From contig NZ_LMVC01000002.1 of the NCBI RefSeq assembly GCF_001510655.1, forward strand, positions 1,269,139 to 1,333,138: a stretch of 64,000 nucleotides of DNA, read 5' to 3'. The notes beneath the pieces are model-generated. The model saw nothing but the letters and a program-made list of their open reading frames with translations. It had not been told where the DNA came from and made no database searches. Shown here piece after piece: positions 1 through 64,000 of the stretch. The position numbers and the translations under genes are program-made. The stretch comes from Fictibacillus sp. FJAT-27399. GTDB lineage: Bacteria; Bacillota; Bacilli; Bacillales; Fictibacillaceae. Numbering within the stretch: the stretch's first letter is position 1; each line of letters starts with the position of its first letter.

Positions 1-614
1 TCCTTCTCTTCCCGATAAAATGAATAATTCCCCGGAAAATCAACAGACTTGCCATCATCCAGTTCAATGATTCGATTCACGGTTTGATCAAGAAAATACC
101 GGTCATGCGAGATGATCAGTGTGGTACCTATAAATGATCTCAGCTCCTGAATCAGCCATTCGACTCCTTTAAAATCAAGGTGGTTGGTCGGCTCATCCAG
201 TATAAGAAGGTCGGGCCTTGTTGACCAGATATGTGCGATAGCCAGCTTCGTCCTCTCCCCTCCGCTTAATCCTGAGAAACGGCTCTCATCCCAATTCTGT
301 ACTTTCTTTAAACCGAGACGGCTGGTCATCTGCAGAAAATCCTCTTCTTCACTCTGCATATGCGAAAAAGTATTAGTCGTATAGGAGGTGGACTGCTGAA
401 GATAACCGATCTTCAGTGGATTTTTATGTTTAACGATAGAACCTTTACCGGGCTGAAGTGTTCCGAAAATCAGGTTAGCCAAAGTTGTCTTTCCCGCTCC
501 ATTAACACCAACCAAACCTATCCTTTCATTACAGTCTATATTCAAAGAAACCTCTTTTAAAATCAGGCGCTCGCCAAATTCTTTACTTAATTCGTGACAG
601 CTTAATAGAGTCAT
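1..614 (-). CDS. ABC-F family ATPase (partial, C-terminus beyond window)
   Basis: Reading the minus strand from the ATG at 614 gives an open frame that runs off position 1. It starts MTLLSCHELSKEFGERLIL and contains a Walker A (GVNGAGKTT), a signature motif (LSGGERTKLAIA) and a Walker B (LLILDEPTNHLD) followed by an H-loop (ISHDRYFLD). Soluble tandem-ATPase ABC-F proteins act on the ribosome; many Gram-positive members (Vga, Lsa, Msr, VmlR) protect it from antibiotics. Only the first nucleotide-binding domain is visible, so I cannot assign the subgroup. A GGTGA element lies just upstream of the ATG. A strong terminator in the leader (675-701) suggests attenuation, as known for resistance-type ABC-F genes. 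Confidence 0.85.
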   Translation of the reverse strand, partial: MTLLSCHELSKEFGERLILKEVSLNIDCNERIGLVGVNGAGKTTLANLIFGTLQPGKGSIVKHKNPLKIGYLQQSTSYTTNTFSHMQSEEEDFLQMTSRLGLKKVQNWDESRFSGLSGGERTKLAIAHIWSTRPDLLILDEPTNHLDFKGVEWLIQELRSFIGTTLIISHDRYFLDQTVNRIIELDDGKSVDFPGNYSFYREEK

Positions 615-674
615 CAAAAATCACCGCTTTGCGTTTCGTTCAAAGGCAATAGGGACTCATGATATCTGAAGACG

Positions 675-701
675 AAAAAAAACCGCATTCCTGCGGTTTT
701 T
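675..701 (-). terminator. Intrinsic terminator or attenuator upstream of the ABC-F gene
   Basis: A perfect stem AAAACCGCA / TGCGGTTTT with a 4-nt loop is followed on the minus strand by eight T residues. It lies between a promoter-like sequence (934-964) and the ABC-F start codon at 614, so transcripts entering the gene must pass it. It could simply end the broken small gene at 733-905, or act as an antibiotic-responsive attenuator. Confidence 0.7.
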
Positions 702-732
702 GGGTAAGCGAAAAAAGATACGAAAAAACACC

Positions 733-905
733 TCAAAGTGCATTGACCGTTAGACCAGCTTCAGCACACTGATACATTGAATTTAACCGTTGAGGGTCTC
801 CTATAGACATACGTATCCCATCCCGCTCCAAAGCCGCAGAGCATCACTTGCCGTGCAATCAGATTTCATGATCGACAAGGGGATCAGTTCCACATAATGT
901 CTAAT
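733..905 (-). pseudogene. Broken small ORF (about 57 codons) upstream of the ABC-F gene
   Basis: A good Shine-Dalgarno (AAGGAGG) is followed six bases later by ATT rather than ATG. From there the minus strand reads xRHYVELIPLSIMKSDC, then TASDALRLW, after which the frame hits a stop. A shift of one base after LRLW restores ERDGIRMSIGDPQRLN and continues to AGLTVNAL and a stop at 733. The simplest reading is a small gene that lost its start codon and one G. I do not recognise the family. Alternatively it is a leader peptide region of the ABC-F gene. Confidence 0.4.
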
Positions 906-933
906 TGGATACCTCCTTCACATTGTTGGTATT

Positions 934-964
934 AGTATAACACGATTATGGTAAAATTGTGCAA
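934..964 (-). promoter_or_regulatory. Putative sigma-A promoter for the ABC-F leader
   Basis: On the minus strand TTGCAC (964-959) and TATACT (939-934) are separated by 19 bp, slightly longer than ideal, and precede the AAGGAGG of the broken small ORF. No other good candidate lies before the ABC-F gene. Confidence 0.4.
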
Positions 965-990
965 CCCATTCTGTCAGAGAGAAGTAAGCC

Positions 991-2061
991 TTAAAGAAAC
1001 AGCATTCCCACCATTCCACTAAACACACCTAAAACGACGACCGATAAGGTGACAAACGACAGAACACGTTTGGGATAGGATCTCGAAACGATGAGTAAGG
1101 ACGGCAAGCTTAGCGCCGGCAGTGTAATGAGCAAGGCAGCCGCAGGTCCTGCACCAAGACCTACGAGCATAAACGTCTGGATAATTGGAATTTCGGCAGC
1201 AGTCGGAATAACGAACAGCATGCCGGCAAGAGCAAATCCGATAACAGCAAACAAGCTGTTGGACGCTGTTTCACTTAGCTGCGGAAACAGCCAGACACGT
1301 GCTGCACCAAGTAAAAGCACCGAAAAAATGTAAGCTGGTCCAATATGGAGCAGCATGGTGCCCAGGCTCTTCATCCATCTGATGAAAAACGGTCCTTCCT
1401 CTTCCTCAAAGTTCTTGCTTTCGGGCACTTTCTCCATATCTACCGGCTCAGCGTTTTTGGCAAAACGATTGGCAAAGTAACTGACACCAAACACGAGTAT
1501 TATTCCAAAGAATAATCGCAGTACCGTAAATTTCCATGATAATACAAATGTCATAAAAATCAGGGTTGCCGGGTTAATGGTCGGATTACCTAGCCAAAAA
1601 GCAAGGCTTGCTCCAATCGACACTTTCTTCTTGCGCATCCCCACGGCCATGGGCGCCGCACAGCAAGTACACATCATGCCTGGAATGGACGCCAATCCTC
1701 CTGCTGCTGTACTGCCAAACGATGTTTTTCCAAGCACTTTAAGCAGCCATCGTGACGGAAGCAGCACTTGAATCAACGAACCGAGTAAGACCCCCAGTAA
1801 TGCAGCTTTCCATACAGACTGAAAATAAACTTTTGCATAGTCCCAAGCAGTTACCCATGGTGACGCCGAAGCTGCTTGATCACCAAGGATCGATGGACCG
1901 ATAGAATGAGTAGCTGAAACTGAGATCACCTTTTGAAAATACGGCCACCATTTTACATACAGCAAACCAGCCGCAGCAACCGCCATGAATATAACAATGA
2001 CCCAGATTGCCTCTTTGCTGGTGGATTTTCCATTTTGAACACTATGATTGATTTGAGACAT
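991..2061 (-). CDS. YraQ/ArsP-type membrane permease (PF03773)
   Basis: A 356-residue membrane protein. After a cytoplasmic start it has an N-terminal membrane segment, an extracytoplasmic stretch, then two membrane bundles separated by an acidic linker (about residues 205-225, KNFEEEEG). The first bundle carries the MCTCCAAPMAVGMRKK motif typical of the PF03773 permease family, with paired cysteines in the membrane. A GNPTINPATL repeat and the later FVIPTAAEIPI segment fit the internal duplication of this family. Some relatives export organoarsenicals, but most have no proven substrate, so I give none. A GGGGTGGGG element precedes the ATG. The gene stands alone, divergent from the selenouridine synthase. 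Confidence 0.85.
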   Translation of the reverse strand: MSQINHSVQNGKSTSKEAIWVIVIFMAVAAAGLLYVKWWPYFQKVISVSATHSIGPSILGDQAASASPWVTAWDYAKVYFQSVWKAALLGVLLGSLIQVLLPSRWLLKVLGKTSFGSTAAGGLASIPGMMCTCCAAPMAVGMRKKKVSIGASLAFWLGNPTINPATLIFMTFVLSWKFTVLRLFFGIILVFGVSYFANRFAKNAEPVDMEKVPESKNFEEEEGPFFIRWMKSLGTMLLHIGPAYIFSVLLLGAARVWLFPQLSETASNSLFAVIGFALAGMLFVIPTAAEIPIIQTFMLVGLGAGPAAALLITLPALSLPSLLIVSRSYPKRVLSFVTLSVVVLGVFSGMVGMLFL

Positions 2062-2232
2062 ATATACCCCACCCCAGTTTTTTTTCCGACCTTAAGATTG
2101 GATAGTAAATTATATCACAGTTCCTGCAAAAACATATTTTTAAGCTTTCCAAAATTCGGCTAAAATGAAATTAGAGAAGAAGTATTTTATAATAGGATAT
2201 AGACGTGCAGTACAGAAGGGCGGAAAAAACCA

Positions 2233-3285
2233 GTGTTTCAGGATATTGCCATTGAAAAGCTTATGTCATCCTACAATAAAAAAGAGATTACACTCATTGA
2301 TGTACGGTCACCCTCCGAATTTAAGGATTCTACGATTCCGGGAAGTTTGAACATCCCTCTTTTTAATGATGAAGAACGTGCTGAAGTTGGGACTCTATAT
2401 AAACAGCAAAGTGTTGAAGCCGCTAAGGAACGAGGACTCGAGATTGTTTCTGCCAAGCTTCCTGCTTTTATTAAAGAATTCTCGAAGATCGCTGGACCCA
2501 AAGCTGTTTTTTGCTGGAGAGGAGGAATGCGCAGCAGAACGACTGCGACCGTGCTTGATCTCATGGGAATTCGTGCTTACCGGCTGCAGGGCGGTTTCCG
2601 TGTGTACCGGCAGTGGATTATAAAAAACCTAGAGGAGATGGAGTTTGCTCCCAAAGCCTGCGTTCTCCATGGAAATACCGGCACCGGTAAAACATTAATC
2701 CTTCAAGAGCTTGCCAAGCAAGGATTTCCCGTTCTTGATCTTGAGCAATTGGCCGGTCACCGCGGTTCCATTTTTGGAGAAATCGGTCTTCAGCCAAACA
2801 ACCAGAAAATGTTTGAATCTCTCCTTTTTCATCATTTGTTTGCACTGAAAGATACACCTTTTGTTCTGATGGAGGCTGAGAGCAAACGAATCGGAAAAGT
2901 CGTGCTTCCGGGTTTTGTAACGGATAAAAAGCAGCAAGGTCTCCATATTTTCCTGGACATGCCGATTGAGGAACGGGTCAATCATATCCTTGAAGACTAT
3001 CTTCCGTGGGAGCATCACGAGGAATGTCTTGCCGCATTTCAAAAGATCAAACGACGCATTCATACACCAATAGCTGCTCAGATTGAACATGATCTGAGTG
3101 AAGGAAACTATCATTCAGCAGTCCGCCTGCTGCTTGAGCACTATTATGATCCACGTTACGAGCATCATGATGTCGAATATCCAGAAGACCAGCGAATTAC
3201 TTTAAAAGTTAATAATATTGCAGAAGCCATTGACCAAATTAAAGAAATTCTTCAAAAAAGAAAGCCGGCACATCAAGTTCTGTGA
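2233..3285 (+). CDS. mnmH: tRNA 2-selenouridine synthase
   Basis: 350 residues with an N-terminal rhodanese domain (about 1-125) and a C-terminal P-loop domain. The rhodanese loop reads FCWRGGMRSRTTA, with the catalytic cysteine in CWRGG; the P-loop is LHGNTGTGKT. This is the MnmH/SelU/YbbB layout. The family converts 2-thiouridine at the tRNA wobble position to 2-selenouridine through a geranylated intermediate, using selenophosphate. The start chosen is GTG at 2233, behind GAAGGGCGG. No selD is present in the window, so the selenium donor must come from elsewhere or the enzyme may stop at geranylation. A terminator stem brackets the stop codon. Confidence 0.9.
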   Translation: MFQDIAIEKLMSSYNKKEITLIDVRSPSEFKDSTIPGSLNIPLFNDEERAEVGTLYKQQSVEAAKERGLEIVSAKLPAFIKEFSKIAGPKAVFCWRGGMRSRTTATVLDLMGIRAYRLQGGFRVYRQWIIKNLEEMEFAPKACVLHGNTGTGKTLILQELAKQGFPVLDLEQLAGHRGSIFGEIGLQPNNQKMFESLLFHHLFALKDTPFVLMEAESKRIGKVVLPGFVTDKKQQGLHIFLDMPIEERVNHILEDYLPWEHHEECLAAFQKIKRRIHTPIAAQIEHDLSEGNYHSAVRLLLEHYYDPRYEHHDVEYPEDQRITLKVNNIAEAIDQIKEILQKRKPAHQVL

Positions 3286-3320
3286 GTTTTCACAGCCCTT
3301 GCCGGCTTTTTAGTTTTTTT
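3261..3320 (+). terminator. Intrinsic terminator after mnmH
   Basis: AAGCCGGCA within the last codons pairs with TGCCGGCTT about 35 bases on, with an inner TGTGA/TCACA hairpin, and is followed by T-rich sequence. Confidence 0.75.
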
Positions 3321-3407
3321 GATCCAATTTTGTCGGTGTATGAGAAGGCAAAGTTCATTTATTATCGAATTGAATACCTTCGACAAAACCTCTATATGTC
3401 CACCCAC

Positions 3408-3806
3408 TTATTTATCAGCAAGGATCTTTCTCACCAGCTCTTTCGGTTTCACATCCAACTTCGGCAATTCATCAAGAGGCACCCAAATCGGTTCATAGCT
3501 CCCCCGCCCGCTACTGTAAAACTCCTCCCCTTCACCGCTTCCGAAAACACCGCTGACAATCTCAGAAAAAAAGAAATACTGGGGCCCATTGAACTCAACT
3601 TGTGCTATGCATTTGCCTGCCGTGATGACAATACCCAGCTCTTCCCAAGCCTCTCTTACAACAGCTTCTTCCGGTGTTTCTCCGTCCTCTGTACCCCCTC
3701 CAGGAAACACATAATACACTTCATCATCTTTTATTCTTTTAATCAAAGCCACTCGGCCTTCTTCCATTAAAACAGCTGAACCCCTCGTTCTCCTTATTAC
3801 TGTCAT
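3408..3806 (-). CDS. NUDIX hydrolase
   Basis: 132 residues with a clear Nudix box, GGGTEDGETPEEAVVREAWEELGI (about residues 36-59), giving the Gx5Ex7REUxEExGU pattern that binds Mg2+ and the pyrophosphate of nucleoside diphosphate-X substrates. The rest of the protein is the minimal alpha/beta Nudix fold with an aromatic-rich strand (EFNGPQYFFFSEIV). The substrate cannot be inferred. It is a single gene on the minus strand between mnmH and pepF, both on the plus strand. Confidence 0.85.
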   Translation of the reverse strand: MTVIRRTRGSAVLMEEGRVALIKRIKDDEVYYVFPGGGTEDGETPEEAVVREAWEELGIVITAGKCIAQVEFNGPQYFFFSEIVSGVFGSGEGEEFYSSGRGSYEPIWVPLDELPKLDVKPKELVRKILADK

Positions 3807-3983
3807 CGCAGGTTTCCTATCTTTTTGTTTTTTTTCTAACCTATTTCATTCTCCATCTTCCTCTTATTTCCTTTGAAAGAAGGAGAATCCACCCTATAAG
3901 TCTAATAAATTCAATAATCATATTATGGGACCTATAATACACATAAGAGAATAAAGATATTTCATGCAGAAGGAGTTACTTAT

Positions 3984-5771
3984 ATGACCACATACCAATC
4001 AAGAAATGACGTTCCAGAACAAGAGAAATGGAACCTGACCGATATTTATCCTTCACTGGCTGAATGGGAAAAAGATTATGAACAGGTGAAGGTAATGGCT
4101 GAAGAATTAAAGGCGTTTGATGGAAACATTGATTCAGGTAAGTCACTGCTTGAATATCTCACTAAACAAGAAGAGCTCTCCTACACCTTCAATCTCGTTT
4201 ATGTTTATGCCATGCTGAATGTGGACGTGGATACTCGAAACTCAGATTCTCAATCCTTATTGGATCGTGCGAAGCATGCCGGAGTGAAAATCAGCTCTGC
4301 CACTTCATTCTTTATGCCTTTCCTGTTAAGTTTGGACGAAGCACAGCTGAAGGAATATATCGCAGAGGATGAAGGGCTGAACTACTTTGAAGAAGATCTG
4401 TTTGATTCCTTTCGCTACAAGTCCCATGTCCTGAGTAAAGAACAGGAGAAGATTGTTTCCCGCCTGGGTGAAGCGCTCTCCTCTCCAAGCGGCACATTCA
4501 GCATGATTAATAATGCGGATATTAAGTTCGGCGAAGTCACTGATAAAGATGGTAAAAAGGTAGAAATGACCCGCGGCATGTATTCAAAATTGATTGAGGA
4601 TGAAGACCGTGAAGTAAGAAAAGAAGCATACAAAGCTTATTATGAACCCTACGTGGCATTAAAAAATACGATTGCTTCCACCCTTTCATCAGCGGTTAAA
4701 AACAATGTCTCGCTTGCTGAAATCCGCAACTATCCTTCTGCTCTTGAAAAAGGTTTATTTGGTGATAACGTACCGAAAGAAGTCTATGAAAATCTCATAG
4801 CCACCACAAAAGAAAACATTAAGTCCATGCATCGGTACACAGAAATCAGAAAAGAGAAACTGGGACTTGATGAGCTGCGCCAATACGATCTTAGCGCTCC
4901 CCTTGTAAAAGGAGTTAAGCTGGACATTCCCTATGAAGAAGCCTATGAAACGATGGTTAAAGCACTCGCTCCGCTTGGCGAGGATTATGTTGAACGATTG
5001 AAAGAGTTTAAAAATGCACGTTATATCGACGTTAGGGAAACACGCGGAAAACGTTCTGGAGCTTATAATCTTGGGTTGTACGGCGTTCATCCTTTCGTGC
5101 TTCTGAACCATCAGGATGATCTAGACAGCCTCTTTACGCTGGCCCACGAAATGGGACATGCGATGCACAGCCATTATTCCAATAAGCAGCAGCCAAAAAT
5201 CACAGCCGGCTACAGCATTTTTGTCGCAGAGGTTGCTTCTACCGTTAACGAAGTACTTCTGATCAATTACCTGCTGAACAAGGAAACCAACAAAGATATT
5301 AAAAAACATTTGCTGAATCATTTTATCGATCAGTTCAAAGGAACATTGTTTACGCAAGTGATGTTTGCCGAGTTTGAGATGAAAACCCACGCACTCGCAG
5401 AAGGAGGCCAGCCGCTGAATGCTGAGGTTTTCAACCAAATCTATGAAAATCTGTTTAGAGAATACAACAGCGATACTGTGGTATTTGATGAAGAAGTGAA
5501 ATACGGCTGGTCCAGAATCCCTCATTTCTACCGTCCATTTTATGTTTACAAATATGCTACAGGGTTTGCGTCAGCTATCCACCTCGCTACAAAAATCTTA
5601 GACGGCGACCAACAGACTCTTGACTCCTACTTGGATTTCTTAAAAAGCGGAAGCTCTGATTATCCGCTCGATCTTTTGAAAAAGACAGGTGTCGACTTAA
5701 CAACCCCAGAGCCGATCGTCAATGCGCTGAAACGGTTTGAGGAACTGGTAGAGGAATTTGCACAATTATAA
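3984..5771 (+). CDS. pepF: Oligoendopeptidase F (M3B metallopeptidase)
   Basis: 595 residues, the normal length for PepF. The zinc site is LAHEMGHAMHSHYSN (HExxH, about residues 387-391), with a downstream glutamate in FVAEVASTVNEVL as third ligand. The helical N-terminal half (about 1-200) matches the oligoendopeptidase N-terminal domain. The enzyme degrades short peptides in the cytosol and has been linked to sporulation and signal-peptide turnover in bacilli. AGAAGGAG sits before the ATG. A strong terminator directly after the stop makes it monocistronic. Confidence 0.93.
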   Translation: MTTYQSRNDVPEQEKWNLTDIYPSLAEWEKDYEQVKVMAEELKAFDGNIDSGKSLLEYLTKQEELSYTFNLVYVYAMLNVDVDTRNSDSQSLLDRAKHAGVKISSATSFFMPFLLSLDEAQLKEYIAEDEGLNYFEEDLFDSFRYKSHVLSKEQEKIVSRLGEALSSPSGTFSMINNADIKFGEVTDKDGKKVEMTRGMYSKLIEDEDREVRKEAYKAYYEPYVALKNTIASTLSSAVKNNVSLAEIRNYPSALEKGLFGDNVPKEVYENLIATTKENIKSMHRYTEIRKEKLGLDELRQYDLSAPLVKGVKLDIPYEEAYETMVKALAPLGEDYVERLKEFKNARYIDVRETRGKRSGAYNLGLYGVHPFVLLNHQDDLDSLFTLAHEMGHAMHSHYSNKQQPKITAGYSIFVAEVASTVNEVLLINYLLNKETNKDIKKHLLNHFIDQFKGTLFTQVMFAEFEMKTHALAEGGQPLNAEVFNQIYENLFREYNSDTVVFDEEVKYGWSRIPHFYRPFYVYKYATGFASAIHLATKILDGDQQTLDSYLDFLKSGSSDYPLDLLKKTGVDLTTPEPIVNALKRFEELVEEFAQL

Positions 5772-5777
5772 GAATTC

Positions 5778-5812
5778 AAAAGATGACCCTTTAGTTTAAG
5801 GGTCATCTTTTT
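5778..5812 (+). terminator. Intrinsic terminator after pepF
   Basis: AAGATGACCCTT and AAGGGTCATCTT form a perfect stem with a TAGTTT loop and a T5 tail. Confidence 0.9.
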
Positions 5813-5819
5813 CATTCCT

Positions 5820-5852
5820 AATGTCAACTTAATTTTATTTTTGGTTGACATT
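5820..5852 (+). promoter_or_regulatory. BirA operator upstream of bioY
   Basis: A perfect inverted repeat AATGTCAAC - 15 bp - GTTGACATT lies about 60 bp before bioY. This matches the nine-base arms and 14-15 bp spacing of Firmicute BirA (biotin repressor) operators. The right arm includes TTGACA, which could be the -35 of the bioYDA promoter; I cannot find a clean -10 at normal spacing. It implies repression by biotinyl-AMP-loaded BirA. Confidence 0.8.
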
Positions 5853-5910
5853 TAATTTATTAATCAGGCAAACTTGTACTAGGCTTTTAATATTGAAGGA
5901 GGTGATCATC

Positions 5911-6495
5911 ATGAACGCCAGAAGCATATCGTATGTAGCTTTATTTGCTGCCATGACCGCAATTGGTGCATTTATTAAGGTTCCCATCCCGTATATCCCC
6001 TTTACCCTGCAGATTCTATCGGTCTATCTTGCCGGTGCCCTGCTCGGTCCGCGACTGGGCCTGATCAGCCAGCTTTGCTATGTTTTGATCGGCCTCATCG
6101 GAATTCCTGTTTTTGCTGATGGCGGGGGGTTCAGCTATGTATTTAAACCGACTTTTGGCTATCTAATCGGCTATGTCATCGCTGCCTTTGTCAACGGCTG
6201 GATTATCCACCGCTTTCAGCTTGAAAAAGTTAAATCTGTGTTTGCTGCTAATTTAGCCTCACTGCTAACTGTCTATTTTTTCGGCTGTGCTTGGCTTTAT
6301 GCCGCCATGAACTGGTTTGTGAATACGCCATTTACGCTAAGCCAAACGTTTCTTTACGGCTTTTTGCTGCCTGTTCCCGGAGACTTGCTTCTCTGTTTTT
6401 TATGTGCGGTATTTATCGTGCAGACCCGTCCCCGTATGGCACGATTCATCAACAGAAAGGAGAATGAAAGAACATGGGCCAAGCCTACTTTATAA
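5911..6495 (+). CDS. bioY: Biotin ECF transporter S component BioY
   Basis: 194 residues, highly hydrophobic with about six membrane segments, carrying the BioY signatures FTLQILSVYLAGALLG and FKPTFGYLIGY. BioY binds biotin in the membrane and works with a shared energy-coupling module encoded elsewhere. ATG at 5911 is chosen because AAGGAGGTG lies at ideal distance; an upstream in-frame start at 5845 would fall inside the BirA operator. The gene overlaps bioD by 22 bp, so the two are co-transcribed and probably translationally coupled. Confidence 0.93.
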   Translation: MNARSISYVALFAAMTAIGAFIKVPIPYIPFTLQILSVYLAGALLGPRLGLISQLCYVLIGLIGIPVFADGGGFSYVFKPTFGYLIGYVIAAFVNGWIIHRFQLEKVKSVFAANLASLLTVYFFGCAWLYAAMNWFVNTPFTLSQTFLYGFLLPVPGDLLLCFLCAVFIVQTRPRMARFINRKENERTWAKPTL

Positions 6496-7196
6496 CCGGC
6501 ACCGGAACCGAAATCGGTAAAACGGTGGCCACCAGCCTGCTGTACCTATCCCTCACTTCCTTGGGAAAAAGCGTAACGATATTCAAACCGTTTCAGACCG
6601 GCCTTGATCGTGAAAATCATACATATCCTGATATCTCCTGGTATGAGGAACAGCTCGGTGTTAAAGATTGCGGCATGTATATGCTGGAGCCGGAAACCTC
6701 TCCCCACCTCGCGATTAAATTGACAGGCAGAAAGGTTGACGAACAGCGCGTCATTGATCGAATTCACGCACTTAAAGAAGAATACGAGATTGTCCTTGTT
6801 GAGGGTGCCGGCGGGATTGCCGTCCCTCTCATTGAACAGGATACGCATTTTTATATGACAGCTGATCTTATTAAAGATTGTGGACTGCCTGTCATTTTCG
6901 TTTCAAACAGCGGACTTGGATCCATCCATCATGTTCTTACCACACAGTTCTATACAGCCTTGCAGAACATTGATATCAAAACCATCCTTTTTAATTTCTT
7001 TCAACATGACAATATAATCCACAGAGATAATGTTGAAACGATAACAAAACTGACCGGTCTGGAGCCGCTTGTGCGCATCCCAGCTTTTAAGAATGTAAAA
7101 GAGGATCTGCCTGCTTACATTGCATCACTTTTGAAAGACCAACACTATTTACAGCTACTGAATGAGGTGTTTTTCAATGAGTACTCCATACACTGA
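6474..7196 (+). CDS. bioD: Dethiobiotin synthetase
   Basis: 240 residues. The P-loop TGTGTEIGKTVATSL near the N-terminus, FKPFQTG and the VEGAGGIAVPL motif identify the ATP-dependent enzyme that carboxylates 7,8-diaminopelargonate and closes the ureido ring. It overlaps bioY at its start and bioA at its end. The unit is bioY-bioD-bioA only: bioF, bioB and bioW/bioI are not in the window. Confidence 0.93.
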   Translation: MGQAYFITGTGTEIGKTVATSLLYLSLTSLGKSVTIFKPFQTGLDRENHTYPDISWYEEQLGVKDCGMYMLEPETSPHLAIKLTGRKVDEQRVIDRIHALKEEYEIVLVEGAGGIAVPLIEQDTHFYMTADLIKDCGLPVIFVSNSGLGSIHHVLTTQFYTALQNIDIKTILFNFFQHDNIIHRDNVETITKLTGLEPLVRIPAFKNVKEDLPAYIASLLKDQHYLQLLNEVFFNEYSIH

Positions 7197-8553
7197 ACTA
7201 GAACAATGGGACAAAGAGTATGTCTGGCATCCTTTTACCCAAATGAAAACCTACCGAGAGTCCAAACCGCTGATTATAGAGAGCGGAAAAGGCAGCTACC
7301 TTTACGATACAGAAGGCAACCGGTATCTCGACGGCTACGCTTCACTATGGGTGAATGTCCACGGCCACAGAGAACCAGAGCTGAACAGAGCACTCATCGA
7401 ACAGGTGGAGAAAGTTGCCCATTCCACCCTGCTCGGTTCAGCGAATGTTCCTTCCATCCTGTTGGCTAAAAAACTGGCTGAGATCACACCGGGCAATCTC
7501 TCCAACGTATTTTATTCCGATACAGGAGCAGCAGCAGTAGAGATCGCGCTTAAGATCGCCTACCAATACTGGAAAAATCTCGATTCTGAAAAATATGCCA
7601 GTAAAAACAAATTCGTATCAATGAACGAAGCGTACCACGGCGATACAGTCGGTGCTGTAAGTGTCGGAGGGATGGATTTGTTTCACAGAATCTTTCGGCC
7701 GCTTCTCTTTGAACGCATCCCTTCTCCGTCTCCTTATTCTTACCGGATGACAGATCTGGGTAATGAAGAAGCAGTAAAAGATTACTGCCTTACTGAACTG
7801 GAGTCACTTTTAAAATCACATTCCGAAGAGATCGCCGGAGTAATTATGGAGCCGCTCGTTCAAGGAGCTGCCGGCATACTGACACACCCTGAAGGCTTCT
7901 TAAAAGGGGTCGAACAGCTGTGCCGAAAATACGATGTGCTATTGATCTGTGATGAAGTAGCAGTCGGCTTCGGGCGAACTGGGACACTGTTTGCATGCGA
8001 GCAGGAAGACGTTGTTCCTGATTTAATGTGCATGGGTAAAGGAATCACCGGCGGTTACATGCCGCTTGCCGCTACCATCACACATGACAGGATCTTTAAT
8101 GCCTTTTTAGGAGAACAGGACGAGCACAAAACCTTCTATCACGGCCACACGTATACCGGCAACCAGCTCGCCTGTTCCCTCGCATTAAAAAATATAGAGC
8201 TGATGGAACAACGGAATCTTGTGGCGGACATTCAGCGAAAAGCTGAAAAGATCTCTACAAAATTGGATACCCTTTATGAGCTTCCTAATGTCGGTGAAGT
8301 GCGGCAGCGAGGCTTGATGATCGGTATTGAAATTGTGAAGGACCGTAAGACCAAAGAAACGTTCAGTGTCCAGGAAGGCGTTATCTCCCGTATTATCCAA
8401 AATGCCCGGGAGCATGGACTGATCATTCGGGAACTTGGCTCGGTCATTACGATGATGCCGATCCTGTCCATGACTGATGAAGAACTGCACAAGATGGTGG
8501 AAATCACCTACCGCTCGATTCAGGAAGTATGCGAAAGCCTGGCCGTTCGATAA
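7177..8553 (+). CDS. bioA: Adenosylmethionine-8-amino-7-oxononanoate aminotransferase
   Basis: 458 residues, class III PLP aminotransferase. WHPFTQMKTY near the N-terminus is a BioA substrate-pocket motif. LICDEVAVGFGRTG and GKGITGGYMPLAA give the PLP aspartate and Schiff-base lysine, followed by HGHTYTGN. It makes 7,8-diaminopelargonate for BioD. ATG at 7177 is preferred over 7162 because TGAGGTG is then correctly spaced. It overlaps the end of bioD by 20 bp and ends the biotin unit. Confidence 0.93.
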   Translation: MSTPYTELEQWDKEYVWHPFTQMKTYRESKPLIIESGKGSYLYDTEGNRYLDGYASLWVNVHGHREPELNRALIEQVEKVAHSTLLGSANVPSILLAKKLAEITPGNLSNVFYSDTGAAAVEIALKIAYQYWKNLDSEKYASKNKFVSMNEAYHGDTVGAVSVGGMDLFHRIFRPLLFERIPSPSPYSYRMTDLGNEEAVKDYCLTELESLLKSHSEEIAGVIMEPLVQGAAGILTHPEGFLKGVEQLCRKYDVLLICDEVAVGFGRTGTLFACEQEDVVPDLMCMGKGITGGYMPLAATITHDRIFNAFLGEQDEHKTFYHGHTYTGNQLACSLALKNIELMEQRNLVADIQRKAEKISTKLDTLYELPNVGEVRQRGLMIGIEIVKDRKTKETFSVQEGVISRIIQNAREHGLIIRELGSVITMMPILSMTDEELHKMVEITYRSIQEVCESLAVR

Positions 8554-8565
8554 GTCGGTCTATCA

Positions 8566-8597
8566 AAAAAAGGCCTTCCTCATTGGAAGGCCCTCCT
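8566..8597. terminator. Bidirectional terminator between bioA and the decarboxylase gene
   Basis: GGCCTTCC - TCATT - GGAAGGCC flanked by A7 on the left and T-rich sequence on the right, lying between converging genes. Confidence 0.85.
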
Positions 8598-8600
8598 TCA

Positions 8601-10271
8601 TTACTTCTCTTTTTCTTGTTTCTCCAAAAATGCACGCATCTTCTGCAAATATTCCGGCGCGTCCATCGGATCTTCAACGACCAGTTCGATCATACAAAGT
8701 TTTTCTCCCTGTAATCGTTCAGCCTCAGTGATGGCATCGTCCAGTTCCTGGTTCGTCCTCACCTGTTTCGTAAACGCATCTCTTCCGAACGCTTCTGCCA
8801 GCTTGGTATAATTCCAGGAAGGGATCTCGTTATACTTCTGTTTCTCAATCTCCACTTTAACGTTCAAGTACTTTTCAATGGTATATCCATTGTTATTTAA
8901 AATAAAGATAATGGGTTTACATCCCCTCTCGAGCATCGAACTGATTTCCTGTACGGTCAGCTGCAAAGAGCCATCACCGGTAAAAAGAAGAACACGCCGG
9001 TCCTTCGCCGCCATACATGCCCCGAACGCCGCAGGAGTAGCAAACCCGATGCTTTGCCAGCCACCCTGTGCAATATAAATCGCTCCTTTCGGCAGCCTGA
9101 TTTGTGACATTCCATAAGATAACGAACCCGTCTCAACAACAACCACATCATTTTCCCTGAGCATGTGCTGAAATCTTGGATAGTAAGATGCAGCCTTGAT
9201 TGGCTCCTCTCCCCCGCCGCTCACCGTATCGTAAGGAAATGTGATGTCACCGATTGAACTCTCCTGTTTAAATCCAATATTTGTTAACTCATGTAATAGG
9301 TCCTCCGCTTTTACGTTCAAATAACTTGCTGCTCCGACCTTTACAGATTCAGGCTGGATCTCAACAATTTTTAAGGGATTCAGTTTAATTGTATGTTTTG
9401 ACGTATTCACATCGGTCCATTGTACGCCAATCGCAAAAAGGCAGTCGGCTTCTTCAACCATTTTAGTTACTTCTTCCTGTCCAAAAGCTCCACCGTATAC
9501 ACCGATGTACTGTGGATGGCTTTCATCAAACCCGCTCTTCCCTTGCATGAGTGAAGCGACAGGAACTTTGAGTTGTTCTGCTAGATGCTGCACTTGATCC
9601 TGCAGCCGGTAGCGAATGGCTTTCATATCAACAAGAATGATTGCTTTCTTTGCCTCTTCCACCATTCCAGTAATCTGTTTTAGCGCAGCCTGAAGTGCGG
9701 TTTGACTGGTCTTCGTCTGTGTTACTTCCGTTTCATGAAAGATGACCGGCTGAGTCACCAAGTCGATCGCAACACTTAAATAAACCGGCTTTTTCTTTTG
9801 CTTTGCTGCTTGAATGGCAGCCGGGATTTCCCGAGCTGCGTTTTCCGGTGTCAGAACAGCCGTATATGCGGTGATGTTTTCGTACACTTTTCGAAAAACA
9901 TCATAATCACCATCCATTAATGTGTGATGAGCCAGCTCTTTATCCTTCTGCATTTTTGATTTTGGCGAGCCAACGATCTGTATCACAGGCACGTCTTCAC
10001 TGAATGCGCCGGCAATTGCGTTCGTCGCACTCATTTCGCCGACCCCAAATGTTGTAATGAGCGCCGATATACCGTTAATCCGTGCGTATGCATCTGCTGC
10101 ATATCCTGCATTCAGCTCATTTCTATTCGTAATAAAAGAAAGGCCTTTATCGCTTTCAAGCGTATCAAGCAATGAAAAGTTATAATCACCCGGCACCCCG
10201 AAGACTTCTGATATTCCTTCTCTTTTTAAACAATCCAATAAATATTGTCCCACCGTTCTGCTTTCTGCCAA
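8601..10271 (-). CDS. Thiamine-diphosphate 2-oxoacid decarboxylase (indolepyruvate/pyruvate decarboxylase type)
   Basis: About 556 residues with the three-domain ThDP fold. The N-terminal FGVPGDYNFSLLD includes the GDYN motif and is followed by a conserved glutamate region; the C-terminal ThDP motif is GDGSLQLTVQEI through FILNNNGYTIE. An HHT motif (LAHHTLMDG) near residue 113 is typical of pyruvate/indolepyruvate decarboxylases rather than acetolactate synthases. These enzymes make aldehydes from 2-oxoacids; which one is unknown here. I prefer TTG at 10271, eight bases after AAGGAG, over the GTG at 10280, which overlaps that site. Confidence 0.85.
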   Translation of the reverse strand: MAESRTVGQYLLDCLKREGISEVFGVPGDYNFSLLDTLESDKGLSFITNRNELNAGYAADAYARINGISALITTFGVGEMSATNAIAGAFSEDVPVIQIVGSPKSKMQKDKELAHHTLMDGDYDVFRKVYENITAYTAVLTPENAAREIPAAIQAAKQKKKPVYLSVAIDLVTQPVIFHETEVTQTKTSQTALQAALKQITGMVEEAKKAIILVDMKAIRYRLQDQVQHLAEQLKVPVASLMQGKSGFDESHPQYIGVYGGAFGQEEVTKMVEEADCLFAIGVQWTDVNTSKHTIKLNPLKIVEIQPESVKVGAASYLNVKAEDLLHELTNIGFKQESSIGDITFPYDTVSGGGEEPIKAASYYPRFQHMLRENDVVVVETGSLSYGMSQIRLPKGAIYIAQGGWQSIGFATPAAFGACMAAKDRRVLLFTGDGSLQLTVQEISSMLERGCKPIIFILNNNGYTIEKYLNVKVEIEKQKYNEIPSWNYTKLAEAFGRDAFTKQVRTNQELDDAITEAERLQGEKLCMIELVVEDPMDAPEYLQKMRAFLEKQEKEK

Positions 10272-10361
10272 ACTACTCACTCCTTCAATGGTTCATCCCC
10301 TACTCCTATTTATATACCCAAACCCTTCCATGCTAATCGCTGATCCAATATGTGAGGCATG

Positions 10362-10394
10362 AAAAAAACTCCTGAATTACTTCAGGAGTTTTTC
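10362..10394 (-). terminator. Intrinsic terminator after the small membrane-protein gene
   Basis: AAACTCCTGAA / TTCAGGAGTTT with a short loop; on the minus strand it is followed by a T-run. Confidence 0.85.
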
Positions 10395-10397
10395 TGT

Positions 10398-10607
10398 CTA
10401 TCGTCTATCATTGTTCTCTCCTTCAGTACTAAAAGATAGATACCAATCAATAAACCACTGATTTTTCTCAAGCAACTGGTGGGTAACAAATAAACATAGG
10501 ATGAAAGTGATGGCTTCATCGTTGGTCGCAAGAAAATATCGTACACAATAAAACAGAATGACTGCAAATACAAAAGTAAAAACCAGCTGGGATAATTCTC
10601 GTTTCAT
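10398..10607 (-). CDS. Small two-helix membrane protein, unknown
   Basis: 69 residues with two hydrophobic segments (about 7-24 and 32-44) and a charged tail ending in EGENNDRR. AGGAGTGGGG lies seven bases before the ATG, and a strong terminator follows the stop, so it is a genuine small gene. I do not recognise the family. It lies just downstream of the 224-residue gene at 10624-11298 on the same strand and may be co-transcribed with it. Confidence 0.65.
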   Translation of the reverse strand: MKRELSQLVFTFVFAVILFYCVRYFLATNDEAITFILCLFVTHQLLEKNQWFIDWYLSFSTEGENNDRR

Positions 10608-10623
10608 TGCCCCACTCCTATTT

Positions 10624-11298
10624 TTACAAAAATAGTTTCTGGAATTTTTTCATAGACTCTGGACTGCTGATTACTGAAAAATGCTGTAAAAGCTTCTGGA
10701 GTGCTTCCTCTCGATCAATCTCTATATTTTCTATCTTATTTTTTTCTGTCCAATGCTCAATCGTCTCATAGGAAGTGCTGTTCCAGCCATTTTTTTCGCC
10801 GATCGCATTTTGTTTCTCCTTTGTACCTGAGACGACAATATCAAGAGAGGCCTGAAGCTCGAGCAATCCGTTGTCGAAGGCTTTCTTTTTCTCTTTTGCT
10901 TTCATATCAGCCTTTGCCCTTAAAAGCCTCGTATCAATTCCTTCTTCCTGCAGGATGTGTGAGTGAAGATCGAAGGCATCTTTTAACAGCATGCCATTAT
11001 AATAACGGTCCTTCACAGACATTGGATTCCCCAGAACCGTTCTTATATAAGGAAGGAGTTCGCGGGAGATGAGAACAGATTTTTTCTTAACAAATTTTCC
11101 GTACGCGGCTATTCCATCTGCAGCAAACCGTGTTCTCCAGCCCCAAGGATCAAATTCGGTCTCCGTATACCAATTTTCCTTAACCGTAATACTGCTAAGT
11201 GAGGGATAATCGGGAAACAAAGGAGCAAGCGGCAGCAACCCTACTTCATTCACAATATCAATGGCTTCTTCGTACGTTTTAATTTTATAATCAAGCAT
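10624..11298 (-). CDS. Uncharacterised protein, possibly AlkZ-related
   Basis: 224 residues, soluble, starting MLDYKIKTYEEAIDIVNEVG, with WYTETEFDPWGWRTRF and AAYGKFVKKKSVLISREL. This pattern recalls proteins annotated as AlkZ-related in Bacillus, small relatives of winged-helix DNA glycosylases. That assignment is from memory of the family and is not proved by any catalytic motif I can point to. It has a usable ribosome site (AAAGGGG) and sits upstream of the small membrane protein. Confidence 0.6.
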   Translation of the reverse strand: MLDYKIKTYEEAIDIVNEVGLLPLAPLFPDYPSLSSITVKENWYTETEFDPWGWRTRFAADGIAAYGKFVKKKSVLISRELLPYIRTVLGNPMSVKDRYYNGMLLKDAFDLHSHILQEEGIDTRLLRAKADMKAKEKKKAFDNGLLELQASLDIVVSGTKEKQNAIGEKNGWNSTSYETIEHWTEKNKIENIEIDREEALQKLLQHFSVISSPESMKKFQKLFL

Positions 11299-11485
11299 TC
11301 ACTCATTCCCCTTTGTTCTTTCCTTATTATGTATCCATCTTTCCCCTAAGCTTCCAAGTGCCATTCATACGCCAGATAAGATTACAATCGGTATAAAATC
11401 GGGATAAGAACGAACGAGAAGGGCAACAAACCTTAAGGACCCTTCCGTAAAAAAGACCAACCATAACACAAATAAAATGGAGAGA

Positions 11486-11749
11486 TCACCATAGAAATGT
11501 TGCCTGAGAGACCATTGAGCGACGGTTGTTAAGAAAGAAAGATATTGTTCTTTTTAGATCGTGCGCATAGCACTCCTCGTGATAAGGAATCACCTCAAAA
11601 AACATCGTTACCGTAACTAAACCATCTTTAAGTGTAATTTCTTTTGTACATCTATCGCAAATATTCTGTAAGGGCGTTCCGTCACACACCACCCAAAATA
11701 AAAAACATGTCTGAAAAGATCCATCAATTCCATTATATACCATAATCAA
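11486..11749 (-). CDS. Small zinc-ribbon-like protein
   Basis: 87 residues in the longest frame. The conserved-looking part is ICDRCTKEITLKDGLVTVT followed by FFEVIPYHEECYAHDLK, giving CxxC and HxxC pairs that could bind zinc. The first 30 residues are hydrophobic and less convincing, and no good ribosome site precedes the ATG at 11749. A shorter start is possible, or the 5' end may be damaged, as with the HxlR remnant next door. Confidence 0.5.
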   Translation of the reverse strand: MIMVYNGIDGSFQTCFLFWVVCDGTPLQNICDRCTKEITLKDGLVTVTMFFEVIPYHEECYAHDLKRTISFFLNNRRSMVSQATFLW

Positions 11750-11761
11750 TCGAGACGTATT

Positions 11762-11930
11762 TTAATTTTGCATGGACTTTCCCCATTCAGCCAGTGATTT
11801 TAAATAAGGGATCAGGTCCTCGCCTGCTTTGGTCAGTGAGTATTCTACTCTTGGTGGAATTTCCATAAACTGCTTTCGAATGATAAGTCCTTGGTTCTCC
11901 ATTAATAAGTTTTTTCTGACTTAGAAATAA
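11762..11930 (-). pseudogene. HxlR-family regulator, C-terminal remnant
   Basis: The minus-strand frame from 11902 reads MENQGLIIRKQFMEIPPRVE, then YSLTKAGEDLIPYLKSLAEW and a stop at 11762. This is the winged-helix C-terminal half of an HxlR-type MarR-like repressor. Just upstream another frame reads LSQKKLIN, which matches the segment that normally precedes it, so a small deletion has shifted the frame. The rest of the HTH is missing and replaced by the upstream region of the GNAT gene. Confidence 0.7.
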
Positions 11931-12014
11931 AATACTGCACTTGTTTTACTTTGATTATGTAATAAAATTATATCGTAGTTGATTAAAAGCAGGATAAATA
12001 AAGGAGTGATAGTT

Positions 12015-12563
12015 TTGAAGTTAAAATATGAAGTTTTACCTGATGAAAAAATTGAATGCTGCAGAGAAATTTGCAATGAACTCATGGCCTTTCAAAAATC
12101 AAAATCCTACATAACACCTGAATTGTTTGACAATATGAATTTTGAAACAAGGCTGATTCCATCAATAAATAATGCCGTTCACAATTATACGGTAGTAGTT
12201 AAAGATGATGATCAAATCGTAGGTTATGTATATTCCAATATCTCTCCTAAAGAAGCCTATGCCAATGAATTTGCCACTTTTTTTGATCTTTCTTCTGTTA
12301 ACAGAGATCATGTAGGCTGTTTATCTCAATTTTATATTAAAGAAGAGTACAGGCAATATGGGATTGGATCCAAACTTTTTCATATGTCCATGGATTGGAT
12401 CAAGCAATTTGACGATGTGGAAGATTATTTTATTTATGTCTCAAATGGCAATACTAACGCACTGGAATTCTATAAACGTAAAGGATTTACTGTGAGTCAT
12501 GATATATTGGATGGTTTTATTACTGTTTTACGAAGCAAAAGAGAAATTGGATGTAACCATTAA
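12015..12563 (+). CDS. GNAT-family N-acetyltransferase
   Basis: 182 residues. The acetyl-CoA motif A is FYIKEEYRQYGIGSKLF (about 114-130), followed by NTNALEFYKRKGF, the typical GNAT C-terminal strand and helix. The TTG at 12015 is chosen because AAGGAGTGAT is seven to eight bases upstream. The substrate is unknown. It has its own strong terminator and borders a truncated HxlR gene, so the locus has been rearranged. Confidence 0.85.
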   Translation: MKLKYEVLPDEKIECCREICNELMAFQKSKSYITPELFDNMNFETRLIPSINNAVHNYTVVVKDDDQIVGYVYSNISPKEAYANEFATFFDLSSVNRDHVGCLSQFYIKEEYRQYGIGSKLFHMSMDWIKQFDDVEDYFIYVSNGNTNALEFYKRKGFTVSHDILDGFITVLRSKREIGCNH

Positions 12564-12566
12564 AAT

Positions 12567-12593
12567 GGATGGAGCTGATATCAGCTCCACCCT
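12567..12593. terminator. Hairpin between the GNAT and SDR genes
   Basis: The palindrome GGAGCTGATATCAGCTCC lies between the converging genes; the T-run is weak, so strength is uncertain. Confidence 0.6.
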
Positions 12594-12607
12594 TTCAGTA
12601 ATGATAT

Positions 12608-13366
12608 TTATCTTGTTCTTGATACATACGGATAAATCGGGTCTTTAAGCGCAAACTCATAGGTTTCGCCATTCACAATTCCTACAACCTTGCTGCTGTC
12701 ATAGAGATCCAGCAAAAATCCGGCCATCTGTTTAGCCGTGTGGTACTCAGGAACCGCACCTTCATACTCAAATTTATCCAAATCCATGGAGCGCTGCGCA
12801 AATTCGGTTTCAGTGGCAGCAGGAGCCAGAACCTTCGCTTGCATTTTTGCTCCGTTTGCTTTTAATTCCTGTGCAAGTCCTTCTGTAAAAGCACTGACGT
12901 AAAATTTAGTCGCACAATACGTAACCGCACTCCCTACAATCGTATAACCGCCAGCTGAAGAGATATTAATCAGCTGTGTATCTTCTGTGTTTGCATAATC
13001 ACGAACAAAGAGAGACGACAAGATCGTCAATGCTTCGATGTTTAAATGAAGCATATCTCCTATTTTATTTAAATCTTGATCCCCTACAGAAGCAAAGTTT
13101 CCGAACCCGGCATTGTTGATCCAGGTTTCAATTTCAAGATCTTTTAAGCTGTCGTACAGCTCGTACGCATTTTTCGCAACAGATAAGTCAGTGACACGAA
13201 CTACAACTTCTAATTCTGAGTCAGCCTTCGCGATTTCTGTCTTTAACTCCTCCAATTTTTCTTCGCGGCGTGCAGCGATTACCAAGTTTTTTCCTCGTGC
13301 GGCAAATTCAAGCGCCGTTTCAAACCCAATTCCTGAACTTGCACCTGTAATTACGGTATATTTCAT
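12608..13366 (-). CDS. Short-chain dehydrogenase/reductase
   Basis: 252 residues, classical SDR. The NAD(P) motif TGASSGIG is at the N-terminus, followed by NNAGFG, the catalytic serine in INISSAGG and YCATK (YxxxK). The ATG at 13366 is used because GAGGAGGTAC is correctly spaced; a longer in-frame start at 13384 overlaps that site. A MerR-type operator palindrome lies about 50 bp upstream (13415-13430) beside a truncated MerR gene. This resembles the aldehyde-stress layout in which a MerR regulator controls a divergent dehydrogenase. Confidence 0.88.
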   Translation of the reverse strand: MKYTVITGASSGIGFETALEFAARGKNLVIAARREEKLEELKTEIAKADSELEVVVRVTDLSVAKNAYELYDSLKDLEIETWINNAGFGNFASVGDQDLNKIGDMLHLNIEALTILSSLFVRDYANTEDTQLINISSAGGYTIVGSAVTYCATKFYVSAFTEGLAQELKANGAKMQAKVLAPAATETEFAQRSMDLDKFEYEGAVPEYHTAKQMAGFLLDLYDSSKVVGIVNGETYEFALKDPIYPYVSRTR

Positions 13367-13414
13367 AAAAAGTACCTCCTCCAATAATTTCTTGCCTTGT
13401 GGTGATTATAAGGG

Positions 13415-13430
13415 TTAGAGTTTACTCTAA
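13415..13430. promoter_or_regulatory. MerR-type operator palindrome
   Basis: TTAGAGT-TT-ACTCTAA is a perfect dyad of the kind found between stretched -35 and -10 boxes of MerR-controlled promoters. It lies between the SDR gene and the MerR remnant, whose HTH domain is gone. Confidence 0.6.
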
Positions 13431-13448
13431 GTCAAACGACAGACGCAA

Positions 13449-13655
13449 ATGCCGTTGGGTAAAATGAGGGAGTACTCAAGGCTGTATCAAGAAGGAGAAC
13501 ATACGCGGGAAGCACGTCTCCGTCTCCTCGAAGTGCATCGAACCTCGGTGAGGGAGCAAATCACCACCCTTCAGGAAACTGAAAAGATGCTGGATCATAA
13601 AATCGGATCCTATAAAGAATTGATTCAATCAGAGCATTTAAAAACCAGCACCTAG
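13449..13655 (+). pseudogene. MerR-family regulator, C-terminal remnant
   Basis: 68 residues: MPLGKMREYSRLYQEGEHT, then REARLRLLEVHRTSVREQIT and a coiled-coil tail ending KIGSYKELIQSE. This is the dimerisation helix and C-terminal region of an AdhR/YraB-like MerR protein. The N-terminal winged HTH (about 60-70 residues) is absent; the sequence upstream is the promoter region of the SDR. No ribosome site precedes the first ATG. It is probably a deletion remnant. Confidence 0.7.
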
Positions 13656-13686
13656 TTCTGATTTCAGAACCTAGGTGCTGGTTTTC
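13641..13686. terminator. Bidirectional terminator between the merR remnant and ponA
   Basis: AAAACCAGCACCTAG / CTAGGTGCTGGTTTT with an inner TTCTGA/TCAGAA hairpin. Flanking A and T runs allow termination both ways. Confidence 0.9.
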
Positions 13687-13689
13687 ACG

Positions 13690-16119
13690 TTACTGGTCTG
13701 TTTCAACGGTATTCTTTTCCAAGGAACTTGGCTTTGTTTCCGCTGGTTTTTTACTATCATCCTGTTCTTTCGGCGGCTCGGTTTCAGGATCCGTTGGTTT
13801 ATCACCTGTACCCGGTTTGGTGGTTCCGTCTCCTGGCTTATCTTTAGGCGGAGTTGTTGGATCTGTCGGCTTATCCTGATTTCCTCCGCCTTGATCATTC
13901 CCACCCTGATCTGTTCCGCCATTTCCGCCTTGGCCATTGCCACCCTGATCGCTGCCGCCTTGATCATCTTTAGGCGGTGTGACAGGAGTATCCGGTTTTG
14001 TTTTACCGTCATCATTAGGTTTTTCTTTATCATCTTTATTCTTTTGTTCTTCTTCTTTTTTCTCTTTTTCTTTATCTTGCTTTTCTTTTTCAGCATCAGC
14101 TGATGGATCTTCTTTTTTGTCTTCCTTATGGCTTTGCTGTGCTATAGCAGGCATCGAAGTTCCTTGCACGTAAAGCTCAGAGCCTCGTGAAACGACAGAT
14201 CCCGGTTTTTGGAAATCGGCAGTGAGCTTATTTGCTGAAACATGGGATACCAGTTCTTTAAAGATCAGCTTAGCGATCACTTGGTCTTCTTTCTTTACAT
14301 AAGCATCCTGGCCCGGGTGATCATATCCTGTCCAGACAGCTGCTGTATAGCGTGTGGTATAACCGACAAACCATGAATCGGTCGAGCCGTTGCCATAGAC
14401 ATTGGCCGGAAGGTTCGTCGTTCCTGTCTTACCGGCTACATCCAATCCTGGAATCTGAGCCATGCGGCCAGTTCCGTTATTGACAACACTCTTCAGCATA
14501 TCCGTTACCATGTAAGCTGTATAATCGCTCATGGCAGTTTTTGGCTGATGGCTAAACTGCTTCACTTCTCCATTCGGATATTCAATCTTTCTTAATGTTG
14601 TTGGCTGATGATAGACGCCCTTGTTTCCAAAAGCAGAATACGCACCGGCCATCGTTAATGGAGAAACCCCTTTATTGAATCCGCCGATCGCATAGGACGG
14701 ATAGATCGTATCCAGCTTAATTCCAAGGTTTCCTGCAAACTGTTTCGCGTTCGCTTCTCCTACTGCCTGGAACGTTTTTATGGCAGGAATGTTATACGAT
14801 TGGACGAGTGCTTCTCTCATAGAAAGCGTACCATGATAGGTTTTATCCCAGTTCTGGAACTGCTTGCCGTTGATTTCGAGCGGCTCATCCTTGATCGGAG
14901 TACTCGTAGACCATTTCAAGTATTCAATCGCCGGGCCGTAGTCAAGAATCGGTTTAATCGTCGATCCCGGCTGCCTTTCTGTATCGGTCGCATAGTTAAA
15001 TCCTCTGATGGCCTGTTTGTTGTCATCCAGCCTGTTGCCGCCTATAGCACGAATCTGGCCGGTTTCAGTATCAAGGAGAACGGCCCCCGCCTGAAATTTA
15101 TTGTCTGGGTAACGGATATAATCCTCCGTTGATAAGATTTTTTCTGCTTGAGATTGGGCATCCTGGTCAAGCGTCGTGTAGATTTTCAATCCGCCTTCAA
15201 ACAGTTCTTTTTCAGAAATGCCTTCTTTTCGTGCGTCTTTAATGACCTGCTGTAAAAACGCTTCGTATCTCGGCTGAGACTTCTTAGGTTTCACAAGCAT
15301 TTTCTTAATTGGCTGCTGCTGCGCTTTTACTTTTTCCTGCTCAGAAATATATCCGTTTTTGTGCAGTAGCGACAAGACCACATTCCTTCGCTGTTCCGCT
15401 AACTCTGGATGTACGAATGGATCATACCCGCTCGGACGCTGTGGCAGTCCGGCAAGCAATGCAGCCTCGCCGATGGTCAGCTGGTCCAGAGGCTTATTAA
15501 AATACGTTTTTGCTGCTGTTTTTACTCCATAGGCACTATTTCCGAAGTAGATTTTATTTAAATAGAATTCAAGAATCTGATCCTTGGAATATTTCCGTTC
15601 AAGCTGGATCGCCAAATAGGCTTCTTGTACCTTCCTAGTTACTGTCTTTTCTGGTGATAAGAACGAGTTTTTTACAACCTGCTGTGTGATTGTACTGGCA
15701 CCTTCTGAACCAAATCCGTGAGTTATATTGGAAAGAATGGCTCCTGCGACCCTTTTCGTATCAATTCCGTTATGTTTGTAGAATCGAACGTCTTCTGTCG
15801 CAATAAAAGCGTTCCGAACGAGCGGCGGAATATCTTTAATGTGAGCATAATCTCTCTTTTCCTTCCCGCTGATTGAAACGACTTTCTCATTGTTCATGTC
15901 ATAGACGGTGGAAGTACGTGAATACTTCAGGTTTTCGGGGTTCAATTCAGGAGCGCCTTTTGCAACTGAAAATACGGTTGCCCCCCCGCCAATAACCACT
16001 AAAAGAAAGAGAACAAGAAAAGTTAGTGTACTGTATGTAAGGAATTTTCGAAAACGTTTAGGCCTTTTGTTCTGTTTTCTTCTTTCCAATCGTGAAGCTG
16101 AATTTTTCTTTTCCATCAT
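13690..16119 (-). CDS. ponA: Class A penicillin-binding protein (PBP1A type)
   Basis: 809 residues. One membrane anchor (about 28-50) is followed by the GT51 transglycosylase (EDVRFYKHNGID, STITQQVVKNSFLS) and the transpeptidase with PGSTIKP (SxxK serine), SYN in VQSYNIPA and KTGTTN. It polymerises and cross-links peptidoglycan outside the membrane. The last 130 residues are low-complexity: a K/E/D-rich stretch, then GGNGQGG-type repeats, then a P/T/K-rich tail. The gene is not preceded by recU as in Bacillus subtilis ponA, so it may be a paralogue and the symbol is by similarity. Confidence 0.88.
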   Translation of the reverse strand: MMEKKNSASRLERRKQNKRPKRFRKFLTYSTLTFLVLFLLVVIGGGATVFSVAKGAPELNPENLKYSRTSTVYDMNNEKVVSISGKEKRDYAHIKDIPPLVRNAFIATEDVRFYKHNGIDTKRVAGAILSNITHGFGSEGASTITQQVVKNSFLSPEKTVTRKVQEAYLAIQLERKYSKDQILEFYLNKIYFGNSAYGVKTAAKTYFNKPLDQLTIGEAALLAGLPQRPSGYDPFVHPELAEQRRNVVLSLLHKNGYISEQEKVKAQQQPIKKMLVKPKKSQPRYEAFLQQVIKDARKEGISEKELFEGGLKIYTTLDQDAQSQAEKILSTEDYIRYPDNKFQAGAVLLDTETGQIRAIGGNRLDDNKQAIRGFNYATDTERQPGSTIKPILDYGPAIEYLKWSTSTPIKDEPLEINGKQFQNWDKTYHGTLSMREALVQSYNIPAIKTFQAVGEANAKQFAGNLGIKLDTIYPSYAIGGFNKGVSPLTMAGAYSAFGNKGVYHQPTTLRKIEYPNGEVKQFSHQPKTAMSDYTAYMVTDMLKSVVNNGTGRMAQIPGLDVAGKTGTTNLPANVYGNGSTDSWFVGYTTRYTAAVWTGYDHPGQDAYVKKEDQVIAKLIFKELVSHVSANKLTADFQKPGSVVSRGSELYVQGTSMPAIAQQSHKEDKKEDPSADAEKEKQDKEKEKKEEEQKNKDDKEKPNDDGKTKPDTPVTPPKDDQGGSDQGGNGQGGNGGTDQGGNDQGGGNQDKPTDPTTPPKDKPGDGTTKPGTGDKPTDPETEPPKEQDDSKKPAETKPSSLEKNTVETDQ

Positions 16120-16302
16120 TAACTCTCCTTAAATTGTTCCATGCTGTTCCCTATGCTGAAATAGTTTATTTTTCCTGAACACCAATTTTATACTATTTTA
16201 ATAGAAAATAATACGAATACATCTCACAAATGTTACATTTTTATTACAAACAGGTCAGAAGTACTAGTACCCGTTTTTCCAGCTTTTTAATCTATATGAA
16301 TT

Positions 16303-16333
16303 AAAAAAAGAACAAGAACATGATGTCTCGTTC
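16303..16333 (-). terminator. Intrinsic terminator after the 16345-16857 gene
   Basis: On the minus strand GAACGAGA pairs imperfectly with TTCTTGTTC and is followed by T7. Confidence 0.6.
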
Positions 16334-16344
16334 GAATGCTGCTT

Positions 16345-16857
16345 TTAGTGATATGCAGGACCAATAGCCTTTGTTTCCATTGGATGCTCAGGGTAATAAA
16401 AGGATAAGTTTTGGTAGCTCCAGGCAAACTTGCTTTTAGAAAAGTACTTGCCCAAAGAGAGGTATCTCATTTTTTGATGATCAATATAAATATCTTTATT
16501 CCTCGGTTTGTCTGTATCGAAACCAAATTCCAGTAAATTTTTGTTAAAATACATTCCATCTTTATTGATGCTCTGATATAAAAGATATACATCAGCCAGG
16601 GATGCTTTATATTTACCGAAATGCTTTGTTATTTTAAAAACATAAATTTTATGAGGTGCGTTCGTTATCTCCAGAACATAAGGGCTATTGGGGACAGTAA
16701 CCGATTGAACCTTCTCCGTGTTTAATTCAATGGCTTCTTTCGTCCAGCCCTTCTGCAGTGCCTCTTTTTTGGTGTGGTACCCGTAATTAACCACATATAA
16801 ATAGATTCCTGCTGCGATAAAAGATAACACAAACGCAGCTCCCCAGCCGTTTTTCAT
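16345..16857 (-). CDS. Membrane-anchored extracytoplasmic protein, unknown
   Basis: 170 residues with one N-terminal membrane helix (about 5-24) and the rest predicted outside. No cysteine lipobox and no known catalytic motif were seen. The extracellular part has mixed strand-like segments (VQSVTVPNSPYVLEI, KIYVFKITKHFGK). The ATG at 16857 is chosen over TTG at 16863 because of the GGGG spacing. It has its own terminator and lies upstream of ponA on the same strand, but a 225-bp gap separates them. I see nothing else in that gap. Confidence 0.6.
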   Translation of the reverse strand: MKNGWGAAFVLSFIAAGIYLYVVNYGYHTKKEALQKGWTKEAIELNTEKVQSVTVPNSPYVLEITNAPHKIYVFKITKHFGKYKASLADVYLLYQSINKDGMYFNKNLLEFGFDTDKPRNKDIYIDHQKMRYLSLGKYFSKSKFAWSYQNLSFYYPEHPMETKAIGPAYH

Positions 16858-16994
16858 CAACAAACCCCATTTCCATTGAAGGCTATTTCAATTGCTTATT
16901 CTCTTGTTGTTTGAAGTCTATTTAAGATCAATTCCCAAACAACTCCCAATTACTTACAGTTTATCATAAAATTAATTGAAAGTTTTACTAAAAT

Positions 16995-17028
16995 AAAAAA
17001 GCAGCCCTCATATCATGAGAACGCTGCA
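16995..17028 (-). terminator. Intrinsic terminator after the 17055-17501 GNAT gene
   Basis: GCAGC/GCTGC with inner TCAT/ATGA pairing, and T6 on the minus strand. Confidence 0.75.
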
Positions 17029-17054
17029 GTATTCTTAGTCAATCCCGCTTCTTC

Positions 17055-17501
17055 CTATTTTAACTCCCAATTCAGCATTTCACCCTCTTGCCCTAAACGC
17101 TTCATGTTCATTTTTTCCAATACACGGATGGAAGGATCATTGTTTATCAAGCATTCTGCAATGACACGGTTAACTTGGTCAGAAGTAAAGGCCCAATCGA
17201 TTATCGCCTTTACCGATTCGGTGGCGTATCCTTTTTGCTGAGCAGACGGAATGATTCCATAACCGACCTCTACTGTTCGTTCGGCACTGGGTTTCCCTTT
17301 GAATCCAATATCTCCGACAATCATTCCCGTTTCCTTTTCTGTGACCAGCCACACACCCCATCCGTATAGCTCAGGGTCTTGTTCTAACTGTTCAACGTAG
17401 GACTTAATTTGGTTTCTGATTGGATATGCATCAGGCGATAGTGATTCTATGTATGGTCTGCTGCAGGGTATGATGGTTAACCGTTCTGTTTCCAATTTCA
17501 T
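17055..17501 (-). CDS. RimJ/RimL-type GNAT acetyltransferase
   Basis: 148 residues starting MKLETERLTIIPC, the usual opening of Rim-type acetyltransferases. Motif A is VGYGIIPSAQQKGYATESV, followed by NNDPSIRVLEKMNMKRLG. These enzymes acetylate protein N-termini, amino acids or antibiotics, and the substrate cannot be told. It is a single gene with its own terminator. Confidence 0.85.
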   Translation of the reverse strand: MKLETERLTIIPCSRPYIESLSPDAYPIRNQIKSYVEQLEQDPELYGWGVWLVTEKETGMIVGDIGFKGKPSAERTVEVGYGIIPSAQQKGYATESVKAIIDWAFTSDQVNRVIAECLINNDPSIRVLEKMNMKRLGQEGEMLNWELK

Positions 17502-17640
17502 CTGTAACTTCCTTTCTTTATTCCATGTCTTCTAAAAAACTATTCTTCTCTCGGTCTTCTAATCCTCTTTTAACCTGCCGAATAATGAATGAACGGAGAA
17601 TCATCTGAAAAACCCTCGGCGAAGTTATCTCAATATTCAG

Positions 17641-17697
17641 TTTGGTTCAATTAATTGGACTTTGGTTCAATTCTCCTCGATTTTGGTTCAATTCGCC
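17641..17697. repeat. Three tandem TTTGGTTCAATT phrases
   Basis: The 12-mer TTTGGTTCAATT occurs at about 17641, 17661 and 17682, a period of 20-21 bp, in the space between the GNAT gene and the MFS gene. It lies in a 250-bp intergenic stretch (17502-17755) in which I see no gene. Confidence 0.8.
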
Positions 17698-17710
17698 GAC
17701 GAGACACCAT

Positions 17711-17742
17711 AAAAAAGGCTGCCGAGTCTCCTCGACAGCCTC
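17711..17742 (-). terminator. Terminator of the ectoine-type operon
   Basis: GGCTGCCGAG / CTCGACAGCC, with T6 on the minus strand, directly after the second MFS gene. It is nearly the same as the terminator at 19299-19328. Confidence 0.85.
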
Positions 17743-17755
17743 ATTAAATACAGTT

Positions 17756-19210
17756 TTACGCTTGTTTACTCTCACCAACCGGTTTTCCCTCACTAGCTGG
17801 CACTTCTTCTTCCCACCATAAAGCTTCATCAGGATCCCGCAAGATCTCTTTGATCTCGCCTGGGTCTTCAACAGCTGGAAGAGATCCACGCAATGAACGG
17901 CCTGCTGTTTCTTTGACAAAGAAAGCTACAACAACAATACCGATCGTACAGACCGCCATTAAATAATAGGCCGGCAGCAGTTTATTATTGGTTTCTTTCA
18001 CCAGCCAGGCAACAATGAGCGGAGTCGTTCCGCCAAAGATGGAAGTAGATACATTGTAAGTAATGGCTAGTGATCCATATCGAACGTTTGTAAAAAATAA
18101 AGAAGGAAGTGTTGCCGGGAGCGTTCCCTGAAAAGCGGTGAGCAGACATCCCAAAATCAGCACTCCGAAGAAGGCATTATTGCCATTTTCATTCCCCGCC
18201 AGCATAAAGGCCGGTATGCTTAAAATAATGGTTAGAATCAAAGCTCCTATCAAAATTTTATTTCTTCCAATCCGGTCACCCAAATACCCCATTCCCAAAA
18301 CGAAAGGAATCATAATAACCATCACAATGAGAATGAGCAGCAGCCCTTTTGTTTCTCCATAACCGATCTGTTCAGAAAGGTAAGTCGGCATATAGGTTAG
18401 CACCATGTAGACAATTGTATTGTAAAAGAGAACAATGCCTACACAGATCAATAGGGACCTCCAATGATTGAGGAAAATTTCTTTAAGAGACGAATCCTTT
18501 TTCTTTTCCTCTTGTTCTTCCTCCATTGCCTGAAAAGCAGGTGTTTCCTCGAGGTGAGAACGGAAATATAAACCGATTAAACCTAGTGGAGCTGCAATAA
18601 AGAACGGAATTCTCCAGCCCCATTCCAGCATGGTTTCCGAACCTAGAATAAAGGTCAGCAGGGTCACAAGCCCTGAACCAGCAATATAGCCGGCCAAAGT
18701 TCCTACCTCTAAAACGCTTGACATAAAACTGCGCTTTTTATCCGGAGTTGATTCTGCAATAAACGTCATGGCCCCAGCGTATTCTCCGCCGGTTGAGAAG
18801 CCTTGCACCAATCTGGCAACCAGCAGAAGGATGGGCGCCGCAATCCCGATAGACTTATAGCCGGGTATTAGCCCGAGGCTGAGTGTTGCAATCGCCATCA
18901 TGATCAATGTAATGGCCAGTACCTTTTTTCGCCCTAAACGGTCACCCATTATTCCAAACACTACACCGCCGATCGGCCTCGCGATAAATGCTACTGCAAA
19001 TGTCGCAAAAGCATAAATCACCTGGGCAGAAGAATCGACTTCAGGAAAAAAAACTTTGCCAATGGTTACCGCTAAATAAGAATAAATACCAAAATCAAAC
19101 CATTCCATGGCATTACCAAGCGAGGTCCCCAGGATCGATTGTTTTGCGATTTTTGTATCAACAACCGTAATATCTTCTTTTTGTAATCTATTACTATTTT
19201 TTCTATCCAC
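17756..19210 (-). CDS. MFS transporter, metabolite:H+ symporter type (ProP-like), copy 2
   Basis: About 484 residues and 12 membrane segments. GNAMEWFDFGIYSYLAVTIG, FIARPIGGVVFG and MGDRLGRKK are signatures of the metabolite:H+ symporter branch that includes ProP. GFSTGGEYAGAM is the loop-4/TM5 motif of the same family. The start is GTG at 19210, five bases after AGGAGGCACG. Last gene of the catabolic cluster, separated from copy 1 by a terminator-like hairpin. In this context the likely cargo is ectoine or a related zwitterion, which is inference. The acidic C-terminus resembles that of copy 1. Confidence 0.85.
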   Translation of the reverse strand: MDRKNSNRLQKEDITVVDTKIAKQSILGTSLGNAMEWFDFGIYSYLAVTIGKVFFPEVDSSAQVIYAFATFAVAFIARPIGGVVFGIMGDRLGRKKVLAITLIMMAIATLSLGLIPGYKSIGIAAPILLLVARLVQGFSTGGEYAGAMTFIAESTPDKKRSFMSSVLEVGTLAGYIAGSGLVTLLTFILGSETMLEWGWRIPFFIAAPLGLIGLYFRSHLEETPAFQAMEEEQEEKKKDSSLKEIFLNHWRSLLICVGIVLFYNTIVYMVLTYMPTYLSEQIGYGETKGLLLILIVMVIMIPFVLGMGYLGDRIGRNKILIGALILTIILSIPAFMLAGNENGNNAFFGVLILGCLLTAFQGTLPATLPSLFFTNVRYGSLAITYNVSTSIFGGTTPLIVAWLVKETNNKLLPAYYLMAVCTIGIVVVAFFVKETAGRSLRGSLPAVEDPGEIKEILRDPDEALWWEEEVPASEGKPVGESKQA

Positions 19211-19298
19211 AGCGTGCCTCCTCATACTGCATAAAATTAAAAAGTTGTTGTACTAAACCTTTTCCCTAAATCGATCCCAAACTAACCATTTTCATATA

Positions 19299-19328
19299 AA
19301 AAGGCTGCCGAGTCAGCCTCGGCAGCCT
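19299..19328 (-). terminator. Terminator after MFS copy 1
   Basis: AGGCTGCCGAG - TCAG - CCTCGGCAGCCT; on the minus strand a T-run follows. It is a sequence relative of the hairpin after copy 2. Confidence 0.85.
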
Positions 19329-19351
19329 GCAACAGTTTTATCGGATGTTTC

Positions 19352-20830
19352 CTATATTTTCTGCTGAGATCCCAAAATGCTTATTTTTTCTTTCAATGCT
19401 GCTCTTTCATTTCTCTCCCGAACTTCTTCCTTCCACCACAAAGCTTCCTCTGAATTCATTAGTATTTCCTTTATCTCACCAGGATCTTCTACAGCGGGGT
19501 ACGATCCCCTTAATGACCTTCCTGCTGTTTCTTTAACGAATAATGCTACTACAAAAATCCCGATAACACAGACCGTGATCAAATAATAAGCCGGCAGCAT
19601 ACTGTTATTCGTTGCTTTAACGAGCCATGCTACGATTAAAGGTGTAGTTCCGCCAAAGATGGAGGTTGAAACATTGTACGTTATCGCCAAGGAACCATAT
19701 CGTACCTCTGTGAAAAAAAACGACGGCAATGCAGCAGGTAATGTGCCTTGAAAGGCTGTAAACAAACAGCTCAGGGTCAGCAATCCCAGAAAAGCCAAAA
19801 TGCTTGAACCCGTGCCCATCATGAGGAACGCCGGAATGCTGAGTACGATCGTACCGATTAACGCTCCTTTAATCAGGCGGTTTCTTCCAATCCGATCACC
19901 CCAGTATCCCATTGCCAAAACAAAGGGAATCATTGCAATCATGACAAATAGGATGAGGACCAGCCCCTTTGTTTCACCAAAACCAAGCTGTTCTGATAAA
20001 TAAGAGGGCATATACGTAAGAATCATATAGTTTATGGTGTTATAGAAAAAAACGACGCCAATGCAAATCAAAAGGGAACGCCAGTGCTCCGTAAAAATAT
20101 GTTTCAGGGAGGTTTGCTGTTTCCTCTCTTTTGCCGATTCCTTCATCGCCTGGAATGCCGGGGTTTCTTCCAGATGCGATCTGAAATAAAACCCGATCAG
20201 CCCTAAAGGTGCGGCAATTAAGAAAGGAATTCTCCAGCCCCATTCAAGCATAGTTTCAGATCCAAGCAGAAAGGTAAGCAGAGTAACTAATCCCGATCCG
20301 GCGATGAACCCGACAAGTGTTCCGACTTCAAGGCCGCTTGACATAAACCCTCGTTTCTTATCAGGTGTAGATTCAGCGATAAACGTCATCGCACCTGCAT
20401 ACTCTCCTCCGGTAGAAAAGCCTTGTATCATTCTTGCAACAAGCAATAAAACTGGTGCTGCGGCTCCGATCGTTGCATAGCCCGGAATGAGTCCGATGCT
20501 TAATGTGGCAATGGCCATCATGATTAACGTTATGGCCAAAACTTTCTTTCGGCCTAAACGGTCACCCATCATTCCAAACACTATACCGCCGATCGGCCTC
20601 GCGATAAATGCCACCGCAAACGTTGCAAAAGCATAGATTAACTGGGCAGAAGGATCGATTTCAGGGAAAAATACTTTACCAATCGTAACCGCTAAGTAGG
20701 AATAGATGCCAAAATCAAACCACTCCATGGCATTGCCAAGAGATGTTCCAAATATTGATTTTTTCGCAATTTTATTGTCAACAACTGTGATATCCTCTTT
20801 GGTCAGCTTTTCTATTTGTCCTCTTTCCAC
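19352..20830 (-). CDS. MFS transporter, metabolite:H+ symporter type (ProP-like), copy 1
   Basis: About 492 residues, strikingly similar along its whole length to the downstream copy: the shared segments KEDITVVD, GNAMEWFDFGIYSYLAVTIG and GSLAITYNVSTSIFGG are identical. The start is GTG at 20830 after AGGAGGTACG, the same arrangement as copy 2; an upstream ATG at 20878 lacks a good ribosome site. It follows the aldehyde dehydrogenase closely, so it belongs to the same transcription unit as the catabolic enzymes. Confidence 0.87.
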   Translation of the reverse strand: MERGQIEKLTKEDITVVDNKIAKKSIFGTSLGNAMEWFDFGIYSYLAVTIGKVFFPEIDPSAQLIYAFATFAVAFIARPIGGIVFGMMGDRLGRKKVLAITLIMMAIATLSIGLIPGYATIGAAAPVLLLVARMIQGFSTGGEYAGAMTFIAESTPDKKRGFMSSGLEVGTLVGFIAGSGLVTLLTFLLGSETMLEWGWRIPFLIAAPLGLIGFYFRSHLEETPAFQAMKESAKERKQQTSLKHIFTEHWRSLLICIGVVFFYNTINYMILTYMPSYLSEQLGFGETKGLVLILFVMIAMIPFVLAMGYWGDRIGRNRLIKGALIGTIVLSIPAFLMMGTGSSILAFLGLLTLSCLFTAFQGTLPAALPSFFFTEVRYGSLAITYNVSTSIFGGTTPLIVAWLVKATNNSMLPAYYLITVCVIGIFVVALFVKETAGRSLRGSYPAVEDPGEIKEILMNSEEALWWKEEVRERNERAALKEKISILGSQQKI

Positions 20831-20884
20831 ATCGTACCTCCTCTTAATACCGTAAATCTTGCTTGTTTTCTCACTCATCTCTTT

Positions 20885-22324
20885 TCAGTTAGATAGTTTA
20901 TAACAAACGACTTTTGGTTCTGTCATTTCTTGTATCGCAAATTTAATTCCTTCCCGTCCCAAGCCTGACTTCTTCACCCCGCCAAACGGCATGGCATCGA
21001 TTCGGTAGTCACTGCTGTCGTTGATCATGATGCCTCCTACATCCATCCTGGCAATCGCTTTTTGAGCTTTATCAATGTTTTTTGTAAAAATACCTGCCTG
21101 CAGTCCGTAGCTTACTTCATTGGATTTTTCAATGGCCTCATCCACATCCGCAACAGCGTATAGGAGTACAACCGGGCCAAAAATTTCTTCTTTTGCAATT
21201 GTGCTGTCATCCGGAATATTCTTTAGAACGGTCGGAGAATAAAACGCTTGATTACGCTTGCCTCCTGTCAGCAGTTCAGCCCCTTTATCAACGGCTTCAT
21301 TCACAAGACTCTCTACACGCATCGCCTCCTTTTCAGTGATTAGCGGACCTATATCGGTAAGCTCTGACAGCTTATCGCCTACGATATACTGTTTTGTTCG
21401 CGTAACAAACGACTTTTCAAAATCGGACATAATGCTCTGCTGAACATAGATTCTCTGCACACTCAGGCAGTTTTGGCCGGCTGCCCAATAGGCTCCGGAG
21501 ACTGTGGATTCAACGGCATCATGCAAGTCCGCATCTTCCAGAACAATAACCGGAGAATTAGAGCCGAGTTCCATACTCACCTTTTTTAAGCCGGCTTTTC
21601 TTACAATCTCTTCTCCAGCCTCTACTCCTCCTGTAAAGGAAATCATCCGAATGGCTGGGTGAGTGACAAGAACATCTCCAATCTCGCTTCCATGTCCCGT
21701 AATGACGGACAATACTTTTGTAGGCAGCCCCCCATGGGCAAATGCCTCAGCAAGCAGCAGCGCACTTAGCGGAGTGACCGTTGCCGGCTTTACGATGATA
21801 GCGTTTCCTGAAGCAATTGCCGGCCCTACTTTATGGGCGACCAGGTTCAGGGGGTCATTAAATGGAGTGATCGCGCCAATGATTCCAATTGGAAAACGCT
21901 GATAGTAGCCGACCCGGTTGTTGTTCCCTTCCATTTGGTCAAAGGGAATGGTCTCCCCCTGAATCCTTCTTGCCTCTTCTGCACTGATACGGAGGGTCTG
22001 AATGCATCTTTCGGTTTCTTTTGCAGCTTCACGGATCGTCTTGCTGCCTTCCTTCGCAATGGTCAAAGCGTACTTTTCTTTATTGGCTTCAATGTAGTCT
22101 GCCGCTTTATGAATGACAGCCATCCGTTCATACACCGGCATGGCGGCGGCAATCTTTGCTCCTTCTTTTGCGTGCTCAATACAAGCCAGCATATCTTCTC
22201 TTGAAGCTGCAGGAACAGTGTCTATCATTCTGTTATCCTGCGGGTCCCGAACCTCAATGGTTCTATCACGGTGTACCCATTTTCCTGCTAAAAACATCTT
22301 TTGGCCAGCAACCTGAGTCGTCAT
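20885..22324 (-). CDS. Aldehyde dehydrogenase (proposed aspartate-semialdehyde to aspartate step)
   Basis: 479 residues, NAD(P) aldehyde dehydrogenase superfamily. TPFNDPLNLVAHKVGPA, ISFTGG, MELGSNSPVIVLED (general-base glutamate) and AAGQNCLSVQR (catalytic cysteine) are all present. In ectoine-degradation clusters a dehydrogenase of this superfamily (DoeC/Ssd) oxidises aspartate semialdehyde to aspartate; the position in this operon supports the same role, but the substrate is inferred. ATG at 22324 is used, six bases after GGCGGGG. Confidence 0.85.
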   Translation of the reverse strand: MTTQVAGQKMFLAGKWVHRDRTIEVRDPQDNRMIDTVPAASREDMLACIEHAKEGAKIAAAMPVYERMAVIHKAADYIEANKEKYALTIAKEGSKTIREAAKETERCIQTLRISAEEARRIQGETIPFDQMEGNNNRVGYYQRFPIGIIGAITPFNDPLNLVAHKVGPAIASGNAIIVKPATVTPLSALLLAEAFAHGGLPTKVLSVITGHGSEIGDVLVTHPAIRMISFTGGVEAGEEIVRKAGLKKVSMELGSNSPVIVLEDADLHDAVESTVSGAYWAAGQNCLSVQRIYVQQSIMSDFEKSFVTRTKQYIVGDKLSELTDIGPLITEKEAMRVESLVNEAVDKGAELLTGGKRNQAFYSPTVLKNIPDDSTIAKEEIFGPVVLLYAVADVDEAIEKSNEVSYGLQAGIFTKNIDKAQKAIARMDVGGIMINDSSDYRIDAMPFGGVKKSGLGREGIKFAIQEMTEPKVVCYKLSN

Positions 22325-22346
22325 CAACATCCCCGCCTTCCACTGT

Positions 22347-23402
22347 TTAAATGTTTACGAGTTTTCTTTCGCGATCAATGTTAATTAAATCGATTAACAA
22401 GGAAAAGCCTGTTTCAACCTTACCTGCACCTGCTCCGCTTAGCGTAACAGTTCCTAAGAGATCACAATCATAAGCAATGGCGTTTACAGCTCCGCTGATG
22501 GAAGCAAGCGGATCAGTCATATCGATCTTTTCAGGAGCGATAGAAGCATTAACTTTCCCGTTTTCTTTACGAGCTTTGGCCAGCAGTTTCCACCGTTTCC
22601 CTTCGGCTTTTGCCTCTTCAATATCCTTCAGGGTGAGATCTGTAATCCCCCGGCATGATACTTCTTCTACCAGCAAAGGTTCGTTCATCACATAGTTTGA
22701 CAGAATGGTAATCTTATATCGCGCATCATAGCCCTCAACATCACTGGTTGGATCGGCTTCTGCATAACCCAGTTTTTGGGCTTCTTTCAACGCTTCCTCA
22801 TACATTACTCCCTCTTCTTCCATCTTGGTTAAGATAAAATTGGTAGTACCGTTTAAGATGCCGCGAATTTCTGTAATCTCATTCCCCGCCAAAGCGGCAG
22901 CAGGCATCCTTAATGAAGGGGTTCCGCTCATAACTGTTCCCTCAAATCCCCAGTACACGCCTTCCCCTTTTGCCAATTCAGAAAGCTCCTTATACGCCAA
23001 TGCAACCGGGCCCTTATTGGTCATGACCACATTTTTTTTCGCCAAGAATGCCGTCCGGCAATGATCGATGGCAGGCTGTCCTGTACGTACATCGGTATAG
23101 GAAACCTCAATAATGGTATCCGCATTAGTTTCACGAATGGTCCTTAGGCTGTCCCAGCCGGTCACGAGGCCAGGGACCGGCGGGTAGTTTTCCAGATTTC
23201 CAGTATTCCGCAGCACTTGTAAAACCGTATTAATGTTCAGACCGTTTGGGTGATAGATTGAACCTTTGTTAAAATCAGAGATGGCCACAATTTCAGCTTC
23301 AAAATGCTCATTAGCCTTTAAATCTTCGTGCTTGTCCCTTAGAATTTCAGCCAATCCCTGGCCGACTGTTCCAAACCCAATAAAAGCAAGTTTATGTGCC
23401 AT
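22347..23402 (-). CDS. hom: Homoserine dehydrogenase
   Basis: 351 residues. The Rossmann motif is AFIGFGTVGQGLAEIL; the catalytic region includes KNVVMTNKGPVAL, ILNGTTNFILTKMEEEG and YAEADPTSDVEGYDA, all characteristic. There is no C-terminal ACT domain, so it is unlikely to be feedback-inhibited by threonine like the biosynthetic enzyme. It interconverts homoserine and aspartate semialdehyde. It overlaps the M20 gene by 11 bp and sits in a catabolic operon, where it would link aspartate semialdehyde to homoserine. Confidence 0.88.
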   Translation of the reverse strand: MAHKLAFIGFGTVGQGLAEILRDKHEDLKANEHFEAEIVAISDFNKGSIYHPNGLNINTVLQVLRNTGNLENYPPVPGLVTGWDSLRTIRETNADTIIEVSYTDVRTGQPAIDHCRTAFLAKKNVVMTNKGPVALAYKELSELAKGEGVYWGFEGTVMSGTPSLRMPAAALAGNEITEIRGILNGTTNFILTKMEEEGVMYEEALKEAQKLGYAEADPTSDVEGYDARYKITILSNYVMNEPLLVEEVSCRGITDLTLKDIEEAKAEGKRWKLLAKARKENGKVNASIAPEKIDMTDPLASISGAVNAIAYDCDLLGTVTLSGAGAGKVETGFSLLIDLINIDRERKLVNI

Positions 23403-24639
23403 ATGTGTCTACCTCCACCTTTTCACGGCTTGGCAGGAATACCTCGCCTTTTAAATACTTTATAGCTGTCTGTGCTAGAATCGCTGTCCCGATTGGCAGG
23501 CAGTCTTCATTTATATCAAAAAATGGAGTGTGCAAATCTCTCTGGTCTTGTCCTTGCTCGGCACATCCCAAAAAGAACATGGCACCCGGCATTTTCTGTG
23601 TTACATATCCAAAATCTTCTCCGCCCATTCCAAACGGGCCTCTTTTAATCGTGATTTCGGGATAAAGCTCTCTTGCCGCCTCCATAAACCACTTGTTGAT
23701 GGTTTTATGATTCTTCAGCGCAGGCTCGCCCCGGTCTACTTTGAAAGAGTACTCTCCTCCTAGAGGCTGAACAATCGAAAACGCCTTTTCCAATTCTGAG
23801 GCGAGCATGCCGCGTATTTCAGGTGAATAGCTGCGAATCGTTCCCGATATGGATACCTCGGTAGGAATAATATTGCTTGCCGAACCCGCATGGATCTCAC
23901 CTATGCTGATCACGGCTGACTCCATTGCCGATACTTTCCGTGCCACAATGCCATGCAGTGCCTGCATGACAGGCCCCAGCATCCAAATGGGGTCGGTTCC
24001 CTGTTCAGGATAAGCACCGTGTCCTCCTGTTCCATAAATTTTGCCCTGGAACACATCAACATTGGCCATGCTGTAGCCATCGTTCACTTGAATAGCACCA
24101 GCCGGAAGCCAAGGGCACATATGGAGGGCTATGGCTGCGTCTGCTTCATCATAGACTCCTGCCTGAACCATATACGGAGAACCTGAAAGTCCTTGTTCAT
24201 CAATGCTTTCTTCTGCCGGCTGAAAAACAAATTTTACCGTACCCTGTATATCTCCCCGTTCAAATGCATCTGCCAGAAGGCTGGCAACCCCCAGCAGGAT
24301 GGACGTATGGGCATCATGACCGCAAGCATGCATCACACCCTCGTTCCCGGATTTGTAACCAATTGCATTTTTCTCATGAATGGGTAAGGCATCCATGTCT
24401 GCGCGGATACCGATGACCGGTCCTTCCCCTGAGGTAAGGGTTCCTACAACACCAGTGGGAACACCCACTCCGATCTCCGTTTTCATTCCGGGAATCCGCC
24501 TTAATGTTTCTGCCACAAGGCTTGACGTTTCAAATTCCTGAAAACTGACTTCAGGGTTTTGATGGATCTGCCGCCTCCATGCAATCAATTTTTCATTCAA
24601 CCCTTTTACCGAAGCAGCAACAAACTGATGATTTGCCAT
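23392..24639 (-). CDS. M20-family amidohydrolase (candidate N-acetyl-diaminobutyrate deacetylase)
   Basis: 415 residues, M20D metallopeptidase/amidohydrolase. Metal-binding motifs seen are GIRADMDALP, MHACGHDAHTSILLG and FVFQPAEES, with GMGGEDFGYV near the C-terminus. The subfamily removes acyl groups from amino acids (hippurate, N-acetyl-diaminopimelate). In known ectoine pathways the deacetylase DoeB/EutE belongs to the unrelated aspartoacylase family; none is present here, so this enzyme may do that step. That is inference from context. Confidence 0.88.
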   Translation of the reverse strand: MANHQFVAASVKGLNEKLIAWRRQIHQNPEVSFQEFETSSLVAETLRRIPGMKTEIGVGVPTGVVGTLTSGEGPVIGIRADMDALPIHEKNAIGYKSGNEGVMHACGHDAHTSILLGVASLLADAFERGDIQGTVKFVFQPAEESIDEQGLSGSPYMVQAGVYDEADAAIALHMCPWLPAGAIQVNDGYSMANVDVFQGKIYGTGGHGAYPEQGTDPIWMLGPVMQALHGIVARKVSAMESAVISIGEIHAGSASNIIPTEVSISGTIRSYSPEIRGMLASELEKAFSIVQPLGGEYSFKVDRGEPALKNHKTINKWFMEAARELYPEITIKRGPFGMGGEDFGYVTQKMPGAMFFLGCAEQGQDQRDLHTPFFDINEDCLPIGTAILAQTAIKYLKGEVFLPSREKVEVDTYGT

Positions 24640-24674
24640 TTGTCATTCATCTCCTCAAACACACTTGCTATCTT

Positions 24675-25874
24675 TTAGACTTTTAAAGCAATTTCCACAT
24701 GTTGAAAAGCCTGCTCAAAGTCTGCAATAATATCTTCGATGTCCTCTATGCCGCAGGAGATGCGGATCAATCCTTCAGGAATTCCCATCGCCGCCCGTTC
24801 TTCCGGTGTACATTCCACGTGGCTTGTCGTACGTGCAGGGCCGACGGTTGTTTCCACTGCGCCAAGATTGGCCGCACGGTTAGCAAATTGCAATTTTGGA
24901 AGCAGGTCCCTGACCGTTTCGACGCCTCCTTTTACCGCAAAGCTGAGCATTCCGCCAAATCCCTTCATCTGCTTTTTCGCAATTTCATGGTTTGGATGTG
25001 TTTCAAGTCCAGGATAATAAACTCCTTCTACCAAGTCTTGCGTTTGGAGGAATTTAGCAAGCTCCATTGCATTTTCACTTTGCTGGCGAACACGCAGCTG
25101 AAGGGTTTTCATCCCCCTTAAGATGAGGTAAGCAGCCATCGGATCCATCGTTGCTCCGTTGATTTCACGGAAATGATAGATTTTTTCCACCAATTCCCCC
25201 GAACCGCAGACTACGCCTCCAAGCGCATCGGCATGTCCTCCCAAAAATTTGGTCGCACTATGGATGACAAGATCTGCTCCCAAAGCGAGCGGATTCTGGT
25301 TGATCGGTGTTCCGAACGTATTGTCAACTACCACTAACGCACCCGCTTCACGTCCTGCTTTGGCCATCCTCTCAATGTCTGTAATTTTAACCGTTGGATT
25401 GGTTGGTGTTTCCAAATACAGAATACTGCAGCCTTTTGCTACTTCTTTTTCAATCTGTTCATGGTTTCCGGTTTCACATAACGCAACCTCGATCTGCTGC
25501 CGGGGGAGGAATTCTGTGAATATTTTATTGGTTCCGCCATAGGTATCCTTGATGGAGACGATCCGGTCACCAGGCACTAAAAAAGTAGAAAGTGTATTGC
25601 TGATCGCTGCCATTCCAGTTGAAAAACTCGTAGCTGCTTCGGCTCCTTCGAGAATTTTTACTTTGTCTTCAAAAGCCTGGACCGTCGGATTTGTGTTTCG
25701 TCCGTATATATGCCCTTTTTTCTTCCCGATGGCGACGTCATACCATTCATCCATATCGTCGTAGCCATACGCTACACTTAGAACGACCGGCACCTGAGTA
25801 GCACCGTGCACCAAATACTCTTTTTCCCCTGCCCACACGGACTTCGTGCCTGCTTTAACGTTTTGATTTGTCAT
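24675..25874 (-). CDS. Cystathionine gamma-synthase/lyase family PLP enzyme
   Basis: 399 residues, Cys/Met-metabolism PLP family. GHIYGRNTNPTVQAFEDKV, SFSTGMAAISNTL, YLETPTNPT, VVDNTFGTP and IHSATKFLGGHADALGG (Schiff-base lysine in SATK) are all present, with the family's RISCGIED near the end. Members catalyse beta- or gamma-elimination or replacement. The reaction here is not evident. In an ectoine cluster that lacks a diaminobutyrate transaminase it might act on 2,4-diaminobutyrate or a homoserine derivative. Spacing to neighbours is 15-36 bp, so it is in the operon. Confidence 0.85.
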   Translation of the reverse strand: MTNQNVKAGTKSVWAGEKEYLVHGATQVPVVLSVAYGYDDMDEWYDVAIGKKKGHIYGRNTNPTVQAFEDKVKILEGAEAATSFSTGMAAISNTLSTFLVPGDRIVSIKDTYGGTNKIFTEFLPRQQIEVALCETGNHEQIEKEVAKGCSILYLETPTNPTVKITDIERMAKAGREAGALVVVDNTFGTPINQNPLALGADLVIHSATKFLGGHADALGGVVCGSGELVEKIYHFREINGATMDPMAAYLILRGMKTLQLRVRQQSENAMELAKFLQTQDLVEGVYYPGLETHPNHEIAKKQMKGFGGMLSFAVKGGVETVRDLLPKLQFANRAANLGAVETTVGPARTTSHVECTPEERAAMGIPEGLIRISCGIEDIEDIIADFEQAFQHVEIALKV

Positions 25875-25888
25875 GAGATCACTCCTCG

Positions 25889-26893
25889 TTAATTTTTTAA
25901 GGCTGCTTCTTTGTTTTCTATTTTCAAACCAAGTCCTCGTTTCAACATTTCTTGAAAAGCAAACAAAGCGATGGCGGTATCCTGTACTCCTGTTCCGGTT
26001 AAGTCACAGACCGTAATCTGTTCTTCATCCTGCCGGCCTACTGTTTTTTGCGAAGTCAGCTCCCCGAGCTCAACGATAGGTTGTTCACGGGATAAAAGTC
26101 CTCGATCATATGCATGATGAAGTTCGCCCAACCGCTCACATTGAGCGATGGTGTCGCAAACAAGCCGGCCGGCCTGTGCCAATACTTCAGCCTCGAGTTC
26201 CTGCTTGTGCTCGGCGTCCGATCCCATCGCTGTAATATGAATTCCTGGATGGAGCCATTCTGCTTTAATCACCGGTTCCTTTGCCGGCGTTGTTGTAATG
26301 ACGAGATCGCTGTTACGTACAACCGCCTCTGCGCTTTCGACCGCTTTTACCTCAATCCCAAGTTCAGCTGACATTTCCTCAGCATAGGCCTTCGCCCGTT
26401 CAACTGACCGACCATAGACGAGCACCTCTTGAAAGTCCCTTACTAGCCGCAAGGCTTTTACCTGGTATCTCGCCTGGCTTCCTGAGCCGATCACGCCAAC
26501 GGTTTGTATCTTTTCTCTTGATAGATATTTAGCAGCAATAGCACCCGCGGCAGCCGTACGAATATCGGTAAGATAACCGTTATCCAGCAAGATCGCCTTC
26601 GGCACACCTGTTTTTGCACTGATGAGCATCATCAGTCCGCTTCCGCTCGGCAGGCCGATCTGGTAATTGTTAAAAAATCCAGAAGACACTTTAATCGCAA
26701 ACATGTCTTTCCCTTCGACATAGGCGGTTTTCACGTCCACTTCTCCGTTCTGATCATGAACATCAACCCGCATGATAGGCGGCATGGTTACTTTATCTTC
26801 GGCTAGGTAAGAAAAGCCTTCTTCAACAACGGAAAGAGCCTCCGGGTTTAATGAGATATGCTGCTTCAATTCTTGTTCTGTGAAAATATACAT
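25889..26893 (-). CDS. eutC: Ornithine cyclodeaminase/mu-crystallin family protein (EutC-like)
   Basis: 334 residues. KVSSGFFNN, GYLTDIRTAAAGAIAAKYLS and the Rossmann motif VGVIGSGSQARYQVKAL identify the family, which includes EutC of ectoine utilisation. EutC is genetically paired with EutB (present at 30194-31198) and is thought to act on intermediates from hydroxyectoine. ATG at 26893 is preferred, with AAGGG upstream; a GTG at 26905 is also in frame. It begins 17 bp after the ectoine hydrolase gene. The symbol rests on family plus context. Confidence 0.8.
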   Translation of the reverse strand: MYIFTEQELKQHISLNPEALSVVEEGFSYLAEDKVTMPPIMRVDVHDQNGEVDVKTAYVEGKDMFAIKVSSGFFNNYQIGLPSGSGLMMLISAKTGVPKAILLDNGYLTDIRTAAAGAIAAKYLSREKIQTVGVIGSGSQARYQVKALRLVRDFQEVLVYGRSVERAKAYAEEMSAELGIEVKAVESAEAVVRNSDLVITTTPAKEPVIKAEWLHPGIHITAMGSDAEHKQELEAEVLAQAGRLVCDTIAQCERLGELHHAYDRGLLSREQPIVELGELTSQKTVGRQDEEQITVCDLTGTGVQDTAIALFAFQEMLKRGLGLKIENKEAALKN

Positions 26894-26910
26894 TTTTCCC
26901 TTCACCCCTT

Positions 26911-28104
26911 TTAGTTCATGTTCGTTTCCAGTACTCCATCTTTGATAAACAGCTGTCTTGGCATTGAAGCAAAGGCTTCACAGCCGTCCGCTGTTACCCG
27001 GAAAGATTCGCTGGCTTCAAAACCGTATTGATCAAGCCAGATTCCGGGGATAAGGTGGAAGGTCATATTCGGCTGCAGAATGGTTCGGTCTCCTTTCCGG
27101 ATGCTTGCCGTGTGCTCACCCCAGTCCGGCGGATAATTAAGTCCCATCGCATAGCCAAGCCTTGATTCTTTAACAATGCCGCTTTTGTGGATCGTCTTTC
27201 TCCACGTTTCTTCAATTTCCTCACAGGCAATTCCCGGCTTGATCATGTCCAGGCATGCATTCAGCCCTTCTACTACAACATCGGAAAGATTTTTGAGCTT
27301 GTCGGATGGCGGTCCGATATTTACTGTTCTTGCAAGCGGGGAATGATACCGTCTATAGCAGCCTGCCAGTTCCAAAATGACGGAGTCCCCTTTTTTATAC
27401 CGGTCATCCGTCCAGGTCAAGTGAGGTGTAGACGTTTTTTCTCCTGAAGGCAGCAGGGGCACGATCGCCGGATAGTCACCGCCAAAGTCTTTCGTCCCTT
27501 TGATTTGGGTATGAAAAATCTCGGCGGCCACATCACATTCCCTGACGCCTTCATTAATGAGCCCGATTCCTTTCATCATGGCATTTTCCACAATTTCAGC
27601 GGCGCGTTTCATATACGTAATTTCGGCATCTGATTTTACGAGGCGAACCCAGTTTACTAATAATGTGGCATCTTTAAACGAAGCATTGGGCAGCCCCTTC
27701 TTTAACTGCTCATAACATTTAGCCGTAAAATAATAATTGTCCATCTCCACACCGATCGAACGCTTGTCCTGCCCGATCTGCTTTAGGATATCGGCCACAA
27801 AATCCATAGGATGCTTCGAGTCCGATTGGACATAATCGTCGGAATAAGGAATCAGGTTCTCATGGTAAAGCCATGACGTTGCTTTTGCCCCATTGGCATC
27901 CTGGCCGCGGCCGATCCAGATCGGCTGATCTTCGTCATTAATGACGATCAGCATTTGATGGACGTAAAACGACCATCCATCGTATCCTGACAAATAGTTC
28001 ATATTGGCCGGGTCTGTAATCAGGAGGACTTCTATTCCTTTCTCTGCCATACTCTTTTTCGTTTTATAAATTCTTTCCTGATATTCAGCTGTCCCAAATG
28101 ACAT
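26911..28104 (-). CDS. doeA: Ectoine hydrolase (DoeA/EutD)
   Basis: 397 residues, M24 (pita-bread) fold. TDPANMNYLSGYDGWSFYVH, IGVEMDNYYFTAKCYEQL, LVNWVRLVKSDAEI, GGDYPAIVPLLPSGEK, PHLTWTDD and YPPDWGEHTASIRKGDRT together match the ectoine hydrolase branch rather than aminopeptidase P. The enzyme opens the ectoine ring to N-acetyl-2,4-diaminobutyrate. AGGAGGGAAGG precedes the ATG. It is the first gene of the enzyme-transporter operon, with a promoter-proximal palindrome at 28130-28154. Confidence 0.9.
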   Translation of the reverse strand: MSFGTAEYQERIYKTKKSMAEKGIEVLLITDPANMNYLSGYDGWSFYVHQMLIVINDEDQPIWIGRGQDANGAKATSWLYHENLIPYSDDYVQSDSKHPMDFVADILKQIGQDKRSIGVEMDNYYFTAKCYEQLKKGLPNASFKDATLLVNWVRLVKSDAEITYMKRAAEIVENAMMKGIGLINEGVRECDVAAEIFHTQIKGTKDFGGDYPAIVPLLPSGEKTSTPHLTWTDDRYKKGDSVILELAGCYRRYHSPLARTVNIGPPSDKLKNLSDVVVEGLNACLDMIKPGIACEEIEETWRKTIHKSGIVKESRLGYAMGLNYPPDWGEHTASIRKGDRTILQPNMTFHLIPGIWLDQYGFEASESFRVTADGCEAFASMPRQLFIKDGVLETNMN

Positions 28105-28129
28105 AGGACCTTCCCTCCTGTTTCTGTAT

Positions 28130-28173
28130 AATTATTAGAATTTTATGAATAATTAATTTATAAACTTAGTATA
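28130..28173 (-). promoter_or_regulatory. Promoter and candidate operator of the doeA operon
   Basis: On the minus strand a -10-like TATACT lies at 28173-28168 and is followed by the dyad AATTATT - 11 bp - AATAATT (28130-28154) before the doeA ribosome site. A dyad just downstream of a promoter suggests a regulator site, presumably for the adjacent PucR-type protein. The -35 is weak, consistent with activator control. Confidence 0.45.
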
Positions 28174-28262
28174 GAACACCCTCCATCTATTCATCATCTG
28201 CAAATATGTATGAACTTTTGTAAAAAGTTTTAGTCAATTTTTCAGAATAGCTAGCACACATA

Positions 28263-28296
28263 AAAAAAGAGCTTGTCCATGTTCAGACAAGCTCTC
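28263..28296 (-). terminator. Terminator after the PucR-type gene
   Basis: AGAGCTTGTC / GACAAGCTCT with T7 on the minus strand, separating the regulator gene from the doeA operon. Confidence 0.9.
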
Positions 28297-28341
28297 AAAT
28301 ATTTTATAAATAAAAGATTGTTAATTTATCTTTGAATGTAT

Positions 28342-30048
28342 TTAGCTGTTAATAGGATATCGTGCTTCAGTTAACCCTAACTTCCAGGTTTTGATACTGA
28401 GATCCAATAAAAATAAATCATCCGTGTCGATCAGGGAAAGGCCGGTCAGGGTCTCTATTTTACGAAGCCTGTACAATAGGGATTGCCGGTGAAGATTTAA
28501 CAGGCGCGCGGTCTGACTCACATTTCCGTGGCATTCATTGTAGGTGGTGAACGTTCCGATAAGATCCATAGTGCGCTGCTGGTCATATTGAATAAGCGGT
28601 TCGATCGCTGATACGATGATTTCTTTCATTTCTTCGTTCTGTGCAAGAGTCAACAACACCCGATCAACCTTTGTGTTTTCATACAGTACCCGGTGTCCTG
28701 CTCCCTTCTTATTTCTTCCAATCTGCAGTGCGGTCTTTGCCTGGTCAAATCCTTTATTAAACCCAGTAACCTCCTCCTGATGCCCGCCGATTCCCCATGA
28801 AATGATGACATCCGGCAGCAGATTCCGGAGACGCCTCTCAACCAGATCCAAAAAATGATGTGCAGGGTTCTCATTGCTTGTGATTTCTACAAAAAGAATA
28901 AGTTTTTCGCCTTGATAGGTCATCATCACTTCTTTTTTTAGATATTGTGCCGCATAATAAATTTCTTCCTCAATGTAGCGGATCATGCTGTCAAGCCAGT
29001 GCTCATACGAATCATAGTGCTGCTTTCTTTTTTTAAACAATAGTTCCAGGTTTTCAGGATAGCCAGCAATACAAACATAAGGGAGTTTAATATTAAACCC
29101 GAGCAATTTTGCTCTGGATTCAGCTTGTTCCCGGGAAGAAAACTCTCCTTTTGCCAATTCCTGAACAAAATCACTGCGAAGACGTATCTCCGTTTCTTCA
29201 ATGGCATTTTGGCGCGACAGCCAAAGAGCGATCGTGGTAGCAGAATGTTCGAGCACGTTCACACGGTATTGATTTAAAAACTCTTCGATCACCAAATCGT
29301 TTGGAGGCAGAACAAATAAATATCCCTGTATATCACCTGAAGCCTTTAGTATTGGCAGTTGAAGAATTGACTCACCCTCACGTTCAATAAGATGAAACTT
29401 TTGAAACATCGGATCCTGCGGCAGAACGGCAGGTGTTTTTTCTGTGGAGATGCAATCTTTCATGTCATAGTATTTCCATCTGGCGTCAAGCTCGCATGCT
29501 TCAGCCCTGTCCTGAATAATTCCCGCTCTGTCCGTAATAACGAGAGGACAGCCTATATGTTTTTGAATATAACCGGATATTTCGTTCAGGCTTGTCTCCT
29601 TCAGAATGAGTTTAAGGAGTTCCTGCTGAACTTTTTCGGATTTTTCCCGGTCTTTAAACTGCCTGTCATTGAGTTCTCTAAGAACATCTTCAATGATGGT
29701 AGCAAAACGGATTTCCCATGGAATTTCGATAATGATAAAGTTATGTTTTTCTGCAAGCACCATCACTTCTATTGGAACATCATATATGTAACGGCCTAAA
29801 GCAATAATAAGCGCTGAAGCTTCAGATTGTATGATGTCTTCAACAAATTTTTTGAATAACAAAACATCATGGCCGCACCCAATGGCCGTGCTCAGGACCA
29901 CTTCATTTTTGCGGACAAAATTCTCTACTGGCATCTCTATAGCAGAAATCCATTGAACATACCGTTCGTTCAGGATATGGCCCCCAGTTCGTACTCTGGC
30001 ATTTTTCATAATCTCGAAGTTTAATATATCCCCTACTGCTAACCTCAT
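28342..30048 (-). CDS. PucR-family transcriptional regulator
   Basis: 568 residues. The N-terminal PucR sensor domain (about 1-130, with EVVLSTAIGCGHD) is followed by a central GGDEF-like region and a C-terminal PucR HTH (CHGNVSQTARLLNLHRQSLLYRLRKIE). PucR proteins are activators or repressors of nitrogen-compound catabolism. Lying between eutB and doeA, it is the obvious local regulator. Ectoine clusters of Proteobacteria use the MocR-type EnuR, so a PucR protein here is a different solution. A TATAAT-like -10 is visible before the gene. Confidence 0.88.
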   Translation of the reverse strand: MRLAVGDILNFEIMKNARVRTGGHILNERYVQWISAIEMPVENFVRKNEVVLSTAIGCGHDVLLFKKFVEDIIQSEASALIIALGRYIYDVPIEVMVLAEKHNFIIIEIPWEIRFATIIEDVLRELNDRQFKDREKSEKVQQELLKLILKETSLNEISGYIQKHIGCPLVITDRAGIIQDRAEACELDARWKYYDMKDCISTEKTPAVLPQDPMFQKFHLIEREGESILQLPILKASGDIQGYLFVLPPNDLVIEEFLNQYRVNVLEHSATTIALWLSRQNAIEETEIRLRSDFVQELAKGEFSSREQAESRAKLLGFNIKLPYVCIAGYPENLELLFKKRKQHYDSYEHWLDSMIRYIEEEIYYAAQYLKKEVMMTYQGEKLILFVEITSNENPAHHFLDLVERRLRNLLPDVIISWGIGGHQEEVTGFNKGFDQAKTALQIGRNKKGAGHRVLYENTKVDRVLLTLAQNEEMKEIIVSAIEPLIQYDQQRTMDLIGTFTTYNECHGNVSQTARLLNLHRQSLLYRLRKIETLTGLSLIDTDDLFLLDLSIKTWKLGLTEARYPINS

Positions 30049-30193
30049 ATGAACCCTCCTGACCGCAAGATGTTCCTTCCTGAATTATACATATTGTTAA
30101 ATATAGCACATCACAATAATCGGGAAGATCTCTACTATATTTTCAACACAAAACCAAATTCCCCTGTACAATCTTACGGAAAAATGGGTAATT

Positions 30194-31198
30194 TCAAGAA
30201 GGTGAGTAGGTTTGAAGAATTCGTTGTACCACCGAAAGATCTACATTATGGCCTGTGATAATGACAGCAATTGCTCCTTCCTGGCGCTCTATTTTCTTTC
30301 CTAATAATGCTGCAATTGCAGTACTTGCTGCTCCTTCCATGATCATTCGGTGATGATCCATCATATAGGCCATGCTGTAGGCAATTTCATCTTCAGAGAT
30401 TAATAGAACCTGGTCCATATACCTTTTTACCATTTCAAAGGTATAGCGATTGTCCAGGCCAATTCCTCCGAGCAGGCTGTCAGCAAGCGTGTCCTTCTCA
30501 GGTAATTTTACGGGTTTCCCTGCTCTAAGGCTTTCATACATCACTGCGGATTCTGCCATGGAAACCCCAGTCACTCTGATCCCCGGGTCGTTTGACTTAA
30601 CCGCCATACCAATGCCGGATAGCAGCCCCCCACCCGAAAGCGGCACGATCACATCAGTTAAACATGGAATATCTTCAAGCAGTTCCAAACCAATGGTACC
30701 CTGTCCTGCGATTATGTGCGGATCATCGAATGGCTCGATCACGGTCAATCCCTGCTCTTTTTCTAATGTGAAACATCTTTCGCCAGCCTCATCCTGGCTT
30801 TCTCCACAAAATTCAATGACAGCACCCAGTCTCTTAAGAGAATCAACTTTTGCTTTTGGCACCCGGTTGGATATACAAACAGTGGCCTCAATGCCTAGCT
30901 TTTTCGCCACATAGGCTACTGCCATTCCATGATTTCCCGTAGAATACGTTGTAACTCCCCTCTTTTTTTCCTCTTCACTTAAACTTAAAATTTTGTTCGC
31001 TGCCCCCCGGACTTTAAATGCTCCTGTATCATGAACCGTCTCAAGTTTAAGATAAACAGGCCGTCCTGCTCTTTCAGATAGAATAAAAGATTCAACAGCA
31101 GGTGTTTTTTTTATCAAGGAACCGATCCTCTTTTTGGCTTCCCACACCTCCCGAATCCTCACTTCAGCTTTTATGTTTGTACTTATTATTTCATTCAT
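30194..31198 (-). CDS. eutB: Threonine dehydratase-like enzyme EutB
   Basis: 334 residues, fold-type II PLP enzyme. LKLETVHDTGAFKVRGAANK holds the Schiff-base lysine, STGNHGMAVAYVAKKLG the phosphate-contacting loop, and VPLSGGGLLSGIGMA the glycine loop. TLADSLLGGIGLDNRYTF and the DTGAF variant of the lysine motif match EutB of ectoine/hydroxyectoine utilisation rather than IlvA. EutB is proposed to dehydrate the hydroxylated diaminobutyrate made from hydroxyectoine. ATG at 31198 follows GGGAGGGG. It is the first gene of the locus on this strand, 146 bp upstream of the regulator. Confidence 0.85.
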   Translation of the reverse strand: MNEIISTNIKAEVRIREVWEAKKRIGSLIKKTPAVESFILSERAGRPVYLKLETVHDTGAFKVRGAANKILSLSEEEKKRGVTTYSTGNHGMAVAYVAKKLGIEATVCISNRVPKAKVDSLKRLGAVIEFCGESQDEAGERCFTLEKEQGLTVIEPFDDPHIIAGQGTIGLELLEDIPCLTDVIVPLSGGGLLSGIGMAVKSNDPGIRVTGVSMAESAVMYESLRAGKPVKLPEKDTLADSLLGGIGLDNRYTFEMVKRYMDQVLLISEDEIAYSMAYMMDHHRMIMEGAASTAIAALLGKKIERQEGAIAVIITGHNVDLSVVQRILQTYSPS

Positions 31199-31312
31199 GC
31201 TGGTCCCCTCCCTGAGTATCATTCCTACTTCGGATTATATAGTATGAATATTCTGTAATCTACTGTTAATAGTGAATAGTGATTGAATTGAGTTTTCGTA
31301 CAAATTGACATC

Positions 31313-31345
31313 AAAAAGGCCGCCGGGTTACGCCGGCAGCCTTTA
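31313..31345 (-). terminator. Terminator after pulA
   Basis: AAAGGC-GCCGG / CCGGC-GCCTTT stem between pulA (3' end at 31355) and eutB; a T-run follows on the minus strand. Confidence 0.8.
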
Positions 31346-31354
31346 GACTTTTTA

Positions 31355-34264
31355 TCATTTACCTTCAAGAACTACAGCACTAAGTGCAGGAATCTTTATC
31401 TTTTTGCCCAGCAGGGTACCGAGTGATTTGTTTCCCGCTTTCTCACCATTGGCAAGCACCTTCCATGGTCCGACCGTTGGAAGAGAAATCGTTTGTACAG
31501 TTTCGTTGGCGTTGTACACGACAACTAGATCTTTTGCCTTGTCTTTGTTTGCGTGTCCTTTCAGATCATAAATGACTGTATTTTTCGGAGCTGGAAGGAA
31601 CATTAAGTGACTTCGGATATCCTGTGCTGTTCTCATTCGGAATGCCGGATGGCTCTTGCGCAGCTTGATAAGGCCTTTCATATAATCTACTTCTTTGCTG
31701 AAGTCTGCTCGGCGCTGCCAATCAAGCTGGTTCACAGAATCAGGAGATCTGTAGCTATTATGATCGCCGCCTTTCGTTCTCATGAACTCCTGGCCGGCAT
31801 GCAGGAACGAAATGCCTTGTGACGTCAGGATAATAGAGGACGCAAGCTTGTGCATTTTCTTACGGGTATCAACTGAACTCTCTGGATTGGTCAGCTGCAA
31901 TTTATCCCATAAGGTGTGGTTATCGTGAGCTTCTACGTATGTGATCACTTGCTGCGGATCTTTATAGGTCGCCGTCGTGCTTGGATAATCGATGCCTGCT
32001 TTTACACCTTCTTTAATGGCATCCTCTGTACCCGGTTTACCGTTCACAAATCCTTTATCTGTATCATTGAACACGCTGCCTTTTAGACCATCACGTATGC
32101 CATCGTTGAAATGAGCGATTCCCGGCATTTTTCCGGCATTCTTTTGATTCGCTTTGGTTTCAGGATCAATCGGTGTGTTGAGATCCCAACCTTCGCCAAG
32201 CACTATAATAGAAGGATCAATTGTGTTCAATGCTTTTCTGACCTGGTTCATCGTTTCAACGTCATGGATGCCCATCAAGTCGAATCGGAAACCATCCAGA
32301 TTGTATTCTTTGGCCCAATAGCTCACAGAATCTACGATAAATTTGCGCATCATCTTATGCTCTGATGCCGTATCATTCCCCACACCTGTACCGTTCGCCA
32401 ATGTCCCATCTTCGTTATAGCGGAAATAATAGCCCGGTACAAGCTTCTGGAAGTTAGACTCCCCTGCTGCGAACATGTGGTTATATACCACGTCCATAAT
32501 GACCCGAAGTTTGTTGTGATGCAGGGTGTTGACCATCTGTTTCATCTCATTGACCCGGACTGCTGGCTTATAAGGATCAGTAGAATACGAGCCTTCTGGT
32601 GCATTATAGTTCTTAGGATCATAGCCCCAGTTGAATTGCGGTTCATTCAATTTTGTCTCATCAACCGTATTATAATCATAGATTGGAAGCAGCTGAACGT
32701 GTGTAACACCGAGATCTTTAATATGGTTCAGTCCTGTTTTTACTCCCGCTGGCCCGGTTGTTTTTTCTTCAGCTACTCCCAAGAACTTTCCTTTATGCTT
32801 GATGCCGCTTTTTGGATGCATGGATAAATCTCTGACATGAAGCTCGTAAATGATGGCATCTTCAGGAGTGAAGGCCTTCATTCTTTTGTGAAAATGCTTC
32901 GGATCGGTATTATCCAAATTGATAACAGCACCCTTATCGCCATTTACCGTTACTGCACGTGCGTAGGGGTCCACGGCTTCATTCCACTGGTCGCCAATCT
33001 TTACTTTGTACGTATAAATCAGACCCTCTTGATTGCCGTTAAGAGTTGTTTTCCAAGTGCCTCGCTCGGACTTCTTCAATGGCAGCTCGGTCCCCTTCTC
33101 TTCTTTCCATGATTTGTAGACCACGATCTTGGCTTCACTAGCAGTTGGTGCCCAAAGCCTGAAACTCGTTTCTTTTTTAGAATAGGTGTTTCCTAAATCT
33201 TTACCGTTATAGAAGAACTGCTTATCAAATTCCGGTGTACGGACCACCTTGCCAGTCTGGACGGCAGCTACTCCAAAATTCTCTTTAGAGATCTTGTAAA
33301 CTTTTGTAAGATCCAGATTTTTCGTAGTGATGACTTTAACTTTGTTTGTAAAATCGCCTGCTTTGCTGTCATAAGGAACAACTTCTTTTATAGCTGCTCC
33401 GCCTGATAGTGAAAGACCGTGATTTTTTATATCAAACGGGAAGTTGGTTTCAAACGTAATTTCATTGAACCCATCAAGGCTGGCTTTTACGATTTTCGGC
33501 GTACGGTCGACCAAGTCTTTGTCATAATAAATGCGCTCCTGCCCCTGTGCGATCCACACTTCTGCAGAACCGTCTTCGTGAAACTTTGTTACGTATCTAT
33601 CATTAAATTCCTTATCCGCCCACTCATTTCCGGGCACGCTTTTTCTTACAATAAGCCCGATTTTATGAACGTCCTTCAAGTTTTCCAACTTGATGTTGGC
33701 CACTTTGCCAAATTCATCTTCATCGGTAAATTGAACCGATTTTCCTTCGCCGTTCTCCGGCCAGGTCCATAGGTTCCAGCCCTCATATTGATTGTCGTAT
33801 CTGAAATAGTGAAACTTCACATTAATATCTTCATAAGCAGGAAGGTCTCGGTACTCTCCATCTGGCGGCTCTGTGTAAGTATTGTCATCACCGGACTTCA
33901 CCCAAACTTCGCCTTCGCCGGCAGAGATATCAATAAAACGGTCTCCTCCATCCTTTTCCCAGCTGTCCGTTCTTACGATGAAGCCGACTTTCTTGTATGT
34001 ACCGTCAAGCTCGATCTCGGCTACCTTTCCGAACTTGTCCTCTCCTGTAAACGGATAGGCTTTTCCTTCTCCGCCTTCAGGAAAGACCCATAAATTCCAG
34101 TCCTTCGTGTTGCCTTCTGCAGGCTTGTAGTGAATCGTGACTTTTGTTTTTCCAGACACCGCTTCTGCAAACGATTGCACAAAATAGAAAGAAAAAAACC
34201 CCCCAATGACTAAAGTAAAAATCGAGAGTAATGCAATAAATCGCTTGATCAATGCCAACTTCAT
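31355..34264 (-). CDS. pulA: Secreted type I pullulanase
   Basis: 969 residues. An N-terminal signal/anchor (about 7-33) is followed by two tandem CBM41 starch-binding domains (WNLWVFPEGGEGKAYPF and WNLWTWPENGEGKSVQF), a CBM48-like domain and the GH13 catalytic domain. FNWGYDPKNYNAPEGSYS contains the pullulanase YNWGYDP-type motif. Catalytic regions are GFRFDLMG (nucleophile Asp), VLGEGWD (acid Glu) and EAHDNHTLWD. It cleaves alpha-1,6 bonds of pullulan and branched starch outside the cell. A cre-like site overlaps the promoter, implying carbon catabolite repression. Confidence 0.93.
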   Translation of the reverse strand: MKLALIKRFIALLSIFTLVIGGFFSFYFVQSFAEAVSGKTKVTIHYKPAEGNTKDWNLWVFPEGGEGKAYPFTGEDKFGKVAEIELDGTYKKVGFIVRTDSWEKDGGDRFIDISAGEGEVWVKSGDDNTYTEPPDGEYRDLPAYEDINVKFHYFRYDNQYEGWNLWTWPENGEGKSVQFTDEDEFGKVANIKLENLKDVHKIGLIVRKSVPGNEWADKEFNDRYVTKFHEDGSAEVWIAQGQERIYYDKDLVDRTPKIVKASLDGFNEITFETNFPFDIKNHGLSLSGGAAIKEVVPYDSKAGDFTNKVKVITTKNLDLTKVYKISKENFGVAAVQTGKVVRTPEFDKQFFYNGKDLGNTYSKKETSFRLWAPTASEAKIVVYKSWKEEKGTELPLKKSERGTWKTTLNGNQEGLIYTYKVKIGDQWNEAVDPYARAVTVNGDKGAVINLDNTDPKHFHKRMKAFTPEDAIIYELHVRDLSMHPKSGIKHKGKFLGVAEEKTTGPAGVKTGLNHIKDLGVTHVQLLPIYDYNTVDETKLNEPQFNWGYDPKNYNAPEGSYSTDPYKPAVRVNEMKQMVNTLHHNKLRVIMDVVYNHMFAAGESNFQKLVPGYYFRYNEDGTLANGTGVGNDTASEHKMMRKFIVDSVSYWAKEYNLDGFRFDLMGIHDVETMNQVRKALNTIDPSIIVLGEGWDLNTPIDPETKANQKNAGKMPGIAHFNDGIRDGLKGSVFNDTDKGFVNGKPGTEDAIKEGVKAGIDYPSTTATYKDPQQVITYVEAHDNHTLWDKLQLTNPESSVDTRKKMHKLASSIILTSQGISFLHAGQEFMRTKGGDHNSYRSPDSVNQLDWQRRADFSKEVDYMKGLIKLRKSHPAFRMRTAQDIRSHLMFLPAPKNTVIYDLKGHANKDKAKDLVVVYNANETVQTISLPTVGPWKVLANGEKAGNKSLGTLLGKKIKIPALSAVVLEGK

Positions 34265-34315
34265 TCCTTATCCTCCCTTTACATTACAAAATGTGGATTT
34301 CAAACATAACTTTAC

Positions 34316-34346
34316 CATTATAAAGAAACAAATGAAAGCGGTTGCA
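34316..34346 (-). promoter_or_regulatory. pulA promoter -10 with overlapping CcpA cre site
   Basis: TATAAT (minus strand, 34321-34316) lies just downstream of TGCAACCGCTTTCA (34346-34333), one mismatch from the cre consensus TGWAANCGNTNWCA. The cre covers the expected -35 position, a repressing location. Confidence 0.7.
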
Positions 34347-34375
34347 CAATAGATGGGTAATTAGTCTGATTGGCA

Positions 34376-34409
34376 AAAAAAACGAATTAGAGGTTTCTAA
34401 TCCGTTTCC
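34376..34409 (-). terminator. Terminator overlapping the 3' end of the DUF2161 gene
   Basis: ACGAATTAGA / TCTAATCCGT stem spanning the stop codon, with T-rich sequence after it on the minus strand. Confidence 0.7.
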
Positions 34410-35140
34410 GGTTTTACTTTTTCCAGTAACTCGCTGTAATACCTGACTTGCTCAGGAAACAAAGCCATCTCTTTCTTTCCTTTTTCACTGACCCCATACA
34501 TTCCCCTGGCAATTTTCTCAAACCAGCCATAATAATTTTTGTTCAGAATCGAAAGGGTTTTCGCACCTGTCCCTAGCTCCCGAAGCGCTTTTGGGGACAA
34601 CGGCCCAAGCTGATCAAGCAGAAAGGCGATCTGGATGCAATTTTCTTTGTAGGCGGTCATGAGCTTCTTTTTGTTGCTGCCTCCAACATTATAATCTCCA
34701 TTTCTTCCCTTAATTTCTTCCAGAAGCTTGGTTCGTTTCTTCTTATAGCGCTGCTGGCTTTTTAACCGGTCAAACGCTCCAGGAGAAAGAATGGTTTCCA
34801 CTACAGGTCCGCTTTTTGGAAATGAAACGAGCAGCAAGCCAAGCTCCAGCCTTCTGATCAAATGAAGGGTGTCCTGCCACTTTTTTGATCTTAATTTGTA
34901 TTTAGGCCACGGAATAGCGATGTATACGAAATCCGTCAGCCTTTGTCTGTTTGTTGCCTGGACGAGGAGGTCAACATTCAGATTCAGCTTCAATTCGACA
35001 ATGATCAATTCATCTTCCTTGACCACCACAATGTCACAGTGGTTGACCTCCCCATACACTTCAAAGCCTTTTTCCATAAAAAAATCCCTTACTGGTTCGT
35101 ACAAGTCTGTTTCATATCGTTTGTCATTTTTTTTGTTCAT
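34397..35140 (-). CDS. DUF2161 protein, PD-(D/E)XK nuclease-like fold
   Basis: 247 residues. ETDLYEPVRDFFMEKGFEVYG followed by NHCDIVVVKEDELIIVELKLN gives the D...ExK core of the PD-(D/E)XK superfamily. The remainder is basic and helical with a winged-helix-like C-terminal part (LSPKALRELGTGAKTLSILNK). It matches the DUF2161 family of putative phosphodiesterases with no known function. It is a single gene between pulA and a MITE-like repeat. Confidence 0.8.
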   Translation of the reverse strand: MNKKNDKRYETDLYEPVRDFFMEKGFEVYGEVNHCDIVVVKEDELIIVELKLNLNVDLLVQATNRQRLTDFVYIAIPWPKYKLRSKKWQDTLHLIRRLELGLLLVSFPKSGPVVETILSPGAFDRLKSQQRYKKKRTKLLEEIKGRNGDYNVGGSNKKKLMTAYKENCIQIAFLLDQLGPLSPKALRELGTGAKTLSILNKNYYGWFEKIARGMYGVSEKGKKEMALFPEQVRYYSELLEKVKPETD

Positions 35141-35201
35141 AAAGACCTCTGCCTGTCTTTTTTAATGGCTGTTTTCGCAACCATTGTTGCTCTTGAGAGT
35201 G

Positions 35202-35327
35202 GTTGATTTCCGTTTCAGGTTGCTCGCTTTCCGCGGGGCGTGCGCTGAACCCCTCGGCGCTAGCGCCTGCGGGTTTCACCTGTCACGCTCGTCCCGCTGG
35301 AGTCTCGCACCTTGCACTCCAATCAAC
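35202..35327. repeat. MITE-like intergenic repeat, short version
   Basis: It starts GTTGATT and ends AATCAAC, a 7-bp terminal inverted repeat. The interior CTCGCTTTCCGCGGGGCGTG and the end CTCGCACCTTGCACTCC recur at 57904-58160 (inverted), and the first part recurs at 63889-64000. This copy lacks the central segment and outer ends of those copies. It is GC-rich against the AT-rich flanks. Confidence 0.8.
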
Positions 35328-35487
35328 AATCATTGAAGACTTTTCACAAAAATGTTCCCAAAGCACAATCTTTTAGAAAAAGAGACGTTTTCATTCATTT
35401 TTAATTTAATTTTCAGGTAAATTTAATTGCTCTTATGTATGGTTGATTATGTAATCATCCATCTTCATAAAAAAGGAGGAAATAGAT

Positions 35488-36276
35488 TTGGAAAACATTG
35501 AAAACACTCAAACCTCTATCGGACGCCAAATGCTGAATAAAGTTCCGGAGGTCACCATTTTCTTTTGGATCATTAAAATTATGGCCACAACGGTTGGTGA
35601 AACAGCAGCCGATTTTCTTACCTTCAAGCTGCACTGGGGACTGACCAATACAACCTATGTCATGAGCGTTCTCTTGATCATCACCTTGGTCTTTCAGTTT
35701 AAAGCTAGAAAATATATACCGAGTATTTATTGGCTGGCGGTCGTGCTCATCAGTGTAGTTGGAACATTGATCACCGACAATCTCACCGATCATTTCGGAG
35801 TGCCCCTGGTGACATCGACGATTGTTTTTTCCATCGTATTAGCCATTACCTTCGCTGCTTGGTATGCCGCTGAAAAGACCCTTTCAATCCACTCCATCTT
35901 TACAACGAAACGGGAAACCTTTTATTGGCTCGCTATTTTGTTTACCTTTGCACTTGGTACAGCAGCCGGAGACCTTGTCTCTGAAGATATGGGATTAGGC
36001 TACTGGAAATCCGGAATTATTTTCGCTGCTGTGATTGCTTTAGTAACCCTTGCTTTTTACAAGTTTAACATGAATGCAGTTCTTTCCTTCTGGATCGCCT
36101 ATATTTTAACACGCCCACTTGGCGCTTCAATTGGCGATTTTCTTTCACAGTCCCACCATGCAGGAGGACTTGGTCTCGGAACGACTGGAACAAGTGTGAT
36201 CTTCCTGGTTATTATTTTGGCTCTCGTTACTTATCTGACGAAGACACGAAGAGATGAGTCCCCGCTGGAAAGTTAA
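35488..36276 (+). CDS. COG4705-type multipass membrane protein
   Basis: 262 residues with about eight membrane segments. KVPEVTIFFWIIKIMATTVGETAADFL, TLITDNLTDHFG, GTAAGDLVSEDMGLGYW and LTRPLGASIGDFLSQS show an internal repeat with conserved D/E residues, as in COG4705 uncharacterised membrane proteins. The start is TTG behind AAGGAGGAAATAGA. Function is unknown; the conserved acidic residues inside the membrane suggest ion or metal handling, which is a guess. Confidence 0.8.
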   Translation: MENIENTQTSIGRQMLNKVPEVTIFFWIIKIMATTVGETAADFLTFKLHWGLTNTTYVMSVLLIITLVFQFKARKYIPSIYWLAVVLISVVGTLITDNLTDHFGVPLVTSTIVFSIVLAITFAAWYAAEKTLSIHSIFTTKRETFYWLAILFTFALGTAAGDLVSEDMGLGYWKSGIIFAAVIALVTLAFYKFNMNAVLSFWIAYILTRPLGASIGDFLSQSHHAGGLGLGTTGTSVIFLVIILALVTYLTKTRRDESPLES

Positions 36277-36291
36277 CCTTTATGCTAGCAT

Positions 36292-36323
36292 AAAAAGCGC
36301 TCCATTTTCAGGAGCGCTTTTTT
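36292..36323 (+). terminator. Terminator after the COG4705 gene
   Basis: AAAAGCGCTCC - ATTTTC - GGAGCGCTTTTTT, a perfect stem with a T-run. Confidence 0.9.
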
Positions 36324-36343
36324 GTATGCTTACATTTTTTTAT

Positions 36344-36547
36344 TTATAATTCTTCAAAATCACCTTTCGTAAGCATTTCATAGTACTCTGTTTCTTCAAT
36401 CTTTCCTTTTCCGTCACAGTATTCACATGCTATATCTGTATCAAATTCTCCCGTTCCCTCACATTCAGGACATGCGATATACTCATCCTCCTCTAATGAA
36501 GATGATCTAAATTGAAAGAGCGAAAGAAGTTTTTCTAAAATAGCCAC
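36344..36547 (-). CDS. Small DnaJ-type zinc-finger protein
   Basis: 67 residues with two CxxCxGxG motifs (CPECEGTG and CEYCDGKG), the zinc-binding repeat of the DnaJ central domain, and an acidic C-terminus. The GTG at 36547 is chosen because AAAGAGGCG is correctly spaced; upstream residues in the same frame look non-coding. Standalone proteins of this type are common in bacilli and of unknown function. A broken relative occurs in the mobile element at 52384-52485. Confidence 0.7.
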   Translation of the reverse strand: MAILEKLLSLFQFRSSSLEEDEYIACPECEGTGEFDTDIACEYCDGKGKIEETEYYEMLTKGDFEEL

Positions 36548-36675
36548 AGTGTATCGCCTCTTTTTAAAGATTTGATGGTTCAGTTCACCTGAACCTTGTG
36601 TCAACTGTAGCATGTAAAATCCTTTATTTTTGGTTTTTCATTTATTATTAATGTTCTCCTCAGCAAAATTTAATG

Positions 36676-38043
36676 TTATGCCTCTTGAGTCGTTTGGTAA
36701 AAAATCGGAATTCGTAATTCAACCTCTGTCCCTTTTCCTTCCCTGCTTTTTATATCAATATCGCCTCGATGAAGCTTCATAATGATTTTAGCAATGGATA
36801 ACCCGAGGCCTGTTCCTCCCGTTTCCCTGGATCTTGCCTTATCCACACGGTAAAATCGTTCAAAAATGTGGGTGACATCCTCTTCTGGTATACCGATTCC
36901 ATAATCTTTTACATGAATAAAGGCTTGCCCTTCTTTTTGGCGGACCGTGACTTCTATTTTGGCTTTGCTGTATTTTATCGCATTATCGAGAACGATGATG
37001 ATTACCTGTTTCATCTTTAATTCATCAGCTTCAACATACACTGGCGGATTTTCCTGATGAAAGAGGATTTCCCGTTTATAAATACTTTTCAGCTGTTTGG
37101 CAAGGCTTTCGCAAACTTGAGTAAGATTTACTTTTTTAACATGTAATGTGGTTTCATTTTCAGATGAGGCCAGATCAAGCAGTGTCTCTGTCATTTTTTG
37201 CATCCTCATCGCTTCCTGATGAATGGCTTCTATCGCTTCTTTTGAGAGTTTTTCGTTTTTTAATCCTCTTCTTCTTAATAAGTTCGCATAGCTGCCAATA
37301 ACCGTGATTGGCGTTTTCAACTCATGAGAGGCATCAGAAACAAATTGCTTCTGCCGTTCAATATTTTCTTGCAATCTGCTGATCATGTGATTAAATGTGT
37401 TGGCAAGGGTATAGAGTTCATCCTTCGATCGATTTTGGATAAATATCGTTTTAGGAACCCCGCTCTGTTCAATGTCCTCCATCGTTCTAATCATTCTGGA
37501 GATTGGCTTCATGATCACGTTGGAAAGCAACCTTCCTCCTGCCAAAGAGAGCAGAATCGTAATGGCTGAACATGCCGCTAAGATTGATAATAGCTTGTCT
37601 TTCTTCACTTCAAGCCCTGTTACCCTCTGTGCAATCTCCATCGTATAGGAAACATTGTGATTCGTTGAGATGGGAACGCGGACAAACTGGAACTGTTCTT
37701 CACCGATCTGCCGGAGCTCGGATTCCTCTTTGGGTGAAAATTCCGCTTTTACCTTTGCCAAGTCTTGATCATCTGTAATTTGCTTGGTGACCACTGAATT
37801 CTTATCTACTAAACGGATAAAAGAATGATCCGACAGATAGACTTCCAACAAGTCCTTAGTCAGAACTCCTGAACCCTGATTTTCTGTTTTTTTAATAATC
37901 TCGTGAGCCTTCTGAATGAGGAACCGTTCTTCAATATTGCCGATGGTTTTCATAAATGTAAAAAAAACAAGAACATTCATGATGAGAAGGATAAAGACCA
38001 GCCAGGCTGTTGTTAAGATGTTGATCTTTGTGGTGATTTTCAC
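36676..38043 (-). CDS. Sensor histidine kinase
   Basis: 455 residues. Two membrane segments (about 9-31 and 158-178) flank an extracytoplasmic sensor region, then a HAMP region, a HisKA box SDASHELKTPITVI with the phospho-histidine, and HATPase boxes (VLDNAIKYSKAKI, DYGIGIPEEDV, GGTGLGLSI). The architecture resembles ArlS-type kinases. The start is GTG at 38043, one base after the response regulator stop, with GGAGAAGTAAA before it. It is co-transcribed with the regulator. Confidence 0.9.
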   Translation of the reverse strand: MKITTKINILTTAWLVFILLIMNVLVFFTFMKTIGNIEERFLIQKAHEIIKKTENQGSGVLTKDLLEVYLSDHSFIRLVDKNSVVTKQITDDQDLAKVKAEFSPKEESELRQIGEEQFQFVRVPISTNHNVSYTMEIAQRVTGLEVKKDKLLSILAACSAITILLSLAGGRLLSNVIMKPISRMIRTMEDIEQSGVPKTIFIQNRSKDELYTLANTFNHMISRLQENIERQKQFVSDASHELKTPITVIGSYANLLRRRGLKNEKLSKEAIEAIHQEAMRMQKMTETLLDLASSENETTLHVKKVNLTQVCESLAKQLKSIYKREILFHQENPPVYVEADELKMKQVIIIVLDNAIKYSKAKIEVTVRQKEGQAFIHVKDYGIGIPEEDVTHIFERFYRVDKARSRETGGTGLGLSIAKIIMKLHRGDIDIKSREGKGTEVELRIPIFYQTTQEA

Positions 38044-38044
38044 T

Positions 38045-38746
38045 TTACTTCTCCTTCATGGTGTAACCGACACCACGAACGGTCTGAATTAATGGATCGG
38101 ATGAATCATCTTCGAGTTTTTTCCTCAGGTGCCGGATATAAACATCGATCACATTGGTTTCTCCTTCAAATTCATAGCCCCAAACATTCGTTAATATTCC
38201 TTCGCGTGTAACGATCTTATTTTTATGATGAAGAAGATAAACAAGCAAGTCATATTCTTTTGGAGTAAGTGATATGCTTTCTCCACTTCTTGTCACTTCC
38301 CTTGATTCTGTGTTCACACTTAAATCCTTAATCGAAAGCTTCGGCTGCTGGTTTCGGTCCGCTTGCCAGCTGATGATGGAAGAGTGATAGCGGATGGAGG
38401 ACCGCACTCGCGCCAGCAGCTCTTCAATCTCGAACGGCTTCGTGACATAATCGTTCGCTCCCAGATCCAGGCCCATCACTTTATCCAGGGTTGTATTTCG
38501 GGCAGTTAATAAAATTACCGGTGTATGGCTGCCTGCTTTTCGCAGCCTTCTTAACACTTCTATTCCGCTCAGTTTCGGAAGCATGACATCCAAAAGGATC
38601 AAATTATAATTTTCTCCTAGTGCATTCTCCAGTCCTGACAAGCCATCATGCTCGATGTGGACTTCATAATCCTCATATTCCAGTTCTATTTTAAGGACTT
38701 TAGCAATCTGCACTTCATCTTCCACGACTAGAATCCGTTGTTTCAC
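38045..38746 (-). CDS. OmpR-family response regulator
   Basis: 233 residues: a receiver domain (VVEDEVQIAKVL, LILLDVMLPKLSG with the phospho-aspartate, VILLTARNT, DYVTKPFEIEELLARV) and a winged-helix effector (TPKEYDLLVYLLHHKNKIV, NVIDVYIRHLRKKLE). It is transcribed divergently from the PAP2-DedA gene pair, 185 bp away, and may control it. Confidence 0.92.
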   Translation of the reverse strand: MKQRILVVEDEVQIAKVLKIELEYEDYEVHIEHDGLSGLENALGENYNLILLDVMLPKLSGIEVLRRLRKAGSHTPVILLTARNTTLDKVMGLDLGANDYVTKPFEIEELLARVRSSIRYHSSIISWQADRNQQPKLSIKDLSVNTESREVTRSGESISLTPKEYDLLVYLLHHKNKIVTREGILTNVWGYEFEGETNVIDVYIRHLRKKLEDDSSDPLIQTVRGVGYTMKEK

Positions 38747-38931
38747 TACATCTCACCTCTTTAATGCTGTACTATTATTTTTCAACTTTATCATGAGACA
38801 CGTTTCAAACTTCTTATTTTAATTGAATTTTAATGTTGTCTTCAGTGTTTTTTCAGTTTACAGAACTATACTTAATTTTTGATACAGAATCATCCACACC
38901 TGAGATTCTATGTATGTAAGGAGAGAAATGT

Positions 38932-39528
38932 ATGAATGATATTATCTTTCAATGGATCAACAGCTTGGCAAATCAATCGGTCTTTTTCGATAAAAGTATG
39001 ATTTTGCTGACCAACAGTGTGCCCTATTTAGCCGTAGCCATGATCTTGCTGCTATGGTTTATTCCAGGAACGTCACACCATATAGAAAATAAACGTACCG
39101 CGATATATGCTGGATGTACAACTGCCTTCGCGCTTTTGCTGAATCTCATCTTACACCTTGTTTACTATCATCCACGCCCGTTTGCCGTCCACCATGTACA
39201 CAAACTGATTCCACACTCCATGGATTCTTCTTTTGTAAGTGATCATGCCATAGTAGTATTCTCTATCGCATGGATTTTATGGATGAGGGGCAGCCGTTGG
39301 CGTGTGCCTGTCCTCTGCTGGGCGGTAGTGATTGGAATTTCACGTATCTTTGTTGGTGTTCATTACCCGGCTGATATTGCAGGCAGTGCAGTAATTGCTT
39401 ATGCATGTGGATATTTGGTCGTGCGGTTTTCAGCTAAGCTGGAATTTTTCGTACAGTTTATCTTGAACGTGTACCGCAGAGTAAATTTCTTTGAAACAGA
39501 TGAACTTGAAAGAAAAGAAAAACTATAA
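38932..39528 (+). CDS. PAP2-family phosphatase (undecaprenyl-diphosphate phosphatase type)
   Basis: 198 residues with about five membrane segments. The three phosphatase motifs are YYHPRPFAVH (C1-like), FVSDHA (C2, SxxH) and GVHYPADIAGS (C3). This is the BcrC arrangement; BcrC dephosphorylates undecaprenyl diphosphate outside the membrane and contributes to bacitracin tolerance. It is followed 22 bp later by a DedA gene. Confidence 0.85.
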   Translation: MNDIIFQWINSLANQSVFFDKSMILLTNSVPYLAVAMILLLWFIPGTSHHIENKRTAIYAGCTTAFALLLNLILHLVYYHPRPFAVHHVHKLIPHSMDSSFVSDHAIVVFSIAWILWMRGSRWRVPVLCWAVVIGISRIFVGVHYPADIAGSAVIAYACGYLVVRFSAKLEFFVQFILNVYRRVNFFETDELERKEKL

Positions 39529-39550
39529 CCTATTGTGGAAGTGATCACAC

Positions 39551-40141
39551 ATGGAACAGCACATCAGTTATCTTCTTGCACATTTTGGTTATTTCGGGAT
39601 TATTATGGCTTTGATTGGAGGAATTGTGGGGCTTCCTGTACCTGACGAGCTGTTCCTCACTTTTATTGGATATCATATCTTTAAAGGTGAGATGGCCTAC
39701 ATTCCAGCTTTACTCAGTGCATGGGCTGGATCGGCTGCAGGAATATCCATCAGCTATCTTTTAGGCGTTAAATTAGGTTTACCGTTTTTAAAGAAATTCG
39801 GCCCGAAACTTCATCTTACTGAGGATAAAATCGATACAGCAAAAAAACTTTATGATAAATACGGTCCCTTCCTATTATTTATCGGTTACTTTATACCGGG
39901 TGTAAGACATTTGACCGCTTATCTTGCGGGCATAAATGGTTACTCGTTCCGAAAATTCTCCTTTTTCGCTTATACAGGCGCCCTGATCTGGACCATTACG
40001 TTCCTGACCTTTGGATACCTTCTCGGAAACCAATGGAAATCCATAGAGATGTATATGTCAAAATTCAGTGTAATCCTTGTGATGCTGATGGCATTCATCT
40101 TGCTTGCTGTTTTTGTGATTAAAAAAAGAAAAACGATTTAA
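39551..40141 (+). CDS. DedA-family membrane protein
   Basis: 196 residues, DedA/SNARE-associated family: GLPVPDELFLTFIGYH, LLGVKLGLPFLKKFG and FIGYFIPGVRHLTAYLAGINGYS with the conserved Arg. Some DedA proteins flip undecaprenyl phosphate back across the membrane. Directly following a BcrC-type phosphatase gene, that role is attractive: one enzyme makes the monophosphate outside and the other returns it. Confidence 0.85.
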   Translation: MEQHISYLLAHFGYFGIIMALIGGIVGLPVPDELFLTFIGYHIFKGEMAYIPALLSAWAGSAAGISISYLLGVKLGLPFLKKFGPKLHLTEDKIDTAKKLYDKYGPFLLFIGYFIPGVRHLTAYLAGINGYSFRKFSFFAYTGALIWTITFLTFGYLLGNQWKSIEMYMSKFSVILVMLMAFILLAVFVIKKRKTI

Positions 40142-40146
40142 GTTCG

Positions 40147-40184
40147 AAGCCTCAGCCCTTTAAATATCAGGGCTGGGGCTTTTG
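40147..40184 (+). terminator. Terminator after the DedA gene
   Basis: AGCC-CAGCCCT / AGGGCTG-GGCT stem followed by TTTTG. Confidence 0.8.
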
Positions 40185-40292
40185 TCTTATAAATCCTTCT
40201 CACCATATCTTAACCTAAACATATTCTGTATTACCACCACCATGGGCATAAGCCCGTTTAAGGAATATGAAACGATGAAGGGAGAGAAAAAA

Positions 40293-40780
40293 ATGGGCGT
40301 TGAACTTACAGCGCTTCATTGGATTTATGTCGTGTTCATCTTTTTGATTATCGGCTTTATGGTATTAAGACGGGATACGACCCTGGTCTGTATCATCGGG
40401 ATCTTCTTAATTGCCATAACGGCTACAGGCTCGTTAAGTGCTTCCGTCAGCAGCATCTTCAACAGCTTTGCTTATGCAATCACTGAGCTGCTCTCTACTA
40501 TCCTGGTCATCTCGATTATCGTGGCGATGAGCAAAACGCTGACGGCTACAGGGATTAATGATGTCATGATCTCCCCGTTTTCAAAGCTGATACGGACTCC
40601 CGCTCTTGCCTACTGGACGATTGGGATTCTCATGATGATCATCTCCTGGTTTTTCTGGCCTTCTCCTGCTGTTGCCTTGATGGGAGCCGTCCTGCTTCCT
40701 GTCGCAATACGTGCCGGGCTCCCCGCTCTCGGTGTGGCGATGGCGATGAACCTCTTCGGACATGGAATTGCATTGTCTGG
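40293..40780 (+). pseudogene. Multipass permease gene, 5' part (split by the element)
   Basis: From ATG at 40293 (AGGGAGAG upstream) the frame encodes MGVELTALHWIYVVFIFLII and about 163 residues with several membrane helices, ending at NLFGHGIALSG where the mobile element begins. The protein resumes in frame at 55207 as DYVIQAAPKL after removal of 40781-55206. The restored protein would be about 466 residues. It looks like a GntP/DcuC-like ion transporter, but I cannot name a substrate. The frame continues into the element to a stop at 40901, giving a truncated protein. Confidence 0.88.
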
Positions 40781-40806
40781 AGAAAAAGTATGTTATTATA
40801 AAGTAC
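40753..40806. other. attL: left junction of the integrative element
   Basis: The GG at 40779-40780 is the shared core dinucleotide. Host sequence (half attB) lies to the left; to the right the 26 bp 40781-40806 form the right arm of attP and are the imperfect reverse complement of the arm at 55179-55204 (18 of 26 positions match). Confidence 0.85.
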
Positions 40807-40837
40807 ATACATATCATACTAAATGGAGTGAAACACT

Positions 40838-42358
40838 TTGTATACACCATTCTCACAAGCTGACTATAAGCCTTCTGATAAGCCTAAAGCATTGTATTTA
40901 AGGAAGTCAAAGAAAAGTAGCGGTAAAACCGAAACAGAAACTATAGAAAGCCATATGAAGCGATTGATTGACTTCTGCAAGGAACAGGGCTGGAATGATT
41001 ATGTTATCTATAATGACTATGTGGCAAAGTCTACAAACGTAAAGAGAGAAGAATATAGAAAGATGTTAAAGGCTTGTTTAGAAGGAAAGCATGATTTAAT
41101 TATTGTTGTGGAAGAATCAAGACTATATCGTTCAGTCAATGAACAAACGAATGTTTATGAAGCAGTAAAAGGTACAGATATTGTTATTCTTTCCATACGT
41201 GAAGGGTATATTTTCCCTAACGACAAGAATCAGTTTCTACCTAATATCCTTCGTGGTGCTATGAATGAACAGGAACTATTGAACTTTGCTTATAGAATGA
41301 ATATAAAAGTTTTGGCAAGTGCTAAGGAAGGTAGCTATGTCAATAAGTCACCTTTCGGTTACTTCAAAGATAAGGACAAGCTGATACCACACCCTATTGA
41401 AAGCAAGACATTTAGGTATATTGTGGACAAGGTATTAGAAGGATATGTAATAGCTGAGATCATTGGACAACTTAACCAACTGGGATATACCACTAAGTCT
41501 AATAAGAAATGGAAAGACGTTGGTACAATTACACGAATGTTGGCTAATCGTGTTTATTTAGGTGAAAGTCACTATTACAGTAAGATGTTTGGAGAAGATG
41601 TTATTGTTAGAGATACCCACCAGCCTTTATTAACAATAGAGGAATATCAAGAAGTGCATAATATGATTAAGTCACGCAGTAGGAATCCACAAGGAATCCG
41701 TTACACTAAAATAAATACTGTACTGGATAGATTAGTGGTATGTGGTATGTGTGGAAATAGATTACCTATTCATAAGTCATGGACTAATAAAGAAGGCGTT
41801 ACATCTTATCAGATTGGAAAATGTCAGAAGGTTATCGGTGAATTTAACGAAAAGAAATGTCCTAATAGATCAATTTCCATGAAGGAACTACTTCCCCACT
41901 TTTATATAGCTGTTGAAAGCTATAAGGAAGCGTTAAGAGAAGAAATAAAAAGCGTTGATATAGATACCACCAATGATAAGAAAATCAGCGTTATGAATCA
42001 AATAAAGGACATTAAAGTCCGTATGGCTGAAATACAAACTGAAATACAAAATGCAAAAAGTTATTTAATCAAAGGAATTTTATCGGAAGCAGACTATGTA
42101 GGATTAGTACCACCATTAGAGAAGGACGCAAAAGAATTGAATATGACACTAGAGTATAACGAGAGGCTACTGGCTAGTTTAAATGATTATGATAGAGGTT
42201 CAGTTATTCAAAATGCTGTTGATTCGCTATATAACATTGAGAACGAAAGCATTGAAAATCAAAATAGGATATACAGACTACTGTTTGAACACCTAGAATT
42301 AGTAAATACAGTAGATGAATTTGAAATAAGACTAAAAGAAAAGGACGTCTCCAATTAG
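40838..42358 (+). CDS. Large serine recombinase (integrase)
   Basis: 506 residues. The resolvase N-terminal domain has the active-site motif YLRKSKKSSG (Ser24) and VVEESRLYRS; the recombinase domain is about 150-270 (VLEGYVIAEIIGQLNQLGYTTK). A zinc ribbon (CGMCGNR, then CQKV...KKCPNR) and a long coiled coil (about 375-450) follow. These features define large serine integrases, which join attP to attB without host factors. The TTG at 40838 follows TGGAGTG at nine bases. It starts 58 bp inside the element, next to attL, as expected for the integrase of this element. Confidence 0.93.
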   Translation: MYTPFSQADYKPSDKPKALYLRKSKKSSGKTETETIESHMKRLIDFCKEQGWNDYVIYNDYVAKSTNVKREEYRKMLKACLEGKHDLIIVVEESRLYRSVNEQTNVYEAVKGTDIVILSIREGYIFPNDKNQFLPNILRGAMNEQELLNFAYRMNIKVLASAKEGSYVNKSPFGYFKDKDKLIPHPIESKTFRYIVDKVLEGYVIAEIIGQLNQLGYTTKSNKKWKDVGTITRMLANRVYLGESHYYSKMFGEDVIVRDTHQPLLTIEEYQEVHNMIKSRSRNPQGIRYTKINTVLDRLVVCGMCGNRLPIHKSWTNKEGVTSYQIGKCQKVIGEFNEKKCPNRSISMKELLPHFYIAVESYKEALREEIKSVDIDTTNDKKISVMNQIKDIKVRMAEIQTEIQNAKSYLIKGILSEADYVGLVPPLEKDAKELNMTLEYNERLLASLNDYDRGSVIQNAVDSLYNIENESIENQNRIYRLLFEHLELVNTVDEFEIRLKEKDVSN

Positions 42359-42372
42359 GAAGCGTCCTTCTT
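42341..42372. terminator. Terminator between converging integrase and small gene
   Basis: AAGGACG / CGTCCTT stem with inner TCC/GGA pairing, followed by T-rich sequence. The stop codons of both genes lie inside the stem. Confidence 0.7.
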
Positions 42373-42480
42373 TGTTTCTGTATTTGATTGAGATAATTTT
42401 ACGATTGCCTCAGCTACTTGTTTATAGTTAGGATTAGTGGCTTTGATTATGGTTACTTTCGGCATACGTTTATTTTTCAT
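42355..42480 (-). CDS. Small protein (41 aa), unknown
   Basis: Minus-strand frame MKNKRMPKVTIIKATNPNYK, then QVAEAIVKLSQSNTETKKDA S. GGGGTGATG lies six bases before the ATG. It converges on the integrase gene with a 4-bp overlap. Basic N-terminus and one amphipathic helix. No family is recognised. Confidence 0.6.
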   Translation of the reverse strand: MKNKRMPKVTIIKATNPNYKQVAEAIVKLSQSNTETKKDAS

Positions 42481-42487
42481 AATCACA

Positions 42488-42562
42488 TCACCCCACGTAA
42501 GCCATAATATTCAGATTGATTATTTTGGTTTTAAATTTTCTACTTCTTTTTATTTCTTTCAT
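42488..42562 (-). CDS. Possible 24-aa peptide upstream of the 41-aa gene
   Basis: MKEIKRSRKFKTKIINLNIM then AYVG, with GAGGTG nine bases before the ATG and its stop seven bases before the next start. Very basic. The coupling to the 41-aa gene is the only support, so it may be only a leader. Confidence 0.3.
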   Translation of the reverse strand: MKEIKRSRKFKTKIINLNIMAYVG

Positions 42563-42946
42563 CTGTACCAGCACCTCGTTGAATTTATTTATTCAAAGAA
42601 GCACTTGCGAAAGACTGTCATTTTAGGACAAGTTAGTTTATCTTTGTTTGTCCTATTGTTTGTCTTTAAGTACCTCTCACTTAGGTACTTTCAAATTCAG
42701 TATGTTTTAGGACATGGAAAATAAAAGAATTATAGATTGCAATAAAATTTCACCTGATAGCCTGTAAAACCCCCTATCCCCAAAGAAGGACTAATAGGGA
42801 AATCTTTTATAGGTTTCCTACGGTGAATAATGACATTGGATTGATCTTTCCTTTTAGCTAAGGTGTGGCTTTGTTGCCAGGCCTTTTTTATTTACAGCAA
42901 TTGCAATTTTATTGCACCTAACAAAACTATGAAGAAGGTGAACAGC
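42563..42946. other. Non-coding control region with hairpins
   Basis: No convincing gene. It contains the inverted repeats AGGACAA/TTGTCCT (42625-42654) and AAGTACCT/AGGTACTT (42668-42690), and the pair TGCAATAAAAT (about 42738) and ATTTTATTGCA (about 42907) either side of the promoter region of the XRE gene. A GTAAAACCCCCTATCC motif at 42764 recurs near the right end of the element at 54714. Confidence 0.5.
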
Positions 42947-43228
42947 TTGGAAGATAATAACCGTATTCCATACGGACAACTAGACAACTTAGATTATCGC
43001 TATATTCGACAAGTTCGATTCCTAAGGAACAAGACGCTAAAGCAAATGGAAGAATTTATGGGTGTAGACGATTCTGTTATTAGTCGTCTTGAAAATGGAC
43101 ATTTAGAATTTACACCTATTTATCAGGAACGTTTTAAGGACGCTATGAAGCGTTTAAGAGTATCAAATATTGAGGTTGCTAGTATCCGTAAAATACTAGA
43201 AATGAAGTCACAACGAGGCTATAAGTGA
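42947..43228 (+). CDS. XRE-family HTH regulator
   Basis: 93 residues from TTG at 42947, six bases after GAAGGTG. The HTH is YIRQVRFLRNKTLKQMEEFM followed by GVDDSVISRLENGH, the Cro/CI-type fold. Small regulators of this kind usually control the early genes or excision of an element. The inverted repeats upstream are candidate operators. Its stop overlaps the next ATG (TGATG). Confidence 0.8.
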   Translation: MEDNNRIPYGQLDNLDYRYIRQVRFLRNKTLKQMEEFMGVDDSVISRLENGHLEFTPIYQERFKDAMKRLRVSNIEVASIRKILEMKSQRGYK

Positions 43229-43305
43229 TGATTACAGTTATCTTGCTATTGCTGTTAAAGGGTTTAGTTGTGGTTAAAGAAAAGCAACAAATTGAAGTTA
43301 ACTAA
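43228..43305 (+). CDS. Tiny membrane peptide (25 aa)
   Basis: MITVILLLLLKGLVVVKEKQ then QIEVN: one hydrophobic helix and a charged tail. The ATG overlaps the stop of the XRE gene, so translation would be coupled. It is too short to classify; type I toxin or small phage membrane peptides look similar. Confidence 0.4.
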   Translation: MITVILLLLLKGLVVVKEKQQIEVN

Positions 43306-43328
43306 AAATTATAAGGTGGTTATCTATT

Positions 43329-43685
43329 ATGGAAAATTTTAATCCTGAATTTATTAAAAAATTGGCAATGGGTGATGAATCAGCACATGAGGAAATTATA
43401 TCTTTACCATTAACAGTTCGTATGGCTTTAGGTACAGCGGTGGATAAGATGAAACGTGATGAAAATATCGTTCCTATGGACGGTGGAAAAATGTCAATTT
43501 ACGAACAAAAAACAAATTCTTATTCAAATGATGAAGAAGTGGCGAACGCATTGGCAGAACGTAACCGTATATTACGTGAAGCTGAGGAACGCAGAGAACA
43601 GATTAGACAAGAACATTTAGAGAGGGAAATTAAGGCAAGGGTTGAACGTGCAAGGGCTGGACTTACTATGAATGACAGACGCTAA
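43329..43685 (+). CDS. Unknown protein with charged coiled coil (118 aa)
   Basis: Starts MENFNPEFIKKLAMGDESAH behind AAGGTGG. The N-terminal half is helical. The C-terminal half (about 75-110) is an E/R-rich heptad region (ERNRILREAEERREQIRQEH) typical of a coiled coil. No family is recognised. Part of the small-gene run after the XRE regulator. Confidence 0.65.
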   Translation: MENFNPEFIKKLAMGDESAHEEIISLPLTVRMALGTAVDKMKRDENIVPMDGGKMSIYEQKTNSYSNDEEVANALAERNRILREAEERREQIRQEHLEREIKARVERARAGLTMNDRR

Positions 43686-43701
43686 TTAAGGACGCGATTG
43701 T

Positions 43702-43833
43702 ATGAAGTATGATAAGGCATTCATTAAAGCTGTGGCTAAAGGTGAACAGATGGCAATAGTTAAAATGCTGACACCTGAACAGGCTTTTGAATTAGGATTA
43801 CAAGTGAAGAAATACGAACAAGACAAGAAATAA
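43702..43833 (+). CDS. Small protein (43 aa), unknown
   Basis: MKYDKAFIKAVAKGEQMAIV, then KMLTPEQAFELGLQVKKYEQ DKK. AAGGA lies about ten bases before the ATG and a strong terminator follows the stop. The FIKAVAKGE and LTPEQAFELG phrases echo FIKKLAMGD and LPLTVRMALG of the 118-aa protein just upstream, so the two may be related. Function unknown. Confidence 0.6.
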   Translation: MKYDKAFIKAVAKGEQMAIVKMLTPEQAFELGLQVKKYEQDKK

Positions 43834-43847
43834 TTCTCTCAAAAAAT

Positions 43848-43884
43848 AGACCGTTGGCATTTAATTTGCTGACGGTCTTTTTCT
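43848..43884 (+). terminator. Terminator after the 43-aa gene
   Basis: AGACCGT / ACGGTCT separated by 17 bases, followed by T5. Confidence 0.85.
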
Positions 43885-43909
43885 ATTACTTTAAAAGGTG
43901 GTTATTCAA

Positions 43910-44260
43910 ATGGAACAGAGTATTAAACAATTAGTAACTTCATCATGTGCGAACTATATAAACGGTAAATGTATTTTATTAGACAGAGAATGTCAACTTA
44001 TTTCAGGTGGTGAATATCGAGGTAAAAAGATACCAGCTAGCGACTGTTCATGTACTTACTTTGAAAAGTCAGTGTTACCAGCTAATAAAACTTTAGAGGC
44101 TATATATTATGGCAAACAATCTGTACAAAACAAGTCATGTAAGGGCTGTGGTAAAGGATTTAACTCAGTATCAAATAGGGCTGTTTATTGCGGTGATAGT
44201 TGCAGAAGATCAGCAAGGCGTTCAACGTTTATTAAAGCTAATCAAAAACGTACTAAGTAA
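43910..44260 (+). CDS. Cysteine-rich VLP-type protein with zinc finger
   Basis: 116 residues from ATG at 43910, seven bases after AAGGTGG. The first part, CANYINGKCILLDRECQLIS followed by DCSCTYFEKSVLP, resembles the cysteine-rich domain with a conserved VLP motif seen in Gram-positive mobile elements. The second part, CKGCGKGF...YCGDSCRRSARRS, is a zinc finger like those in phage and plasmid proteins. Probably nucleic-acid binding. Its stop is the first base of a long inverted repeat. Confidence 0.65.
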   Translation: MEQSIKQLVTSSCANYINGKCILLDRECQLISGGEYRGKKIPASDCSCTYFEKSVLPANKTLEAIYYGKQSVQNKSCKGCGKGFNSVSNRAVYCGDSCRRSARRSTFIKANQKRTK

Positions 44261-44358
44261 CAACAGTTAGAACTAAATAAAGCCTATTATATCAAGGGTT
44301 TCAGAGGTTGAAATTTAACGCGGAAGGGTTTTATACCTATCCGTTTTCTAACTGTTGT
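44260..44358. repeat. Long-spaced inverted repeat
   Basis: ACAACAGTTAGAA (44260-44272) and TTCTAACTGTTGT (44346-44358) are perfect inverted copies 73 bp apart. The interval holds AAGCCTATTATATCAAGGG, which recurs with few changes near 54495. Confidence 0.75.
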
Positions 44359-44389
44359 TTAACTAAATCAATAAAGGTGGTAAATCAAT

Positions 44390-44773
44390 ATGAATAAATC
44401 AGAATTTGAAGGTAAATTACATGAGGTTTACGGTGACACTGTAAAGCCCCTGTCAGCCTAAATAAATAAACAAGCTACAATGTGCTTTAAGTGTAAAAAG
44501 TGTGGACTAAGATTTTTTGGTAATCCTATCCATATGGTAGGTAAAAAACACCAGCGACACGTCTGTAACATGCCTTATGGCGATACAGACGGTACAAGAC
44601 TAGGAAACGTTGGGGGTAAAAATAAAGCTAGAAAAAAAAAGAACTTTACTTTAACCCTTGAACAATTTCACCAACTAGTATGGGAAGATCACTCACCCCA
44701 AGAAATAGCTAAACAAATGCAAGTGAACCCTGACATCATAATTAACTACTTCAAGGACGAGGGGCTGATCTAA
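44390..44773 (+). pseudogene. Zinc-finger/HTH protein gene interrupted by an in-frame TAA
   Basis: From ATG at 44390 (AAAGGTGG upstream) the frame reads MNKSEFEGKLHEVYGDTVKP LSA and meets TAA at 44459-44461. It then stays open in the same frame: INKQATMCFKCKKCGLRFFG and on to a stop at 44773. The continuous reading has a helical start, a CxxCxxC...H...C zinc site and a C-terminal HTH-like segment (FHQLVWEDHSPQEIAKQMQV). The residue at the stop would sit in LSAxINKQ, where Tyr (TAT/TAC) is one base away. Either a nonsense mutation, two ORFs, or recoding; mutation is most likely. Confidence 0.6.
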
Positions 44774-44997
44774 TGAATCTAATCTTGTTTCAGACTAGTC
44801 TTAGAGAACGTAAAGCATATAAGGATGAAACTGGCACACTATATTTAGAATGTACTAGCTGTAAAGCTATAAAGACCAGTGACCTTTTTATTAGAGATAA
44901 ATTTGGCTTTCAAGGTAAAAACTCTTTTTGTAAGTCTTGTAGGAACGAACTGAATAAGATTTATAGAATTAAAAGGGGTATGGCTAAATACAGCTAA
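44773..44997 (+). CDS. Small zinc-ribbon protein (74 aa)
   Basis: MNLILFQTSLRERKAYKDET with CTSCKAIKTSDLF and CKSCRNELNKIYRIKRG: a CxxC...CxxC zinc ribbon with a basic tail, of the type found beside HNH nucleases in phages. The start overlaps the stop of the preceding frame (TAATG), so it is translationally coupled to that broken gene. Confidence 0.6.
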   Translation: MNLILFQTSLRERKAYKDETGTLYLECTSCKAIKTSDLFIRDKFGFQGKNSFCKSCRNELNKIYRIKRGMAKYS

Positions 44998-45007
44998 TAG
45001 CCCTTTC

Positions 45008-45171
45008 CTATTCTTCCTCGTCACCGTACATAGCCTCATAATTCAATCTAGCTATTTCCTCTATCGTCGGCTTCCAAAATGCTTTTCTGCTAATACTGAT
45101 AACAGTTTAATTCGTTCCCCATTATCCATTTCTTCCATAGCTTTTAGTATTTGATCGGATGTCATTTTCAT
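45008..45171 (-). pseudogene. Small gene with a single-base frameshift
   Basis: The minus-strand frame from 45171 (GGGGTG upstream) reads MKMTSDQILKAMEEMDNGER IKLLSVLAEKHF and then GSRR-stop at 45061. Adding one T to the TTTT run after CAT restores WKPTIEEIARLNYEAMYGDE EE and a stop at 45008, giving a 54-residue acidic protein. This is either a real frameshift or an assembly error in a homopolymer. Confidence 0.5.
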
Positions 45172-45198
45172 ATATTAGCACCCCAAAAAGTATTGAAA

Positions 45199-45253
45199 AA
45201 ATCCCCTATACGGAGGCTAATAGAACTTTATTTAGCCTATATACAGAGGATTT
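45199..45253. terminator. Hairpin between two minus-strand small genes
   Basis: AAATCC...AGGCTAA and TTAGCCT...GGATTT form a two-part stem. It would end transcripts of the 41-aa gene at 45263-45388. Confidence 0.5.
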
Positions 45254-45262
45254 ATCCGTTAA

Positions 45263-45388
45263 TTAGTTTTTAAATAAAGCAATTTTTACAACCCATATCA
45301 CTAAACCTAGCACTATTTTTGCAATTATATCTGCCCAAAATCTTTTGCTAATTACCATACGCTTTAAACGAGTGATGAACGGTTTCAT
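45263..45388 (-). CDS. Small single-helix membrane protein (41 aa)
   Basis: MKPFITRLKRMVISKRFWAD then IIAKIVLGLVIWVVKIALFKN: a basic N-terminus and one membrane helix. GGAGGGTAAATAA precedes the ATG, an excellent ribosome site, so it is very likely expressed. Basic-plus-one-helix peptides in mobile elements are often toxins or holin-like, but nothing here proves that. Confidence 0.6.
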   Translation of the reverse strand: MKPFITRLKRMVISKRFWADIIAKIVLGLVIWVVKIALFKN

Positions 45389-45842
45389 TTATTTACCCTC
45401 CGAAGTTTATTCGGTGTAGCTGGTAAGGGAAACAAAAGTCTATTTAGTTATCAGCTGGAATTTACCCATTTTATTTTATCTTTACCACTCTTCACTCGTT
45501 TGGTTACCTATCGTTCATTTTTATTCGCCTTTTTATCTGTTAACTTTACCTTGGCTTTTTTAGTCTTTTAGGATTTTATATTTTATATTAGTGGTTTTTA
45601 ATTTAACGTTTAACGGAGTTTTTATTCTTAGTTATTTTTTTATAAGACTACACAACCCTATAATTTCCACACCGTAATTAAATTATATTTGAATTCTACT
45701 AAATATGTACTATAAAACATATATTCAATTTCCAAAAGACCATAACTTATTTTACAATAAATGCTAACTTATTTAAAATAGTAGAAGAATTGCCATATAT
45801 AATGCTATATCACATATTATAAAAATAAAGGACGGTAATGTA
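45389..45842. other. AT-rich intergenic region
   Basis: About 450 bp between divergent genes, with no ORF I can support. It must hold the promoter of the EVE/HNH cassette; several TATAAT-like hexamers make a specific call unsafe. Confidence 0.5.
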
Positions 45843-47141
45843 ATGAATTTGAGTAATCCTGTTGCAGAGGACAAAAATGAAAATAAAATTAAACCTTCTG
45901 GTTTCTGGACATTTTTCTGTAACCCCCAAAAATGGGCTGTTGACGATTTCTTAGCGTCAAATAAAGTTGAAGATACATTTTCAATAACTAGTTGGCAAAA
46001 AGACTGGTTTAAAAAAGGACAATTAGGTGTTATTAGAGTTGGTCACGACTATAGAAACAAAGAACAACTAAACGGTAAACCAAAGCTAAAGCGTGGTATA
46101 TATGCAGTAGTTGAAGTTACTGGTAAACCGATTTATTCATCAGAAAGAGACGAACATTATTACGAAGAAAGCGATCAAGAAAATTACCGAGTACCTGTTA
46201 GATACATAAGAAACTTATTAAATAGCCCTGTATTACTTGAGGATTTAAACTTAAAAGAAAATGACTACGATAAGTATTTAGTTGAAGGCTTTCAAGCCTC
46301 CTCAATGCCCCTAAACCCACAAACGTTAAAAAAAATATCCATACTTGTAGATAGTGCAAAAAATACAAACCCTATTCCTCTTAAAGTCGGAAGTGAACTT
46401 GCACGAAAAGACATTTACAGGGTTTACAATGTACCAGAAGAAAAACAAGGTGGTAATTGGAACACTGGGTACACTACCTTCAATGATGACGTTTTTATAT
46501 TTGCCAATATTAACTCTGCTGGACGAACTGGACATGACTATGACAATAAATTTATTGGTGATAACTTTCAGTGGTTTGGCAAGAATCACCATTCACTAGC
46601 TACACCAACTATTCAAGCTATGTTAAATCCGAAAGGAAACATTTATATTTTCACACGTGAGGACAGTAGTAATCCTAACTTTGTGTATCAAGGTAACGGT
46701 AGAGTAAAAGAATATAAGGATACTAAACCAGTAAAAATTATATGGGAATTTAATGATGAAAATGAAGAATACCCTAATAAAACTACTGCGGAAGTAGATA
46801 ACCCAGAAAAATATACAGAAGGTTCTACTAAACAAGTATCTGTTAACGTATATGAACGTAACCCAGTAGCTAGAAAGAAGTGTATTGAACATTATGGGTG
46901 TAGTTGTGTAGTTTGTGATTTTAATTTTGAAAGAACATATGGCGATCTTGGCAAGGACTTTATACATGTTCACCACCTTAAAGAGTTACATACTATTGGT
47001 GAAAAATATGAAGTTGATCCTATTGCTGATTTAAGACCCGTATGCCCGAATTGTCATGCTATGCTTCACAAAAGAAAGCCTGCCTACTCTATTGAGTTCT
47101 TAAAAAATCTATTAAAAGGAGAGGTCATAAGTGAATTATAA
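45843..47141 (+). CDS. Modification-dependent restriction endonuclease: EVE + SRA-like + HNH
   Basis: 432 residues in three parts. Residues about 18-170 form an EVE (PUA-like) domain: SGFWTFFCNPQKWAVDDF, KGQLGVIRVGHDYR, GIYAVVEVTGKP. Residues about 180-320 (ARKDIYRVYNVP, GGNWNTGYTTFNDDVFIF, YDNKFIGDNFQWFGK, IYIFTRED) match the SRA-like/DUF3427-type domain of McrA-like enzymes. Residues 340-425 are an HNH nuclease: CSCVVCDFNFERTYGDLGKD, HVHHLKEL, CPNCHAMLH. EVE and SRA-like folds read modified DNA bases, so it should cut DNA with modified cytosine or similar, such as phage genomes. It overlaps the next gene by 11 bp. Confidence 0.85.
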   Translation: MNLSNPVAEDKNENKIKPSGFWTFFCNPQKWAVDDFLASNKVEDTFSITSWQKDWFKKGQLGVIRVGHDYRNKEQLNGKPKLKRGIYAVVEVTGKPIYSSERDEHYYEESDQENYRVPVRYIRNLLNSPVLLEDLNLKENDYDKYLVEGFQASSMPLNPQTLKKISILVDSAKNTNPIPLKVGSELARKDIYRVYNVPEEKQGGNWNTGYTTFNDDVFIFANINSAGRTGHDYDNKFIGDNFQWFGKNHHSLATPTIQAMLNPKGNIYIFTREDSSNPNFVYQGNGRVKEYKDTKPVKIIWEFNDENEEYPNKTTAEVDNPEKYTEGSTKQVSVNVYERNPVARKKCIEHYGCSCVVCDFNFERTYGDLGKDFIHVHHLKELHTIGEKYEVDPIADLRPVCPNCHAMLHKRKPAYSIEFLKNLLKGEVISEL

Positions 47142-47421
47142 AAACGACTTTAAAGTACACAATGAGTGGGATAGAAAAATCCTAAAATCAAGTGAAGGTA
47201 AGAACAGATATTATAGGGTTTTCGTGGGTGACGTTACTTGGAACGACGGTATTGAGAGGCTAGCTTGTATTGTGTTCATTCAACATGGTAATTCTGAAGA
47301 TTGGAAAACAGCTTGTAAAAATAGAGAAATTGTTTTTGATAATCCTGCACATATTTTATTTCAAGACTATGAAATGGTTGATAAAGCCTGTAAAGATTTG
47401 ATAGCACGTTATTCTAAATAA
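47131..47421 (+). CDS. Unknown protein in the EVE/HNH cassette (96 aa)
   Basis: Starts at GTG 47131 behind AAAGGAGAGG, inside the end of the nuclease gene, so expression is coupled. MNYKNDFKVHNEWDRKILKS, RYYRVFVGDVTWNDGIERLA and IVFDNPAHILFQDYEMVDKA show a compact alpha/beta protein with no known motif. Tight coupling to the nuclease makes it a candidate partner, inhibitor or specificity subunit. Confidence 0.65.
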   Translation: MNYKNDFKVHNEWDRKILKSSEGKNRYYRVFVGDVTWNDGIERLACIVFIQHGNSEDWKTACKNREIVFDNPAHILFQDYEMVDKACKDLIARYSK

Positions 47422-47436
47422 GAGGAAAAGCGAAAC

Positions 47437-48117
47437 ATGATAAATTTGATTATCAATAACTTTATAAATGATCTAAATAGCACATTATTAAGAGATCATA
47501 ATAAGTTAACATGTAATGATATACGTAACAACTACATTTATCTTACTGATAACTTTAAAAAGTATTTCGGTAGTAAAAGTAACTTTTCTGGTTTTACCGA
47601 GTTACTGCTTCTAAAAATTATAGAAGGGTGGCTTTTATCAAATAGTTACCTTAAAGTCTCTTCTGGGGGAACTTTAAATGGTAAAAGAACATACTTTGAT
47701 AAGTATGGAAATGAGAAGATTAAAACACAACAATCGGATATCAAAGTAATGAATGGAAACACCATTGAATATTACTTTTCAGTAAAAGCAATTAAAATAC
47801 CTCAAAAGGTAAAAGTAGACGTTGGTGACTTAAATAGTAATATTGTGGCTAATTACTTTCAAGGCAGTTTGGATAAAGATACTGAAATACCTTTAGCATT
47901 ACAGGACTTTAACCGAATAGAGAATGTACGACATAGTGAACATGATAACTTTAAAGCTGTTACTATTTTTTATTCTAAACCCAACGGTACAAATATAGAT
48001 TTACTAAATAAGATTAAAAAAAATTACAGCTGGTACGATTATATTTGTCTAAATGATAATGACTTTGCTGATAGAATCTTCATAAACTTGTTAAAAGAAA
48101 AATTGAATGTCTATTAG
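47437..48117 (+). CDS. Putative PD-(D/E)XK-like nuclease in the EVE/HNH cassette
   Basis: 226 residues. The centre reads QQSDIKVMNGNTIEYYFSVK AIK, which resembles the D...(E/S)xK strand pair of PD-(D/E)XK nucleases, with Ser in place of the second acid. Upstream FTELLLLKIIEGWLLSNSYL could be the first helix. I do not recognise the family by name, and the nuclease reading is inference. It is the last gene of the three-gene cassette, followed by a bidirectional terminator. Confidence 0.55.
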   Translation: MINLIINNFINDLNSTLLRDHNKLTCNDIRNNYIYLTDNFKKYFGSKSNFSGFTELLLLKIIEGWLLSNSYLKVSSGGTLNGKRTYFDKYGNEKIKTQQSDIKVMNGNTIEYYFSVKAIKIPQKVKVDVGDLNSNIVANYFQGSLDKDTEIPLALQDFNRIENVRHSEHDNFKAVTIFYSKPNGTNIDLLNKIKKNYSWYDYICLNDNDFADRIFINLLKEKLNVY

Positions 48118-48121
48118 TAAG

Positions 48122-48154
48122 AAAAAAGGGTGTCCGTTTAGGATACCCTTCTAT
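48122..48154. terminator. Bidirectional terminator between the two defence-like operons
   Basis: AAGGGTGTCC / GGATACCCTT stem flanked by A and T runs, between converging operons. Confidence 0.85.
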
Positions 48155-49185
48155 AGTTCTTCTTCAATCAACAATCTTAACTTATGCTTTTTCATAAAGT
48201 CAGCTATAAAAATTTCACCGAATTTTTCAATATAGTAATAATATTTATCCATTTTTGTTTTATCCAAATCATATTCTAATAACGCCTTATGGATAATCTC
48301 ATGCCTCATATTTATCATTCCACTTAACACACTTGCAATAGTTTCTTCATTCTCGTTATAAATAGTTTCTTCATTCTCGTTATATTTAATTCTTTTACTT
48401 AATACATCATATAAGTCAAAATTCAAATATTTTGTATATCCTCTATTAGCAGATTTAAAGTTTTGAAAAGAATAATCCTCTAATTCAATGTCTATAATAG
48501 ACTTTTCACCTGAAAGTATTTCTTTCACGATTGAATATGGTAATTTATCTTTCTTACGAAAAATTTCATCTACTGCTTCATCATTTGTTTCTAAGTATCT
48601 CATAAAAAATAATTTTAAAAATGTTTCAAGAACAGAAACAAAAAATGGTAACAATGTGTTGTTGCGTAATAACTGTTTATTACTTATGGAAAAACCTCTC
48701 GCTAATTCTCCCTCAATTTCTTTTAGATCTACTTCTTCAATCAGTAACTTTGCTTTACGTAGATTCTCTTTAAAATGTAAATAGGCTAGACCACAGGCAA
48801 TTTCGGTTCTCGATAAGTTTGGCCAATCATTCTCAAAGAAACCGTATTCATTTTCATCAGGATCAAATATTTCACCACCGTATTTTTCTTGAATTTTCCC
48901 AAGAACTTTCATTTGCATTTCAATATCCCCATAACTTCTACCAGCATAAGTCTTTGTTTGAAGTACTGTATTAAACACTTTGTAAACCTCTGGTTCATCA
49001 CTAATAAATACTTCTACATCATATCCAAAACTAAACCAACAACCTCTTGTGGAAACATAGTCACTGTTAAACCAAAAATAATCATCATAGCCTTCATGTT
49101 TCTTGAATCCTAGATTACAAATAATTTGTTCTATATCATCTTTATCAATATATTCATCTACTAATAAACTTAATTCAATACTCAT
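48151..49185 (-). CDS. HEPN-domain protein (344 aa)
   Basis: Last gene of a four-gene minus-strand operon. The C-terminal region has MRHEIIHKALLEYD, the R-x4-H motif of HEPN ribonucleases with a polar residue after Arg. The first 130 residues are an unrelated acidic domain (DYFWFNSDYVSTRGCWFSFG). The centre is helical (LPFFVSVLETFLKLFFMRYL). HEPN proteins in defence loci usually cut RNA on infection. A 24-bp tandem duplication (48337-48384) encodes YNENEETI twice, just before the HEPN motif. Confidence 0.7.
   Translation of the reverse strand: MSIELSLLVDEYIDKDDIEQIICNLGFKKHEGYDDYFWFNSDYVSTRGCWFSFGYDVEVFISDEPEVYKVFNTVLQTKTYAGRSYGDIEMQMKVLGKIQEKYGGEIFDPDENEYGFFENDWPNLSRTEIACGLAYLHFKENLRKAKLLIEEVDLKEIEGELARGFSISNKQLLRNNTLLPFFVSVLETFLKLFFMRYLETNDEAVDEIFRKKDKLPYSIVKEILSGEKSIIDIELEDYSFQNFKSANRGYTKYLNFDLYDVLSKRIKYNENEETIYNENEETIASVLSGMINMRHEIIHKALLEYDLDKTKMDKYYYYIEKFGEIFIADFMKKHKLRLLIEEEL
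48337..48384 (-). repeat. 24-bp tandem duplication inside the HEPN gene
   Basis: Two exact adjacent copies of a 24-bp unit, frame-preserving, each encoding YNENEETI. It suggests a length-variable linker. Confidence 0.9.
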
Positions 49186-49230
49186 ATACCCACCACATTC
49201 ACCTTTAAGATTGTTGAGACATTAGTCATA

Positions 49231-50199
49231 TTATTTTAAAATCAACTCCCTAAACCAGTCATTTAATTTCTCGTTATTATCATCTCTATAAAGCTGACTT
49301 ACTTTTTCTTCACTAAGAATATAAACATAAAGGGATCTTAAATAATCATCAAATTTGCTTGACATTTCTTCTAATTTTTCAATATCTCTATATTTTTTAT
49401 TTAATTTATCACCATGCACTGTTGATGACCTTACTGCATATGCATTTTTAATAAAAGTAAATATTTCTAACCGTTCCTCATAAGTTCCACCTAATATCCT
49501 TGCCATTCTTTCGGCAATTTTATGAGTGATTTCATCTTTATCAGTGGATAAAAAAGTCTCTAGTAATGTACAGTACATACCAATTTTACTTGGTAAATGT
49601 GTTTGTGTTCTAGTTGATTGTAGAAAATAATTAAACCGTTCAATTCTATTTGATAGAGTATTTACTACCATTGCCATTTGATCTGGTTCTTTTATTATAT
49701 GTTGATTATTTAAACCTTTTATTGATTCAGCTAACCTCTTTAATTCTTCATATGTAAAAATTATCTGTTCATTTTTACACTTTGAATTAAAGAAAATAGG
49801 GGTTCTCATATTAGATGTCATTGAATGAGGTGTACCATCGGAGTTTTTTATATATAAAAATCCTTGTTGAACTGTCACACTATTATCTTTTGCTAACCAC
49901 AAAAAATTTGAAAATGTTTGTGCCATCTTAAGATAATAATCTAAAAGGTCTAATCTAGCTTCTCCATTGTCAATATCAATTTCAAGTTGTTCCGTATTCC
50001 CCTGATAATATAAAAATGGTTTATCATATAATTCATCAACTTCGAGTTTACCAGCTAGTGTCATAAAAAAATCATCAATAAAAGTATCTAGCCTCTCTTT
50101 GCTGTTTGACAGTCTAATTCCTTCAATAACTTCAAGACCTTTGTTCATTACTCTTTGAACTTTTAGATTATAAATACTTGCTACAAAATAAAACTTCAC
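49231..50199 (-). CDS. Apea-like HEPN protein (322 aa)
   Basis: The C-terminal third holds KIAERMARILGGTYEERLEI followed by FTFIKNAYAVRSSTVHGDK, the Apea-type HEPN signature with RSSTVHG as the catalytic R-x4-H. The N-terminal two thirds is a mixed domain without a known motif (WLAKDNSVTVQQGFLYIKNS). It starts six bases after the HNH gene and 45 bp before the second HEPN gene. Two different HEPN proteins in one operon with HNH nucleases points to an abortive-infection type system; the mechanism is inferred. Confidence 0.75.
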   Translation of the reverse strand: MKFYFVASIYNLKVQRVMNKGLEVIEGIRLSNSKERLDTFIDDFFMTLAGKLEVDELYDKPFLYYQGNTEQLEIDIDNGEARLDLLDYYLKMAQTFSNFLWLAKDNSVTVQQGFLYIKNSDGTPHSMTSNMRTPIFFNSKCKNEQIIFTYEELKRLAESIKGLNNQHIIKEPDQMAMVVNTLSNRIERFNYFLQSTRTQTHLPSKIGMYCTLLETFLSTDKDEITHKIAERMARILGGTYEERLEIFTFIKNAYAVRSSTVHGDKLNKKYRDIEKLEEMSSKFDDYLRSLYVYILSEEKVSQLYRDDNNEKLNDWFRELILK

Positions 50200-50205
50200 T
50201 AAGTG

Positions 50206-50676
50206 TCACTCTCCACTATTTTGATTCATTAAAGTTTTCAATTGATCCTTACTTAACCAAGGTCTTTTTCTATGTAACATTCTATGACAGTTTGAACAAA
50301 CAATAGCTATATCCTCTATCTTAGTTACTTGACCGTCTTCTAATTCTGATACCGGTATAGTGTGATGACCCTCTATAAAATCCTCACCAATTTCACCATA
50401 AGTTTTATAAAAGTCAAAACCGCAAATTTCACAAAAAATACGACCATTATTTTCTTGCTTAAATTTTTCCTTTGCCAACCTAATAACCTGTGGATTACGT
50501 TCCCTAAATATATGTTGTCTTAACTTCTTCTTTCCTTCAACAAACCCTATATCATCCTCAGTTAATTCTACACTATATCCATCAGGTTCAAAATTTCTTA
50601 AACCCCAATATCCCTTCCCCTTACCATCAATAGAATAGAATAATTGATACTCTCCTAAAATAAAACGATTTATTTT
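50206..50676 (-). CDS. HNH endonuclease, McrA-like, open frame without a standard start
   Basis: The frame is open from 50676. It reads KINRFILGEYQLFYSIDGKG, then GYWGLRNFEPDGYSVELTED, then EGKKKLRQHIFRERNPQV, and then the HNH domain CEICGFDFYKTYGEIGEDFI, GHHTIPVSEL, CSNCHRMLHRKRPW. No ATG/GTG/TTG with a ribosome site lies before the conserved part; the TTG at 50478 cuts into it. It overlaps the upstream gene by 7 bp at a GAAAAATAA sequence, where a -1 slip on AAA would fuse the two. Alternatives are an N-terminal truncation or use of a rare start. Confidence 0.65.
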   Translation of the reverse strand, partial: KINRFILGEYQLFYSIDGKGKGYWGLRNFEPDGYSVELTEDDIGFVEGKKKLRQHIFRERNPQVIRLAKEKFKQENNGRIFCEICGFDFYKTYGEIGEDFIEGHHTIPVSELEDGQVTKIEDIAIVCSNCHRMLHRKRPWLSKDQLKTLMNQNSGE

Positions 50677-51455
50677 TCAACTAATACTTTCTTTTCCAGT
50701 ACCCTAATTACTTTTTCTCTTAGAGGCATTTCATTAAAAACAGAATATGACCAATTAGCATTTTGTAACTTTTTTTGTTTCTCAAAGAACTGCTGTAATG
50801 ATTCACCAGTTTTTGCTTTAGGCATTTTATCTAGTATTTGCTGTTTAGAGGCTAACCTTTTACTAGCAATTAGAATTTCTTGACTACATTCATTTACCTT
50901 CATAAAATGAATATCCAGCTTTTCTTTTTCTTCTTCCCACTTGTCTTTTTCTGCGGATCTAAAATATGTATAGTCTATATGGTGCAATGAATGGCACATA
51001 TGACACAATAAAGATAAACCAGTTAGTATTATTGTTGTATTATCTTCGTCAAAATCCCATTCCTCATGAACGTGTAGTTGTGTAAGATCATTAGGTGAAA
51101 AAACACAAGCAGAACAACATTCATTATTCATTTCTAAAACAATGGTTCTTACCTTTCCCCACAAGGATTGTCCAATTAGTGTTCTTACTGATTTATGCTG
51201 GACATATTTTGGCATACGTCTTTCTATCTTTAGTTTCAATCCATCTAAAACAGGCATATAAGATTCTAGGTCTTTTATTTTAGGGGGCCTTCTTTTATAA
51301 ATAACATAGTTTAATTCTTTTAAATCCTTTTTTAATGTTGTTTCTGTAACCTCTAATTTTGAGGCTACAATAGGTGTATCTGTTTCAGGAATAACCCCAA
51401 AACTATCGCTTGACATATAGTTTTCTTTTAAATATTGGATACGTTCACTTTTCAT
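50670..51455 (-). CDS. HTH-HNH protein, first gene of the HEPN operon
   Basis: 261 residues. The start resembles a winged HTH (PIVASKLEVTETTLKKDLKE LNYVIYKRR). The middle has WGKVRTIVLEMNNECCSACV, then HVHEEWDFDEDN and LLCHMCHSLHHIDY: an HNH-type fold with CxxC, HEEW and CxxCH elements. The C-terminus is helical and charged. GAGGAAAGG precedes the ATG. It probably binds and cuts or nicks DNA, and may sense invaders or regulate the operon. Confidence 0.7.
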   Translation of the reverse strand: MKSERIQYLKENYMSSDSFGVIPETDTPIVASKLEVTETTLKKDLKELNYVIYKRRPPKIKDLESYMPVLDGLKLKIERRMPKYVQHKSVRTLIGQSLWGKVRTIVLEMNNECCSACVFSPNDLTQLHVHEEWDFDEDNTTIILTGLSLLCHMCHSLHHIDYTYFRSAEKDKWEEEKEKLDIHFMKVNECSQEILIASKRLASKQQILDKMPKAKTGESLQQFFEKQKKLQNANWSYSVFNEMPLREKVIRVLEKKVLVEK

Positions 51456-52162
51456 TTTAAGGTTTCCTTTCCTCTATCCTTATAATTCCATTCTAAATGT
51501 TTTTGAAAAAATTGGCGAAAAAATTTTTTTGAGGAATTGGGAAAATGAAAAAGCAAAATCACTAAGTACCCCTTCAAAAAAGTTTTGAAAATATGGTGTA
51601 TATTTTGCAAGTATCAGACGAGGGGATTTGGTAGGGAGGCTTCCCATAGGCTGGGGCATACCCCATTACCTTGCCTTATAGCTATACTGGTCCTACTATT
51701 CCACTGTGGATATATAGCCTCTTCCCTTGTTTCTTTTCTTCATTCGTTTCTTTCCGTTCTTTCATTAGTTCATTGTTGTCGCTGTCTGTCCGTTCGCTTC
51801 GTCCTTGCCTTGCCTTGTCTTGTGCTGTTGTATTTGCATTGTGCCTTGCCTGTCGCTGTTGCTATGTCTTAATATTACCTACTGTCTATCGTACTGTATG
51901 ACTGTACTGTGGGCTGTGTTAGGGTATTTACGTGACGTACCTATTTACACCCTGTTTTTATCTCTTCTCTATTGATTGGCACTTTTGATTGTGGGCTATC
52001 CCTTGTTCTTAGTGGGTTAACAAGGGGCAATCATTAGTGATGAGTTTTGATTGAATCATTTTCTTACACCCTTTAATAATACGTTTACTAAAATTACCAT
52101 TATAGATTTTTTGATCTAAAACGTAGTTATATATATAAAACTTTTAAAGGGGAGAAAATTGT
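51456..52162. other. 700-bp intergenic region with a pyrimidine-rich tract and hairpins
   Basis: No credible gene. GGGAGGCTTCCC and TGGGGCATACCCCA hairpins (about 51633-51664) are followed by a strongly T/C-skewed, G-poor tract (about 51715-51905) made of TTGCCTTGCC-like words. Further on is the paired GATTG...CCCTTGTT / AACAAGGG...CAATC hairpin (51987-52032). Such strand asymmetry is seen at replication or transfer origins and in structured RNAs. Confidence 0.5.
51987..52032. repeat. Two-part hairpin
   Basis: GATTG and CCCTTGTT pair with AACAAGGG and CAATC around an 11-nt loop. It is not followed by a T-run, so it is more likely a DNA or RNA structural site than a terminator. Confidence 0.65.
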
Positions 52163-52327
52163 ATGAGTAAATATGCTGATAAGGTAGATTTTTGGAGACA
52201 AAAAGGTTTTGATGTTGTAGAAAAGCGGGGGTGGGTTAGAAAAATTCGTAGTTTAGCCAGGGAAAGATTAAGTCAACAAGATTATATTGATTGTATGAAG
52301 CAAGTCGGATGGGAAAGCATTATTTAA
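52163..52327 (+). CDS. Small protein (54 aa), unknown
   Basis: MSKYADKVDFWRQKGFDVVE, then KRGWVRKIRSLARERLSQQD and YIDCMKQVGWESII. AAAGGGGAG lies at good distance and a perfect terminator follows. The sequence is basic and helical. No family is recognised. Confidence 0.65.
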   Translation: MSKYADKVDFWRQKGFDVVEKRGWVRKIRSLARERLSQQDYIDCMKQVGWESII

Positions 52328-52344
52328 TTTATCCTTTAATGAAA

Positions 52345-52375
52345 AAAACAAGGGTTTTTATGCCCTTGTTTTTAA
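52345..52375 (+). terminator. Terminator after the 54-aa gene
   Basis: AACAAGGG / CCCTTGTT with an 8-nt loop and a T5 tail. Confidence 0.9.
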
Positions 52376-52383
52376 ATATAATT

Positions 52384-52485
52384 TTAGTAATCAACTTTTC
52401 CTGATCCACCGCACTTCTTGCAAGGACCGTCAGTATCAAAATCATGTCCTGTACCATCACACCATTAACAAGTTTCAGTTGCCAT
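52384..52485 (-). pseudogene. DnaJ-type zinc-finger miniprotein with an in-frame TAA
   Basis: From ATG at 52485 (AAAGAGGGTG upstream) the frame reads MATETC, then TAA, then WCDGTGHDFDTDGPCKKCGG SGKVDY and a stop at 52384. The interrupted motif is CxWCDGTG...CKKCGGSG, the CxxCxGxG pair of DnaJ-like zinc fingers, so the stop replaces the residue between Cys6 and Trp8. This is the second zinc-finger gene in the element broken by TAA. Confidence 0.6.
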
Positions 52486-52580
52486 ATTTTCACCCTCTTT
52501 ATTTTGAAATTTTTTCCTATCTTTAAAATTCTACCGATTTCCTTATAATCCTTTCTAAAAAAAGAAAGGTTCACAAAAAT

Positions 52581-52684
52581 AAATGTAACATAATAGATAA
52601 AAAGTTACATTCATTTCACTGTAAATGCTGGACATAAAGGAAATTAGTGATAAACTGAGATAAAACAAAAATATGTTACATTCA
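52581..52684. repeat. Repeated GTTACATTCA sites upstream of the tyrosine recombinase
   Basis: AAATGTAAC (52581-52589) is inverted against GTTACATTCA (52604-52613), and GTTACATTCA occurs again at 52675-52684, 39 bp before the start codon. They could be recombinase arm sites or operators. Confidence 0.6.
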
Positions 52685-52722
52685 AAATACTGATTTTATT
52701 GATGTTGAAAGAGGTTATAAAA

Positions 52723-53289
52723 ATGAGTAGCAAAAAAGAAGAAATCAAAGATGTACAGCCTATTAGATCACTGGAACAATTAAATGATATGAAATGGTCA
52801 CTAAAAAAATGGTGTGGTGAACGTGACTACATAATGTTTCTTATAGGTATCAATACTGGATTAAGGGTAAGTGACTTACTGAAATTAAAGATCAGTGACA
52901 TTAAGGGGAAAAAGAAACTAGCTGTTAAAGAGGGAAAAACAGAAAAGCCTCGCACTATCCACCTTACGAATATATACAAGGAACTAAATGATTATATAGG
53001 GACATTAGAAGGCACTGAATGGCTGTTCCCATCTCGTAAGGGTGATAAGCCTATAAGTAGAATACAAACGTACAGACAGCTTAATAAAGCGTCTGAAATG
53101 GTTGATATTCCTGACGGTATTGGAACTCATACAATGCGTAAAACTTTTGGTTATTGGTACTATAAACAAACCAAAGATATAGCAACATTACAAACCATTC
53201 TTAACCACTCCCACCCTGAGATCACTTTACGATATATCGGGATTACTGACGAAGAAATTGAAAACAGCTTATCTAATTTCGTATTATGA
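52723..53289 (+). CDS. Short tyrosine recombinase (catalytic domain only)
   Basis: 188 residues from ATG at 52723 (GAAAGAGG upstream). The catalytic residues are visible: Arg in NTGLRVSDLLKLK, Lys in VKEGKTEKPRTIHL, HTMRKTFG (HxxR), and NHSHPEITLRYIG with the second His and Tyr. The N-terminal SAM-like core-binding domain is absent, as in a group of short recombinases on Bacillus plasmids. It lies at the opposite end from the serine integrase, so it probably resolves multimers or acts on another site. Confidence 0.85.
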   Translation: MSSKKEEIKDVQPIRSLEQLNDMKWSLKKWCGERDYIMFLIGINTGLRVSDLLKLKISDIKGKKKLAVKEGKTEKPRTIHLTNIYKELNDYIGTLEGTEWLFPSRKGDKPISRIQTYRQLNKASEMVDIPDGIGTHTMRKTFGYWYYKQTKDIATLQTILNHSHPEITLRYIGITDEEIENSLSNFVL

Positions 53290-53310
53290 GGCAACACTTT
53301 AGGCAAAGAA

Positions 53311-53347
53311 AAGGGCTACACTATAACCAGTGTTAGCCTCTTTTTTA
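53311..53347 (+). terminator. Terminator after the tyrosine recombinase
   Basis: AGGCTA-ACT / AGT-TTAGCCT-type stem (GGGCTACACT with AGTGTTAGCC) followed by T6. Confidence 0.8.
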
Positions 53348-53610
53348 TATACAACTTTATTTCACTAACAATAGATCAGCTTTAAAAGGTGACATTGTGC
53401 ATAGCTGTTTTAATGCCAAATGATTAGCTTGTTGACCGTAAAGCAAAAACACTAAAAACCTTTACACCAATAGGATTAGGCAAATAAATATTTCTGAGGG
53501 GCTGTATGTACAACTGGCAAGGAAGCGTTATCAATGCCCAATAAAGCATAAATACGAAATAGTATTTTCTCTTAGTTAAATGCAATTTTTTACAGGGAAA
53601 ATAAATAATA
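53348..53610. other. Intergenic region, nothing recognised
   Basis: About 260 bp between the converging recombinase and the 252-aa gene. No ORF with a ribosome site and no strong repeat was seen. Confidence 0.5.
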
Positions 53611-53640
53611 AAAGCTATTAAGGATAATCTTAACAGCTTT
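53611..53640 (-). terminator. Terminator after the 252-aa gene
   Basis: AAAGCT-TTAAG / CTTAA-AGCTTT stem with T-rich sequence after it on the minus strand. Confidence 0.8.
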
Positions 53641-53649
53641 CAGCTTTTT

Positions 53650-54408
53650 CTATTTTCTTAAATGAATTTGTAGTTTACCACTGAATAATTCTTTAGCACT
53701 GTACTTAGTAGTTATGTCACTAATATCACCTATGTTAACTGTAATAGGTTCATCAGTTTCAATGCTAGTAATAACAAATCTATATTCGTTTTGGTTTTCA
53801 AAATATTTATCTTTCCAAAAGAAAATTTCATTGTTATTTTTTCTATATGATCCCAACCGTTTTGTATTATTTACTGTATAGTCATCATAATTAACTTTGG
53901 ACATTACATAACCATAGCCCTTTTCAGAAAACGCTTTTTCTACTCTTTCTATAAAGTTCTTAGGGTCTATTATTGCAAGTTGATCTCCAAACTCATTTAT
54001 CATTTTTTCAACTTCTTCGTCATTAAAATTCATTTCCGTTATGTAGAACTCGTCTGTCTCTTCGACCATTGATAAATTATCACTAGTTAGTGCGAAAATA
54101 CAGAAAACTGGTTTCTTCTCATCACCATCAATTCGTAAGTTCATACTTTCACTAGTTCCTGTAAAAGCTAACTCACCAGTTTCTTGGTCATACATTTTAA
54201 ATTCAATTTCCGAGAAAACTTGAGACGCTTCTAGTTTGTCACCTTGTCCCCTGTCACCTGTTTTCTTTTCTTGGTCGATATAGTGTTGAAGGTTATTCAT
54301 ATAAAGGTTACCCTCAATAAGGCTATCAATATATGGACTGAACTTAAAAAATGCAATTATTGAATCCTCATACTTTGATACTTCTGACATCTTCATTTTA
54401 GTTTTCAT
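53650..54408 (-). CDS. Unknown protein (252 aa), candidate accessory/defence gene
   Basis: IIAFFKFSPYIDSLIEGNLY MNN, GQGDKLEASQVF, KPVFCIFALTSDN, VNYDDYTVNNTKRLGSYRKN and FFWKDKYFENQNEYRFVI form a pattern I associate with uncharacterised proteins of Gram-positive plasmids and phages (DUF2971-like layout), but I cannot name a family with certainty. The conserved-looking acidic and aromatic residues (E, D, W, K, Y, R) suggest an enzyme. GGGAGGCG precedes the ATG. It stands alone, next to the right end of the element. Confidence 0.6.
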   Translation of the reverse strand: MKTKMKMSEVSKYEDSIIAFFKFSPYIDSLIEGNLYMNNLQHYIDQEKKTGDRGQGDKLEASQVFSEIEFKMYDQETGELAFTGTSESMNLRIDGDEKKPVFCIFALTSDNLSMVEETDEFYITEMNFNDEEVEKMINEFGDQLAIIDPKNFIERVEKAFSEKGYGYVMSKVNYDDYTVNNTKRLGSYRKNNNEIFFWKDKYFENQNEYRFVITSIETDEPITVNIGDISDITTKYSAKELFSGKLQIHLRK

Positions 54409-55062
54409 TTAGCTACGCCTCCCTTTTACTTCATAATTCGTCACAGTCCACCATACTTCCTTCTTTTTCCATTGTGATTAACAAACATTAAAAAGCCTTA
54501 TATATCAAGGGTTCACAGGATTTAATAATCACAAGTAAAATCACAGATTGAAGGACTTTCAATTTGTGACTAACAAATTACTAAAAATCTTCACAGGGTC
54601 TAAGCACTAACTTTTTTATGAATGTGACTAAATTGCGAACGTAATAAATCCAGTAATATCAATGGTTACAGCGTTTTGTAATAAATTACTATAAAATATT
54701 TACTGTGGTGACCAGTAAAACCCCTATTCGTCAAAGAGGTATATAATAAAGAGATAAAGATAATAAAACTTTAACTAAACTCTATAACAGTAATAAAGAT
54801 AAAAGATATGGCTTCGCCAGTTCGGTGATAAATCACCTCACCAATACTAATAACTATTCTAATAATAGCTATGATAGTGACAAAAAAGATAAGTTAATCT
54901 GTTTAATAGAGTTGTCGAGTTTACGAGACAAGCGTAAGCAATAAGAACTTAATTACTTTAATCCTTTTCATGAATAATTCTATCCAGCAAAATAGCTGGT
55001 GTGACAATTGAATATATCCTAACCTAAACCAGTTAACAGTAATAGCAAGGTAACAGCACTTT
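54409..55062. other. Non-coding right-end region with repeats
   Basis: 650 bp without a supported gene. GTGATTAACAAA (about 54475) and GTGACTAACAAA (about 54578) are direct repeats, each followed by a TTCACAGG-type word (about 54513 and 54592). AAGCCTTATATATCAAGGG (54495) matches a motif at 44281, and AGTAAAACCCCTATTC (54714) matches one at 42764. The clustering near one end suggests recombination or replication sites. Confidence 0.55.
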
Positions 55063-55102
55063 TCCCTAATGGTCTTTAAAGATCGTTAGGGATTCTTTTT
55101 TT
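55063..55102 (+). terminator. Terminator near the right end of the element
   Basis: TCCCTAA-G-TCTTT / AAAGA-C-TTAGGGA, nearly continuous stem, followed by T7. Confidence 0.85.
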
Positions 55103-55117
55103 GTCCATTATTAGCAA

Positions 55118-55150
55118 TAAAAAAACTGTCAGGGGCTAACCTAACAGTCT
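55118..55150 (-). terminator. Terminator facing out of the host gene
   Basis: ACTGT-AGG / CCT-ACAGT with T7 on the minus strand, 30 bp from attR. Together with the previous hairpin it insulates the element from flanking transcription. Confidence 0.75.
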
Positions 55151-55178
55151 GCAATTTCATCATACACCCTTTTTGAAA

Positions 55179-55230
55179 ATACTTTATATTAAGAGGTTTT
55201 ATCAGGTGATTATGTCATCCAGGCCGCTCC
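55179..55230. other. attR: right junction of the integrative element
   Basis: The core GG is at 55205-55206. The 26 bp to its left (55179-55204) are the left attP arm, and host sequence resumes at 55207 in frame with the permease fragment ending at 40780. Confidence 0.85.
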
Positions 55231-56122
55231 CAAACTGACAGCGGATGCTGCCGGACTCCCGGTCAGCGAAGTCATTCATGCCAGCATTCCTCTTGTGGCG
55301 GTTATGGGAGTTGTGACGACATTAGCTGCTTTCTACTTTTTAAAACGCGACTTAAAATCCGGAAAATTAACAGCAGCTACTGGACTTTCAACCGCAGCCG
55401 AGCCAAAAGAACTGCCTCAGAGCCAAATAAACCTTCTTTCTGAGGGCCAAAAACGCTTGTTTGCTTTGCTGATTCCTCTGTTGTTTGCTCTTGATGTTGC
55501 CGCCATGTACATCCTTAAACTTCAAGGCGGCGATGCGACCGCACTGATCGGTGGAACTTCCGTGTTCATTCTTCTGCTCATCACCATGGCGAGCCACAAA
55601 AATGAAGGGCTTGAAAAAACAACAAGCTACCTGATTGAAGGCTTTCAGTTCGGTTTTAAAGTATTTGGCCCGGTCATTCCGATCGCTGCCTTCTTTTACC
55701 TGGGAGATGCCGGTTTTATAAAAATCATCGGTGATTTTCTGCCAAAACACTCTCACGGCATTGTCAACGACTTAGGCGTCTCTCTTGCTTCTGTTGTGCC
55801 ATTAAGCAAGGAGGTTGGTGCCGTTACACTAACCGTAGTGGGTGCTATCACCGGTCTCGACGGCTCTGGTTTTTCTGGTATATCGCTTGCTGGTTCAATT
55901 GCCGCTTTGTTTGCTCACTCCATTGGAGCAGGAGCAGCTGTGCTTACTGCTTTAGGGCAGATTGCAGCCATTTGGGTAGGTGGCGGCACCTTGATTCCGT
56001 GGGCGCTGATTCCTGCTGCGGCTATTTGCGGAGTAGATCCTTTTGAACTGGCCAGGAGAAATCTTTTGCCGGTTGTCATCGGTCTCGTTGTAACGACCAT
56101 TGTTGCGATGTTTATCATCTGA
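55207..56122 (+). pseudogene. Multipass permease gene, 3' part
   Basis: Continues the frame broken at 40780: after SG comes DYVIQAAPKLTADAAGLPVS, then about 300 residues with many membrane helices, including SVVPLSKEVGAVTLTVVGAI and IAAIWVGGGTLIPWALIPAA. Lacking a start it is unlikely to be made unless the element excises. The whole protein resembles anion/H+ transporters of the ion-transporter superfamily. Substrate not assignable. Confidence 0.85.
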
Positions 56123-56133
56123 TCCGCATGGAG

Positions 56134-56171
56134 AAACTCACACATGGAACCGTGTGAGTTTTTCTTTTTTT
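56134..56171 (+). terminator. Terminator after the permease gene
   Basis: AAACTCACAC / GTGTGAGTTT with an 8-nt loop and T-rich tail. Confidence 0.85.
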
Positions 56172-56252
56172 CTGACTAATACCCTTTGATTTCCCTTTTT
56201 GTCTTATATCCGTTATAATGCGCACCAAGGATGTTTTGAAAGGAGTGGAATG

Positions 56253-57017
56253 ATGAAAAAAATCATTTCGGTACTAATGGTGTGTTTACTTGCCGTAGCA
56301 TTAACGGCTTGTGGATCAAATGATAAAGAGAAAAAGGCTTCGGACAACAACGATAAAGCGAAAACGTCCCAAGCTCAGAAAAAGCAAGAAAAACAAATGA
56401 AAGAAATGCAGAAAAAACTTGAAGCTCAAAAAGTAGGAAATAAAAAAGTTGTTGCGACAGTAAACAATGAGAAAATCAAAGGCAAAGACTACAACCAGGC
56501 TCTTTCCTCCTCCCAAATGCAGATGCAGCAGATGGGACAAGACCCTTCTTCTAAAGAAGCGGCAAAACAGATAAAGAAACAAACGATTGAAAGCTTGATC
56601 GGACAGTCGCTGATCATGCAGGATGCCAAGAAAAAAGGCTATAAAGCATCCTCAGCTGAAGTAAATGCTCAGCTTGAAAAAACAAAAAAACAATATAAAG
56701 GCGAGAAAAATTTTACCGCCGCTCTCAAACAGGCTAACCTTTCTGAATCTCAGTTAAAAGCTCAGATCGCGGAAGGCATTACTTCTCAAAAATATATTGA
56801 TAAAGAAGTACCTGCCGATACAGTAACTGATAAAGAAATTCAGGATTACTACAACCAGTATGCCAAGCAGGGAACAGGCAAAGGCCAAAAGCCTCCAAAA
56901 CTGGAAGAAGTAAAACCGCAGATTAAGCAGCAGCTCGAACAGCAAAAGAAACAGGAAAAACTGATGAGCCACGTAAAATCTCTTAAGAAAAACGCAAAAA
57001 TTGATATTAAAATCTAA
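56253..57017 (+). CDS. SurA-like chaperone lipoprotein
   Basis: 254 residues. A lipoprotein signal with lipobox LTAC (Cys about 22) is followed by a K/E/Q-rich linker and a SurA N-terminal-like domain (VVATVNNEKIKGKDYNQALS, IKKQTIESLIGQSLIMQDAK KKGY). The C-terminal LEEVKPQIKQQLEQQKKQEK is the helix that closes the fold in PrsA/SurA relatives. No parvulin isomerase domain is present, so it is a chaperone-like protein outside the membrane, shorter than PrsA. ATG at 56253 follows AAAGGAG at seven bases. Confidence 0.85.
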   Translation: MKKIISVLMVCLLAVALTACGSNDKEKKASDNNDKAKTSQAQKKQEKQMKEMQKKLEAQKVGNKKVVATVNNEKIKGKDYNQALSSSQMQMQQMGQDPSSKEAAKQIKKQTIESLIGQSLIMQDAKKKGYKASSAEVNAQLEKTKKQYKGEKNFTAALKQANLSESQLKAQIAEGITSQKYIDKEVPADTVTDKEIQDYYNQYAKQGTGKGQKPPKLEEVKPQIKQQLEQQKKQEKLMSHVKSLKKNAKIDIKI

Positions 57018-57028
57018 TACGGTTTGAG

Positions 57029-57062
57029 AAGGGGTGACTTGAATTGAGTCACTCCTTTTTTT
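57029..57062 (+). terminator. Terminator after the SurA-like gene
   Basis: AGGGGTGACT / AGTCACTCCT with a short loop and T7. Confidence 0.85.
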
Positions 57063-57109
57063 GAGGAATGATTCGGTTGAAACCGGTCAAATCCTGTCGT
57101 GTTTAACCT

Positions 57110-57206
57110 GTTCGATAATAATATTGGGATTTCGATAATAAATCCGTTCCTTTCAATAATAAATTTGCATTTTCGATCATATATTTCTAAATTCGATAAT
57201 AAAATT
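57110..57206. repeat. Five degenerate TTTCGATAATAAAT phrases in tandem
   Basis: Units at about 57110, 57131, 57151, 57170 and 57191 share TTCGATAATAAA with a period near 20-21 bp. The surrounding 430-bp gap (57018-57450) has no gene; a doublet of GAACAAAACA follows at about 57245 and 57279. Confidence 0.75.
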
Positions 57207-57450
57207 TCCCAAAGCATAAACGGCCCTCAAAAGAACTTCTATAGTGAACAAAACAAGGTGTGCTGAAATAAGATAACGAACAAAACAGCATGAATATATT
57301 AAGCGAACTGCAATTTAGCTGTATTTACACCTTTGCACAGCATCTACTTTCTCCAAAAAGCCTCTCTAACTAAATTTTTTTATATTTAAAAACAACTTAT
57401 CCGCCCACCCTACATATAGTTTAAAAGACAAGCTAATGGAGGTGGAATGT

Positions 57451-57897
57451 TTGAAAGTGCTGTATGTTCCAAGGAAATGGATACTTGCCTTTATTTTATG
57501 TATTGGTATCGGGCTCGGCACATGGTACGTTGTAAAGCCGGAAGCGGTCCAGACAGCTGGTTCTCCAGCGGCATCAAAAAGAATTGTGATCAACATGGTC
57601 ACTGGGGAATTTAAGTCCAAGCTTGATAATGGCAAGGAAATCGAAGCTTACCGCTGGGACCCCGGAACCATCCATATCCCTCACAATCAGCCTGTAACTT
57701 TAAGCATCTATGGAGTGAATGGCAAAGAACATCCGTTTTATATTGAGGGAACGAATGTTAAAGGAAATGTCGTTAAAGGGAAAGAAACGGTTCTGCACCT
57801 GCGTTTTAAAAAAGAAGGCATTTACCGTCTGATCTGCAAGACACATGCCGATATCTCCCACAACGGTCCCATGATCGCCTATCTTGTTGTTGATTAG
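57451..57897 (+). CDS. Membrane-anchored cupredoxin-domain protein
   Basis: 148 residues from TTG at 57451, five bases after GGAGGTGG. One N-terminal membrane anchor (about 10-30), then a cupredoxin fold: YRWDPGTIHIPHNQPVTLSI, GKEHPFYIEG and YRLICKTHADISHNGPM. The His of EHPF, the Cys and His of CKTH and the Met of GPM form a type I copper site. Located outside the membrane. Role could be electron transfer or copper handling; neighbours do not help. Confidence 0.8.
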   Translation: MKVLYVPRKWILAFILCIGIGLGTWYVVKPEAVQTAGSPAASKRIVINMVTGEFKSKLDNGKEIEAYRWDPGTIHIPHNQPVTLSIYGVNGKEHPFYIEGTNVKGNVVKGKETVLHLRFKKEGIYRLICKTHADISHNGPMIAYLVVD

Positions 57898-57903
57898 CAA
57901 ACA

Positions 57904-58160
57904 TAAAAAAGGGGCTGTCCTGAAAGTCGAATATTGACCTTCAGGCAGCTCCTTTGACGTGAAAAATCTTCAATGAAAAGTTGATTGGAGTGCAAGGTGC
58001 GAGACTCCTGCGGGACTAGCGTGACAGTTGAGACTCCCGCAGGCACTTGCGCCAAAAAGTAGGCGTTCACGCCGGTGAGACTCACCGCACGCCCCGCGGA
58101 AAGCGAGCAGCCTGAAGCGGAGATCAACAGCTACCAGACTTCTTGGACAGCCCCTTTTTT
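57904..58160. repeat. MITE-like element (257 bp), full copy
   Basis: Terminal inverted repeats AAAAAAGGGGCTGTCC (57904) and GGACAGCCCCTTTTTT (58145-58160). Inside, GTTGATTGGAGTGCAAGGTG and the CACGCCCCGCGGAAAGCGAG block match the copies at 35202 and 63889 in inverse orientation. No ORF for a transposase, so movement would need one in trans. Its ends also form terminator-like hairpins for the cupredoxin gene. Confidence 0.8.
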
Positions 58161-58476
58161 ATTTAGGATAGCTTATTGATTGTGGATGATAGTTACGGCA
58201 TACACTAATAGGAGGTCAAAGAATTTTATTTGAGATATTCCTTACTCTCCTCTTTAAAACTTGTTTCCCTCTCTGGCGAGCAGTAAGAATTAATGACAGA
58301 TTCAGATTATGATTTTGCAGAAGCAGGTTAGCCATATTCTTGATAGACTAACTCATTTATAACGTAACTTTGAAATTTATATTTGTTTAAAACCATTCAT
58401 TTATTTACAAAATATGTTTTTAAATCCTTTTTATTACACTATAGTTTAAGGGTGAGTGTCTTGAATTGAAGGGGGA
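58161..58476. other. Intergenic region, nothing recognised
   Basis: About 315 bp between the MITE-like repeat and the DUF2306 gene. A GGAGG followed by no in-frame start and AT-rich sequence only. Confidence 0.5.
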
Positions 58477-59136
58477 ATGGATGTGGGCGGTCGTAAGGGG
58501 ATGAATTACAAGGCGTTGCTCTCTTATCTGGTTGTAGCTCTATTTATCGGTTATATCGTTATTCAGTACATTGTGTACGGGCCCAAACAGTCGGGAATCG
58601 TATCAGGAAAACTTGAGGATTCTGGATTTCCCTACAGCCAGTGGCAGGTTTTTTTCTTTATCCATATAGCAACCGGCGCTATCGCTTTAGCAGCTGGACC
58701 TTTTCAATTTTTAAAAGCGAGCCGAAAGAAGACTTCTATCCACAGAATCATAGGAAGAATTTATGTGTCTTCCATTTTTCTCAGTGTCCCTGCCGGTATT
58801 TACCTGGCGTTTTATGCCACCGGCGGCATAGGATCGACGATTGGTTTCTTATGCCTTGATGCCGCCTGGTTCATTACTGCCTTTGTTGGATTGAAAAGGA
58901 TTAGGGAACGGAAGATCGACAGCCACCAGGAATGGATGATTCGCAGCTATGCAGTTACCCTCGTTTTTATCACGTTCCGGATTTTTCTGCCCCTACTTAC
59001 GGTCGTTGCAGGTGCTGGCTTCCCTCTTGCCTTTCCACTTGCTGTTTTTCTTGCTATGTTGATGAATCTTTGGCTGGCGGAGTGGTATGTGAGAAGAAAG
59101 AGATCGGCATCAGTGAACACCAGATTTTCTGTGTAA
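58477..59136 (+). CDS. DUF2306-type membrane protein
   Basis: Up to 219 residues with about six membrane segments. Conserved-looking histidines lie in FIHIATGAIAL, SIHRIIGRIYV and DSHQEWMIRSYA, the pattern of DUF2306 proteins, distant relatives of haem-binding membrane proteins. The exact start is unclear: ATG 58477 is very close to GAAGGGGG, GTG 58483 is better spaced, and ATG 58501 is also in frame. Single gene, function unknown. Confidence 0.75.
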   Translation: MDVGGRKGMNYKALLSYLVVALFIGYIVIQYIVYGPKQSGIVSGKLEDSGFPYSQWQVFFFIHIATGAIALAAGPFQFLKASRKKTSIHRIIGRIYVSSIFLSVPAGIYLAFYATGGIGSTIGFLCLDAAWFITAFVGLKRIRERKIDSHQEWMIRSYAVTLVFITFRIFLPLLTVVAGAGFPLAFPLAVFLAMLMNLWLAEWYVRRKRSASVNTRFSV

Positions 59137-59140
59137 TATA

Positions 59141-59174
59141 AAAGGAGAAAAAATGATTCCATTTTTTCTCCTTG
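59141..59174. terminator. Bidirectional terminator between converging genes
   Basis: AAGGAGAAAAAATG / CATTTTTTCTCCTT perfect stem. Confidence 0.85.
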
Positions 59175-59180
59175 TTTCTT

Positions 59181-60431
59181 TCATAGATGTTCTTTATAAA
59201 GTTGGTTCACAGCTGCATAATAGTGGTTTGCTTGTTTATATAAAAATTTATTAGAGTAGTATGTGGCAAGTTCCTCGTATAGTTCAATAAGATGAAGACG
59301 ATCTTGAATTTTCTCCAAAAAAGGAAGAGCCTTTTCTTCAATAAATTTCTGATATTCTTCAGTATGATCAAGCTCATAAACTTTATATTCAAGTGTCTTT
59401 AAGCGGATATACCCCGTTGTTATATTCTCCTCATCTGTCACATTCAACCCTTTGCTAATCCATTGCTTCGCTTCCTTCATTTCGTTTTTCATATAATAAT
59501 TAAAGGCAATGAGACAGATTGTAGTTGCCGTGTTTATGCCCCTTCTCTTTTTCAGGCATTCTTTTAGTACATTCAGCGATTCGCCGTATTTGCCAGCTTG
59601 AAAGTAAGAGTAGCCCATGTTGTGAAGGATGTTTGGCAGCATCCTTTTTAAGGCTGGATTGAAATTTGCCGCGTTTAATGCTGTAACATAATGAGACCTT
59701 GCAGTATCAAAATCTTTAAGACGGCTATAGTTAATTCCTAAAAAAATATGACAATCAATACTCCTTGCATAGTTGGCTTCAGCATTAAATGCATCAAGTG
59801 CAGTCTTTGCATATAAAAGCGATTGCGAAAAATAGCCAAGTTTGTTGGTGATGCTTGTCAATTGGTAGATAATTTCATGATCCTTAACCCCAAGTGTTCT
59901 TGCCAGTCCATAAGCTCTTTTATAATAAACTAAAGCAGTTTTATAGTTATCAAGTAAAAATTCATAAAGACCTGTAAATTGAAAAATGTAAAACTCAATT
60001 TCTTCTGTATACATCTTTTTCATATCTGTCAACTGTACCAGCAATTCTTTCGCTTTACTCATTTCCTCTATATAAATATAATAGCGAACTAAAATTACTT
60101 GGAACAAATTAATGAGATCCGGATCATCCACATTATTCATTTGAATTTGCAGTTCCTCGTATTTCCTGTGGGCATCTTCAGCATTCCTATACTTTATATC
60201 TTCATACCAATCATGGATCTCTTTTTTCAAATTATTAATGAACTCTCCACTCACGTAAGAGGTTTCGATGTCTAACCGATCACATAATAACTGTAAGATT
60301 TCAGGGCTTGCCGTAATGCTGTTGTTTTCAATTTTACTTAAGTATGAAACCGAACAGATACCTTCGCAGGCAGCCTTTTGGGTTAAGCCTTTTTTAATTC
60401 TGTAAAAATAGATTTTTTTGCCGTCAATCAC
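59181..60431 (-). CDS. HTH-TPR transcriptional regulator (RRNPP-like)
   Basis: 416 residues from GTG at 60431, six bases after GGGGGAGG. The N-terminal XRE HTH is IYFYRIKKGLTQKAACEGIC followed by SVSYLSKIENNS. The rest is about 340 residues of TPR-like helical pairs (ALVYYKRAYGLARTLG, LLYAKTALDAFNAEANYARS, NMGYSYFQAGKYGESL). This is the layout of PlcR/NprR-type sensors that bind short secreted peptides and control sporulation or virulence traits. No obvious pre-peptide gene follows it. A Spo0E-like gene lies upstream on the same strand. Confidence 0.8.
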   Translation of the reverse strand: MIDGKKIYFYRIKKGLTQKAACEGICSVSYLSKIENNSITASPEILQLLCDRLDIETSYVSGEFINNLKKEIHDWYEDIKYRNAEDAHRKYEELQIQMNNVDDPDLINLFQVILVRYYIYIEEMSKAKELLVQLTDMKKMYTEEIEFYIFQFTGLYEFLLDNYKTALVYYKRAYGLARTLGVKDHEIIYQLTSITNKLGYFSQSLLYAKTALDAFNAEANYARSIDCHIFLGINYSRLKDFDTARSHYVTALNAANFNPALKRMLPNILHNMGYSYFQAGKYGESLNVLKECLKKRRGINTATTICLIAFNYYMKNEMKEAKQWISKGLNVTDEENITTGYIRLKTLEYKVYELDHTEEYQKFIEEKALPFLEKIQDRLHLIELYEELATYYSNKFLYKQANHYYAAVNQLYKEHL

Positions 60432-60619
60432 GTGCTGCCTCCCCCTCATATCATTAAAGACAGAAAATATTTCTCTGCTAAAGATTCTACCATATGTTTC
60501 CCTATCAACATATATACGAAAGAGAGTTTAGGAAAGAAGGAGGTGTAGTACAGGGAAAAAATAGGATAAGAGAAATAAAATAATAGGATGAGGGAGTATT
60601 AAAAAACAGGGGCAAACCG

Positions 60620-60802
60620 CTACATTCTGTCCGTGCAATGAATAGAAAGCAGCTTTTGATAACAGTTTAATAGTTCATTCAGTTCATTTCCTCGGCTGAT
60701 GGTTTCCTGATTATGAAACCCCTTTTCCATTGCTGAATGAATCACTTCAGTTCTCTTATTTTCTATTAACTCTAGTAATTCCCTGTTTAAGGCTGGACTC
60801 AT
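60620..60802 (-). CDS. Spo0E-like sporulation phosphatase
   Basis: 60 residues from ATG at 60802, six bases after AGGAGTG. SRGNELNELLNCYQ matches the SQxLDxLIxxY core of Spo0E-like proteins, small helical hairpins that dephosphorylate Spo0A~P and delay sporulation. The first Gln/Glu-Leu-Asp residues vary (GNELN), so activity is not certain. Its partner in context may be the HTH-TPR regulator. Confidence 0.75.
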   Translation of the reverse strand: MSPALNRELLELIENKRTEVIHSAMEKGFHNQETISRGNELNELLNCYQKLLSIHCTDRM

Positions 60803-60888
60803 GCCGTTCACTCCTGATTGATTAAGATCTTTCTAACCCCCATCATAAATCAAAAAATAATCCAATAGTAGCAAAAACCGTGGTTTCC

Positions 60889-60953
60889 AGGTTGAGAAAT
60901 ATTATATAAAACAAGCCATTCTCTAGGTCATTTGGCGGGAAGTTTCTCAACCT
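60889..60953. repeat. Inverted repeat upstream of the Spo0E-like gene
   Basis: AGGTTGAGAAA (60889-60899) and TTTCTCAACCT (60943-60953) are perfect inverted copies 43 bp apart. Confidence 0.7.
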
Positions 60954-60963
60954 TCTACGAAAA

Positions 60964-60995
60964 AGAAAAAACAGCGGCTCTTTTTGGAGCCACTG
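60964..60995 (-). terminator. Terminator of the broken glycosyltransferase locus
   Basis: On the minus strand AGTGGCTCC - AAAA - AGAGCCGCT followed by T6. Confidence 0.8.
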
Positions 60996-60998
60996 AGG

Positions 60999-61432
60999 TT
61001 ATCCTTCGTATACATAAAGGGCTTGGTTTTGATTAGGTCCAAACTGGAGATTGTTCTTTTCTTCATTCGAACTCCATTCACTCGATGGAACCTTTTCACA
61101 TTTTTTCTTAATCCAGTCAGTTACTTCCTGACTTCCGCGGCCCATTTGATGACCGCATCTCCTCTCGCATGGTCCATCCCACCTGAGATGGCCACCTGAT
61201 GGCCGAAATTCCTGGAGAACTCAATCAGCTTCACACGGTGATCCTGCTGTCTGATCTTCAGCAGCTGTTCTGCGGTCGCATCCCGGCTTCCGTCATTCAC
61301 AAAGAGAAGCTCATAAGGCCTTCCTGTGGAATCCATGACCGATTTCAGCCAGTGGTACGTATGTTCAATGACCTCTTCTTCATTGAATGCCGGAATAACA
61401 ACCGAAAACATACCGCTCATCTTTCTTTCCAT
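60999..61432 (-). pseudogene. Glycosyltransferase 2 N-terminus joined to a YkcB-like C-terminus (internal deletion)
   Basis: From 61432 the frame encodes a GT2 start: MFSVVIPAFNEEEVIEHTYH, LLFVNDGSRDATAEQLL, FSRNFGHQVAISGGMDHARG DAVI. The family normally continues MDADLQDPP, but here it becomes KWAAEVRK-stop. In the next frame the same DNA reads GRGSQEVTDWIKKKCEKVPS and ends ALYVYEG at 60999, resembling the C-terminus of YkcB-type mannosyltransferases. In bacilli these two genes are adjacent (ykcC-ykcB), so one deletion removed the end of the first and most of the second. Confidence 0.7.
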
Positions 61433-61527
61433 TATTCATCTCATCCTCTCCTGTCCAACATTTTGGTCAAGCAACCTTACAGCCAGTTTAGAAGGAGAAG
61501 CTTAACTCTTCCTTAAGATTGATAAAA

Positions 61528-61562
61528 GAAAAAACCAGATTCCAAAGCACAGAATCTGGTTT
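61528..61562 (-). terminator. Terminator after the YvgK-like gene
   Basis: AAACCAGATTC / GAATCTGGTTT with a 9-nt loop and T-rich minus-strand tail. Confidence 0.85.
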
Positions 61563-61565
61563 CGC

Positions 61566-62477
61566 TTATGTTTCATAGATGATTTGCCCGGTAAGATGCA
61601 GATCATAGCCTTTCAGCTGGCTTAACTGGGATTTAAAATCCGAAGAGGACAAAGTGTTCATTACATGATGAAGCAAATGTTTATTTTCATTTGTTTTTAA
61701 AATAACAAGATCATATTGTTCTTGAATCATCGGTATAAAATCAACTTCTGCCATCTTTGCCACGTTCTCAATGCCTATGCCTGCATCAGCTTGTCCGCTG
61801 GCCACCGCTGAGGCGACAGATAGATGATTGGTTACCTCTGTTTCATAGCCTTTAACGTTTACATGTGAAATTTGATGAAGCCGCAATTGCTCATCAAGCA
61901 GCACCCGCGCACCCGAACCTTTTTCCCGGTTGACGATAGTAACAACGGGCTTGGCCAAATCCCTCCAAGTTTTGATTTGAAGAGGATTTCCCTTCCTCAC
62001 ATAGATTCCTGCATTCCGGCAAACTAAGTTAATCAGCGCAAAAGGCTGGCTGACCAGCATCCGTTTTACATAAGGCACATTGTATTGCGCGGTCTCTCCA
62101 TCGTACAGATGGACACTGACAAGATCACACTCTCCATGATACATCGACATTAAACTATTCAAGCTTCCCATATACAGCCTTAAAGGAGGTGTTCTTAATT
62201 TAGGCTCCAAGTGCTTGCTGAGCAAGTCAAGCACGATATCCTGGCCGCTGATTACTGTTTGATGCGAATGAAGCGCAGGTACTGCATTCTCGGAATAAGA
62301 TTTTACCGTTCTGCTCCCTGCTTTATACGCCACAAGATCTTCATGGTCAATCCTCATTTGCCTTCCGACCCTGAAAGCCGAAATCTCACCTTTTTTAATA
62401 AGATCATAAATAGTCAGCTTAGAAACTTTTAACAACGCGGATACTTCCTCGATCGTGTATGATACTGGTTTATCCAT
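61566..62477 (-). CDS. YvgK-like regulator: HTH plus molybdate-binding-protein-like domain
   Basis: 303 residues from ATG at 62477 (GAGGGA upstream). The N-terminal excisionase-type HTH is YTIEEVSALLKVSKLTIYDL IKKGEISAFRVGRQMRI. From about residue 85 the protein is a periplasmic-binding-protein-like fold kept in the cytoplasm (LYMGSLNSLMSMYHGECDLVSVH, NREKGSGARVLLDEQL, GQADAGIGIENVAK). Bacillus subtilis has the same pairing of yvgK with a divergent ModA gene. It probably senses molybdate or tungstate and controls modA through the repeats at 62551-62590. Confidence 0.85.
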   Translation of the reverse strand: MDKPVSYTIEEVSALLKVSKLTIYDLIKKGEISAFRVGRQMRIDHEDLVAYKAGSRTVKSYSENAVPALHSHQTVISGQDIVLDLLSKHLEPKLRTPPLRLYMGSLNSLMSMYHGECDLVSVHLYDGETAQYNVPYVKRMLVSQPFALINLVCRNAGIYVRKGNPLQIKTWRDLAKPVVTIVNREKGSGARVLLDEQLRLHQISHVNVKGYETEVTNHLSVASAVASGQADAGIGIENVAKMAEVDFIPMIQEQYDLVILKTNENKHLLHHVMNTLSSSDFKSQLSQLKGYDLHLTGQIIYET

Positions 62478-62550
62478 ACAATCCCTCCACTCCCAAGTGT
62501 AACTTTTTTTATCGAAAAAGTATTCTTTTATTCTGATTAACCGCATTTAT

Positions 62551-62590
62551 TATAACTAGTTATATCTAGTTATAATCAGTTATAATAAAT
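62551..62590. promoter_or_regulatory. Four 10-bp tandem repeats between the YvgK-like gene and modA
   Basis: TATAACTAGT, TATATCTAGT, TATAATCAGT and TATAATAAAT follow each other without a gap at 62551, 62561, 62571 and 62581. The 10-bp period places one face of the helix in register, as for a multimeric regulator. They also supply TATAAT -10 boxes for modA. Confidence 0.7.
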
Positions 62591-62625
62591 ATGTATTGAA
62601 TATTGGTAATTGGAGGAGTCTTCTC

Positions 62626-63423
62626 ATGAAAAAAACAGTAAGCCTGCTTCTGCTTCTTTTTTTGTTCACGACAATTACGGCTTGTACGGGCCAATCGGAC
62701 AAGGATCAGGCTTCAAAAGAAAAACAAACAATCGACTTAACGATTTCTGCTGCCGCCAGTCTAAAGGATGCTCTTACAGACCTTCAGCATACATACGAGA
62801 AAAAGCATCCCGACGTGAACCTGCACTTCAATTTTGGCGCTTCAGGTACCTTGCAGCAGCAAATCTCGCAAGGAGCACCTGTTGATCTGTTTTTCTCTGC
62901 AGCTCAGGACAAGTTTGAAGCCCTTGTAAAGGATGGAAGTATTGAAAAGAAAGATGGGACAGATTTAGTAGGAAACGATTTAGTCCTGATTGTTCCAAAA
63001 GGGTCTGACTCCGGGATAAAGTCGTTCAGTGATTTAACGAACAACTCTGTTAAAAAGGTCTCCATTGGGACGCCTGAAGCCGTGCCCGCCGGCCAATATG
63101 CCCTGGAATCTTTTAAAAACATGAAGGTATGGAGAGAAGTAAAACCAAAGCTGGTCTATGCAAAGGATGTGCGTCAAGTTCTTTCCTATGTTGAAACAGG
63201 AAATGTCGATGCCGGGGTCGTTTATAGAACAGATGCACTGGTTTCAAAAAAAGTAAAGATAGCTGCTTCCGCTGATCCTGAATCTCACTCTCCAATCGTT
63301 TACCCATTAGGAGTCATCAAAGACTCAAAACATAAAGCAGAGGCACAAAAATTCTATACATTTCTTAAGAGCGATTCGTCCGTAAAGACTCTTGAAAAAT
63401 ACGGATTTAAAAAGATCAATTAA
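62626..63423 (+). CDS. modA: Molybdate ABC transporter substrate-binding lipoprotein
   Basis: 265 residues from ATG at 62626 (TTGGAGGAG upstream). Signal peptide with lipobox ITAC, then the ModA motifs ISAAASLKDALTDLQ, NFGASGTLQQQISQGAPVDL FFSA, NDLVLIVPKG, GTPEAVPAGQYA and GNVDAGVVYRTDA. It captures molybdate outside the membrane. A terminator follows at once and no modB or modC gene is next to it, unlike Bacillus subtilis yvgL-yvgM. Confidence 0.92.
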   Translation: MKKTVSLLLLLFLFTTITACTGQSDKDQASKEKQTIDLTISAAASLKDALTDLQHTYEKKHPDVNLHFNFGASGTLQQQISQGAPVDLFFSAAQDKFEALVKDGSIEKKDGTDLVGNDLVLIVPKGSDSGIKSFSDLTNNSVKKVSIGTPEAVPAGQYALESFKNMKVWREVKPKLVYAKDVRQVLSYVETGNVDAGVVYRTDALVSKKVKIAASADPESHSPIVYPLGVIKDSKHKAEAQKFYTFLKSDSSVKTLEKYGFKKIN

Positions 63424-63424
63424 G

Positions 63425-63462
63425 AAAAGGCAGATCCTCTCACCGGTGGGTCTGCCTTTTGC
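63425..63462 (+). terminator. Terminator after modA
   Basis: AAAAGGCAGA / TCTGCCTTTT with an inner CACC/GGTG stem. Confidence 0.85.
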
Positions 63463-63581
63463 CTTTCCTTAATAATATATTTTTGGCCTGCGTATGCGTA
63501 AAAAACATTCATAAAGAATTAGCCTTCTCCATACATATAGTATGCATTACACATTCCTACCTTGGGACAGGAGCTGAGGGA

Positions 63582-63878
63582 TTGAACGTTAAAGTGATCA
63601 ACCGCAAACTCGCTGTACATGAGGTCAATATTGTGGGTGTCAGCATCTCCTCCATCTTATTGATCGGTGACGCTGAATCCATCTCAACCGGTTCGGCCTT
63701 CGATACCCCGCCTACCTCACTCGTTGTTGGTCCTTTATTGACTCCGGTTCAGGGTACGCTTCAAACGAAACCACCTGCCCCTGCTACTCCCGCGCAGGCT
63801 GGGGCATCTGTGCCGTTAACACCTGCCGCACCGGGTGCACCAGCTGCTCCTTCAGGCAGAGGAGGACCCGCATCGTAA
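63582..63878 (+). CDS. GerPD-like spore germination protein with Pro/Ala tail
   Basis: 98 residues from TTG at 63582, nine bases after AGGAG. NVKVINRKLAVHEVNIVGVS, SILLIGDAESISTGSAFDTP and SLVVGPLLTPV resemble GerPD, one of the small inner-coat proteins that let germinants reach their receptors in Bacillus spores. The last 45 residues are P/A/T/G-rich (PPAPATPAQAGASVPLTPAA), longer than in GerPD proteins I know. It is not in a gerPABCDEF operon here. Confidence 0.65.
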   Translation: MNVKVINRKLAVHEVNIVGVSISSILLIGDAESISTGSAFDTPPTSLVVGPLLTPVQGTLQTKPPAPATPAQAGASVPLTPAAPGAPAAPSGRGGPAS

Positions 63879-63888
63879 TGGAAGAGGT

Positions 63889-64000
63889 AAAGGGGCTGTC
63901 CAAGAAGTCTGTAAGCTGTTGATTTCCGTTCCAGGCTGCTCGCTTTCCGCGGGGCGTGCGGTGAGCCTTACCGGCGTGAACGCCTACTTTTTGGTGCAAG
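63889..64000. repeat. MITE-like element, partial (runs off the window)
   Basis: Starts AAAGGGGCTGTCC and continues with GTTGATTTCCGTTCCAGGCT and the CGCTTTCCGCGGGGCGTGCG block, then GGCGTGAACGCCTACTTTTT, matching the copy at 57904-58160 read on the other strand. Confidence 0.85.

What the first reader, a model, noticed from the sequence alone, without database searches (positions are those of the whole stretch)
48151..51455. Four-gene HNH-HNH-HEPN-HEPN operon, a candidate new abortive-infection system
An HTH-HNH protein, a McrA-like HNH protein, an Apea-type HEPN protein (RSSTVHG) and a second HEPN-type protein (RHEIIH) are packed head to tail. DNA-targeting and RNA-targeting nucleases in one operon, on a mobile element next to a type IV cassette, suggest DNA sensing coupled to RNA cleavage.
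Basis: partly seen in the sequence, partly recalled or inferred. Interest (0 to 1): 0.8.

Follow-up and report, generated by a model that had tools for sequence, protein, structure and literature searches.

The report
Two-HEPN defence pair, not four
A 14.4-kb mobile element in a Bacillus-like bacterium carries two adjacent genes for unrelated HEPN-type proteins that are likely RNA-cutting and predicted to act against viruses, next to two HNH nuclease-type genes that were not found beside them in the relatives read, one of which lacks the front end its relatives have.

Summary
The four-gene system does not hold. (1) The McrA-like HNH gene is 5'-truncated: its frame has no ATG/GTG/TTG before codon 67 and lacks about 60 residues present in 209-aa relatives. 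(2) Seven of seven neighbourhoods read of remote HTH-HNH relatives hold no such HEPN gene. (3) Of 18 other HEPN loci read, none holds both HEPN families or a relative of either HNH gene. What is supported is a HEPN1-HEPN2 pair: both occur in Niallia sp. 03133 and Bacillus sp. AFS076308 (tables only, DNA not read). Both keep RxxxxH and model as HEPN domains, but are unrelated to each other in sequence, and HEPN1 is not ApeA. HEPN1 relatives lie near CBASS, Gabija and Septu genes and in phage-like elements; a HEPN2 relative stands alone in a P2-like coliphage, and 64 of 5,426 E. coli genomes hold that gene. Best reading: two RNase abortive-infection genes carried as likely phage-derived cargo. 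DNA sensing coupled to RNA cleavage is unsupported. No activity was tested.

The parts
48151..49185 (-). HEPN2, 344 aa: residues 1-122 ferredoxin/ZipA-like alpha-beta domain, 129-337 HEPN with RHEIIH; carries an 8-aa tandem duplication in a loop before the motif
49231..50199 (-). HEPN1, 322 aa, GTG start: N-terminal domain not matched to a fold (about 1-180), 183-303 HEPN with RSSTVHG
50206..50676 (-). 5'-truncated McrA-like HNH frame (partial front domain, winged helix by eye, + intact Cys4-HNH); first usual start is TTG 50478 (90 aa)
50670..51455 (-). HTH-HNH protein, 261 aa: SpoIIID-like helix-turn-helix + HNH (C114, C117, H130, C151, C154, H155 invariant in 12 rows); full length against its relatives
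40781..55206 (.). integrated mobile element, 14,426 bp with one copy of a GG core, GC 32% against 41-42% in the flanks
40838..42358 (+). large serine recombinase at the left end of the element
43898..44260 (+). Cys-rich gene; relatives lie near HEPN1 in L057 and beside HEPN2 in L061; taken as one edge of the cargo slot (inference)
45843..47141 (+). type-IV-like gene, DUF3427 + HNH
52699..53289 (+). small XerC-like tyrosine recombinase (phrog_216); a 75% identical relative lies 2.2 kb from HEPN1 in L056; taken as the other edge of the cargo slot (inference)

Best explanation
The core of this finding is a pair of adjacent HEPN genes that likely encode two RNases of phage defence, carried on a 14.4-kb integrative element that is likely phage-derived, and it is unlikely to be a four-gene system. 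Shown: two intact frames, both with the HEPN catalytic RxxxxH conserved, both modelled as HEPN domains behind different N-terminal domains; proteins of both families on one contig in two other strains; several relatives of each gene in phage-like elements or near known defence systems. Inferred: each protein would dimerise through its HEPN domain to build the RNase site; the N-terminal domains (about 180 residues in HEPN1, a ferredoxin/ZipA-like 120-residue domain in HEPN2) would hold the site off until they sense a product of infection, after which cell RNA is cut and the infection aborts, sparing sister cells and the resident element. The two genes would be co-transcribed and complementary; whether they form one complex is open. 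The HTH-HNH gene is taken to be a separate cargo gene, and the short HNH frame the 3' remnant of a former type-IV-like gene.
Confidence: 0.55

Rival explanations
1. HEPN1 and HEPN2 are two independent single-gene abortive-infection systems that happen to be neighbours in a cargo slot.
For: Each occurs without the other in every other locus read: 15 distinct HEPN1 loci and 3 HEPN2 loci. The E. coli phage relative of HEPN2 stands alone between an ogr-like gene and a tail gene. The two are not related in sequence (hhalign 0.1%).
Against: Both families on one contig in two other named strains at 77-88% protein identity to the window, with both frames kept open.
Confidence: 0.3
2. A four-gene system: HNH proteins sense or cut DNA and switch on HEPN RNases.
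For: Same strand, tight packing, 6- and 45-nt gaps; HEPN genes near DNases of R-M systems are a known theme (PMC3710099, passages seen).
Against: The second HNH gene lacks its start and about 60 N-terminal residues. No relative of either HNH gene lies near HEPN1 or HEPN2 relatives in any of 18 other HEPN loci, and 7 of 7 neighbourhoods read of remote HTH-HNH relatives hold neither HEPN. The neighbourhoods of the 11 close HTH-HNH relatives were not read.
Confidence: 0.06
3. HEPN1-HEPN2 is a toxin-antitoxin pair in which one HEPN protein is the antitoxin.
For: Two small genes in tandem on a mobile element; HEPN folds closest to the HepT toxin.
Against: Both keep the catalytic R and H; each is found without the other; no MNT-type partner among the cassette proteins scanned.
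Confidence: 0.07
4. The stretch is a decaying cargo graveyard in which none of the four genes works.
For: The HNH frame is truncated, HEPN2 has an in-frame duplication, and broken HEPN1 copies exist in two other genomes (G161, G309).
Against: HEPN1, HEPN2 and HTH-HNH frames are full length against their relatives with catalytic residues kept; dN/dS 0.18 for HEPN1.
Confidence: 0.1

Closest known systems
ApeA (PF18739 HEPN_Apea), HEPN defence protein
   Same: C-terminal HEPN with a conserved R and H, predicted RNase
   Different: four ApeA proteins read here are 475-499 aa; HEPN1 is 322 aa, gives no PF18739 match and 0.3% hhalign probability
RiboL-PSP-HEPN family (PF18735; 'Ribo L-PSP-HEPN' in PMC3710099, passage)
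   Same: HEPN2 rows match it in 23 of 27 at E<=0.1
   Different: HEPN2 has a ferredoxin/ZipA-like N-terminal domain and no L-PSP match; the window protein itself is below the family cut-off
HepT of HEPN-MNT toxin-antitoxin
   Same: among the nearest solved HEPN folds for both proteins
   Different: no MNT nucleotidyltransferase among the cassette proteins scanned, and both proteins are more than twice as long
CBASS and CARF/SAVED-type HEPN effectors
   Same: HEPN1 relatives lie directly after a CBASS cyclase and 4TM effector in two genomes; activation of an RNase by a sensor domain is the likely logic
   Different: no CARF or SAVED match in 20 HEPN1 rows and no cyclase among the nine cassette proteins scanned
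McrA-like / type IV HNH endonucleases
   Same: HNH of frame 2, PF01844 E 6.5e-10; 51.7% identity to Ligilactobacillus HNH proteins
   Different: front end missing

Membership tests
ApeA | match to PF18739 HEPN_Apea | tested here: not met
   0 of 20 HEPN1 rows and 0 of 8 remote relatives at E<=0.1; own genome no match
ApeA | profile similarity to bona fide ApeA proteins | tested here: not met
   hhalign probability 0.3% for HEPN1, 0.1% for HEPN2, against 4 ApeA proteins
ApeA | about 300-aa N-terminal ApeA-NTD1 before the HEPN domain (PMC3710099, passage) | tested here: not met
   HEPN1 has about 180 residues before the HEPN
HEPN superfamily RNases | helical HEPN fold | tested here: met
HEPN superfamily RNases | catalytic RxxxxH | tested here: met
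   20 of 20 HEPN1 rows, 26 of 27 HEPN2 rows
HEPN superfamily RNases | RNase activity | not testable with these tools
   needs purified protein
RiboL-PSP-HEPN (PF18735) | match to PF18735 over the family cut-off | tested here: inconclusive
   window HEPN2 E 0.66, 10.3 bits against a cut-off of 28.4; 23 of 27 rows at E<=0.1, best 4.4e-8; PF18735 precomputed for 6 of 27 hits
HEPN-MNT toxin-antitoxin | adjacent MNT nucleotidyltransferase gene | tested here: not met
   none among the nine proteins scanned in each, which include both genes next to HEPN2 and the gene next to HEPN1
four-gene HNH-HNH-HEPN-HEPN system | the four genes recur together | tested here: not met
   0 of 18 other HEPN loci read hold a relative of either HNH gene; 0 of 7 HTH-HNH loci read hold HEPN1 or HEPN2
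HEPN1-HEPN2 two-gene module | the two genes recur side by side | tested here: inconclusive
McrA-like HNH endonuclease | complete N-terminal domain and start codon | tested here: not met

The most novel reading that the evidence does not exclude
HEPN1 and HEPN2 form one two-subunit immune RNase: two unrelated HEPN proteins, each with its own sensor domain, pair to build a composite active site, so that cutting starts only when two infection signals coincide; HEPN1 is a plug-in RNase that has also been attached to CBASS, Gabija and Septu loci.
Probability: 0.12. Interest if true: 0.8.

Novelty: new variant of a known kind. Interest (0 to 1): 0.42.

Why it matters
Neither HEPN family carries a defence label in PADLOC, NCBIfam or PHROGs, and no Pfam HEPN family matched HEPN1 or its relatives, yet relatives of both lie in phage-like elements and HEPN1 relatives near three known kinds of defence system. 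They are ready candidates for testing, one of them (the HEPN2 relative of a P2-like phage) in E. coli laboratory strains. The case also warns that tight packing in a cargo slot is not evidence of one system: a truncated neighbour can look like a subunit.

Tried and rejected
Apea label for HEPN1: rejected. Duplication of one HEPN gene into two: not supported, 0.1% hhalign. Frameshift fusion of HTH-HNH with the HNH frame: considered because the frames overlap at 50670-50676; rejected because HTH-HNH ends where its relatives end and I see no canonical slippery heptamer there (by eye). RNA families: none at the gathering threshold in 40000-56000. Promoter and terminator scans: no more than chance. 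PDB by sequence: best E 0.36 and 0.76 for the two HEPN families; a SpoIIID-like HTH for HTH-HNH (2l0k, E 0.0031). Foldseek gave no match at E<=0.001 for either model; the N-terminal domain of HEPN1 was not matched, which is no evidence of a new fold. Viral contigs: one HEPN2 locus, two HEPN1 loci, none for HTH-HNH or for three single-protein queries. Genome contigs: one HEPN1 locus. Plasmids by protein: 3 records for HEPN1, none for HEPN2 or HTH-HNH. Phage records by protein: none for HEPN1 or a second HEPN1 relative, two records of one phage for HEPN2. The name GntP for the split transporter is from memory; Pfam gives only a weak DctM match below cut-off. Papers: searches (listings and abstract starts); of six papers I saw passages only (PMC3710099, PMC9122126, PMC9519451, PMC13092281, PMC11811056, PMC11090510). 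Nothing in what I saw describes this pair; the library lacks most subscription journals.

Full report
What is there. The window lies on contig 6 of a 4.5-Mb genome. Six nt lie between the HNH stop and HEPN1, and 45 nt between HEPN1 and HEPN2. On the plus strand, converging on HEPN2, are a DUF3427-HNH gene (45843-47141) and two genes without a family match over cut-off.

The mobile element. A transporter-like gene (weak DctM match) is cut in two, 40182-40780 and 55207-56122. Of the 6 other genomes of the genus, 5 hold the left-flank sequence, and in all 5 the two flanks lie side by side. The junctions share only GG, so the element is 40781-55206, 14,426 bp, with a large serine recombinase at the left end. 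Its GC is 32.1% against 42.2% and 41.2% in the flanks; the four-gene stretch is 29.3%. A Cys-rich gene (43898-44260) has relatives 2 kb from HEPN1 in L057 (38%) and beside HEPN2 in L061 (38%), and a small XerC-like recombinase (52699-53289) a 75% relative in L056, 2.2 kb from HEPN1. I infer that the genes sit in a cargo slot of a family of phage-like elements.

The second HNH frame is a remnant. The frame is open from 50676, with a stop just upstream, and has no ATG, GTG or TTG until TTG 50478. Ligilactobacillus relatives are complete at 209 aa and align from residue 5 of the 153-aa query (51.7%); they have about 60 more residues in front, which a 340-aa Priestia relative also has (a winged helix by eye). 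The preceding HTH-HNH gene ends where its 11 aligned relatives end, so this is not one split gene. A 90-aa HNH protein from TTG 50478 remains possible.

The HTH-HNH gene. Twelve proteins, its own included, form its close family. Its N-terminus resembles SpoIIID (2l0k, E 0.0031). In 397 genomes of the order, 38 match; 12 besides its own are strong, and none of these covers residues 1-39. I read 7 of those 12 neighbourhoods and none has HEPN1 or HEPN2; in one (L062) the relative lies 36 nt from a gene resembling the window's DUF3427-HNH protein. The neighbourhoods of the close relatives were not read; none of them shares a contig length with the HEPN lists, which is a weak test.

Do they belong together? 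I saw tables, not DNA, for these. Against: 16 HEPN1 loci (15 distinct) and 3 HEPN2 loci read as DNA lack the other gene, and none has a relative of either HNH gene (tblastn E<=1e-4). I therefore hold the pair as likely co-selected but unproven as a unit, and the four-gene system as unsupported.

Mechanism. By established knowledge of HEPN RNases, two HEPN domains dimerise to form the RNase site. I infer that HEPN1 and HEPN2 would be silent RNases whose N-terminal domains sense infection, followed by RNA cleavage and abortive infection. The sensing step, the trigger and the target RNA are inference. HEPN genes next to R-M and HNH genes have been described since 2013 (PMC3710099, passages), and HEPN domains recur among E. 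coli defence genes (PMC9519451, passages; PMC13092281, passages), so the kind is known; the two families and their pairing are what seems new here, as far as the searches named above reach.

Noticed in passing
L069:4962-5984; L109:5001-6023; L110:5001-6023: A HEPN2 relative (gp34, 340 aa) sits alone in a P2-like coliphage genome between an ogr-like gene and a tail gene; 64 of 5426 complete E. coli genomes carry it; the two looked at have it in the same place, annotated as hypothetical.
   Followed up: partly
   Followed up: partly
L102:6339-10341: HEPN1 relative before a Gabija GajA-GajB pair, 332 nt apart.
   Followed up: partly
L009:5995-9413: A viral contig with a HEPN2 relative, an 8xMP membrane gene and a DUF4145 gene (a HEPN type by PMC3710099, passage) in a row; three other genes nearby gave no Pfam match.
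   Followed up: partly
window 48337-48384: 24-bp tandem duplication in HEPN2 adding 8 residues, absent from 26 relatives.
   Followed up: yes
L059:6200-14737: A HEPN1 relative next to a partial thymidylate-synthase-like frame, with a complete copy about 7 kb further: looks, by eye, like an element inserted in thyA.
   Followed up: no
   Followed up: no
window 53650-54408: 252-aa gene matching phrog_26561 (unknown function, E 2.1e-28) in the same element.
   Followed up: no
L104:2610-3497, L105:2165-3028: A 287-295-aa family in many genomes of one family (f68) of the class shares the C-terminal part of HEPN1 (residues 213-280); the two members scanned have no Pfam match.
   Followed up: partly
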